From a virus, in IMG/VR virus record IMGVR_UViG_3300042691_033208, positions 1 through 38,320 of that record: 38,320 nucleotides of DNA. One strand, written 5' to 3'. Positions 1 to 38,320 of this stretch are shown here, in pieces. The notes below the pieces were generated by a model that ran no database searches, was not told the origin of the DNA, and was given only the letters and a program-made list of their open reading frames with translations. A program made the position numbers and the translations under genes. Position 1 is the stretch's first letter. Each line of letters begins with the position of its first letter.

Positions 1-72
1 ATTCCAACGGAAGTATGGTGTTATTTGTCTTAACTAATTTTCTTTTCTGAATTATATTTTATATTATAGGTT

Positions 73-315
73 ATGGCAGATTTCAGTAAGCAGTATTGTG
101 AACGATACGATTCCGATTTACCTTGGGATTTTGATATTGAAAAAGAGTTTGAGGAAATGCCCTTCAGTAGTTTCCGAGCAATTATTTGTGAAGGATTTGG
201 ATTCTTTGGATTACACAAAGATGTAGATGGAGGAAGGTTTTGTTTGTTTGGTGAACAATGGGCGCATATTCCTTATGAAGAAATTACAGATACGACACAC
301 CTTGAATATAAATAG
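73..315 (+). CDS. Hypothetical protein, 80 aa
   Basis: Small acidic, aromatic-rich soluble protein of 80 residues. It has no signal peptide, membrane segment or cysteine cluster, and I recognise no family. It starts at the ATG at 73 behind an A/T-rich leader (TATAGGTT) without a clear Shine-Dalgarno sequence. It ends just before the next gene at 318, so the two are probably co-transcribed. Its acidic N-terminal half (many D and E) and Phe-rich middle (FEEMPFSSFRA) suggest a compact phage accessory protein. The reading frame is convincing from its tight packing with the following genes; no function is assigned. Confidence 0.6.
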   Translation: MADFSKQYCERYDSDLPWDFDIEKEFEEMPFSSFRAIICEGFGFFGLHKDVDGGRFCLFGEQWAHIPYEEITDTTHLEYK

Positions 316-317
316 AT

Positions 318-554
318 ATGAATAAGATTGTAGAAATTTTTAAAGCATGGGGTATAGCATTTAACCCCGATGATGCTCAAGCGAAACTTGCGGGTGAGCG
401 ATTATCAATATGTAACGAATGTGAATATATGTCAGATAATCACATCAGACGATGCACCGTGTGTGGGTGTGCCTTGAAAGCGAAAATATATTCTCCTGTT
501 AAGGGAGCATGCCCGAAAGGTAAGTGGGATGAAGTAGATAATAAACATCTATAA
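318..554 (+). CDS. Small zinc-binding phage protein (two CxxC pairs), 78 aa
   Basis: The protein has a helical N-terminus followed by a cysteine-rich half: C32-x2-C35, C46-x2-C49-x-C51 and C65 in CPKGKW. Two CxxC pairs plus a terminal CPxGKW box are typical of small Zn-ribbon proteins that recur in large phages, where their function is unknown. Zn binding is inferred from the cysteine spacing. It lies 2 nt after the preceding stop and 4 nt before the ClpS-like gene, so it belongs to the same transcript. A role in DNA or RNA binding is possible but not shown. Confidence 0.7.
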   Translation: MNKIVEIFKAWGIAFNPDDAQAKLAGERLSICNECEYMSDNHIRRCTVCGCALKAKIYSPVKGACPKGKWDEVDNKHL

Positions 555-558
555 AATT

Positions 559-840
559 ATGCCAAAAAAGAAACAAGTAGAATCTCCAAAAGATTTACTA
601 TCAGAGTTATCATTTGATGGATGTAAGTTGGTTGTGTATAACGATAGTCATAATACATTTGATTGGGTTATTAAAACTTTTATAGAGGTACTTAACCACA
701 ACTTTTATCAAGCGGAACAATGTGCGATGTTAATACACAGCAATGGTAAGTGTACGGTTAAGAATGGTGATTACGATGTATTGAAACCATTGAAAGAACA
801 AATAATAGAACGAGGACTTAAATCTGAAATTGAATACTAA
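559..840 (+). CDS. clpS: ClpS-like ATP-dependent protease adaptor
   Basis: A 93-residue protein whose residues 22-92 follow the ClpS fold pattern: KLVVYND at 23-29, the NTF turn at 32-34, a long helix, then AEQCAMLIH at 52-60 and NGKC at 62-65. ClpS docks on the Clp AAA+ unfoldase and delivers proteins bearing N-degrons. In E. coli ClpS the degron pocket uses N34, D35, D36, M40 and H66. Here the likely equivalents are N28, D29, S30, F34 and H60, so one acidic pocket residue is replaced by Ser, which may change specificity. The pattern resembles Bacteroidota ClpS, suggesting capture from the host. The stop at 840 is followed 3 nt later by an AAA+ ATPase. The family call is firm; the role in infection is inferred. 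Confidence 0.85.
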   Translation: MPKKKQVESPKDLLSELSFDGCKLVVYNDSHNTFDWVIKTFIEVLNHNFYQAEQCAMLIHSNGKCTVKNGDYDVLKPLKEQIIERGLKSEIEY

Positions 841-843
841 GTT

Positions 844-2130
844 ATGGGGATTTCTAATTCAAAAGTAAAAAGAATCGTTAGGGAATTGGGTGAATTACAA
901 AACACAAAAATAACCAAACGAAAGTACGAAGAAAAGTTAGGTAGGGGTTCTAACATATCTCAGTATCGTAGGGCGAGAGCAACCGAAACCGCGGTTGATT
1001 GGGGTGAACCCGATAGTTCAAACCAATGGTACAAACCTGTAGAACATGATGAGTTTCCTTATGTAACTTATTTATTGGATACAACAGGTAGGGCGGCTAC
1101 ACATCACTTTAGATTAGCTGGAAATGGTACGAGTGAACTTTGTCATTATCCCGAAGATATTCCTGTTATTCTAAAAAAGTATAACTTTCATTTATTGCAT
1201 TCTATTGAATTCTTTGATATGGATGAACGAATGATTATTAGTAAGGATATCTATGAGATGAGTAACGATAAAGGTAAATTGTTACTTACCATAGGTGGTA
1301 TACCGCATCCTTCCATTAATCAAAAGGTTAGGAAGGATTCCCGAATATCTTTATCGGTTGTTTCCAACATAGATGTAAAGATGTATAATGATGTGGTTGA
1401 ACATATCATATCAACTTATCATAAACCAAAGATAGAATCTAATAATGTTAACCTTGTCATCCGAGCGGGTGCGGGATACGATACCGAGCAGTTCACTCTT
1501 CCTAAACAGAAGATTGATATTGCTATGAACTATGGTAAAGAGTTTGTTCCTATCCATAAGAGAATTGTTGATTCATTAAATGAACCTAATGGTAAGGGAT
1601 TGGTATTATTGCATGGTGATCCTGGTACAGGAAAGACACATTATCTAAAACATCTTGCGAGTAAAATAAAGGATAAACGAGTCCTTTTCATTCCTCCATA
1701 TCTTGCCGACTTTATCACATCACCTGAGATGACACCTTTCCTAATTGATAACGCAAATTCGGTTTTGTTTATTGAAGATGCCGAAAGAGTTATCACAGAT
1801 AGAAACGAGAATGGTAGTACAGGTGTATCAAACATTCTTAATATCACGGATGGTATTCTTTCCGATATCCTAAAGATTCAGATTGTTGCCACCTTCAATA
1901 TGGATAGGAAAAAGATAGACCCGGCACTACTTCGTAAAGGTAGATTAATTGCTGAGCATAAGTTTGAGGCGTTATCGGTTGAGGAAAGTAATACGATGTT
2001 GAAACATTTGGAGATAGACCATGTTGCAACTGAACCAATGACCCTTACACAAATCTATAATTTCAAAGACCCACACTATGTATCAGAAGAATCTGTTTCA
2101 CATAGAAAGATAGGATTTGGAGCTAGATAA
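844..2130 (+). CDS. AAA+ ATPase (BCS1-like classical AAA core)
   Basis: A 428-residue protein with a C-terminal AAA module. Walker A is GDPGTGKT at 258-265. Walker B is VLFIED at 307-312, with the Glu-Asp order seen in BCS1-like AAA proteins. Sensor 1 lies in ATFNMD, and DPALLRKGRL holds the likely arginine finger and sensor region. The first 230 residues are a phage-specific domain with a basic, coiled start and no recognisable protease motif. It is not ClpA/ClpX, as I see no zinc domain or tandem AAA modules. Its position right after the ClpS-like gene suggests, but does not prove, a shared protein-remodelling role. The stop codon at 2128-2130 is followed by a promoter-like motif at 2154. 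Confidence 0.8.
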   Translation: MGISNSKVKRIVRELGELQNTKITKRKYEEKLGRGSNISQYRRARATETAVDWGEPDSSNQWYKPVEHDEFPYVTYLLDTTGRAATHHFRLAGNGTSELCHYPEDIPVILKKYNFHLLHSIEFFDMDERMIISKDIYEMSNDKGKLLLTIGGIPHPSINQKVRKDSRISLSVVSNIDVKMYNDVVEHIISTYHKPKIESNNVNLVIRAGAGYDTEQFTLPKQKIDIAMNYGKEFVPIHKRIVDSLNEPNGKGLVLLHGDPGTGKTHYLKHLASKIKDKRVLFIPPYLADFITSPEMTPFLIDNANSVLFIEDAERVITDRNENGSTGVSNILNITDGILSDILKIQIVATFNMDRKKIDPALLRKGRLIAEHKFEALSVEESNTMLKHLEIDHVATEPMTLTQIYNFKDPHYVSEESVSHRKIGFGAR

Positions 2131-2153
2131 TTTTCCATTCTCCGATAGGATAG

Positions 2154-2160
2154 TATTTAT
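2154..2160 (+). promoter_or_regulatory. TATTTAT-type putative late promoter element
   Basis: TAGTATTTATTC lies 19 nt before the ATG at 2180, in the short gap after the AAA+ gene. It matches the octamer seen at other transcription-unit boundaries here (8572, 11599, 27801, 28971, 34141), differing at the last base (T for A). A promoter role is inferred from that recurrence and from the gp55-like sigma gene at 10879. Confidence 0.45.
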
Positions 2161-2179
2161 TCTTAGATAAGAATAATTG

Positions 2180-3517
2180 ATGTTAGAAGTCGTAACCATA
2201 TCTTCTCCCAACAGAAATAAATATCCTAACAACTTTGTCAACATAACGGTTGATAACGATTTGAGTGATGGTAAAACGATTGTAATTCCGAATACATACT
2301 TTCCATATATCTTTGAATTTGCTAACTTAGCAGAAGCAGAGGGTAAACGATATATCTCTAGTTGGTTAAGAGATAAATTGGAATCGGAGTATTCAACTCC
2401 TTTAGGTAAAGTTTTATTTACTCTTGAAAAAGAATTATCAGTTTTCCCATACATTACCTTGGATTATCAATCATTGATAAATCAAATCAATATAGAAAGG
2501 AATAACACTACAGAAAATTTAAGGGGAGAAACGGTAACTGAATTTGAATTCTATGGTGCAGAATTACCCGAATCGGATTCTGTAACACCTGAGTATATTT
2601 TAACATGGTTAGATGCTCCAACCAAAGATGCAACGGGAATTCCCATACCGGATATGCCACATCTATTGGATTACACTTATTTTCCCGTAAAAGAAATAAT
2701 TGTAGAAGGTCGTAATGTAAACAAATTAGATTTCTTTGAAAACGAATACATTATAGATATTATACATGATGTAACTATTCCAATACCTTCTTCCGCTGAA
2801 GATGATTACAACAAATACATATCCGCAAACAATTTGGATACGGGTAAATTTGCAAGAGATAAAGTATACGATAGAATACAAGAGGCAAATAAAAATGCCA
2901 CACTACCATCTTTAATAAGTAAAGCTGAAAATCTTAATAAGGTAATAGGTGGTATATCTTCATTCAAGAATACACTAAACAAAGTTAAGAACGCAGCTGC
3001 TATTGTGGGAGCAGCAGCATTGTTGGTTAAACAAATCAAGAAACCAACTCTGATAGATTTAAAAAAGTTAATTGTAAAAAAGAAAGAGAAGGAAAATCAA
3101 AAGGATGTTGCTCTTAGAAGTAAACGAAGAAAGACTAAGGATAAGAAGAAGAATAGAACATCACCTGGTGAACCTTATAGTTCTAAGTTATCATTAGATG
3201 CACAAAAGTTAAAGAACGCACAAGTATCACCTACTGCATTAAGTGCAGCAGCTGCATCAACCTTAAACACTTGGGAAACAAAATCGGCACAACTTATTCC
3301 TACAAACAAAGTAGTGTATACTTATCTATCATCAACCACAGGTGATGTCATTATCGTTACGGTAAACAACAATATTGGAAAACCTAACTTTACCAAAACA
3401 TTTAGTGTAACAACTTACAATATGGAATCCGCGGTAGAGGCAGTTAAAAATACAATGGATACATTTGGTGATATTGTAGATGGTGAATTTTATCCCACAA
3501 CAGGAACTTCAGTATAA
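2180..3517 (+). CDS. Putative virion structural protein, 445 aa
   Basis: I do not recognise the family. I chose the ATG at 2180 over the TTG just before it. Residues 1-230 are mixed alpha/beta with many Ile, Pro and Asp residues. A short Ala-rich hydrophobic stretch (AAAIVGAAALLV, about residue 275) follows, then a very basic Lys-rich linker (about 285-330) and a C-terminal Thr/Val-rich beta-type domain. A late-type motif lies 19 nt upstream and the length suits a tail or capsid component, so a structural role is likely but unproven. The basic linker could bind nucleic acid. It ends 1 nt before the start of the next gene. Confidence 0.6.
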   Translation: MLEVVTISSPNRNKYPNNFVNITVDNDLSDGKTIVIPNTYFPYIFEFANLAEAEGKRYISSWLRDKLESEYSTPLGKVLFTLEKELSVFPYITLDYQSLINQINIERNNTTENLRGETVTEFEFYGAELPESDSVTPEYILTWLDAPTKDATGIPIPDMPHLLDYTYFPVKEIIVEGRNVNKLDFFENEYIIDIIHDVTIPIPSSAEDDYNKYISANNLDTGKFARDKVYDRIQEANKNATLPSLISKAENLNKVIGGISSFKNTLNKVKNAAAIVGAAALLVKQIKKPTLIDLKKLIVKKKEKENQKDVALRSKRRKTKDKKKNRTSPGEPYSSKLSLDAQKLKNAQVSPTALSAAAASTLNTWETKSAQLIPTNKVVYTYLSSTTGDVIIVTVNNNIGKPNFTKTFSVTTYNMESAVEAVKNTMDTFGDIVDGEFYPTTGTSV

Positions 3518-3518
3518 G

Positions 3519-3887
3519 ATGACGCAACGAATTTATTTTAGATTGGATTGGAGGGATTATTTTAAGACCACTTCTAACCAAATGAAGAAGATGAAGAAGG
3601 ATGATATTGTTAGGGTGTATCAACGATTATACAAAGAAGTATTATCCGCATCCAATAAAAAACAAAAGGAACATCTTATTGCGCTGGATGATAATACCCG
3701 AACGGTCATGTCAGTATCTCAATTAGATTATACTGAAGTGTTAACTATATGTAAAGATTTCTTAGAGAAGAATGAAGATTACGAGAGTTGTGCAGCAATC
3801 AGAGACGCATTGGTTAAGTTAGAAACTAAGAAACCTAAAAGAAAAAACAAAGAGCCGGAGAAATTAGTATTGATTAAACGAATATAA
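3519..3887 (+). CDS. Hypothetical basic protein with UVR-like helix pair, 122 aa
   Basis: The start was set at the ATG at 3519, immediately after the upstream stop; an earlier in-frame alternative start would overlap the upstream gene. The protein is charged and mainly helical with a Lys-rich C-terminus. Residues of about 85-110, LEKNEDYESCAAIRDALVKL, resemble the UVR helical hairpin of UvrB/UvrC and Clp proteins (ENxDYExAAxIRDxI). That is a pattern resemblance only. No enzyme motif is visible. It overlaps nothing and runs 1 nt from the next start, so it is co-transcribed with its neighbours. Confidence 0.6.
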   Translation: MTQRIYFRLDWRDYFKTTSNQMKKMKKDDIVRVYQRLYKEVLSASNKKQKEHLIALDDNTRTVMSVSQLDYTEVLTICKDFLEKNEDYESCAAIRDALVKLETKKPKRKNKEPEKLVLIKRI

Positions 3888-3888
3888 A

Positions 3889-4128
3889 ATGAATAGTTAT
3901 CTTATCGTACCCGCACCACATTCTGAATTTTTATGGAGACAACCTTGGTTCTTTGAGTGTATCCCATATGATGATATAGATAGATGTTGTGTATACCTTG
4001 TACCCTCTAATAGAGTAGAAGAGTTATTTGGAGAGTACCATTCATTCAAAGAATATGGACAATTAGATGAAAATTATATTCATAGTCCACTTCAATACCG
4101 AATAGATTTTGATGAAGAGATTTCCTAA
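3889..4128 (+). CDS. Hypothetical protein, 79 aa
   Basis: Acidic, aromatic-rich protein (PHSEFLWRQPWFFECIPYDD near the N-terminus) without a signal peptide or membrane segment. I recognise no family. It begins 1 nt after the preceding stop and is followed by a 27-nt AT-rich gap before the methyltransferase gene. Tight packing supports it as a real gene. Confidence 0.55.
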   Translation: MNSYLIVPAPHSEFLWRQPWFFECIPYDDIDRCCVYLVPSNRVEELFGEYHSFKEYGQLDENYIHSPLQYRIDFDEEIS

Positions 4129-4155
4129 TCTCAATAAAATTAGTTATATTACAAT

Positions 4156-5718
4156 ATGGATAAAAAATACTTTTACGAAAAGTGTGAATACTTTAATGAC
4201 CCAAAAATCAATCTCAAGTATGAAGATGTTCTACGAATGTCTTTGAAAGAGTTTGAAGAATGGGTAGCGTTTTTTAGAAAGACAGTGGTAGACCATTGGA
4301 ACGCAACGGGTGCTCCTCCTCGAATCGGTTCATCCGAAGCAGAGATGATAGAGCAATTCTCTAAACTACAAACCTATAAGGTAAATGAGTTTGAGGAAAA
4401 GGATGATGATGGTGATGAGGTTATATTTAACTTCAATAAGTTTGCTACACCTGTCAATCAATTCTTCCCGGCGATGTATAAGACTGGTATCGGTGGCTCC
4501 GATTACAATAAACCTAAACCTTCTATCTATGATATCTTTTGTGATGATTCATATCTAAAAGAGTTTGCAAAACAAATGAGAAGGTTAACTCGCCAAGATG
4601 GTATGTATCGTTTCTCTAAAACTTTGGAAAAGGGAAATAAACAGCATCACAATTCACATCTCAACTCTGCCAGAGAGTGGATTCAAAAATGGAGTGAGGG
4701 TGATATATGGAATGGATATGATTTTTGTTTATCTCAAAATGATAGTAGAATAGAATCATTACCAATCACAGCAGATGAAGTAAAAGAATTATACAAAGGT
4801 GGTATTCTAAAGTACCATCATATCTCTTCACTTAAAACTGCTAATTGGGGTGATGATATAGATTCATTAGTTGATTTACCTAAACAACCGATTCAACTCA
4901 AATGGTATCCAATAGGACAACACATATTTCCTGAAGCAAGTGCCGCGTTTCGTATTGGTATGGGTAGTCAACCCGCAGTTAACTTCCCACCACTTACCGC
5001 GAAATATTTGTATCAACGATTTACTAATCATATCAAGACGCAGGAAACAATTAACATCTATGACCCATCTGCTGGTTGGGGTGGTAGGATATTGGGAGCG
5101 TTGAGTATTGATGATAGGAATATTCATTATATTGGAAATGATCCTAATACAGAGAACTATATTGAAGAGATTGGAAGAACTCGGTATGAGTACTTGGCAG
5201 ATTATTTCAACTCAAAAGTACCCGGCGCAGCTAATCCGTTTTGGGGGCATCGTAACACCTATGATATCTTTCGCACGGGTTCAGAGATTATCAGTAACGA
5301 GGAACGATTCAAGAAGTACAAAGGTAAATTGGATTTAGTATTTACATCCCCTCCATACTTTGATAGAGAACGATATAGTAGTGATGAAACGCAATCATAT
5401 AAGAAGTTTAATAACTATACAAGTTGGAGAGATGGATTCTTACGCCCGACACTAACCACAGCTTATGAATGGTTAAAGGAAGATAGATACATCCTTTGGA
5501 ACATTGCCGATATAAAAATTGGAAAGAGTTTCTATCCCTTAGAACAAGATAGTATTGATATCCTAAAAGAATTGGGTATGGAGTATCAAGGGAAAATTAA
5601 GATGACAATGAGTCCCATGACTGGAGTAGATTTATCTGGAGTAAAAAATAGTATGAAATTAGGAGGAGAATCCTATAAGTACGAACCCATATTTATCTTC
5701 TACAAACCCAAAAAATAA
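4156..5718 (+). CDS. DNA methyltransferase (amino-MTase, TSPPY type)
   Basis: A 520-residue protein. The S-adenosylmethionine-binding motif I is DPSAGWGGR at 303-311, with a following acidic strand end at YIGNDPN. Catalytic motif IV is TSPPYF at 397-402. This order and the SPPY box are typical of N4-cytosine or N6-adenine DNA amino-methyltransferases that modify exocyclic amines. The first 290 residues hold a phage-specific region that may give target recognition. No restriction endonuclease partner is adjacent, so it is an orphan enzyme, likely protecting phage DNA or serving regulation. Base specificity cannot be read from sequence. A weak hairpin terminator follows at 5745. Confidence 0.85.
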   Translation: MDKKYFYEKCEYFNDPKINLKYEDVLRMSLKEFEEWVAFFRKTVVDHWNATGAPPRIGSSEAEMIEQFSKLQTYKVNEFEEKDDDGDEVIFNFNKFATPVNQFFPAMYKTGIGGSDYNKPKPSIYDIFCDDSYLKEFAKQMRRLTRQDGMYRFSKTLEKGNKQHHNSHLNSAREWIQKWSEGDIWNGYDFCLSQNDSRIESLPITADEVKELYKGGILKYHHISSLKTANWGDDIDSLVDLPKQPIQLKWYPIGQHIFPEASAAFRIGMGSQPAVNFPPLTAKYLYQRFTNHIKTQETINIYDPSAGWGGRILGALSIDDRNIHYIGNDPNTENYIEEIGRTRYEYLADYFNSKVPGAANPFWGHRNTYDIFRTGSEIISNEERFKKYKGKLDLVFTSPPYFDRERYSSDETQSYKKFNNYTSWRDGFLRPTLTTAYEWLKEDRYILWNIADIKIGKSFYPLEQDSIDILKELGMEYQGKIKMTMSPMTGVDLSGVKNSMKLGGESYKYEPIFIFYKPKK

Positions 5719-5744
5719 ACTCCCTGACTATCAATTAGTTATGT

Positions 5745-5770
5745 AACTGTTTGATTATCAAACAGTTTAA
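5745..5770 (+). terminator. Hairpin, possible intrinsic terminator after the methyltransferase
   Basis: A perfect 10-bp stem (AACTGTTTGA / TCAAACAGTT, 5745-5754 with 5758-5767) with a 3-nt loop, followed by TTAATTTC rather than a clean T-run. It sits 27 nt after the methyltransferase stop and before a promoter-like sequence at 5784, so it probably closes the upstream unit. The weak T-tract lowers certainty. Confidence 0.45.
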
Positions 5771-5783
5771 TTTCATCTGCCTA

Positions 5784-5814
5784 TTGTTTCATTGTAACAT
5801 ATTTTGTACCTTTA
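5784..5814 (+). promoter_or_regulatory. Putative Bacteroidota-type promoter (TTG-N20-TACCTTTA)
   Basis: TTG at 5784-5786, a 20-nt spacer, then TACCTTTA at 5807-5814, close to the Bacteroidota -33 TTG / -7 TAnnTTTG pattern with the last G changed to A. It lies between a hairpin and the first gene (5833) of a run of small accessory genes, as expected for a host-sigma (early or middle) promoter. Motif match only. Confidence 0.4.
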
Positions 5815-5832
5815 TAGGGTAAAAGGTTAAGT

Positions 5833-6012
5833 ATGTTCAAACTATTCATCACATTCGTTTTTAGCGGGTTATTCTACACCGCAATCCTCAAGGGTTTCAT
5901 TCCGTTCCCACCCAATGGTTCTGCTATCTTTGCAGGGGCGCTGAGTGGAGCGTTATGTTTCCTATCCCTGTTTATCATTATTGAGAAAGTAATCAGAAAA
6001 TACAATGCGTAA
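5833..6012 (+). CDS. Small two-TM membrane protein, 59 aa
   Basis: A 59-residue ORF starting MFKLFITFVFSG. It has one hydrophobic segment at about residues 3-24, a short Pro-rich turn (FPFPPNGS), a second hydrophobic segment at about 33-52 and a basic tail (KVIRKYNA). It is predicted to be a hairpin in the inner membrane; the function is unknown. It is the first gene after the promoter-like site at 5784 and overlaps the next start at 6005. The frame is open throughout and the composition is clearly that of a membrane protein. Confidence 0.6.
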   Translation: MFKLFITFVFSGLFYTAILKGFIPFPPNGSAIFAGALSGALCFLSLFIIIEKVIRKYNA

Positions 6013-6253
6013 GATTGAAATGATATCCTGTAAGAGTTGTGGTAATCAGATGCCCCTCCTACGAAAAACTCTGTATGGTTATAGTAATTGTGTTAATTGT
6101 AGTGATGTGAAACCTTATGGTTGTGCTCATGTCACCAATCACAAGACCGGTAACGAAATTCAAATACTACCCTTTGAGGTTGCTCAACGACATAATCGTA
6201 TGGCGGCTAGACAAGGTTATGGTGTTTCTAATGGTATGAAATTTAATGATTAA
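6005..6253 (+). CDS. Zinc-ribbon protein, 82 aa
   Basis: Two CxxC pairs, C9-x2-C12 and C29-x2-C32, form a Zn ribbon in the first 35 residues, followed by a C-terminal stretch HKTGNEIQIL and a basic tail. Similar small zinc-ribbon proteins are common in T4-like phages, where they are mostly uncharacterised. The ATG at 6005 overlaps the end of the preceding membrane-protein gene by 8 nt, indicating translational coupling. Zn binding is inferred from the cysteines; a nucleic-acid-binding role is possible. Confidence 0.65.
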   Translation: MRKIEMISCKSCGNQMPLLRKTLYGYSNCVNCSDVKPYGCAHVTNHKTGNEIQILPFEVAQRHNRMAARQGYGVSNGMKFND

Positions 6254-6257
6254 TAAT

Positions 6258-6374
6258 ATGAGAAAGAGAAAGTATAAGTTTGTTTTTGATTGGGAAAGAG
6301 TAGCGATTGTATTCTTTCTTTTACTTGGTAGTTTTTGTTTTTGGTATTCAATTTGGCACGCATTAGTAAAATAA
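6258..6374 (+). CDS. Single-TM miniprotein, 38 aa
   Basis: A 38-residue ORF that starts 4 nt after the previous stop and ends 5 nt before the next start. It has a basic N-terminus (MRKRKYKF) and one hydrophobic, aromatic-rich segment (VAIVFFLLLGSFCFWYSIW). It is predicted as a single-pass inner-membrane peptide with its basic N-terminus inside. The tight fit between neighbours and the positive-inside pattern support a real gene; the function is unknown. Confidence 0.5.
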   Translation: MRKRKYKFVFDWERVAIVFFLLLGSFCFWYSIWHALVK

Positions 6375-6379
6375 ATAAT

Positions 6380-6718
6380 ATGAAAATAGCTCAAGAGTAT
6401 TTAGATGGTAATCCGATTGTTAAGAAATTCATTGATGAGGTTAATGAGACAATTCGGAAATATTACGAAACCAATTTGTCTAACCTCACCTTTCAACCTG
6501 TAGTTGTGAGTATCGGTACGAAGTTTATCGGTATCACTCACAATGGTAGTCGGTGGGGATTCATTTCCCGTTTTGATGGAACTTTCAAAGGTAGGCCGAT
6601 TCGGAAAGGTGACCTGATGAAATCCGCATCATGGAGTTCACCTGCAGCAATATCCCGTGGTAACATTGGTGATGGAACTGCTCGTTATGGAGTTTACGGA
6701 CCAGATTATATTAAGTAA
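6380..6718 (+). CDS. Conserved-type phage hypothetical protein, 112 aa
   Basis: The start was placed at the ATG at 6380 (MKIAQEYL), since a longer in-frame version would overlap the whole end of the upstream miniprotein gene. The protein has a helical N-terminus and a beta-rich, glycine-containing middle (SRWGFISRFDGTFKG). No catalytic motif or membrane segment is visible. It belongs to the run of small accessory genes 5833-7942 that are tightly packed and probably co-transcribed. Confidence 0.6.
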   Translation: MKIAQEYLDGNPIVKKFIDEVNETIRKYYETNLSNLTFQPVVVSIGTKFIGITHNGSRWGFISRFDGTFKGRPIRKGDLMKSASWSSPAAISRGNIGDGTARYGVYGPDYIK

Positions 6719-6723
6719 GTCAT

Positions 6724-7017
6724 ATGAGAAAATTAACATCAAAAGCAGTTAGTAAATTTTTGAGTAACACTCCATTCCGGCAAGGTAACACCGAGGTTAC
6801 AATAGATGATGGAATTACTTATTTGAAACTACATGGCAATAAAATTGCTGCCCTCTTCAATGATGGATTATGGATTAGTAACGCAGGGTGGTTTAGTAAC
6901 ACTACAAAGGAAAGGTTGAACGCACTACCTAATGTGAAAATCCATCAGGTAAATTGGAATTGGTTTTTGAACGGAAGCAAATGGGATGGTAAGCCCATTT
7001 ATATTGGTAAAATTTAA
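6724..7017 (+). CDS. Conserved-type phage hypothetical protein, 97 aa
   Basis: A basic N-terminus (MRKLTSKAVSKFL) is followed by a beta-rich domain with repeated Trp and Gly residues, including GLWISNAGWFSNTTKERLN at about 57-75. That pattern resembles small conserved proteins I associate with large phages; no function is known to me. It begins 5 nt after the preceding stop. Nothing odd is visible in the frame or codon use. Confidence 0.65.
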   Translation: MRKLTSKAVSKFLSNTPFRQGNTEVTIDDGITYLKLHGNKIAALFNDGLWISNAGWFSNTTKERLNALPNVKIHQVNWNWFLNGSKWDGKPIYIGKI

Positions 7018-7029
7018 AACAAATAGATT

Positions 7030-7173
7030 ATGGAAACCGAACAGATTGTAACATTGAAAGACCTCATGGAGTATGATGGTCTTTATTTTATTGGAAACAT
7101 TATTGATGCCGATGGAGAAGATTGGGTAAGAGAATCAGAAGCGTTGGAAGTACTTAAAATTGTAAACGGATGA
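7030..7173 (+). CDS. Acidic miniprotein, 47 aa
   Basis: A 47-residue acidic ORF starting METEQIVTLKDL, with no membrane segment. It starts 12 nt after the preceding stop, and its stop overlaps the ATG of the nucleotidase gene (ATGA at 7170-7173), so translation of the two is likely coupled. The family is not recognised. The overlap and the clean frame support it. Confidence 0.5.
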   Translation: METEQIVTLKDLMEYDGLYFIGNIIDADGEDWVRESEALEVLKIVNG

Positions 7174-7628
7174 ACAAGAAGATATTATATTTAGATATGG
7201 ATGGGGTTATCGTAGATTTCCTCAAAGCGGTTGATATATGGAAAAAGGCGTATCCCGAATTAGCTGGTGTGTATAAGGATAATGAAGATATGATACATGG
7301 AATCTTTCGTGATTCACCACCTATTACAAATGCAATAACATCGGTATTCCGACTCCACAATAGTGGTAAGTATGATATCTTTATCGCAACAGCCGCTCCA
7401 TGGAACAATCCTGAATCACTTACTGATAAAAGATATTGGATAGAAAAATGGTTTGGTGATATTTTTAATAGGAGGATTATTACAACTCACAGAAAAGATT
7501 TGCTGATTGGAGATTACTTAGTTGATGATAGAAAAAAGAATGGAGCAGGTGATTTCAAGGGTGAACTTATTTTGTTTGGTAGTGATGAATACCCCGATTG
7601 GAATAGTGTATTAAATAAACTACTATGA
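7170..7628 (+). CDS. 5'(3')-deoxyribonucleotidase-like HAD phosphatase
   Basis: A 152-residue HAD-fold protein. Motif I is LDMDGVIVDF, with D9 the nucleophile and D11 the acid/base. Motif II is T74 in IATAAPW. Motif III Lys is near K109 (HRKDLLIGD), and motif IV is DD at 119-120. The DMDGV box and the small size fit the NT5C/5' nucleotidase C family, which removes phosphate from deoxyribonucleoside monophosphates. In phages this can adjust nucleotide pools or salvage host DNA. Start and stop overlap both neighbours by ATGA, so it sits in a translationally coupled set. The exact substrate is inferred. Confidence 0.8.
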   Translation: MNKKILYLDMDGVIVDFLKAVDIWKKAYPELAGVYKDNEDMIHGIFRDSPPITNAITSVFRLHNSGKYDIFIATAAPWNNPESLTDKRYWIEKWFGDIFNRRIITTHRKDLLIGDYLVDDRKKNGAGDFKGELILFGSDEYPDWNSVLNKLL

Positions 7629-7942
7629 GTGTACCAATGAAATTATCTTTAACTCCACTTACCGAAGAGAAACTTATTGAAGTAGGTTTTGAAAAAGTAG
7701 TTGATAAAAGTAGGTCTGAGGATGAGTATAATTTCGTTATCCGCCTTCCAAAGAATTCAGCTGACCCACATTGTATGTGTTTGGTTAGTTCTTATACAAC
7801 CGAATATAAAGAACTTAGATTAAAGGCTGGTGAGTTCATTGTTGAATTGTATGATAGTGGTGGATTAGGTGTATGTTCTAGTATGGAGGAATTGGATATG
7901 TTGTACTTTGTATTAACGAGACAATCAATCTATGAAAAATAA
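7625..7942 (+). CDS. Hypothetical protein, 105 aa
   Basis: A soluble mixed alpha/beta protein with a basic middle and an acidic C-terminus. Its start overlaps the nucleotidase stop (ATGA). I recognise no family. Segments such as LTEEKLIEVGFEKV (about 11-24) suggest a small alpha/beta fold like those seen in many phage accessory genes. It is the last gene of the 5833-7942 cluster and is followed by the promoter-like region of hsp20. Confidence 0.6.
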   Translation: MSVPMKLSLTPLTEEKLIEVGFEKVVDKSRSEDEYNFVIRLPKNSADPHCMCLVSSYTTEYKELRLKAGEFIVELYDSGGLGVCSSMEELDMLYFVLTRQSIYEK

Positions 7943-7943
7943 A

Positions 7944-7976
7944 TTTGTTAATTTGAAAAATTTTTTGTATTATTCG
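7944..7976 (+). promoter_or_regulatory. Putative Bacteroidota-type promoter of the hsp20 unit
   Basis: TTTG at 7944-7947, a 20-nt spacer, then TATTATTCG at 7968-7976, an imperfect match to TAnnTTTG. It starts right after the preceding stop and about 135 nt before the hsp20 ATG. The leader to 8112 is A-rich and holds two AATGACAA copies 30 nt apart (8004 and 8034). Motif resemblance only. Confidence 0.35.
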
Positions 7977-8112
7977 CCATCTTATTTGCTGTAAGTAATA
8001 ACAAATGACAATCAGTCACACAAATAAAAAAAGAATGACAAAATAACATAAAAAGTTGATTGGTATAGAGATTGATAATATTCAAGTAAACAAACTAAAA
8101 CCAAAAAACACT

Positions 8113-8505
8113 ATGAACACATTATTCTTAAACAACAGATTTCTTCTTGATTATCTCACATTCCCAGATCCAGATGCTGCACCGATTACACATAAGTGGC
8201 TATCCGGTAACGCAGTTTACAAGATTGAAGATAACAAACTACAGATAGCGTTATCTGTCGTAGGCCATGACCCTAAAAAAGTTGATGTAGAGTTAACTGA
8301 GGATAGAATCTTTATTAAAGCTGAAAGTGATAAAGAATCTAAAGCAGTATCTAAGTATCTTGTATCTGATTTAAATGAAACACTCAGATTAGGTAAAGAT
8401 TTTGATGGATTAACCGCAAAGGCTTCTATTGAAAATGGTATCCTGTATATAGAGGTGGATAAAAAAGAAGAAGCTAAACCAAAAAAAATCTCAGTAAAAT
8501 TTTGA
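8113..8505 (+). CDS. hsp20: Hsp20 / alpha-crystallin family small heat-shock protein
   Basis: A 130-residue protein. The N-terminal 35 residues are variable, then comes an alpha-crystallin domain at about 36-118: LQIALSVVGHDPKKVDVELTE fits strands 2-3, DRIFIKAE a strand, and KASIENGILYIEVDKKEE the conserved AxxENGxLxI signature. Small Hsp20 chaperones hold unfolding proteins, and T4-like marine phages often carry them, perhaps to aid capsid or scaffold folding. The ATG at 8113 fits the domain boundary better than the upstream in-frame TTG at 8056. It has a long leader and a strong terminator at 8530, so it looks like a monocistronic unit. Confidence 0.85.
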   Translation: MNTLFLNNRFLLDYLTFPDPDAAPITHKWLSGNAVYKIEDNKLQIALSVVGHDPKKVDVELTEDRIFIKAESDKESKAVSKYLVSDLNETLRLGKDFDGLTAKASIENGILYIEVDKKEEAKPKKISVKF

Positions 8506-8529
8506 GATAACAGAAATTTATGTTATGAT

Positions 8530-8562
8530 AAGGTAGGGTGTGAAAGCATCCTACCTTTTTTT
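8530..8562 (+). terminator. Intrinsic terminator after hsp20
   Basis: An 11-bp stem AAGGTAGGGTG (8530-8540) with CATCCTACCTT (8547-8557), one G-T wobble, a 6-nt loop and a run of T (8556-8562). It is a strong Rho-independent terminator 25 nt past the hsp20 stop. Confidence 0.9.
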
Positions 8563-8571
8563 GTTTGTATA

Positions 8572-8579
8572 TATTTATA
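8572..8579 (+). promoter_or_regulatory. TATTTATA putative late promoter element
   Basis: An exact TATTTATA directly follows the hsp20 terminator and lies 22 nt before the ATG at 8602. Position between a terminator and the next gene is what a promoter should have. Part of the recurring motif set of this window. Confidence 0.55.
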
Positions 8580-8601
8580 TTTTGAACTATAATAAAAACT
8601 T

Positions 8602-8781
8602 ATGGCAACCGTAAAAGATAAAATTAAGGATAACAACGAACTTATCCGTCAGAGATTGAAGTATGTATTGGATATGATGGAAGGAAATAGACCGGCTGAT
8701 AACACTACAGCAATTCGTTTCCTTACAGAGGTTCGCAATATGTTAGACAACAACGAAGATTTGCTTGATAGAGTAAGATGA
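8602..8781 (+). CDS. Small helical protein, 59 aa
   Basis: A 59-residue ORF starting MATVKDKIKDNN. It is charged and almost wholly helical by composition, with no membrane segment. A TATTTATA motif lies upstream and its stop overlaps the start of the next gene (ATGA at 8778-8781), so it is the first gene of the unit that leads to the late sigma factor. I do not recognise the family. It could be a small structural or regulatory adaptor. Confidence 0.65.
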   Translation: MATVKDKIKDNNELIRQRLKYVLDMMEGNRPADNTTAIRFLTEVRNMLDNNEDLLDRVR

Positions 8782-10049
8782 AATTAAGAACCTTTTTATT
8801 AGGGTTATCTGCTTTTTGTATTGCTGCAGCTGCTGCATATTTTTCCGTAACAGGATTATCTCGTTTATTTGCGGGAGCATCTACTGCAGTAATACTAATG
8901 GCTAGTTCTTTGGAATTTGGTAAGTTAATATCTGCCTCTTTCCTGTATGTATATTGGGATAACATTAATAAAGTTTTGAGAACCTATCTTCTAATAGGTG
9001 TATCAGTTTTAATTCTTATTACCTCTGCAGGTATTTATGGATTTCTAACCTCTGCATATCAGGTAACTTCTGACAAACTAACTATTATAGATAAGGAAGT
9101 TCAGGTTCTTGAAATGAAGAAAGCCAGATATCAAGAACAACTTAATAATTACAATACAGAAAGAACTAGCCTTACTCAAACTATATCAGACCTATCTAAA
9201 GGTTTAACTGGTAATGTTGTTCAGTACAAAGATAAGGATGGTACTTTAATTACAACCTCTTCCTCTGCTGCTCGTAAATCATTTGAGAAACAATTAGATG
9301 AAGCAAAGAATCAGAGAAACTTTATCTCAAATAAGATAGATGCCCTGACGGATTCAGTAACAAAATTAGACCTACAGATTATTGAGATATCAAGTGGTAA
9401 TGAACTTGCTGCAGAAGTAGGGCCATTAAAATTCATGGCAGAGATAACAGGTAAACCAATGTCAACTATTGTGAATTGGTTTGCCCTATTTATTGTATTT
9501 GTTTTTGACCCACTTGCAGTAACATTAGTTATTGCATTTAATACTGCACTTAAAGTAGATAAGGGTGAAGATGTAAAGGATGATAAACCATCATCTATAA
9601 AGAAGTATAAAATATACAACGATAAGAATCAAAAGAAAGAGGATATAACCGAAAATGAATTTGATGATTTATCCTATTTGGACACACCTGCTCAAATATT
9701 AGATTTACCAAAAGGAGATGTTGAAAAAATAATTAACACAATAGAGAACCCACCCACACCATCTGAAGAATTAAAGAAAGCAGTAAATGTATATAACGAT
9801 CCTGATTTAGAAAATTTAAGAAGAGATTTATCTAAGAGAGCAATAGATGTTGATGGGGATGGTAGTATAGATGGATTTGATTACAATGGTGATGGTTTAA
9901 TAGATAGGTATACTAATACAGGAAGAATTTTTGAAAAAGAAAAAAAATTACCCTATTATGCTAGACCTGAATTTGATTGGAACGATAAATCAAAATGGAT
10001 AAATGATCAAAACGCAGTTAACTATTGGCTAGTACATAAAAAAATTTAA
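8778..10049 (+). CDS. Membrane protein with coiled coil and Ca-binding-type loops
   Basis: 423 residues. Hydrophobic segments lie at about 4-24, 34-56, 69-92 and 232-256. Between the third and fourth is a heptad-like charged helical region (about 95-215). The C-terminal 165 residues are soluble and hold two EF-hand or type-3-repeat-like calcium loops: D357-V-D359-G-D361-G with D365, and D368-Y-N370-G-D372-G with D376. The C-terminus ends in an aromatic, basic stretch. Such proteins occur in large marine phages, but I know no function. It is translationally coupled to the 59-aa gene and precedes a deformylase-like gene. It might act at the host membrane, as in superinfection exclusion or lysis timing; that is inference. 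Confidence 0.7.
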   Translation: MKLRTFLLGLSAFCIAAAAAYFSVTGLSRLFAGASTAVILMASSLEFGKLISASFLYVYWDNINKVLRTYLLIGVSVLILITSAGIYGFLTSAYQVTSDKLTIIDKEVQVLEMKKARYQEQLNNYNTERTSLTQTISDLSKGLTGNVVQYKDKDGTLITTSSSAARKSFEKQLDEAKNQRNFISNKIDALTDSVTKLDLQIIEISSGNELAAEVGPLKFMAEITGKPMSTIVNWFALFIVFVFDPLAVTLVIAFNTALKVDKGEDVKDDKPSSIKKYKIYNDKNQKKEDITENEFDDLSYLDTPAQILDLPKGDVEKIINTIENPPTPSEELKKAVNVYNDPDLENLRRDLSKRAIDVDGDGSIDGFDYNGDGLIDRYTNTGRIFEKEKKLPYYARPEFDWNDKSKWINDQNAVNYWLVHKKI

Positions 10050-10058
10050 GTTACATAT

Positions 10059-10625
10059 ATGAAAGCAAACTCACTTAAACCGATTCTCTCTACACCGTTT
10101 ACACAAGAAGTAGAAGTATCATTAAAAGAAAAATTATCTCGTTATTGTGAAAAGAGAAGATTGTTTTGTGTATCAACACGAACATTACTTTCAAACTATA
10201 GAGCAATTTACATCAATGGGCCAGAAACAAAATTGTTACTTGTTAATCCTGTGATTACAAAATATGGAGATGCAAAATTTAATTCACAAGAAGTATCTGA
10301 GTTTGTAAAGGAGGGTAAGAAGGCAAAGACAGTTGTTAGAGCTATGGAAATAGAAGTGCAATGTGATAACTTAGGAACAGTTGTTTTCTCTGGCAATATG
10401 GAAGATAAACAAGCTGATTTAAATGAGTGTATCATGGTTCAACAAATGATTGATTTGCTAGATGGGTTTACAATTGCAGATAGAAATATAAACAAACCTT
10501 TACCAAGTGAGAATAAGTACAATCGTAATCAGTTGGTCTTAGCAAAAAATTCAGAAGGTGTTATTGAACAAATAAAGTTTAAGAACATAGAAAGATACAT
10601 AGAAAAAGGATATACCATACTATGA
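10059..10625 (+). CDS. Peptide deformylase-like protein lacking catalytic residues
   Basis: 188 residues that follow the peptide deformylase scaffold: LLLVNPVITKYG (59-70) matches the LINPEI strand, KTVVRAMEIEV (90-100) matches the VTVRALD strand, and VQQMIDLLDGFTIADR (127-142) matches the motif-3 helix normally reading QHEIDHLDGxxFxDR. The metal ligands and catalytic Glu are replaced: His to Q129, Glu to M130, His to L133. The EGCLS motif Cys is also absent. Active deformylase removes the N-formyl group from nascent proteins and is common in T4-like cyanophages; this copy should be inactive and may have a binding role. It overlaps the following gene by ATGA. The fold call is from my own alignment of motifs. 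Confidence 0.6.
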   Translation: MKANSLKPILSTPFTQEVEVSLKEKLSRYCEKRRLFCVSTRTLLSNYRAIYINGPETKLLLVNPVITKYGDAKFNSQEVSEFVKEGKKAKTVVRAMEIEVQCDNLGTVVFSGNMEDKQADLNECIMVQQMIDLLDGFTIADRNINKPLPSENKYNRNQLVLAKNSEGVIEQIKFKNIERYIEKGYTIL

Positions 10626-10879
10626 TTTGGATTTTAGGTATAATAACTTTCCTACTTACAGGGATTGTGGTAGCTTTAATATACGCTCTTCGTATTTCGG
10701 AGAAGAAAATTGAAATGTATGAAACTTTTATACTCAATCGTAGAGTAGCGTATCAAGATTTGTTAAATAGATTGAAAGAGTTAGATAACAAGCAAATGTT
10801 TGAAAAAGATGATGAGGTGGGTGTTATCTTTTCTGAGATAAAGGATGAAATAGAAGAATTTGATAATTTTATAAATTGA
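10622..10879 (+). CDS. N-terminally anchored small membrane protein, 85 aa
   Basis: A hydrophobic N-terminal segment at residues 2-24 is followed by a charged helical cytoplasmic-type tail rich in Glu, Lys and Asp. It is likely a single-pass membrane protein. Its start overlaps the preceding stop (ATGA), and its stop TGA shares a base with the ATG of the sigma gene (TGATG at 10877-10881), so it is coupled to late-sigma expression. Similar short anchored proteins occur upstream of gp55 in T4-like phages as far as I recall; the function is unknown. Confidence 0.65.
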   Translation: MIWILGIITFLLTGIVVALIYALRISEKKIEMYETFILNRRVAYQDLLNRLKELDNKQMFEKDDEVGVIFSEIKDEIEEFDNFIN

Positions 10880-11595
10880 TGAGAAAAAAGAGTCCAGCAA
10901 AAGGTAAAATGTACTTTACCTTAGAAACCGAAAAGGCAATTATTGAATACAATAAGACAGAAGATGATTTCACAAAAAATAGATTATATGAAAACGAGAT
11001 TAAGTATCCATTTGAAAAGATAGCGGAGAATGTTCTCAACACATACAAGTTCTCTTACTTTGACGATTCCCCTGCCGATGTTAAGAGAGAAGTGGTATCT
11101 CAAATGGTATCCAAGATTTATATGTTCAAGGAAGGAAAAGGAAAAGCATTTTCTTACTTTACTCGTATGGCATTAAATCACCTAATCATACTTAACAACT
11201 CCAACTACAAACGATACAAACAAACTGATATCATATCTGCTCTACCTGAGAATTGGGATAAGAGCGAAGACCCTGTATCTTTAGAAGCAAACGAATCACA
11301 TATTGAATTCAGAAACCTAATGCTTCAATATTGGGATAAGAAATTAAATTCTGTGTTTGATAAGCAGAGAGATATACAAATTGCAGATGCTGTATTAGAG
11401 CTATTTAGACGGGTTGAAAATATAGAGAACTTCAACAAGAAGAATCTATATCTACTAATAAGAGAAATGACAGGGTATAAAACTCATTACATAACCAAGG
11501 TTATCTCCACAATGAAAAAATACCAAGATAGAATACTCAATGAATACCTTGAAACGGGAGATATCACAATAGATGAAGATGTGTTTTTTAAGTAG
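10879..11595 (+). CDS. 55: gp55-like late-transcription sigma factor
   Basis: 238 residues; the ATG at 10879 was chosen over the in-frame TTG just upstream. Residues 41-110 carry the sigma region 2-like helices typical of T4 gp55 relatives: KIAENVLNTYKFSY, the DVKREVVSQMVSKIYMF helix, then KGKAFSYFTRMALNHLI (87-103), the FxYFTR pattern for promoter melting. A C-terminal helical part (185-238) is more divergent. T4 gp55 directs RNA polymerase to the extended -10 TATAAATA of late genes, with the sliding clamp as activator. The window's TATTTATA motifs fit such a system. Match quality is moderate, as gp55 proteins diverge quickly. Confidence 0.7.
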   Translation: MRKKSPAKGKMYFTLETEKAIIEYNKTEDDFTKNRLYENEIKYPFEKIAENVLNTYKFSYFDDSPADVKREVVSQMVSKIYMFKEGKGKAFSYFTRMALNHLIILNNSNYKRYKQTDIISALPENWDKSEDPVSLEANESHIEFRNLMLQYWDKKLNSVFDKQRDIQIADAVLELFRRVENIENFNKKNLYLLIREMTGYKTHYITKVISTMKKYQDRILNEYLETGDITIDEDVFFK

Positions 11596-11598
11596 TAG

Positions 11599-11606
11599 TA
11601 TTTATA
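11599..11606 (+). promoter_or_regulatory. TATTTATA putative late promoter element
   Basis: An exact TATTTATA begins 4 nt after the sigma gene stop and ends only 3 nt before the ATG at 11610. If it acts as a -10 element, transcription would start at or inside the start codon, so it may instead serve a different start or work with a leaderless mRNA. Confidence 0.45.
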
Positions 11607-11609
11607 CTT

Positions 11610-12029
11610 ATGGGAAAACAAGGAGCAACTGATTTTGTATTATTTGGTGAGAAGAAGTTATCCGATATCTTTCAAGAGATATATAGTAACCAACGAACCA
11701 AGAAACAAAAGATTGGAGACCTTATAGAGGAATTCAAAAAGAATATTCGCCATGCAGGTGATATTGCAGAGGTGGGTATGGTTATTAAAGACCTTGTTAA
11801 ATTCTCAATTGAAAACGATGAGATGTTAGTAAAGATGGCATCTATCGCTCAAAGAATAATTGCATCAGAGAGTAAAGTCCCTGGTGATGATGGATTCCTA
11901 ACTGAAGCAGAGAGGGCACAACTTATGGAAGAACTTGAAAAATCTGCAGAAGAAGTACAAAAAGAAACACAAGATAGGGTTACAGATATTGAAGCAGAGT
12001 TGGAGGAACTCCAAACTAAATTAAAGTGA
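11610..12029 (+). CDS. Helical, coiled-coil late protein, 139 aa
   Basis: Mostly alpha-helical: a short N-terminal beta part (ATDFVLFGEKKL) and long charged helices; the last 40 residues (about 98-139) form an acidic coiled coil. No enzyme motif. It ends 1 nt before the spike gene and opens the tail block, so a virion or tail-assembly role is likely. Comparison with T4: the position is near the gp5 hub genes, but I cannot name an equivalent. Confidence 0.6.
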   Translation: MGKQGATDFVLFGEKKLSDIFQEIYSNQRTKKQKIGDLIEEFKKNIRHAGDIAEVGMVIKDLVKFSIENDEMLVKMASIAQRIIASESKVPGDDGFLTEAERAQLMEELEKSAEEVQKETQDRVTDIEAELEELQTKLK

Positions 12030-12030
12030 T

Positions 12031-13365
12031 ATGCCATATTTTGAGCAATCATTTACTAATGCAGGTAGTGCCGGTAATAGAACACGAGAAACAAGTGGCC
12101 CTTCATTTGTATTTACGGGAAGGGTAACGGAAATATATACGGATTACAAAATCATAGATGGATTGGATGTATATCCACCAGGTTCTATTTCTGTAATTGC
12201 AGAAGGTGGTGGCAGGAAAAAACCAATAAAGGTATTTCCATTTGATGAGTTAACAAACACGATTCCCGTACTGAATGAGTTAGTGGATGTTTATACATTA
12301 TCAAATGTTTTCTTTTATAGAAGAAGAAACTTTTCTGAAACAATTAATAACTCATACGATGAGAATCAGAAAGCGAATACTCAATCATCTGTATCACCTT
12401 CCAAAAATCCTACTGATTATAAAAGTCAAACTCTTCGTAGTGATTCCAACCCCAACTCACTTAACGCTAAGATAAATTCTAATGATAATGCATTTAAAGA
12501 CCAATACATTAATAGACTTAAATATTATGATGGTGATACTTTAATTCAATCAAGATTTGGTCAATCAATTAGATTTAGTGCGTATAATAACTTAGATGGT
12601 GAACCACATCCTACAATAATCCTGAGGAATGTTCAGTCTGAAAAATCAAATACAAAATCAGGATATACTGCAATTGAAGAAGATGTAAATGAGGATGGTT
12701 CTACAATCGCTATTAGTAGTGGAGAGTATAAATCGGATTTTGTACCAGGTGTAGTAAAATCGGAAAGAGGTGATGGGCAGCAAACAAATCAAAATGGTAG
12801 AAAAAAACCAAAGAAAAAAGACACAGATTTCTATGTCAAACCTTGGACTAAAGATAAAGAGTGGGCGTTCACCTCTTATCCAAAAGAATTAAATGGTAAT
12901 CAAATTGTAATAACAAGTGATAGATTAATATTATCAAGTAGGAGAAACGAAATGATGTTTTTTTCAAAAGGTAATATGGCACTCATGGCAGATTCTAATT
13001 TTAGCATGGATGTTAAGGATGATATATCAATTGTTTCACATGAAAAAGGATTTATTGATATTGAATCAAAGGGTGGTCAAGTTCATATTCATTGCGGCCC
13101 CGGCCCTATTGGTAGAACAGAAGCTAGAGGTGTTTACTTAGGATTTCCAAATGGTTCACAAAAAGCAGAGAGGGCGTTGAAGGGGCAGCAATTAGCAGAT
13201 GCGATTGGTGAGTTAGCTAATATAATGATAGAGTTAGCAAATGGTGGAGTGTTAACCCCAGCCGGCCCGACAGCAGGATTACGACCTGATATACAAACTA
13301 AACTACAGGATGTTTTAAGGAAAGCAACAACATCCTGTTTATCAGAAACGGTATTCATTTACTAA
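12031..13365 (+). CDS. 5: gp5-like baseplate central spike protein
   Basis: 444 residues. The N-terminal part (about 25-100) fits the gp5/VgrG OB-fold with GRVTEIYTDYK and PPGSISVIAE. A long Asn/Ser-rich, low-complexity linker (about 105-160) and a second linker rich in Lys and Asp follow. Residues of about 290-375 form the beta-helix-like spike, including the HCGPGPIG turn. I see no lysozyme domain between OB and spike, unlike T4 gp5, so peptidoglycan cleavage must lie elsewhere. The C-terminal 70 residues are helical. The product pierces the outer membrane from the baseplate centre. Confidence 0.75.
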   Translation: MPYFEQSFTNAGSAGNRTRETSGPSFVFTGRVTEIYTDYKIIDGLDVYPPGSISVIAEGGGRKKPIKVFPFDELTNTIPVLNELVDVYTLSNVFFYRRRNFSETINNSYDENQKANTQSSVSPSKNPTDYKSQTLRSDSNPNSLNAKINSNDNAFKDQYINRLKYYDGDTLIQSRFGQSIRFSAYNNLDGEPHPTIILRNVQSEKSNTKSGYTAIEEDVNEDGSTIAISSGEYKSDFVPGVVKSERGDGQQTNQNGRKKPKKKDTDFYVKPWTKDKEWAFTSYPKELNGNQIVITSDRLILSSRRNEMMFFSKGNMALMADSNFSMDVKDDISIVSHEKGFIDIESKGGQVHIHCGPGPIGRTEARGVYLGFPNGSQKAERALKGQQLADAIGELANIMIELANGGVLTPAGPTAGLRPDIQTKLQDVLRKATTSCLSETVFIY

Positions 13366-13369
13366 CGAT

Positions 13370-13957
13370 ATGGCGTGGAGTGAATTCAAACGAAAGGTAT
13401 TAAGAGTAATGAATTCAGGCCCACAATCTTCGGATGATGTGGCTAATGCAATTGTAGATGCATACCATCAATCGGTAACTATGACAGGTGTATCGGGTGA
13501 TTTGATAAACAAAAGAACTATCACTACCGTATCCCCCGATAGAATACAACTGACAAAAGATGCCATTAAACTTATTTTTCGTTTACAAGCAGCTAACCCT
13601 GTTCCCTTACCCATTACTCAACAGATAGTAACAGCGATAGGAATATATTATTGGCCGTTAGCAATTTCAGATGGGCCTACTCCTTTTGCTGTTGCACCAC
13701 CCGGCCCTATAATAGTGGGTACTTTTACTGCCTTATTTGCTGGACCAGCAGTAGAATTACCCTTACCGGCACAAACTGCAGAACAATGGGTAGATAAACT
13801 TATCCTAACAATGAAATTACAACTATTTACCATACAAGGTACATTTGTAGTTCAATCCGGTCTTGTAACGCTTCCAGGAGTTTGGACAGGATACAAAATT
13901 GGCGAAACACTTGGGGATACCCTTACACCCCCTATAGAACCTCCTCCATCTGAGTAG
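13370..13957 (+). CDS. Putative virion protein, Pro/Gly-rich, 195 aa
   Basis: A helical N-terminus (about 1-75) precedes a long hydrophobic, Pro-, Gly- and Ala-rich region (about 80-140: PLPITQQIV, FAVAPPGPIIVG), then a Trp-containing helical end. It starts 4 nt after the spike gene and so probably works with the baseplate hub. The composition is unusual for the neighbourhood and could let it insert in or cross a membrane. No family recognised. Confidence 0.6.
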   Translation: MAWSEFKRKVLRVMNSGPQSSDDVANAIVDAYHQSVTMTGVSGDLINKRTITTVSPDRIQLTKDAIKLIFRLQAANPVPLPITQQIVTAIGIYYWPLAISDGPTPFAVAPPGPIIVGTFTALFAGPAVELPLPAQTAEQWVDKLILTMKLQLFTIQGTFVVQSGLVTLPGVWTGYKIGETLGDTLTPPIEPPPSE

Positions 13958-13990
13958 GTTAGATTTAGTAAAGGAAAAATTGGTTCTTGA

Positions 13991-13998
13991 TATTTATT
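13991..13998 (+). promoter_or_regulatory. TATTTATT putative late promoter element
   Basis: GATATTTATTTG is 25 nt before the ATG at 14023, in a 65-nt gap with no terminator visible. Near-match to the TATTTATA set (last A is T). Confidence 0.4.
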
Positions 13999-14022
13999 TG
14001 TATAGTAAACCCAATAAAAGGT

Positions 14023-14469
14023 ATGGATACCGATAAATTATTCAAAGCTATTCAAATAGTGGTTAAAGAGGAGGTTAAAAAACAACTATCCACTATCAAA
14101 GAACAGATACGAAAGGAAGTTCTAGCTGAAATTAAAGTTAGTAAACCTCAAAAAACTAATTCCCTAGCTAATGCAGTGGAAAAAAGTGTAGATGCATTTG
14201 ATTTGGCAAACAAGATACTATCTGCCGATAGAGAACAGAAGCAGTATAGTAAAAATCCTATGTTAAATCAGATTTTACAGGAAACTTCAGTTAGACCATC
14301 GTTCTCAAAGGATGATGGAAGTTGGGGAACTATAAATGCATCAAATATGATGGAATATAATAGTATATCATCATCTCCTAATGTGGAATCAACAGGTAAT
14401 GATATACTTGATAGAGCAATCGCAAAGAGTGCAGCTGTTTTGAAAGCATCTAAAGAAAAGAAAGGATAA
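14023..14469 (+). CDS. Helical late protein upstream of gp25, 148 aa
   Basis: The ATG at 14023 was chosen over the in-frame TTG at 13987, since the latter would start before the promoter-like motif. The N-terminal 50 residues are a Lys/Glu-rich helix with heptad spacing (KAIQIVVKEEVKKQL), then a polar linker and a Ser/Asn-rich segment, and a basic C-terminal helix. It overlaps the gp25-like start by 1 nt (TAATG). Likely a baseplate or tail accessory; no family recognised. Confidence 0.6.
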   Translation: MDTDKLFKAIQIVVKEEVKKQLSTIKEQIRKEVLAEIKVSKPQKTNSLANAVEKSVDAFDLANKILSADREQKQYSKNPMLNQILQETSVRPSFSKDDGSWGTINASNMMEYNSISSSPNVESTGNDILDRAIAKSAAVLKASKEKKG

Positions 14470-14900
14470 TGGCAATAATACTTGGGTCTAAACTAATACA
14501 AGATTTAGATGAAAACAAAAGTGTAGGTATTGGTATATTACTTCCAATCACAAGAGGTAATACGGGATACTTTGCTCAATCTTTTACTAGTATAGAACAA
14601 GTTAAATCTAATTTGAAAAATCTTTTGCTTACAAACACAGGTGAAAGAATGATGCACCCTAATTTCGGTACACGATTAAGGGAGATGTTATTCAGTCAAA
14701 ATACATCAGAATTAGAGGCTAGAATTGAAACTGAAATTGAATCCACTATTAGATATTGGTTACCATTTGTTAATGTACAGGAAATGGTTGTAACTCAAAA
14801 CAAAGAAAACATAGATAGAAATCAATTTCTTATATCTCTGACATTTAGTTTAGCTGGACAGCAACAATATGAAACGATTGAATTTAACATAGAACAATAA
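14469..14900 (+). CDS. 25: gp25-like baseplate wedge protein
   Basis: 143 residues of the gpW/gp25 family. Typical pattern: VKSNLKNLLLTNTGERMMHPNFGTRLREMLF at about 46-76 (the LL-T-xGER-xxxPxFG motif, given in parts: NLLLTNTGER, MMHPNFG, TRLREMLF), followed by an acidic helix and a C-terminal beta hairpin. In T4 gp25 is part of the wedge core that joins the sheath-tube end with the baseplate and helps start sheath contraction. Immediately followed by the gp6-like gene, the expected order. Start at ATG 14469. Confidence 0.9.
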   Translation: MAIILGSKLIQDLDENKSVGIGILLPITRGNTGYFAQSFTSIEQVKSNLKNLLLTNTGERMMHPNFGTRLREMLFSQNTSELEARIETEIESTIRYWLPFVNVQEMVVTQNKENIDRNQFLISLTFSLAGQQQYETIEFNIEQ

Positions 14901-14901
14901 G

Positions 14902-16935
14902 ATGGCATTCAAAGTAATAAATAAAAAACTTGGTAGAAATGCAAGAGATGTTAAGTATCTTGGAAGAGATTTTACATCCTTTCGTGATAACCTAATTGAG
15001 TACGCTAAAACATATTTCCCAAACACATATACGGATTTTAATGAATCATCACCAGGTATGATGTTTATTGAAATGGCAGCTTATGTAGGAGATGTTTTAT
15101 CATACTACACCGATTCTGCATTGAAGGAATCGTTAATACAATTTGCAGGAAACCCATCTAACTTATTCGCGTTAGCAAATATGTTAGGATATAAAGCAAA
15201 AACAACAGCACCCGCAATAACAACTTTATCGGTTTATCAATTATGTAAAGCCGATACTAATGGTGATATAGATACAAGATATTTACTAACTATAAATGCA
15301 GGGTTAAGTGTTGTATCAACCAGCAATCCTGATATCGTTTTTAGAACAACCGATTTATTAGATTTTAACGATTCAACGAATAGAGAAATAACCGTTTATA
15401 GTGTAAGTCAGATAACCAATAAACCTGATTATTATCTTGTTAAGAAAAAAATACAAGCAATATCCGCACAAGAGAAATCAATATCGGTAGCGTTTGGTGC
15501 AGCAACTGCATTTAATTCAACCAAGTTAGATGATACTAATATCATAAAAATAGATTCTGTAACCGATTCAAACGGAAACAGATGGTATGAAGTTCCATAT
15601 CTTGCACAACAAACTGTTTTTATTGAGTATCCAAACAATGCAGCAAACGACCCAAACTTTGCTCAGTATAGAAATGAAACTCCATACATATTAAAAACAA
15701 TCAACACAAGTTATAGATTTGTTACAAGAGTTAATCCTGATTTAACGACTAGTTTATTATTTGGTGGTGGAGATAGCAGCTATACGAATAATTTAATCAC
15801 ACCTAATGTGAAAAATGTTGGGTTAGGATTAAATAATTCTATTGATACATTAAATCAATCATACGACCCTCTAAATTTTTTAAGTACATCTACTTATGGT
15901 CAAGCACCATCAAATACAACCTTAACTATCAATTATTTAATCGGTGGTGGAGTTGAATCAAATGTACCTGTAGGAGATTTAAAAACCATAAATGGAATAA
16001 CATTCAATGATGAGGGTATAGTACTAGCACAAGGATTGGATACAACCATTTACAACTTTGTTAAAAGTTCAATAGCTGTAGAAAATGAAATACCAGCAGT
16101 TGGTGGAAAAGATAGAGAAAGTTTAGAACAAATTAGAGAGAACACTCTCGCTAATTTTGCTTCACAAAACAGAGCTGTTACTGCAGCAGATTATCAAGTT
16201 AGAGTTTTATCTATGCCAACAAAATTTGGTTCAGTTGCAAAAGTTTATGCAGCATCTGATAACTCATTAAATTCCAAATCGGTGTTGGGTATACTAAACT
16301 CACAATCTAATTTAACTGCTTTTACTGAATTGGTAAAAACAATTATCAATAGAGATGAGACAACCACAAACATAACAACATCTGAAATACAAGCAATTCT
16401 AAAAGAGTTTGCAGAACAGAATACACAAAACGCAGAGCTTGTAAATCCATTTGCAGTAAATTTGTACTTATTGGGGTACGATTCAAATGGTAATTATACA
16501 CAACTAAACTCTGCTACAAAGGAAAACATAAAAACATATCTAAACGAATATAGAATGTTAACCGATTCTATAAACATGATAGATGGATATATTATAAACA
16601 TAGGTATTGAATTTGATATTTCTGTTTACAAGAACTACAACAATAGAGAAGTAGTAGCATTGTGTATTACCGAATTAACAGATATGTTCTCTACTGATAA
16701 TTGGCAATTCAACCAACCCATATACATTTCAGATATTGAGTTAGCATTAGCAACAATAGATGGTGTGGCATCAGTACAGAATGTAAAAATTGTTAACAAG
16801 TGTGGTGGTAATTATTCTAATGTGAAATATGATATCGGTAACGCTACCAAAAATAAAATAGTGTACCCTCCATTAGACCCTTCTATTTTTGAAGTTAAGT
16901 TTCCGACAATAGATATTAAAGGAAGAGTAGTGTAA
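14902..16935 (+). CDS. 6: gp6-like baseplate wedge protein
   Basis: 677 residues (T4 gp6 is 660). The N-terminus reads RDVKYLGRDFTSFRDNLIEY, then a helix FNESSPGMMFIEMAAYVGDVL with the SSPG box and the characteristic YYTDSALKE of the baseplate J/gp6 family. The middle has the conserved GKDRESLEQIRENTL and AVTAADYQVRVL (about 390-435), typical of the J-like core. gp6 forms dimers that make the continuous iris ring of the baseplate. It directly follows gp25, the order known in T4-like phages. Confidence 0.9.
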   Translation: MAFKVINKKLGRNARDVKYLGRDFTSFRDNLIEYAKTYFPNTYTDFNESSPGMMFIEMAAYVGDVLSYYTDSALKESLIQFAGNPSNLFALANMLGYKAKTTAPAITTLSVYQLCKADTNGDIDTRYLLTINAGLSVVSTSNPDIVFRTTDLLDFNDSTNREITVYSVSQITNKPDYYLVKKKIQAISAQEKSISVAFGAATAFNSTKLDDTNIIKIDSVTDSNGNRWYEVPYLAQQTVFIEYPNNAANDPNFAQYRNETPYILKTINTSYRFVTRVNPDLTTSLLFGGGDSSYTNNLITPNVKNVGLGLNNSIDTLNQSYDPLNFLSTSTYGQAPSNTTLTINYLIGGGVESNVPVGDLKTINGITFNDEGIVLAQGLDTTIYNFVKSSIAVENEIPAVGGKDRESLEQIRENTLANFASQNRAVTAADYQVRVLSMPTKFGSVAKVYAASDNSLNSKSVLGILNSQSNLTAFTELVKTIINRDETTTNITTSEIQAILKEFAEQNTQNAELVNPFAVNLYLLGYDSNGNYTQLNSATKENIKTYLNEYRMLTDSINMIDGYIINIGIEFDISVYKNYNNREVVALCITELTDMFSTDNWQFNQPIYISDIELALATIDGVASVQNVKIVNKCGGNYSNVKYDIGNATKNKIVYPPLDPSIFEVKFPTIDIKGRVV

Positions 16936-16936
16936 T

Positions 16937-17908
16937 ATGATTTACTTAGTAACAGCATCAAAAGACGCAGCAGTATACGAGTTATATCCTAATCGAAATA
17001 CAGGAGTAGATGAGATATTGACTATTTCAAAAGCTTACACCTCAGTTGATGCAAGTGATATTGCTCGTTCCTTCATTCAGTTTGATGTAAGTTCTTTACC
17101 ATCTCATGTTACTGCATCATCAACCGTATTACATATAAATAATGTTCATGCATTAAATTTACCTATTAGTTTTAGTTTGTATGTACATCCTGTAACATCA
17201 AGTTGGAATATGGGATTGGGTGTATGGGCAGGTGATACAACTACTGATGGATGGATTACATGGAATAATCAACCCGGTGTAGATTACACAATAAGTTCTT
17301 CCATATATTTTGATTACGATTCTTTAGATGAAACTGAAGTTGATATAAAATCAATATACAATTATTGGACTGCATCAGATAACTATGGATTGCGAATATC
17401 TCATACATCATCAGTTGAAACTTCTTCACTTGATTATGGATACATAAAATTTTATTCAAAAGAAACTAATACTTATCAACAACCATTCCTTAAAATACAA
17501 TGGGATGACCAAGTTTATAGTACGGGTTCATTATCTGCAGTATCAAGTAACGAATTGGTAATAAAATCTAAGGAGTTAAAATCTTACTATTTAGTTGGTA
17601 AAGTAAACAAAGTAAAATTGGTAGCAAGAGATAAGTATCCCGTAAAAACATTTGCTAAAACATTTACCTATTTAGATGTAAATGCTTTACCTCCTAATAC
17701 ATACTACTCTATTGTAGATGTAATTACTAAAAATAGAATCTTACCCTTTTCCGAATATACAAAAGTAAGTTGTGATACAAGTGGTAATTATGTAAAGTTT
17801 GATTCAACAAACTTCCCTACACATAGACCACTTAGATTAGAATTTATGTTAGAACGAGATGGAGTAAATGAGTATTATCAAGATGATTTAACTTTTATGA
17901 TTAAGTAA
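16937..17908 (+). CDS. Baseplate-associated protein with DNRLRE-like N-terminus
   Basis: 323 residues. The N-terminal ~190 residues match the DNRLRE beta-sandwich pattern of bacterial surface proteins: KDAAVYELYPNRNTG, then ARSFIQFDVSSLP, W-x-n segments (TSSWNMGLGVW, ITWNNQPG) and a closing strand. The C-terminal 120 residues are a second beta domain. It starts 1 nt after the gp6-like gene and its stop overlaps the next start (TAATG), so it is made with the wedge proteins. In T4 the gene after 6 is 7; this protein is not clearly gp7 or gp8. A peripheral baseplate role, perhaps contacting host surface glycans, is inferred. Confidence 0.7.
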   Translation: MIYLVTASKDAAVYELYPNRNTGVDEILTISKAYTSVDASDIARSFIQFDVSSLPSHVTASSTVLHINNVHALNLPISFSLYVHPVTSSWNMGLGVWAGDTTTDGWITWNNQPGVDYTISSSIYFDYDSLDETEVDIKSIYNYWTASDNYGLRISHTSSVETSSLDYGYIKFYSKETNTYQQPFLKIQWDDQVYSTGSLSAVSSNELVIKSKELKSYYLVGKVNKVKLVARDKYPVKTFAKTFTYLDVNALPPNTYYSIVDVITKNRILPFSEYTKVSCDTSGNYVKFDSTNFPTHRPLRLEFMLERDGVNEYYQDDLTFMIK

Positions 17909-18975
17909 TGGCTATACAAAATTTAGATTCAAATCAAATTTATGAGCTATCAGTTAGTGGTTCATCTATTGCCACTAATAGAACAAGTGTTCCTTTTATT
18001 GCAAATGTACGGAACGATAAAGAGGGGTTTATATACGCCCCATCTACTGAACAGGGATACAATATTCCTGCATTAAAAAATGTATTGGATGTAAACATTA
18101 CAGAATTAATTCCGATAGATGAAACCGGTGCTAATGATTTAGTTCCAAGACCAATCTATGATGATGCCTTAGAAGCACTAGCGACTGCTAATAATACAAT
18201 CAGTATACAAACTAACATAATATCAACTCAACAACAAACTATATCAACACTTGAAACTGAAGTTGAATCTTTGAAATCTGAAGTTGATAATCAAAGTTTG
18301 TTAAGGGTAGTATCAGAGGCTAATTCAGATAATTTAAGACAGCAGATAGCATTGATGAGTGAAAATATTCAGAACTCATTACAACGAGCATCAATAGAAG
18401 GTATTCAAAGAGCCTCTGCCGAGGCAAAAGAAAGTGGAGTAAAATCAGAGAATGAAGCACTAAAACAAAAGGTAATATCTTTACAGACCCAAATTGATTT
18501 ATTAAATGCAACATCACAAGGTAAGGATGCTCAAATTGCAGCAGGTGCATTATCAAGTAAAGAACTAACGGCTAGAGTTTTACAAAAATCAAAACCTGAA
18601 AATACAGATCTTTACTTAGATTCTATAGCATATAACTATGGTTCTGATAAAGAGAAAGGGCCTGAACCAAACGCAGGTAAATGGTTTAATGGACCGGATA
18701 TTGAGCTATACAATCCAACTGCAGAAACTCAAAAGATATCTTTTAGTGTTGCTACCGTACAAGGAGGTTGGTTAAAAGCACCTGCATCATTAACATTAGC
18801 CCCTAACGAAACAAAAAAAGTTTCAGTAGTTGCTATTAAAAATAAAATAGTTCCACTAAGACCATTTAGAAGAAGTGGCCAAGGTGCTAGAACCTATAGA
18901 GGTACATTAGATATTAAAACTAATACTACTACTTTATCGTTAAGTGTTTCCATGTATAAACATAAGAAAAGATAA
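17908..18975 (+). CDS. Trimeric coiled-coil baseplate or fibre protein, 355 aa
   Basis: The N-terminal ~95 residues form a globular attachment-like domain. Residues 95-210 are a long coiled coil rich in Gln, Ser and Leu with heptad spacing (ISTQQQTISTLETEVESL). The C-terminal 145 residues form a beta-type head with PNAGKWFNGPDIELYN, and a final Ig-like segment whose strands end in LSLSVSMYKHKKR. The rod-with-head shape fits a short fibre or a connecting protein at the baseplate rim. Starts and stops overlap both neighbours by 1 nt. No homologue recognised by name. Confidence 0.65.
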   Translation: MAIQNLDSNQIYELSVSGSSIATNRTSVPFIANVRNDKEGFIYAPSTEQGYNIPALKNVLDVNITELIPIDETGANDLVPRPIYDDALEALATANNTISIQTNIISTQQQTISTLETEVESLKSEVDNQSLLRVVSEANSDNLRQQIALMSENIQNSLQRASIEGIQRASAEAKESGVKSENEALKQKVISLQTQIDLLNATSQGKDAQIAAGALSSKELTARVLQKSKPENTDLYLDSIAYNYGSDKEKGPEPNAGKWFNGPDIELYNPTAETQKISFSVATVQGGWLKAPASLTLAPNETKKVSVVAIKNKIVPLRPFRRSGQGARTYRGTLDIKTNTTTLSLSVSMYKHKKR

Positions 18976-20459
18976 TGCAATTAGATAGATTAAAAAATAT
19001 TGATGATTTAGTAGAAAAAAAAGAGGTTTACTTAGGAAAAGAAGTAGATAAGGCAACCTATGATTTGATAAGTAGAGGATACATTCCTATAAACCTACCA
19101 TCACCAACTGATATGGGTGATAGAACTATTAATAATGTTCCGATACTGAGAGATGAAGTAGTGATGGAATTCTCTTTGTACGATGCTGGTAACAATTTAT
19201 TACAACAAAAAGGTTATGGTTCAAGCCGATTCATAAAAAACTATTCATCATACTTAATCAAAAGTGCATCTACGACAGATACTAAAATAAATAATGGTGG
19301 TTGGCTGGTTGATGTTAAAACATTAATTAGAGAAGCAGGATATAAGACGGGTTATTTTAGAGTTCAAATTAATTTTGTAAGGAACAGAATCGGTAGTAAC
19401 AATGTATATGATAAATTATACATTCAAGAAATTTCTCCTACCCGTCAAGAGGTAAGATTGTTACCATTTGATAACTATAATGCAAACTCTGAATTAGATC
19501 TCAAAGAGAAAGAGAAGTTAAATAAAAAACTTAGAGAAGAGTATGAAAGTTTTCTTAATCAAGAGTATCCAGTTGATGAAGTTAAAGATGATATAGATTT
19601 CTTGAAAAAGAGTTTAGATATAAACACAATTCCTTTTGAAATTGAAAGACTTAATCCAACTTTGGCTAAGCAGATTAGGAAAGAATATGGGGTGTCAGTT
19701 AACTCTCTTGTTAGAAGAATAATTTCTTGGTTTCATACAAGAGATATTGATTCATTTATTGGAAAAAGTAGATACTATTGGAATAAAGAACAGATACTAC
19801 AATTGATGTTTGTAAACAGATTTAGAAGTTTATTAAGAACAGGTTATCTACCAAAAAGAGATATTAAAGAAAAACCTCTATATCAAACTTTGTTACAACC
19901 ATCACTTGATGAATTGGGTACGGTAACAGAAACTATAGAAAGAGAAAATGTATTTAGATTACCACCGATTGAAAGAAACATAATAACACCTCCACTTGCA
20001 ACAAGAACTACAACAACCGAATTGAAATTTGGTATATATCCATCTGTTACTAGAATTGGAATCAACAATGCAAGTTTAGTTTTTGGTACAACTTTACCAA
20101 CTTCTACACAAATAGTTTTTAATGATAACTGTCCAACACAGGGATGTGTAATTACAAATACTGAATATGTACAAAGACATTTGGTTCAATTGGAAGGATT
20201 AACAGGTGATACTAACTATACATTTAGAGTTACAATTAAAACAAAGGATGGTCAGACACAAACATCTGAATTAGTAAGTTTTGTAACACAACCAGAAGCA
20301 GTTGATTATGGTACAAGAGAACAACAACAAGAATTCATAATAGGTGATTCTACAAATATCACACCAACTATTAAACCATATACAGGAGAAATAAGGCCAG
20401 ATTTGTTTGACCAAGTTCAAGGAAGTTTGGATGATGCAGTTAATCGTATTATTACATAA
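18975..20459 (+). CDS. Baseplate-associated protein with C-terminal FN3-like domain, 494 aa
   Basis: A helical start, then a beta-rich domain (about 40-165), a highly charged helical middle (about 165-330), and a fibronectin type III-like domain at about 346-439 with the loop NCPTQGCV and the closing strand TFRVTIKTK. The same NCPxxGCV loop occurs in the FN3-like domain of the next gene. FN3 domains in phage tails often give weak binding to surface sugars or spacing. It lies between the coiled-coil protein and the giant wedge protein, so it is likely part of the baseplate. Confidence 0.65.
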   Translation: MQLDRLKNIDDLVEKKEVYLGKEVDKATYDLISRGYIPINLPSPTDMGDRTINNVPILRDEVVMEFSLYDAGNNLLQQKGYGSSRFIKNYSSYLIKSASTTDTKINNGGWLVDVKTLIREAGYKTGYFRVQINFVRNRIGSNNVYDKLYIQEISPTRQEVRLLPFDNYNANSELDLKEKEKLNKKLREEYESFLNQEYPVDEVKDDIDFLKKSLDINTIPFEIERLNPTLAKQIRKEYGVSVNSLVRRIISWFHTRDIDSFIGKSRYYWNKEQILQLMFVNRFRSLLRTGYLPKRDIKEKPLYQTLLQPSLDELGTVTETIERENVFRLPPIERNIITPPLATRTTTTELKFGIYPSVTRIGINNASLVFGTTLPTSTQIVFNDNCPTQGCVITNTEYVQRHLVQLEGLTGDTNYTFRVTIKTKDGQTQTSELVSFVTQPEAVDYGTREQQQEFIIGDSTNITPTIKPYTGEIRPDLFDQVQGSLDDAVNRIIT

Positions 20460-20464
20460 ACTAT

Positions 20465-23400
20465 ATGCCAGTCAGTTTAACATATTCGCAACGAACAACC
20501 TACATTGGTGATACTGCCATTTTTAATGGTGCAACTTTTATATGGAATGGTACTGAATACATTGAAACAGGATTAATACAAATAGATAATCCACTGCTTA
20601 ACAATAGAAAGGTAGTAATACAATTTAATGCAAAACTTATACAAACATCTCGTTCATCTACAACCACTTTAAGTGCTGGATTTTTAGATGTATATGTAGA
20701 TAATGTACAATGGGATGAAGAACAAATTTATAGAACAGATGCGTATTTAGAAGTAACATTTGATGAAAGTTTTCTAAGAACACAAAAAATTGTTACTTTC
20801 CAATCTAAACAAGGAGAATCTCGCACACGCTTTGCAGTACGATCAAATGTATATACTGATTCAGATGTAGTTGTAGTAAAATATGATGTTATTGATCCAG
20901 AACCAAAAATTGGAGATTCAACTGATATTGCTAGACCAACACGAAATGTTAGAAGATTTACTACAAGACAAGATTACAAACAAACATTTGCAAATGGATT
21001 AGCTAGATTTAATAATCTTGAAGTAACTCTTGTTTCACCTTTTATTGGATTTCCTATAGATGTATCTGTTACTGAAATTACAGGAACGGAGGCAACTATA
21101 ACTTGGAATACCACATCCGAAACATCATATACTATAAAATTTGTAGAACCAAACTGCCCACCAGATGGATGTGTACTTAAATCTGAAATACTTACAAGTA
21201 ATCATGTAGTTAAATTACAAAATCTAAAAGTAGGTACAGACTACAAATTTAGTATAGAATCTGTATCTGTGGATAATGAAAAATATACATCTAATGAAGT
21301 TTCATTTTCTACAATAGGTTCTTTTCAACAACCACCTACAACACAAAAATTACCTACCATATTATCTCAGATTGAATCACGATATGATTGGGATGTAAGA
21401 AATGATTTTTCAAACTATAATTTTGCTCTTGCTGTAAGTGCCGATACTGAATTTGTAAAAGGGTATTTACCATCAAGAGCGGATGTAAATCACATTGGGT
21501 ATTTTATTTTCCCAGCTGATACGGTTCCTATTACAGACCAATATCCTGAAGGGAAGAGAGTTTTAATATCATTTGATTGGCCAGGAGGATTAGGAACTTA
21601 TGAATCTGCTTTTGTTCCATCAAATAATGTTGTAGGTGATGGAATCCCTACCAACTTTTTATTCTATATAAAACGCGTACTTGATTTTCCTCAACCTGAT
21701 ATAACAGGATTGGAATTCTCTCGTTTCATAACCGAAAGTGATTTCAAAGACCCATTCCAATACTCCTTTCAATTTAAGGGTACATCTGTTAATTCTCAAT
21801 TCATAGAAGTATTTGTTGGGCAAGTAACAGATGCTAGTTTACCGATTACAAAAGTACCGGTTGATGAAGTTGGTAACTTTGATATTACCATACCCGCTCA
21901 AGAAATTTATAACATTAATCCTAATGCATTTACAGAAGGAAAGGATTTGTTTGAAAATGATACATTATGGTGGGTAGTTAGTTTTTCAATAAGACCATCT
22001 CGTGGTGGAGTGAATACCATGCTGTATGGTAACACAGAAATTTTCACTTCTTATGTAAAACGAAGTCAGTTAACTTTATCTGATAGTGAAGTAATAGAAT
22101 TCATTGCTACTGAATTAGAAAAAAGATTAAGAAGTGAATATTCTAATCTTTTACTATTTGATAACGATAAACATTTAAAATATCAACTAAAACAAATAGA
22201 TCCTACTGCGGATTCTTTTGTAGTAAGTAATATAGCAAAAGATGATGTAACATTTTCAGTAGGCCCATCTAATGGATGGTCAGGTGGTGTACCTCCTCGT
22301 TTGAATAATTCTATACCTTTGAATTGGTATAAAAATTCAATTGTAGAAACTACATTTGATATTGACCCCTTAACAGGAGATACAATACGAGTTCAATCTA
22401 CTCCATATCCTACCTTAGTTGTTAAATTATTAGACCCACTTCCAGCTGAGATAGGAGTAAACACTCAATTTTGGGTATCAAAACAATTAATACCTACAAT
22501 AGTAGAAGATATAGTTTTATCGTTTGAAGATGATGAAGCGTGTATTGTATTACAACCAAATTTTGGTATAGATGTATTAGATGAAACAGGGTATCAGTAT
22601 TACAATGAAATTATTGCTAGTGGCAGTTTAACATCTACCGATATTGTAAATAAGTACTTATCACAAAGTGCATTAAATTTATCTGATTTATCAATCGCGT
22701 ATACAAGTGGTAGTGTTGTAACTTCATCTACATTTTTGTTGTTTGATAACTTTGTAAATTTCTCAAGTGCAGAAACAAGGGTAGATAACTTTCAATACAA
22801 ATTATCAGCAATAGAATTCTGGCGTAATAAAATATCCTCATCATTATATGTGGGTAATTCACTTGCAGATGGTGTATACACAAAAGCAACAAGTCAATCT
22901 TATATAGATTCAATTAATCAAATCGTAAATGGATTTGATGGTTTTGAAAAAGAAATGTATAGTACATATTACATTACATCATCTAATGCAGAATTCTTCT
23001 CATACCAAATACCCGTAGCGCAAGAATACGATAAGCAGAACAAAAATTATCTTGTAAGACATTTACCATATTATTTACATGATGGTGCAAATAGTGGTGA
23101 AAACGAAGAATTTGTTTTGTTTGTTGAAATGGTTGGACAGCACTTTGATGTGTTGTGGTCATACATAAGAGGATTACATAATAAAAATGTTATACGAAAT
23201 GTAGCAAGTGATAGTATACCTGATAAGTTAGTTCAGGCAATGTTAGAAAACTTAGGATGGGATTCTGCATATCCATTCTCCGGTTATGAGTTATGGAGAG
23301 AAGCTTTTGGATTAAATGCGGATGGTACATCCGTAACTAATACAAATTTATTGGGTAATAGTATAACACCTGCGTATACACCTGAATCCGGTAGAAAGCA

Positions 23401-25780
23401 AATATGGAGAAGACTTCTTAATAACCTACCTTACTTATTAAAACATAAAGGTACTAAGCGTTCTGTAAAAGCAATCATGTCTTGTTATGGGATACCTGAA
23501 TCCTTACTTAGTGTAGTTGAATTTGCCGCACCATCTAAACAAACTGCAAGTGCAAGTGTTGAGCTAGAAAACTACACATATACAACTACTACATCAAGAT
23601 TGAATGTAGTAACATCATCAAATGTATCAGTACCATACTACAATCTTAATACTGAATCTAATGCAGTACAATTAAGATTTGCAACATCATATCAGGTATC
23701 TACTGCTACTTCTACTACAGGTTCACAATTAATAAGAATGGTGCCAGATGGGGGTGGTGGATATTGGCAGGTAAATATTAAACCTACACAAACAGGTAGT
23801 TTTGCAGATGTAGTGTTCACATTAGCATCTGGTTCAAGTACATTAGTAAGTAGAAGCCTATCTATTACATCAAGTGTTATTTACGATGATTATTGGAAAA
23901 ATCTAACCATTCAAAAAGAGAGATTTGTAAGTGCATCTGTAACATACGATAAATTTACAATGTATGTGGTTGAGGCGTTGGATGATAGAATAATAATGAA
24001 CCAATCCAATTCATTCATAACGGCATCATCGGGGTTTACAAATACATTTACAAAAACAGGTAGTTTGTATTTTAATGGATACTTAACTACACCTGGTATA
24101 AGTGGAGGATTAGATGAAATACGAGTGTGGAATACCGCAATAAGTGAATCTGTTATCTACTCTCATGCATTAAACCCTGATACCATTTATGGGAATGGTG
24201 TATATGATACCACGGATAATTTATTGGTAAGACTTGATTTTGAGTATCCAAAGAATAGAGTATCTGACCCGTATGTAAAAAATGTATCCCCTAAGGTAAC
24301 ATTTTCAGCATCTGTTGCAATTGGTGGTTATGCAGGGTATGCAACTGCAAGTATGGGATATACTGCCACTTCATATCCATATCACTATTCAGTATATGAA
24401 AGAACTGCTACATCTCAATTACCTAAAATGGGATTAGTAGCAGGTGATAAGGTAAGATTCATAAATCAAAGTTTAGTAAGTGACTTATCTCCTATTTCTC
24501 GTGCAACTCAACCCATAACAGAACTTGCACCTATAGATGTAAACAAGTTAGGATTATTCTTCTCACCTGTTAAAGAAATAAACTTAGATATACTAAATAG
24601 TTTAGGGAAGATTAACATTGGTGATTACATAGGAAGTTGGGAAGATGAATATGGAGTTGATAGATATAGAGATTTAGATTCTCTTAGACAGTATTACTTT
24701 AAGAGAACTAATTTTAATTTCTATGAATACATAAAGTTGGTTAAATCAATTGATAAATCATTTTATGATATGATAAAACAACTTATACCTTCACGGGTAA
24801 ATGTTGTAACCGGTATATTAATTGAACCATCAATTTTGGAAAGAAGTAAAATAAAAATTACGAAACCAAAAGGTGAAAAAATATTACACACTGCTTCTAT
24901 TAATTACATTGAACATTTGGTACTTGATGGTGAAAATCAGGTGTATGATGCAATATTTGATGATTTACAATTAGATAAAACATTTGATGTAGAAGTAAGT
25001 TCCTTAACATCAATTATACCAACCGCAACTATGCTAACTACTAGTGCGGAATATCTATCGTATACTTCTAGCTATGATGTATACTCTAACCTAAACATAG
25101 AAACCTCAATTATTTACAGCTCTGGTTCAAATGGTGGTTCTATAGAGGGTAACATAAATGCTAAATACATAGATTCTACTGTATTAGGTGAATATGATTT
25201 GGAAGATTCATATCAAAATGTAGGAACTGATGTAGATTCACCTTATCTAAAAGGGTTTGGTGTATATGGGGAAAACGGAGCAGTGGATAGAACATACAGA
25301 AGAGCCGATGGAACTCTTGTATTAACAGAAAGAAGTAACGCATATATACTTACAATTAGAAGAGATAGAGAAGTTCCTAATACGGATTATGATGGAATCA
25401 CAACATATCCAACCGCATCTAAGTTTGAAAAGAAACTTGTATTTGTTTCTCAAAGTGATGCTAATGCAGGTGGAGCATTCAGAAGCCCATCCGCCCACTC
25501 TTTCTATACCACAATAAATGCTGCTTTAGGAACATATCCATATGATAAAGGTGTGGTTACTTTAATAGAGTTATTTAATGGGTATACCACAGGACACTAT
25601 AGATTTACAAAAGATACTACTCGTGGATTAGAAAATAGCTATTTCAATGGTTCTAAACAAACCTCTTTAACTACTTTGGATGGAACTCCCGCAGTTGAAG
25701 TGTTTGCTACTAACCCGAACACATTGAAGGTAACAAATAGCGGTCGTGGTAGTGGAGAACCAATATTAGAGGTAACATAA
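20465..25780 (+). CDS. 7: Giant gp7-like baseplate wedge protein with FN3 and LamG-like inserts
   Basis: 1771 residues, against 1032 in T4 gp7. An N-terminal beta domain precedes an FN3-like domain at about 201-285 with the NCPPDGCV loop. Residues of about 850-1020 hold a Tail_P2_I/gp7-type core: YLVRHLPYYLHDG, the acidic helix region with GQHFDVLWSYIRGLHN, then NNLPYLLKHKGTKRSVKAI and CYGIP. A LamG-like jelly roll spans about 1062-1242 with the closing GGLDEIRVWNTAIS. After it come the helical stretch LRQYYFKRTNFNFYEYIKL and MIKQLIPSRVNVVTGILIEP (about 1410-1460), typical of large phage wedge proteins. gp7 links the inner ring to the periphery. The extra domains suggest added host-contact functions. 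Confidence 0.75.
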   Translation: MPVSLTYSQRTTYIGDTAIFNGATFIWNGTEYIETGLIQIDNPLLNNRKVVIQFNAKLIQTSRSSTTTLSAGFLDVYVDNVQWDEEQIYRTDAYLEVTFDESFLRTQKIVTFQSKQGESRTRFAVRSNVYTDSDVVVVKYDVIDPEPKIGDSTDIARPTRNVRRFTTRQDYKQTFANGLARFNNLEVTLVSPFIGFPIDVSVTEITGTEATITWNTTSETSYTIKFVEPNCPPDGCVLKSEILTSNHVVKLQNLKVGTDYKFSIESVSVDNEKYTSNEVSFSTIGSFQQPPTTQKLPTILSQIESRYDWDVRNDFSNYNFALAVSADTEFVKGYLPSRADVNHIGYFIFPADTVPITDQYPEGKRVLISFDWPGGLGTYESAFVPSNNVVGDGIPTNFLFYIKRVLDFPQPDITGLEFSRFITESDFKDPFQYSFQFKGTSVNSQFIEVFVGQVTDASLPITKVPVDEVGNFDITIPAQEIYNINPNAFTEGKDLFENDTLWWVVSFSIRPSRGGVNTMLYGNTEIFTSYVKRSQLTLSDSEVIEFIATELEKRLRSEYSNLLLFDNDKHLKYQLKQIDPTADSFVVSNIAKDDVTFSVGPSNGWSGGVPPRLNNSIPLNWYKNSIVETTFDIDPLTGDTIRVQSTPYPTLVVKLLDPLPAEIGVNTQFWVSKQLIPTIVEDIVLSFEDDEACIVLQPNFGIDVLDETGYQYYNEIIASGSLTSTDIVNKYLSQSALNLSDLSIAYTSGSVVTSSTFLLFDNFVNFSSAETRVDNFQYKLSAIEFWRNKISSSLYVGNSLADGVYTKATSQSYIDSINQIVNGFDGFEKEMYSTYYITSSNAEFFSYQIPVAQEYDKQNKNYLVRHLPYYLHDGANSGENEEFVLFVEMVGQHFDVLWSYIRGLHNKNVIRNVASDSIPDKLVQAMLENLGWDSAYPFSGYELWREAFGLNADGTSVTNTNLLGNSITPAYTPESGRKQIWRRLLNNLPYLLKHKGTKRSVKAIMSCYGIPESLLSVVEFAAPSKQTASASVELENYTYTTTTSRLNVVTSSNVSVPYYNLNTESNAVQLRFATSYQVSTATSTTGSQLIRMVPDGGGGYWQVNIKPTQTGSFADVVFTLASGSSTLVSRSLSITSSVIYDDYWKNLTIQKERFVSASVTYDKFTMYVVEALDDRIIMNQSNSFITASSGFTNTFTKTGSLYFNGYLTTPGISGGLDEIRVWNTAISESVIYSHALNPDTIYGNGVYDTTDNLLVRLDFEYPKNRVSDPYVKNVSPKVTFSASVAIGGYAGYATASMGYTATSYPYHYSVYERTATSQLPKMGLVAGDKVRFINQSLVSDLSPISRATQPITELAPIDVNKLGLFFSPVKEINLDILNSLGKINIGDYIGSWEDEYGVDRYRDLDSLRQYYFKRTNFNFYEYIKLVKSIDKSFYDMIKQLIPSRVNVVTGILIEPSILERSKIKITKPKGEKILHTASINYIEHLVLDGENQVYDAIFDDLQLDKTFDVEVSSLTSIIPTATMLTTSAEYLSYTSSYDVYSNLNIETSIIYSSGSNGGSIEGNINAKYIDSTVLGEYDLEDSYQNVGTDVDSPYLKGFGVYGENGAVDRTYRRADGTLVLTERSNAYILTIRRDREVPNTDYDGITTYPTASKFEKKLVFVSQSDANAGGAFRSPSAHSFYTTINAALGTYPYDKGVVTLIELFNGYTTGHYRFTKDTTRGLENSYFNGSKQTSLTTLDGTPAVEVFATNPNTLKVTNSGRGSGEPILEVT

Positions 25781-25819
25781 TCGGATTTGAACACTATATG
25801 TTAAAACTAAAAAACCTTA

Positions 25820-25827
25820 TATTTATT
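25820..25827 (+). promoter_or_regulatory. TATTTATT putative late promoter element
   Basis: CTTATATTTATTG lies 26 nt before the ATG at 25854, in a 73-nt gap after the giant wedge gene. The sequence before it, TATATTTA, also fits the Bacteroidota -7 TAnnTTTG pattern with a final A. Confidence 0.45.
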
Positions 25828-25853
25828 GATAAGAATACTTAAAACCAATACAC

Positions 25854-26468
25854 ATGGCGTATTTAGATAACTCAGAAATCATAGTAGATGCTATCCTAAC
25901 TAAAAAAGGAAGAGAAAAATTAGCAGCCGGTCAGGCATTAAATATTACCCAATTTGCATTAGGTGATGATGAAATTGATTACGAACTATATGATGCAGCT
26001 CACCCTAAGGGCTCTGCATATTATGATTCGGCAATCCGTGCTATTCCGATTTTGGAAGCATCTCCTGATGAAACACAAAATCTAAGATATAAGTTAGTTA
26101 CCCTACCAAAGGGTACTACAAAAATACCTCAAGTTTCTATTGGTGTAACTGAGATTCGTACAAATCAAAACGCAGGTAAAATTGCAATTACTCCAACTAC
26201 ATCCCCTGCAGGAAATACTTCCGCTGGATATACTGCAGTATTGGCAGATAAATCAGCTGGAACTATAGTTGGTATCGGTCTTGCTGCAGCTGGACAATTG
26301 ACAGTTAGTGATAGTATATTGGCAACTGCTGATGTAAAGAGAGGATTATCGTTTGAATTTTTACCGAATCCTGCTTTGACTAACTCTATTGTAACAACTC
26401 TTACTATTTATGGAAACGAAACAGGTGGTTCAATTACAATACCTGTAACCGTTAACTACATCGGATAA
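25854..26468 (+). CDS. Virion structural protein, 204 aa
   Basis: The N-terminus, MAYLDNSEIIVDAILTKKGR followed by EKLAAG, then FALGDDEIDYELYD, is a pattern I associate with conserved tail-associated proteins of T4-like marine phages. The middle has a Gly/Ala/Thr-rich beta region and the end is beta-rich (TLTIYGNETGGSITIP), suggestive of an Ig-like domain. A role in the tail or fibre attachment is likely; the exact site is unknown. It begins its own unit behind a promoter-like motif and is followed after 18 nt by the next structural gene. Confidence 0.65.
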   Translation: MAYLDNSEIIVDAILTKKGREKLAAGQALNITQFALGDDEIDYELYDAAHPKGSAYYDSAIRAIPILEASPDETQNLRYKLVTLPKGTTKIPQVSIGVTEIRTNQNAGKIAITPTTSPAGNTSAGYTAVLADKSAGTIVGIGLAAAGQLTVSDSILATADVKRGLSFEFLPNPALTNSIVTTLTIYGNETGGSITIPVTVNYIG

Positions 26469-26486
26469 ACTAAAAATTAGAATACA

Positions 26487-27728
26487 ATGGCAATAATTAC
26501 AGGAGAACAAGGGGCGCTACTAACACAACAATTAGCAGCATATCTTACTGAAAACTCAACAAACTTAGATACAGCAGCAATAGTAAATCTATTGAATACC
26601 TCACTTCCTCCAAATGAAAAGGTTGGAGATTTGAATAATGGTGTAATTACCAATGGTATTTACAAAAGATTTGGTGCGTTTGATATTGTAAACAATAAAG
26701 TAGAAGTAGTAACCGAAGGATTATGGAGTAATGGAAGTGGTTCTTTGACTACATTCTTTACGGGTTCTGTTGCTAGTATATCCGGTCATAGTGGTTCAGC
26801 CGCTTCGTTGTACTATTATAATATCTATTTATCCTCAACTGCTACAGGTTCAGGTAGCCCTGTTGAATTCGCTGTTGCATACGGTCATAAAGATGGAAGT
26901 GGTTCAGTTCAACTTTCTACTTCTGATAGTGCTTTGTTACCTACTATGGCAACTTACTCACAATATCGTATCTTATTAAATAACAATTTTGAAGGAGATG
27001 TTGATGATTACTTTACTTTTTATAGTGCATCAATTGAGGATGGATACCAATCAAATGATATATGGGTAATCAATTTATCAAGAGCAAGATATAGAGAACA
27101 AGCTGATGCAGGTAATATAGCTCTAACTTTATCGGGTTCTAACGGAAGATTTACATTTATTGATGATAGCGGTAAGAAATTTTCTGATACCGCTGGTAAA
27201 ACAGGAACTGTTTTCAACATCGTTTCAGGAAGTATAAATTTGGGTACACAAAATGAGGCTACTATCCAAACATATACTGCATCAAATGCAGCTGGTTATG
27301 GTAAGTTTTATCCTAATGCAGGTATTGTAATTCTTAACCCTACCGCTATCACAAGTACGGTTGGTGCAAGTGTATCACCTGTGGTAACAGCTACACCTAC
27401 CAGTGAAACATACAATCATAAATTACTATTTAATGCAATCTCTTTAGGAGCAAACTTCCAAATGAGGAGAACAGAGAATGTATCAACACAACATTTCTTT
27501 GTAAGAGCAACTAATAGAGAGTTCAACTATTCAAACAATCCAACTTATGTATCAGGTTCAGATGGTTCATTTTATGAATCTGCTTTTGAAACTGACCCTA
27601 AGACATACATAACTAGCGTTGGATTGTATAACGATGCAAACGAGTTGTTGGCTGTTGCTAAAACTTCACAACCAATTGTAAAATCGTTTGATAAGGAAGT
27701 TCTAATAAAGGTAAAACTTGATTTTTAA
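26487..27728 (+). CDS. Virion structural protein, 413 aa, paralogue of the 27814 product
   Basis: Helical N-terminus (about 1-55), then a large beta-rich, Gly/Ser/Thr-rich body, and a C-terminal domain ending DPKTYITSVGLYNDANELLA, VAKTSQP, and a final LIKVKLDF. That ending recurs in the next gene product, so the two share a C-terminal domain, probably for attachment to a common site. Late structural role from context and composition. A strong terminator lies 35 nt downstream. Confidence 0.65.
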   Translation: MAIITGEQGALLTQQLAAYLTENSTNLDTAAIVNLLNTSLPPNEKVGDLNNGVITNGIYKRFGAFDIVNNKVEVVTEGLWSNGSGSLTTFFTGSVASISGHSGSAASLYYYNIYLSSTATGSGSPVEFAVAYGHKDGSGSVQLSTSDSALLPTMATYSQYRILLNNNFEGDVDDYFTFYSASIEDGYQSNDIWVINLSRARYREQADAGNIALTLSGSNGRFTFIDDSGKKFSDTAGKTGTVFNIVSGSINLGTQNEATIQTYTASNAAGYGKFYPNAGIVILNPTAITSTVGASVSPVVTATPTSETYNHKLLFNAISLGANFQMRRTENVSTQHFFVRATNREFNYSNNPTYVSGSDGSFYESAFETDPKTYITSVGLYNDANELLAVAKTSQPIVKSFDKEVLIKVKLDF

Positions 27729-27763
27729 TTTTAACCCTAATCCTAAGGTTAAACCTTAAATTG

Positions 27764-27790
27764 AAAACCCACCCCGTAAGGTGGGTTTTT
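27764..27790 (+). terminator. Intrinsic terminator after the 26487 gene
   Basis: A perfect 10-bp stem AAAACCCACC (27764-27773) with GGTGGGTTTT (27780-27789), 6-nt loop CCGTAA, ending in TTTTT. It closes the unit and is followed 10 nt later by a TATTTATA motif. Confidence 0.9.
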
Positions 27791-27800
27791 CACTCTATTA

Positions 27801-27808
27801 TATTTATA
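27801..27808 (+). promoter_or_regulatory. TATTTATA putative late promoter element
   Basis: Exact octamer between the terminator at 27764 and the ATG at 27814, only 5 nt before the start. The terminator/motif/start order strongly suggests a promoter; the short distance implies a nearly leaderless mRNA. Confidence 0.55.
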
Positions 27809-27813
27809 GTTGT

Positions 27814-28956
27814 ATGTTCAAACCTATTCCAAAACAAAACATAACACTTAGACCATACAAGGTATATAAGAATTATACATTTGGTAATAGTAATTTTAAT
27901 TGGGATGCAGTACGAAACTTAACGGGTAGCTATGATGATTACGAAAATCAACTTGTATCTGGTAGTGGTATAACATTCAACGAATACACTCTTAACAAAT
28001 CTATAAGAAATCTTTTTTACAATAACCACCCCAAATTGATTGGTAATGTGGTTAATTGGAATTATAGCAAATACGCTAATAAAAAGTTATACACTTATGA
28101 GGTTAGTAGTAGTGCAGGTTCAACTACTTATAGATATTATTATGATGCAACGGCATCTGTTTATATAGATGAGTTTCAAAATTACTTGAACGCCAATAAT
28201 TACAAAGTAAATTCAAACGGACAAGTGTACTCTGGTGTATATGGAGATGTTACTAAAATGTATGGCACCAAATATGAGTATGGTTCATTGGATGAAAGAC
28301 AGATTGAGAATAGATTTTTTGTATTACAAATATCTCAAAGTTATATAGGTGAGGGTATAAATCCTGGCACATTAAGAGTACAACATTTAGATACGGGTCA
28401 TATTTTTACCGATGATGGATATAGTAACTTAGTCACAGGTAGTAATGAGCAAGTTGTTGGTAATGTATTTTACTCAAATGGTATTGTTACATTTACCTAT
28501 AAAACAGAAAATCCATCGGATACTTATTATGATTTTGGTAGTAGTGATTTTATATTAACATATCAATCTACGAAAACCATATATGAAAACGAAGTTTTTT
28601 TGGAGGTAAATCCAAACGAATTTAATGTATCAACTAATCCATCTGCAACAACATTTCATAATGGAGTTGCGTATGTAAACAGCCTCATAACACTACCCGC
28701 AACCGGCTCATCCACTTCGGATGTAATCTATGATTTTAGAATAGTATCCCGATATGATGGTACATCTAAAATTGGATTCAATGATTATGAATACAGCTCA
28801 TCAATAGACCCCACGGGTAGTTATCTTGCACCTTATGTTACAACGGTAGGATTATATGATGAGTATTACAATTTAGTAGCTGTTGCAAAAATTCCATCTA
28901 AACCTAAGAGTACTACAGATTACCCTCTTAACTTTATCATCAGATTTGATACTTAA
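27814..28956 (+). CDS. Virion structural protein, 380 aa, paralogue of the 26487 product
   Basis: The ATG at 27814 (MFKPIPKQN) was chosen because an in-frame GTG at 27781 lies within the terminator hairpin. The body is Tyr/Asn/Ser-rich and beta-type. The C-terminus reads SIDPTGSYLAPYVTTVGLYD then LVAVAKIPSKP and FIIRFDT, matching the ending of the preceding gene product (DPxxYxxxVGLYxxxxxLxAVAK). The two are thus likely paralogues that share an attachment domain. Probably a tail-tip or fibre component. Confidence 0.65.
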   Translation: MFKPIPKQNITLRPYKVYKNYTFGNSNFNWDAVRNLTGSYDDYENQLVSGSGITFNEYTLNKSIRNLFYNNHPKLIGNVVNWNYSKYANKKLYTYEVSSSAGSTTYRYYYDATASVYIDEFQNYLNANNYKVNSNGQVYSGVYGDVTKMYGTKYEYGSLDERQIENRFFVLQISQSYIGEGINPGTLRVQHLDTGHIFTDDGYSNLVTGSNEQVVGNVFYSNGIVTFTYKTENPSDTYYDFGSSDFILTYQSTKTIYENEVFLEVNPNEFNVSTNPSATTFHNGVAYVNSLITLPATGSSTSDVIYDFRIVSRYDGTSKIGFNDYEYSSSIDPTGSYLAPYVTTVGLYDEYYNLVAVAKIPSKPKSTTDYPLNFIIRFDT

Positions 28957-28970
28957 ACAACGAAACCCTA

Positions 28971-28978
28971 TATTTATA
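28971..28978 (+). promoter_or_regulatory. TATTTATA putative late promoter element
   Basis: Exact octamer, 16 nt before the ATG at 28995 and 14 nt after the preceding stop. The extended form TATATTTATA is shared with the 8572 and 27801 copies. Confidence 0.5.
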
Positions 28979-28994
28979 ATAAACAGCAAGTGAT

Positions 28995-29324
28995 ATGTCA
29001 AAACTTTTAGATTTATATACAAATTGGCAGAGACCAGGGAAAGCCGGTCAGGTTGAATCAATTTCCTCGCCAGGAAAATATATTAACGGAAGAGAAAACA
29101 ATGCCGATGGTAGATTGGCAACCGATTTCTTTAAAGTACAAGCAACTTTAGGTGCAGAAATTGAAGGATTTAAGACTAAAAGACAAAAAGGTGACCCAAC
29201 TGAATACCCTGTAGCAGATGATAAGGCAATGCAGAAAGCAAGAGAACAGGAAACAGGTGGAACTTACGATACAAAATTGTACGATTGGAATAACAATTAC
29301 ACAAAAAGCTTCATAAGAGAGTAA
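28995..29324 (+). CDS. Hypothetical late protein, 109 aa
   Basis: Polar, charged, Gly/Thr-rich protein with little hydrophobic core, so likely extended or partly disordered. An N-terminal helix (SKLLDLYTNWQRP) and an aromatic C-terminus (LYDWNNNYTKSF) are the clearest segments. The promoter-like motif and position just after tail genes suggest a virion component. Not recognised by family. Confidence 0.55.
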   Translation: MSKLLDLYTNWQRPGKAGQVESISSPGKYINGRENNADGRLATDFFKVQATLGAEIEGFKTKRQKGDPTEYPVADDKAMQKAREQETGGTYDTKLYDWNNNYTKSFIRE

Positions 29325-29339
29325 TACAAAATAAAGGTT

Positions 29340-29777
29340 ATGTGGTTTTATGAAGGTAAAGAGGTATCCGAATTATCGGATTTCCCAACAGATACATTTG
29401 GATTCGTTTATAGAATAATACATACTCCTACACAAAAGGAGTATATAGGTAAAAAGCAACTCATATCAAATCGTACTTTACCTCCCCTAAAGGGAAGTAA
29501 ACGCAAACGAAAAATACAAAAAGAAAGTGATTGGAAATCGTATTATGGTTCACATACCATGATAAAACAGATGATTAAAGAGGGCAAGATTAACGAGTTT
29601 AGAAGGGAAATAATTCAATTTGCAACCTCAAAGAAACATCTAACATACTTAGAAACAAGGTACTTGTTCTACTATAGGGTCTTAGAGTTCCCTGACCTTT
29701 TTTATAACGATAACATCCTCAACCGATTTTTTCGTACTGATTTCTTCAAATCTAAGAAAGGAATAATTGAAAATTAG
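29340..29777 (+). CDS. GIY-YIG-type putative nuclease
   Basis: 145 residues. GFVYRI at 21-26 and EYIGKKQ at 34-40 match the two strands of the GIY-YIG nuclease core, with a Lys/Arg-rich loop following and a possible catalytic Glu in LTYLETRYLF (about 100-110). Phages carry similar stand-alone proteins with uncertain roles, including homing endonucleases and DNA-processing enzymes. There is no sign of an intron next to it. The basic loop would suit DNA binding. It starts 15 nt after the preceding stop and 32 nt before the primase, so it may belong with DNA metabolism. Confidence 0.6.
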   Translation: MWFYEGKEVSELSDFPTDTFGFVYRIIHTPTQKEYIGKKQLISNRTLPPLKGSKRKRKIQKESDWKSYYGSHTMIKQMIKEGKINEFRREIIQFATSKKHLTYLETRYLFYYRVLEFPDLFYNDNILNRFFRTDFFKSKKGIIEN

Positions 29778-29809
29778 AGATTTATTATGTATATTACCCA
29801 TCAGTAAAA

Positions 29810-30733
29810 ATGGGAATATCACAAATAGATAAGGATTTCGTCAAGACTAAAATTGATGATATACTTGGTTATGGTAGAAACCTTGGTAAGGGAGAAATTC
29901 AATATCACTGTCCTTTTTGTTCTCATCATAAACCAAAGTTACAAATAAATCTTGATACTCAAAAGTGGAGGTGTTGGGTATGCAATTCCAAAGGAGCAAA
30001 GATGTATACTTTACTCCGAAAACTTAATATTGATTATGGTGTACTTGCTACCATAAAGAAGATATATGGTGAAGTTGTTTACTCCTCACATAAGGAAGAT
30101 GATGTACAATTAACTTTACCAACTGAGTACAAACCCATATTAGATAACCTACATATAATAGAGTTTAAGGTATCTTACAATTATCTGAGGAAGCGGGGTA
30201 TATCAGATGGAGATATACAAAAACATAGAATAGGATTCTGTGAGACAGGATTATATCGTGGTAGAATAATCGTTCCATCTTATGATGTAGAGGGTAGGCT
30301 TAATTATTTCATTGCTAGAACAATCTATGATAATGAATCATACAAGTACAAGAACCCACCTGTTAGTAAAAATGTAGTAATGTTTGAATCAACTATAAAT
30401 TGGAATATGCCGGTTACTTTATGTGAAGGTGTATTTGATGCTATATCAATACGAAGAAACGCAATTCCAATATTAGGTAAAATACCATCTCAAACTTTAT
30501 TGAGTAAGATATTACTCAACCGCCCAAAAGTAAACATAGTGTTGGATAACGATGCACTCTCCGATGCAATAAAGCAGTTTACATACTTGACTAATAATGA
30601 TATTGAATGTAACCTCATAACATTAGATGGGAAAGACCCATCTGATATGGGATTTATTGAAGTAACCAAACAAATACAAACTAATACGACATCTTCTTTT
30701 GAAGACCTAATTAAATTGAAACTGACACTATGA
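29810..30733 (+). CDS. 61: DnaG/gp61-type DNA primase
   Basis: 307 residues. A zinc-binding domain at the N-terminus has C34-x2-C37 and C55-x2-C58 (CPFC ... CWVC), as in CHC2-type primases, and reads template sites. A TOPRIM catalytic domain follows: CEGVFDA at 205-211 with E206, LDNDAL at 245-250 supplying D246 and D248, and DPSD at 276-279. It makes RNA primers for lagging-strand synthesis, with the phage helicase. It is shorter than most DnaG (about 600 aa), like T4 gp61 (342 aa). The stop overlaps the start of the Mre11-Rad50 fusion by 4 nt, so they are co-expressed. Confidence 0.85.
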   Translation: MGISQIDKDFVKTKIDDILGYGRNLGKGEIQYHCPFCSHHKPKLQINLDTQKWRCWVCNSKGAKMYTLLRKLNIDYGVLATIKKIYGEVVYSSHKEDDVQLTLPTEYKPILDNLHIIEFKVSYNYLRKRGISDGDIQKHRIGFCETGLYRGRIIVPSYDVEGRLNYFIARTIYDNESYKYKNPPVSKNVVMFESTINWNMPVTLCEGVFDAISIRRNAIPILGKIPSQTLLSKILLNRPKVNIVLDNDALSDAIKQFTYLTNNDIECNLITLDGKDPSDMGFIEVTKQIQTNTTSSFEDLIKLKLTL

Positions 30734-33700
30734 TTAACAAAGTAGAAAAGTTAAAACGGATAAAATACATTTACCACCTTGCAGATTTACACATCCGCAA
30801 TCTAAACCGCCATAAAGAGTATCGCCAAATACTAAATAAGTTCTTAGATGATGTAGATAATCAAAAACTTGAAGATGCGGTTATATTCTTAGGTGGGGAT
30901 ATTGCTCACGCTAAAACTGATATGAGTCCTGAGTTGGTGCGAGAAATAACTTGGTTCTTTACTGAATGTGCAAAACGATTACCTACCTATGTGATAACAG
31001 GTAACCATGATTGTAACTTAAACAACAAAAGTAGATTGGATGTACTTACTCCTATATGTGAGAATCTTAATACACCAAATCTTTTTTACTTACGGGATAC
31101 TGATACATACGAAGTATCTGATGATGTTACTTTCACTGTCTATTCTATACTAGACCACAAGGAGAATTGGCCTAAAGGAACTGATGTTAACGGAAAGAAA
31201 AAGATTTGTTTATTTCACGGCCCAGTTAACGCCGCAAAAACTGATATTGGATACACGGTACAATCAGAAAGTTTCACTACAGAAATCTTTGATGGATTTG
31301 ATATTGTACTCATGGGTGATATTCATAAGAGGCAGATTGTTCAACAAAGAGATAAGAAGAATGGTAAACCAATTGTAGTTTATTGTGGTTCAACCGTTCA
31401 GCAAAATCATGGTGAATACTTGGAGAACCATGGATATCTACTTTGGGATATTGAAAAAGAAACATTCACCGAACATAATGCACATAATGATTATGGATAC
31501 TTAACAATTGATATCATTGATGGTAAAATACCTCAATGGGTATATGATGAGATTGATGATAAGTTACCAAAGTATCCTCGTCTTCGTGTTAGGTTTACTG
31601 AAACCGATAACGCTAGGATTAAATTAGTATCTGCTCAACTACAAAAGATGTTTAAGGTTAGTGAGATAACCGTAAGTAGACAAGATACTCTTGCATCTTT
31701 AAAGACAAAGAATCGTAATGTAAAACATTTGGCAGGTAATGTTAAAGATGTTGATGTACAAAACCAATTAATACGAGATTATCTTGAAAGGCAATTTATT
31801 TTGGATGATAAAACACTTGAGAAAGTTATTGAGATAAACAAACAAACCAATCTGAAGATTACACAAGATGAGGTAGATAACATTCTTTGGATACCAAAAT
31901 CGTTTACTTTTTCTAATATGTTTTCATATGGAGAGAACAACGAGGTAGATTTTTCAAAAGCAACTGGTATCATAGGATTATTTGCACCTAACACATCGGG
32001 TAAATCCTCACTATGGGATGCCTTATCATTTTGTATCTTTGATAAGTGTAGTAGAGCATTTAAGGCTACACATATAATGAACAATCAAAAGAAAACATTT
32101 GATTGTAAGTTCAACTTTGTTATAGATGGAGTGGATTATTTCATACAACGGAAGGCGTATATCAGTAGAACAGGAAAGGTAAAAGTGGATGTGGAATTTT
32201 GGAGAGAGGTAGATGGAGTAGTTGAAACATTGAATGGAGATGAAAGAAAAGATACCAATAGTGTAATACGAAAGTATTTGGGTAGTTACGAAGATTTTGT
32301 TATGACATCATTATCGTTGCAGGGTAACAATTCTTTGTTTATTGATAAATCACAAACAGAACGAAAAGATGTACTTGCCCAATATATGGGTGTAAACATT
32401 TTTGATAAGTTGTATGATGTGGTGAGTGAAGAAAACAGAGAGAACGCTGCTCTATTAAAATCTTTTAAGAAAGAAGATTATGGGTTGAAGATTGCAGAAC
32501 TATCCCAGCAGATGAAAGATGAGATGGGTACATTTGAATACCTGAAACAGGAGAAAGAAACACTTGAGAATGATAAATCTGTAATACAGAAAAAGTTGAT
32601 GACATTAGAGTCACAGATAAAGAAAACGGTTGAGATTATTGATTTGAAAGATGTAGAAGAACTTCTTTCCTCTAAGAAAAATGATGTTGTTGAGTTAACA
32701 CAAAAGATGGATAAAATGGTAACTCAATTTACGCGTGTTGATTCAATTGTAACCGATGTAAGGAAGAAGTTAGATACTCCATCTCCATATTCAAAACCGA
32801 TTGAAGAGGCGTATTCCGATTATAAGAATCTATTGACACAACATGATTCTGCACAAAAGGAAATATCAATTTATAAGAATAAGTTGGAAGTACAAAGAGA
32901 AAAACTTGTACATCTTTCTAAACATGAGTATGACCCTAATTGTAAATTTTGTGTAAACAATGTATTCGTACAGGATGCAATTTCTACTAAGCAGATTGTA
33001 GAGGATATGGAAAAGACCTTAAACAAAATGCAAGAAGATGCCTACACGATACTTGACCAAACATATAAGTATCCCGATATAGAAGAGGAATATCAATTGC
33101 ACAAAGATAATGAAAAGGAACTTAACTCTGCAATAACACTTCAAAGTAGAATAAAGGCAGAGATGGCAAGTACTGAATTGAATCTGAAAAAAACCGAAGA
33201 CATCATAAGGAATTGTGAAACAAAGATTCAAGAGTATCATAGGAACAAGGAGCAGATTGAAATCAATATCAAGACACAAAGTGAAATTGATTCTGTTACT
33301 AAGATATTCAAAGCTGTTCAGAAACAATTAAAAGGAATAGATGAGAAAGTACTCCGTTCAAATGGTAAACTATCCGAATTCAAAACAGAAAAAAACAACA
33401 TAGAAGAAACAATACGAAAGGTAAAAGATTTGGAGGAGCAAAATAAACTTTATGATTACTATTTGGATGCTGTTAAGAGAGATGGGGTATCGTATGAATT
33501 AATAAGTAAAACACTCCCAGCTATTGAAGGGGAGATAAATAATATCTTAGGTCAGATAGTAGAGTTTCAAATTAACCTACAGATGGATGGTAAGAATGTA
33601 AACGCCTACATGGTATATGGTGATGATAGAAAGTGGCCGTTGGAGTTATGTAGTGGCATGGAGAGATTTATTAGTGGTTTGGCAATTCGTATAGCACTTA

Positions 33701-33921
33701 TAAACATTTGTAATCTCCCAAGACCAAACTTCCTTGTGATTGATGAAGGGTTTGGCACATTAGATGCAGAAAATCTACAATCACTATTTATGGCATTCAC
33801 CTACCTGAAAACTCAATTTGATTTTGTTGTCATCATATCTCATATTGATTCTATGAGGGATGTTGTGGACAGTCTAATAGAGATTAAAAAAGATAGTGGG
33901 TTTAGTTCTGTTCGGTTTTAG
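30730..33921 (+). CDS. Mre11-Rad50 (gp47-gp46, SbcD-SbcC) single-chain fusion
   Basis: 1063 residues in one open frame. The N-terminal ~340 residues are an Mre11/SbcD nuclease: D19-x-H21, GGD with D57, GNHD at 91-94, H163 and GDIH with D197 and H199, all expected Mn ligands. The rest is Rad50/SbcC-like: a Walker A region at 419-426 (APNTSGKS, with Ala in place of the first Gly), coiled coils, a zinc-hook CKFC at 738-741, an ABC signature CSGMER at 974-979 and Walker B FLVIDE at 1001-1006 with D-loop GTLD. T4 has separate gp47 and gp46. The complex resects DNA ends for recombination-dependent replication and host DNA breakdown. The 3' end overlaps a minus-strand gene by 20 nt. Confidence 0.9.
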   Translation: MINKVEKLKRIKYIYHLADLHIRNLNRHKEYRQILNKFLDDVDNQKLEDAVIFLGGDIAHAKTDMSPELVREITWFFTECAKRLPTYVITGNHDCNLNNKSRLDVLTPICENLNTPNLFYLRDTDTYEVSDDVTFTVYSILDHKENWPKGTDVNGKKKICLFHGPVNAAKTDIGYTVQSESFTTEIFDGFDIVLMGDIHKRQIVQQRDKKNGKPIVVYCGSTVQQNHGEYLENHGYLLWDIEKETFTEHNAHNDYGYLTIDIIDGKIPQWVYDEIDDKLPKYPRLRVRFTETDNARIKLVSAQLQKMFKVSEITVSRQDTLASLKTKNRNVKHLAGNVKDVDVQNQLIRDYLERQFILDDKTLEKVIEINKQTNLKITQDEVDNILWIPKSFTFSNMFSYGENNEVDFSKATGIIGLFAPNTSGKSSLWDALSFCIFDKCSRAFKATHIMNNQKKTFDCKFNFVIDGVDYFIQRKAYISRTGKVKVDVEFWREVDGVVETLNGDERKDTNSVIRKYLGSYEDFVMTSLSLQGNNSLFIDKSQTERKDVLAQYMGVNIFDKLYDVVSEENRENAALLKSFKKEDYGLKIAELSQQMKDEMGTFEYLKQEKETLENDKSVIQKKLMTLESQIKKTVEIIDLKDVEELLSSKKNDVVELTQKMDKMVTQFTRVDSIVTDVRKKLDTPSPYSKPIEEAYSDYKNLLTQHDSAQKEISIYKNKLEVQREKLVHLSKHEYDPNCKFCVNNVFVQDAISTKQIVEDMEKTLNKMQEDAYTILDQTYKYPDIEEEYQLHKDNEKELNSAITLQSRIKAEMASTELNLKKTEDIIRNCETKIQEYHRNKEQIEINIKTQSEIDSVTKIFKAVQKQLKGIDEKVLRSNGKLSEFKTEKNNIEETIRKVKDLEEQNKLYDYYLDAVKRDGVSYELISKTLPAIEGEINNILGQIVEFQINLQMDGKNVNAYMVYGDDRKWPLELCSGMERFISGLAIRIALINICNLPRPNFLVIDEGFGTLDAENLQSLFMAFTYLKTQFDFVVIISHIDSMRDVVDSLIEIKKDSGFSSVRF

Positions 33922-34093
33922 CCACAGGTAGAATATTTTTAGGATAGTTGGTTCGTATTCTTTCTTTTATTAAATTGGATACGAACCTACTCATTTTATA
34001 ACCCCTTTCATCACAAAATTCTTTTAGTTGAGAATGTACCTCCTTGGGTAATTGTAACATAGCATAACTCTCAGATTTACTCTTCTTTATCAT
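33902..34093 (-). CDS. Ribbon-helix-helix-type regulator, 63 aa
   Basis: The only convincing minus-strand gene. Residues 10-45 follow the RHH (Arc/CopG-like) pattern: a strand YAMLQLP, helix KEVHSQLKEFCDERG and second helix KMSRFVSNLIKERI. Such dimers bind inverted repeats through the strand. Its start is 27 nt from a minus-oriented TATTTATA element (34128-34121), half of a 28-nt palindrome that it could bind for autoregulation. Its end overlaps the convergent end of the Mre11-Rad50 gene by 20 nt. Fold from pattern; target inferred. Confidence 0.65.
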   Translation of the reverse strand: MIKKSKSESYAMLQLPKEVHSQLKEFCDERGYKMSRFVSNLIKERIRTNYPKNILPVAKTEQN

Positions 34094-34120
34094 TCTTTAG
34101 TTTTCTTTAGTATCTACTCC

Positions 34121-34128
34121 TATAAATA
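34121..34128 (-). promoter_or_regulatory. TATTTATA element in minus orientation for the RHH gene
   Basis: Reads TATTTATA on the minus strand and lies 27 nt upstream of the RHH start. It is the only minus gene and has the motif in its own orientation, which is the best orientation test for the motif in this window. Confidence 0.5.
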
Positions 34129-34140
34129 TCAAGACTCAGA

Positions 34141-34148
34141 TATTTATA
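34141..34148 (+). promoter_or_regulatory. TATTTATA putative late promoter element of the fibre gene
   Basis: Exact octamer 15 nt before the ATG at 34164, forming one arm of the inverted repeat at 34121-34148. Confidence 0.55.
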
Positions 34149-34163
34149 TGATATAGATAAGTA

Positions 34164-37100
34164 ATGCCAAGAATACAAAAGAAATCACCACTTCAGAGGT
34201 TAAGTACATTTCAGACGTTGGTAGTTGATACTAATCCGAATTCAACATACTTCAAAATATCTGAAATACCTGACCAATTAACTGCGGGAAAGAACGCATT
34301 CCTTATAGAAGGAACTCCCTATCTTAGAAAATCAACCGATATTAAAATAGAGGTATTAGATGTTGATGGTAATCCTTTATTTGTAGAACCAGGTGAGGGT
34401 ATACCAGAATATTATGAAGGATTATCTAAATTGATATCTGTTCATGTTTACGCAAGTACCCCAATAGGTGTTGGAAAAATAACTATATTAGGTGAATTAG
34501 AAACTTACATAGATGATGCCGGATTGGAAAAAGAAGTACCGGATGTATGGGAAGATGTATATAATGTAAAGTGGGAGAAAGATATCAAGATAAATAAAAA
34601 TGTACCTAATGAAACAAGAGTAAGATTTGTACAAAGACCATCTGTTATCATAGAAGAAACAGGTGAAAGTTTTTATTCACGAAATGTAACATCTTCTATA
34701 CAAACAAATGGAACAGTAAGAGGATTAGCCATAACACCAATTGAAGGAACTGATTTATCTACATGGGGAGGTGGTATACAATATCTAATTCAAAATGAAT
34801 CTAATGATTTTGTAGATAATGGTAAGCGTATATCAATATCAAACACATCTATTGAAAATGCAGATATTCTTGAGTATGTGACACAAAGAAGTGTTATTGT
34901 TCAAGTACCAAATACTTCTAGCCAAAATATAATAACTAATTTCACAAATAACAATTATGAATTAGTATATGAATATGCATCATCTATTGCAGAATCAGAT
35001 TTGTTTGGTTCTTTTGCTAGATTTGAAGTAAACAGCTTAAAAACATTTGTAGGTGATGTTGAAAGATTAAAAGTTTATGCTAGAAGTAGAGCAACCTCTG
35101 CTGATTATTATTTACTACATGATACAAAGATTGATTCATCAAACCTACTGACAGTTGTAGTATCAGGTTCAAGTGAAAATATTGGATACTTTACTTCTTC
35201 ATATAGTAACAACAAATCGTACACACATTATTGGACAACGCAGAGTTCAGCAAATGTTAGTTTAGATACTCAAGCATTATACAAATCAGTTAAGTTTCAA
35301 AACAACAAAATAACAACAAATTTAGGAACTGCAATAAGATTAGAAAGAGGTAGTGAATATACATTAGAATTTTACACTTATTATTCTGGCTCTACAATAA
35401 ATGATACGGATGCGTTAAAAATATTTTTGACATCTACCTTACGAAGTGGTGTAGGAATTCCTAATTACATAATAACAAGTAGTGTTGCTACTATATACGG
35501 AAATAAACTTTATAAAACACCAACAAAGTTATCCTACAACTTTATTCCCGATTCAACAGATTACTGGTCAATAAATTTTGAAGCAGTTAATCCAAATTCA
35601 GATACATTTTGGCAGGTTGGAAGTGTCTTATTAGAAGGTAGCAATGAGTTAGGGTATTCACCTGATGAATACACATTTACCGTTCCCATTATTAGACAGA
35701 TAGAACAAGAAACTTACGATTTTAGATTTGAGTGGTTCGACATAAACAATAACTTTGTTCCAATAACAAATACAGGTACTCAAACATTTGTAAGTGGTAA
35801 CTTAACATTATTGGGTAAAAACTTATCAGTAGATGCAGATAAACTATTTTTTACTTTCAATGCTAGTTCACAAGCAGATCCTGATAATCAAATCATATCA
35901 TTAGTTGCAAATAAAGCTAAGTTAGCCGGTAACCTATTAATAACTTCACAGGCATTTGATACAGGAGGTATATACATCTCACCTGCTTCATTTTTAGGAA
36001 ACCCATATCCGGGTACATTAACATCTACATATGAAGATGCAATTATTTTTTCAGGTTCTTTAATCATAGCTAATTTTACAGGTTCTTTACATGGTGCACC
36101 ACCCAGTCCTGGTGATGTAATTGTAGATAGAATTCTGTACACATTTACGGAAGCAAATTCAACTCAACCACAAACAAGAAGATTATCCGTTAGTAGAGTA
36201 CTTACTGGAACAGGTTCAGCTGGTGCAGCAGGGGCGGATGCCAAATCAGTAAGTTTAGTATCAAACATATATGCTATTGCATATGATTCAAATAATAATG
36301 AGATTGGTACAAACAATGTATGGTTAACTGCATCTCAACAAAACCATAATGGGGTTGTATATTATGAATTTTTAAAGAACGATGTATCTAAACAAAACAC
36401 TACATCTCAATATTACAATGTCTTAACTGCCGATAAACCGGCAAGTGCATCACGAGATTCTTGGAAAGTAAACACACGAGAAGGTTCAAGTGGTGGAAGT
36501 ATAGTAGCGTTTGATACTCTTGATTTATTCGGATTGAAATCAGGAGATAATGGATATACCGTATTTCTAACTAATGCGGCTACTACATTTCCCGCATCCG
36601 ATACAGGAATAGTTTCATCAGATGTGTTATCAACAGGAACTACCGATGTAGTGTTTTATAAAGGAACTCAAGCATTCACATACGACCAAACTTCACCTTA
36701 CGATACAAATAGTTATAGAACAGGTTCAATTATATCATCATCTGGTATTACCTATACAACAAGTGTAGTAGGAAGTAATCTAAGAATTACACCAACTGCT
36801 ATTAATACTAATTTAGGTACACTATTATCAGGTAGTTTAACAATTCCGATTGTAGATAATGATAATACACTTAATTTTATTCTTACATATAACTATTCTG
36901 TTGCGAAAGCAGGCAATAGTGGGTCTAACGCATTATCTATAGTTGTAAATCCATCAACTCAGATTGTATCCAAGAGTGTAGCGGGTACATATAAATCACC
37001 CGTAACTTTTAGTATACAAGTATTTGAAACGGGTTCACCTTTATTGTATACTGGCTCAGATAATACATTACAGAATGGTTACTTTACAATTTTTGCAGGT

Positions 37101-38320
37101 ACACCCACATCTATGGGAACACTTGTTCCTGCAACAGGTTCACTAAGTGCATCAATAATACCTCCGAATGTAACAACTGATTCGGGAACAACATCATCTT
37201 TTGCAGTTCGTTACCGAGATTCAAAAGGTAATCTTTCTTCATTTATTTCTCAATCACATTTTGTAGGAGTGGTATTTGATGGAAGAGATGGAGCATCGGG
37301 TTCAAACGCAGTTAGTATAGAATTGATTCCTACTACACAAACCGTAACCGCAAGTTTGGCACTAGGAACATATTCTACTGCATCTCAATTTAATGTTCGC
37401 GTTTATGAGACTGGTTCATTAATGCGATATACCACCACTCAACCTCCAACTACAAGAGGAACTTGGACAATTTACATGAGTGGGATTGGTAGTAACGGAA
37501 CAAACAATTCATTAAATAATGAAACGAGTGGAACTATTACACCACCATTAGTAACTGCTATACGACCACACACATCATCATTTGCAGTACAATACCTTGA
37601 TTCAAAAGGAAATTTATCTGCGTTTGTATCTCAATCTCATGTAGTAAATGTAGTATCCGTTGGTCAAACAGGGCCTGGTATCGTATTTACCGGCCCATGG
37701 TCATCAAGTAGAACATATCAGTATAGTGAAGGTTCAGCAAACGGAAGAAGAGATGCTGTGATATCCGGCTCTTCAAATCGTTATTATGCTACTAAACAAC
37801 AACACATTGCCGATTCAACTAATTATCCAGGATTTGGAGTTGGAGAAACTAATAGTAATGCATTTTGGGAATATCTTGGAACTGAAGATGCCTTTGTTGC
37901 AGCTAAGATTGCGATATTCAAAGAATCTTATGTTCAAAATACACTTAATGTAGGAACAACAAATTATGAACAAGGATTTAGTAAAGCAAATATAACTATA
38001 GCAGGTGGTACAGAATACCCTTACATATCAATTGGTCAAACTCCATCTACAGGGTACAACAATAATGGAATATGGTTAGGAAATGATTCGGGAATTTTTA
38101 GAATGTCACTAACCTCAGGTTCAACTAATTTCCTAAGATGGACAGGTACTACATTAGAAATAGCAGGTTCTATAAATGTAACAGGTGGCGATGCGGCAAC
38201 TCAAACATTTTCACAAACTGCTGCTAATAATGTTAACACATCAGCATCTGCATACTCTAATAATGTAAATAGTTCAGCATCTTTATATTCATCAAATGTA
38301 AATAGTTCAGCATCTTTATA
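34164..38320 (+). CDS. Very large tail fibre-type protein, 3' end outside window
   Basis: An open frame of at least 1385 codons that runs off the window. The N-terminus (about 1-150) resembles phage tail attachment domains: KISEIPDQLTAGKNAFLIEG, then IKIEVLDVDGNPLF and VYNVKWEKDI. The middle is Ser/Thr/Asn-rich beta structure. Residues 920-1171 hold two tandem 126-residue repeats joined by short collagen-like Gly links (DGRDG, GQTGPG). Near 1300-1345 is GIWLGNDSGIFRMSL with FLRWTGTTLEIAG, common in host-specificity fibre proteins. It then enters an 11-residue repeat. It is likely a host-binding fibre whose receptor tip lies beyond the window. Confidence 0.75.
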   Translation, partial: MPRIQKKSPLQRLSTFQTLVVDTNPNSTYFKISEIPDQLTAGKNAFLIEGTPYLRKSTDIKIEVLDVDGNPLFVEPGEGIPEYYEGLSKLISVHVYASTPIGVGKITILGELETYIDDAGLEKEVPDVWEDVYNVKWEKDIKINKNVPNETRVRFVQRPSVIIEETGESFYSRNVTSSIQTNGTVRGLAITPIEGTDLSTWGGGIQYLIQNESNDFVDNGKRISISNTSIENADILEYVTQRSVIVQVPNTSSQNIITNFTNNNYELVYEYASSIAESDLFGSFARFEVNSLKTFVGDVERLKVYARSRATSADYYLLHDTKIDSSNLLTVVVSGSSENIGYFTSSYSNNKSYTHYWTTQSSANVSLDTQALYKSVKFQNNKITTNLGTAIRLERGSEYTLEFYTYYSGSTINDTDALKIFLTSTLRSGVGIPNYIITSSVATIYGNKLYKTPTKLSYNFIPDSTDYWSINFEAVNPNSDTFWQVGSVLLEGSNELGYSPDEYTFTVPIIRQIEQETYDFRFEWFDINNNFVPITNTGTQTFVSGNLTLLGKNLSVDADKLFFTFNASSQADPDNQIISLVANKAKLAGNLLITSQAFDTGGIYISPASFLGNPYPGTLTSTYEDAIIFSGSLIIANFTGSLHGAPPSPGDVIVDRILYTFTEANSTQPQTRRLSVSRVLTGTGSAGAAGADAKSVSLVSNIYAIAYDSNNNEIGTNNVWLTASQQNHNGVVYYEFLKNDVSKQNTTSQYYNVLTADKPASASRDSWKVNTREGSSGGSIVAFDTLDLFGLKSGDNGYTVFLTNAATTFPASDTGIVSSDVLSTGTTDVVFYKGTQAFTYDQTSPYDTNSYRTGSIISSSGITYTTSVVGSNLRITPTAINTNLGTLLSGSLTIPIVDNDNTLNFILTYNYSVAKAGNSGSNALSIVVNPSTQIVSKSVAGTYKSPVTFSIQVFETGSPLLYTGSDNTLQNGYFTIFAGTPTSMGTLVPATGSLSASIIPPNVTTDSGTTSSFAVRYRDSKGNLSSFISQSHFVGVVFDGRDGASGSNAVSIELIPTTQTVTASLALGTYSTASQFNVRVYETGSLMRYTTTQPPTTRGTWTIYMSGIGSNGTNNSLNNETSGTITPPLVTAIRPHTSSFAVQYLDSKGNLSAFVSQSHVVNVVSVGQTGPGIVFTGPWSSSRTYQYSEGSANGRRDAVISGSSNRYYATKQQHIADSTNYPGFGVGETNSNAFWEYLGTEDAFVAAKIAIFKESYVQNTLNVGTTNYEQGFSKANITIAGGTEYPYISIGQTPSTGYNNNGIWLGNDSGIFRMSLTSGSTNFLRWTGTTLEIAGSINVTGGDAATQTFSQTAANNVNTSASAYSNNVNSSASLYSSNVNSSASL
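36921..37677 (+). repeat. Two tandem 378-nt (126-aa) protein repeats in the fibre gene
   Basis: Copy 1 (36921-37298) begins GSNALSIVVNPSTQ and copy 2 (37299-about 37677) GSNAVSIELIPTTQ. Both contain F/Y-ETGS near the middle, SSFAVxYxDSKGNLSxFxSQ near the end. The unit looks like an Ig-like beta domain. A more diverged copy may start near 36235 (GADAKSVSLVSN). Confidence 0.7.
38226..38320 (+). repeat. 33-nt tandem repeat, 11-residue units, continuing past the window
   Basis: Units begin at 38226, 38259 and 38292 and encode NNVNTSASAYS, NNVNSSASLYS and SNVNSSASLY. The last two are near-identical at DNA level. An 11-residue period suggests a hendecad coiled coil or a beta-solenoid shaft. The array is cut by the window end. 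Confidence 0.85.

Follow-up and report, generated by a model that had tools for sequence, protein, structure and literature searches.

A further fusion of SbcD-like nuclease and SbcC-like ATPase, of the Mimivirus R555 type, in an environmental tailed phage

Are the Mre11-type nuclease and the Rad50-type ATPase that a preliminary description of the viral record IMGVR_UViG_3300042691_033208 placed in one polypeptide truly joined, and, if so, is such a joined enzyme unusual, what might it do and how might it have arisen? The record (38,320 bases, referred to in its full length as the window) is probably a fragment of a larger genome. The frame in question begins with an ATG, contains no internal stop and matches both families in a single chain. 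In Pfam searches the protein matched Metallophos over residues 14-200 and AAA_23 over residues 394-632, and in PHROGs it matched SbcD-like proteins over residues 3-367 and SbcC-like proteins over residues 154-1061, while NCBIfam and PDB sequence searches agreed with these assignments. Together with the fused relatives described below, these results confirm the uninterrupted frame of 1063 codons, and the family and fold matches of both halves show that its domains were rightly identified as Mre11 followed by Rad50. The gene, its parts and the gene before it are as follows.

29810-30733, plus strand: DnaG-like primase gene (phrog_47, E 4e-42; TIGR01391)
30730-33921, plus strand: Mre11/SbcD-Rad50/SbcC fusion gene, 1063 amino acids (open reading frame; both families in one chain; fused in relatives)
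30763-31479, plus strand: Mre11-type phosphoesterase core, residues 12-250 (Pfam Metallophos 14-200; VIA-align Z 22-23)
31315-31326, plus strand: GDIH motif, residues 196-199 (38 of 38 fused relatives; hhalign)
31480-31689, plus strand: Mre11 capping-domain region, residues 251-320 (fold match to 7dog)
31750-31851, plus strand: predicted two-helix (HLH) Rad50-binding region, residues 341-374 (AlphaFold2; position as in Yoshida 2011, PMC3175470)
31852-31887, plus strand: join or linker, residues ~375-386 (12 residues; without secondary structure in the model)
31888-32394, plus strand: Rad50 N-lobe and Q-loop, residues 387-555 (AAA_23; VIA-align Z 25-26)
31984-32007, plus strand: Walker A, within the Rad50 N-lobe
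32395-32916, plus strand: ascending coiled coil, residues 556-729 (helical in the model; low sequence conservation)
32941-32952, plus strand: zinc hook C738-x-x-C741 (CxxC in 38 of 38 relatives)
32962-33444, plus strand: descending coiled coil, residues 745-905 (helical in the model)
33445-33918, plus strand: Rad50 C-lobe with signature, Walker B, D-loop and His switch (most conserved part; SbcC family matches)
33652-33663, plus strand: signature SGME, within the Rad50 C-lobe

A single frame could result from an assembly or sequencing artefact, in which two adjacent genes are run together by the loss of a stop or by a frameshift, and there is a real precedent for this. The Listeria phage LMTA-57 (KJ591605.1) has an annotated SbcD-SbcC fusion of 1009 amino acids at 3995-7024 that differs from the split genes of phage P100 by two single-base deletions in A-runs. 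Either an error in sequencing or a fusion of very recent date is the probable cause of this difference, so apparent fusions elsewhere can be of either kind. To set against this precedent there are the relatives of the window protein, which are encoded in at least 581 stretches in an IMG/VR alignment search. Among the best 80 of these, which were kept, almost all of the complete genes are single frames of 1040-1069 amino acids with 39-65% identity, and the remaining relatives are cut by contig ends. Ten loci match the fusion over its full length at 65% identity, and in two others (L036 and L039) the match contains a stop very close to its beginning, so that our script did not settle the frame. 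In every complete relative examined, from 66% down to 39% identity, the frame passes through the join. Relative to a protein of 66% identity, dN/dS is ~0.10 for the gene as a whole and ~0.15 for the HLH and linker, values to be read with synonymous sites near saturation. Dozens of independent contigs, and complete phage genomes as well, have the same join and length at identities of 38-66%; this conservation across independent assemblies rules out a frameshift at the join and excludes chance or assembly error as the source of the fusion, leaving next to no probability for an artefact.

The active-site motifs could be read directly in both halves. Those of the nuclease are D19-L-H21, G56-D57 with H60, G91-N-H-D94, H163-G and G196-D-I-H199, and those of the ATPase are the Walker A A419-PNTSGKS426, the hook C738-KF-C741, the signature S975-GME978, the Walker B and D-loop (1001-FLVIDEGFGTLD-1012) and the switch histidine H1038. 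The GD, H60, GNHD, HG, CxxC, SG-x-E, DE and switch His are invariant in 38 fused relatives. The expectation that all Mre11 metal motifs are present needs qualifying: of the five phosphoesterase motifs (DxH, GD, GNHD, H, GHxH) the first four are canonical, but the last is GDIH. At this position E. coli SbcD has GHIH (aligned with hhalign) and T4 gp47 has GHFH, so one metal-ligand histidine is replaced by aspartate, a change conserved throughout the fused relatives. Similarly, Walker A, CxxC, signature, Walker B and D-loop were all found as described for Rad50, with the departures that the first glycine of Walker A is alanine and that the signature is SGME, not SGGE (SGME in 37 of 38 fused relatives). 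With these three substitutions (Asp in GDIH, Ala in Walker A, SGME as the signature) the protein differs from characterised enzymes, which counts against the explanation that we favour below.

These departures bear on whether the nuclease half might be inactive, or altered in specificity by GDIH in place of GHxH, with the protein serving mainly as a DNA tether. The His-to-Asp change in all 38 relatives would fit a tether, as would the six of 38 that have DxQ instead of DxH. However, the other metal ligands are invariant, and the nuclease half and the ATPase N-lobe are under equally strong purifying selection. Aspartate can, moreover, bind Mn2+. The same Asp also occurs in two-gene T5-like proteins, which have GDLH, and in Mimivirus R555, at the position of His206 of P. 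furiosus Mre11 (PMC3175470). We therefore give the tether very little probability.

The anatomy of the join was examined in an AlphaFold2 single-chain model (38 sequences, mean pLDDT 79). In the model the phosphoesterase core is followed by the capping region, a helix pair (341-355 and 360-374, pLDDT mostly 79-90), an unstructured stretch (375-386) and the Rad50 head, whose beta-1 strand starts at residue 387; the placement of the domains relative to one another is uncertain (pTM 0.46). Fold comparison with VIA-align matched residues ~10-320 to Mre11/SbcD chains (Z 22-23), the nuclease and capping structure of S. aureus SbcD (7dog) aligning with residues 12-317 at Z 23.2. Residues 387-1063 matched E. 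coli SbcC and Rad50 heads (Z 25-26), with the Rad50 structures aligning from 387. The predicted helix pair at 341-374 lies outside the well-covered PDB matches, as the VIA-align rows barely reach residues 316-385, a gap in coverage that does not in itself speak against these helices. The HLH and linker thus fall at 31750-31887, within the 31750-31950 where the join had been placed previously. In the T. maritima complex about 28 Å separates the Mre11 C-terminus from the Rad50 N-terminus, and a linker of 9-12 residues has been predicted for the fusion (PMC3175470). The linker here, of ~12 residues, is within this range, and both the capping region and the predicted helix pair are kept. A join that places the nuclease beside the ATPase head would fit this modelled anatomy. 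The 1:1 stoichiometry that the fusion was said to fix, by comparison, changes little, because the ordinary Mre11-Rad50 complex is already 2:2.

A separate consideration is whether the fused gene gives rise to two working chains, either by internal initiation near codon 397 or by proteolysis of the linker. M397 is invariant and conservation is comparatively low in the linker, which would suit such an arrangement. However, no Shine-Dalgarno-like sequence was seen by eye just before codon 397, and M397 is inside the conserved Rad50 motif FSNMFSYGE, so that initiation at this codon would truncate the fold. In addition, phages with two genes obtain separate chains without fusing them. Based on these points we consider two working chains very improbable.

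In our assessment it is very probable that the gene encodes a fused SbcD-SbcC of the R555 type, which forms an M2R2 head and processes DNA ends for recombination-dependent replication. The fusion, the fold of each half, the conserved active sites, the gene neighbourhood and the wide distribution among phages are observations, from which we infer the dimer architecture, the nuclease activity and the role in end resection. The simplest reading is that two fused chains would pair through their ATPase heads, in an ATP-dependent manner, and through their nuclease domains, forming an M2R2 head like that of the two-gene enzyme, in which the short linker would connect the nuclease's Rad50-binding helices directly to the Rad50 head. 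Such a protein would most likely process DNA ends, hairpins or protein-blocked ends to 3' single strands, which would feed a phage RecA-type recombinase in recombination-dependent replication and repair. By analogy with T4 gp46/47, which have a role in resection (PMC3016280), end resection for recombination-dependent replication is the likely function.

The neighbouring genes are consistent with this expectation. The primase gene ends within the start of the fusion gene, the two sharing 4 nt (ATGA), and they probably form an operon; a tblastn match to the primase was found in 101 of the 113 loci that carry the fusion or SbcCD matches. Of 14 records that carry the fusion, 8 also contain a RecA-family gene; counting against the proposed role, PF00154 detected no RecA in the four fusion-bearing Bacteroidota/Sphingomonas jumbo phages or in two IMG/VR records. 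Most of these records have no strong SbcC/SbcD match other than the fusion, the exception being a 735-kb phage. Upstream of the primase (29340-29777, plus strand) is a SegE-type GIY-YIG endonuclease gene (PF19835, E 1.5e-31) that is kept in 35 loci, including that of Microcystis phage Mel-JY01 at 29% identity. It may therefore be a stable resident and not a homing endonuclease passing through. On the opposite strand, at 33902-34093 (minus), a 63-aa ORF overlaps the 3' end of the fusion gene and is conserved beside the fusion in ~50 loci. It resembles a ribbon-helix-helix protein (RHH_5, below the cut-off) and is a possible regulator.

The same domain join was found in Mel-JY01, LR756501, pT24, PTm1, MA9V-1 and PAU in addition to the IMG/VR relatives. 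The Mel-JY01 protein (WWT39521.1, PP395634; 1066 aa), annotated only as 'AAA domain containing protein', is fused over its whole length with 38.5% identity and is likewise preceded by a GIY-YIG protein and a primase in the same order, although a small extra ORF lies between primase and fusion. Fusions in one frame and in the same order are also encoded by the uncultured 735-kb phage LR756501 (1202 aa), by Tenacibaculum phages pT24 and PTm1 (1310 and 1318 aa), by Sphingomonas PAU (1301 aa) and by Chryseobacterium MA9V-1 (1326 aa). Besides its fusion, LR756501.1 has a separate SbcC-like stretch at 670999-672753, with four in-frame stops that were read through, and, at 451881-452144, a short SbcD-like match. 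In the 484-kb phage LR756508 the fusion gene is present, but with its nuclease part interrupted by a 305-aa ORF (6674-7591 of LR756508.1). This interruption, just after GDIHKRQ, carries zinc-finger-like repeats rich in Cys as well as a TnsA-like endonuclease domain (PF08722, E 5.8e-6); a search of the interrupted gene for a group I intron gave no Rfam match.

Outside the phages, the best fold matches of the fusion protein in BFVD are giant-virus proteins of R555 size, which rank ahead of other phage fusions; identities for the giant-virus matches are 17-25% (Tupanvirus: E 8.7e-70, 25% over 1332 columns). Relatives are also encoded at eight loci in assemblies of bacterial or archaeal genomes, and several of these loci, on short contigs, are probably binned phage DNA. 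No full-length fused match was found in the plasmids searched. The possibility that the fusion is confined to its source lineage is rejected by Mel-JY01, the IMG/VR relatives, the jumbo phages and the giant-virus fold matches; the fusion is common in environmental phages, large phages and giant viruses.

The preliminary description had treated the fusion as unusual unless it should prove common and already described in related phages, and it is both. Yoshida, Claverie and Ogata reported in 2011 an N-Mre11/Rad50-C fusion in Mimivirus R555, a Bacillus phage (0305phi8-36), plasmids and eukaryotes, tied it to aquatic phages and aquatic abundance, and noted primases on metagenome scaffolds with R555 homologs (PMC3175470). 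The window protein is therefore a further case, and a good example, of the known R555 type and not a discovery. It shares with R555 the nuclease-then-ATPase order, the capping and helix-pair region, the short linker and the Asp at the His206 position, as well as an aquatic phage-like setting with primases nearby; it differs in its length (1063 aa, against 1351 aa for R555) and in belonging to a tailed phage, this comparison being based on the published description and on giant-virus relatives in BFVD. The abundance of full-length genes in environmental phages confirms what was deduced in 2011 from short metagenome reads only. Natural fusions of ~1050 residues with short coils could, in addition, be convenient single-chain models for structural or single-molecule work on DNA-end processing.

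Two-gene versions of SbcD/SbcC occur in T4, T5-like, SPO1-like and cyanophage genomes. These pairs have the same two activities and the CxxC hook and are encoded by neighbouring genes, but they are separate genes, and neither the tree of the nuclease half nor that of the ATPase half places them in the fused group. E. coli SbcCD has the same folds, and its sbcD and sbcC genes are adjacent, but it differs in having two chains, much longer coiled coils and the canonical GHIH and SGGE. In the tree of the nuclease half, a branch with support of 98/99 separates 17 fused rows from 10 two-gene rows, and in that of the ATPase half the same numbers of rows are separated with support of 100/99. This topology would fit one fusion event among the sampled phages. 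However, the fused rows had been collected through their similarity to the window protein or to one another, long branches were flagged, and the trees were built without giant-virus and plasmid fusions, and so the repeated fusion proposed in 2011 (PMC3175470) may still hold overall. We suggest, tentatively and as the less probable course of events, that the fusion had a single origin in large aquatic phages and that the Mimivirus-like giant-virus copy was taken from that phage family. In favour of this are the single group that phage fusions form in both halves and the giant-virus identity of the best BFVD matches. If true, R555 would represent a phage-to-giant-virus transfer and the proposal of repeated fusion would be revised.

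Several other features of the window were recorded. No RNA families were found in it. Two very large ORFs, one of 1771 aa (20465-25780, plus strand) without a PHROG match and one of >1385 aa that runs off the window end (34164-38320, plus strand), with no match in PHROG, Pfam or NCBIfam, nevertheless each have relatives next to the fusion in other phages. At 10059-10625 (plus strand) a 188-aa ORF matches polypeptide deformylase (PF01327, E 2.7e-6), which marine phages are known to encode.
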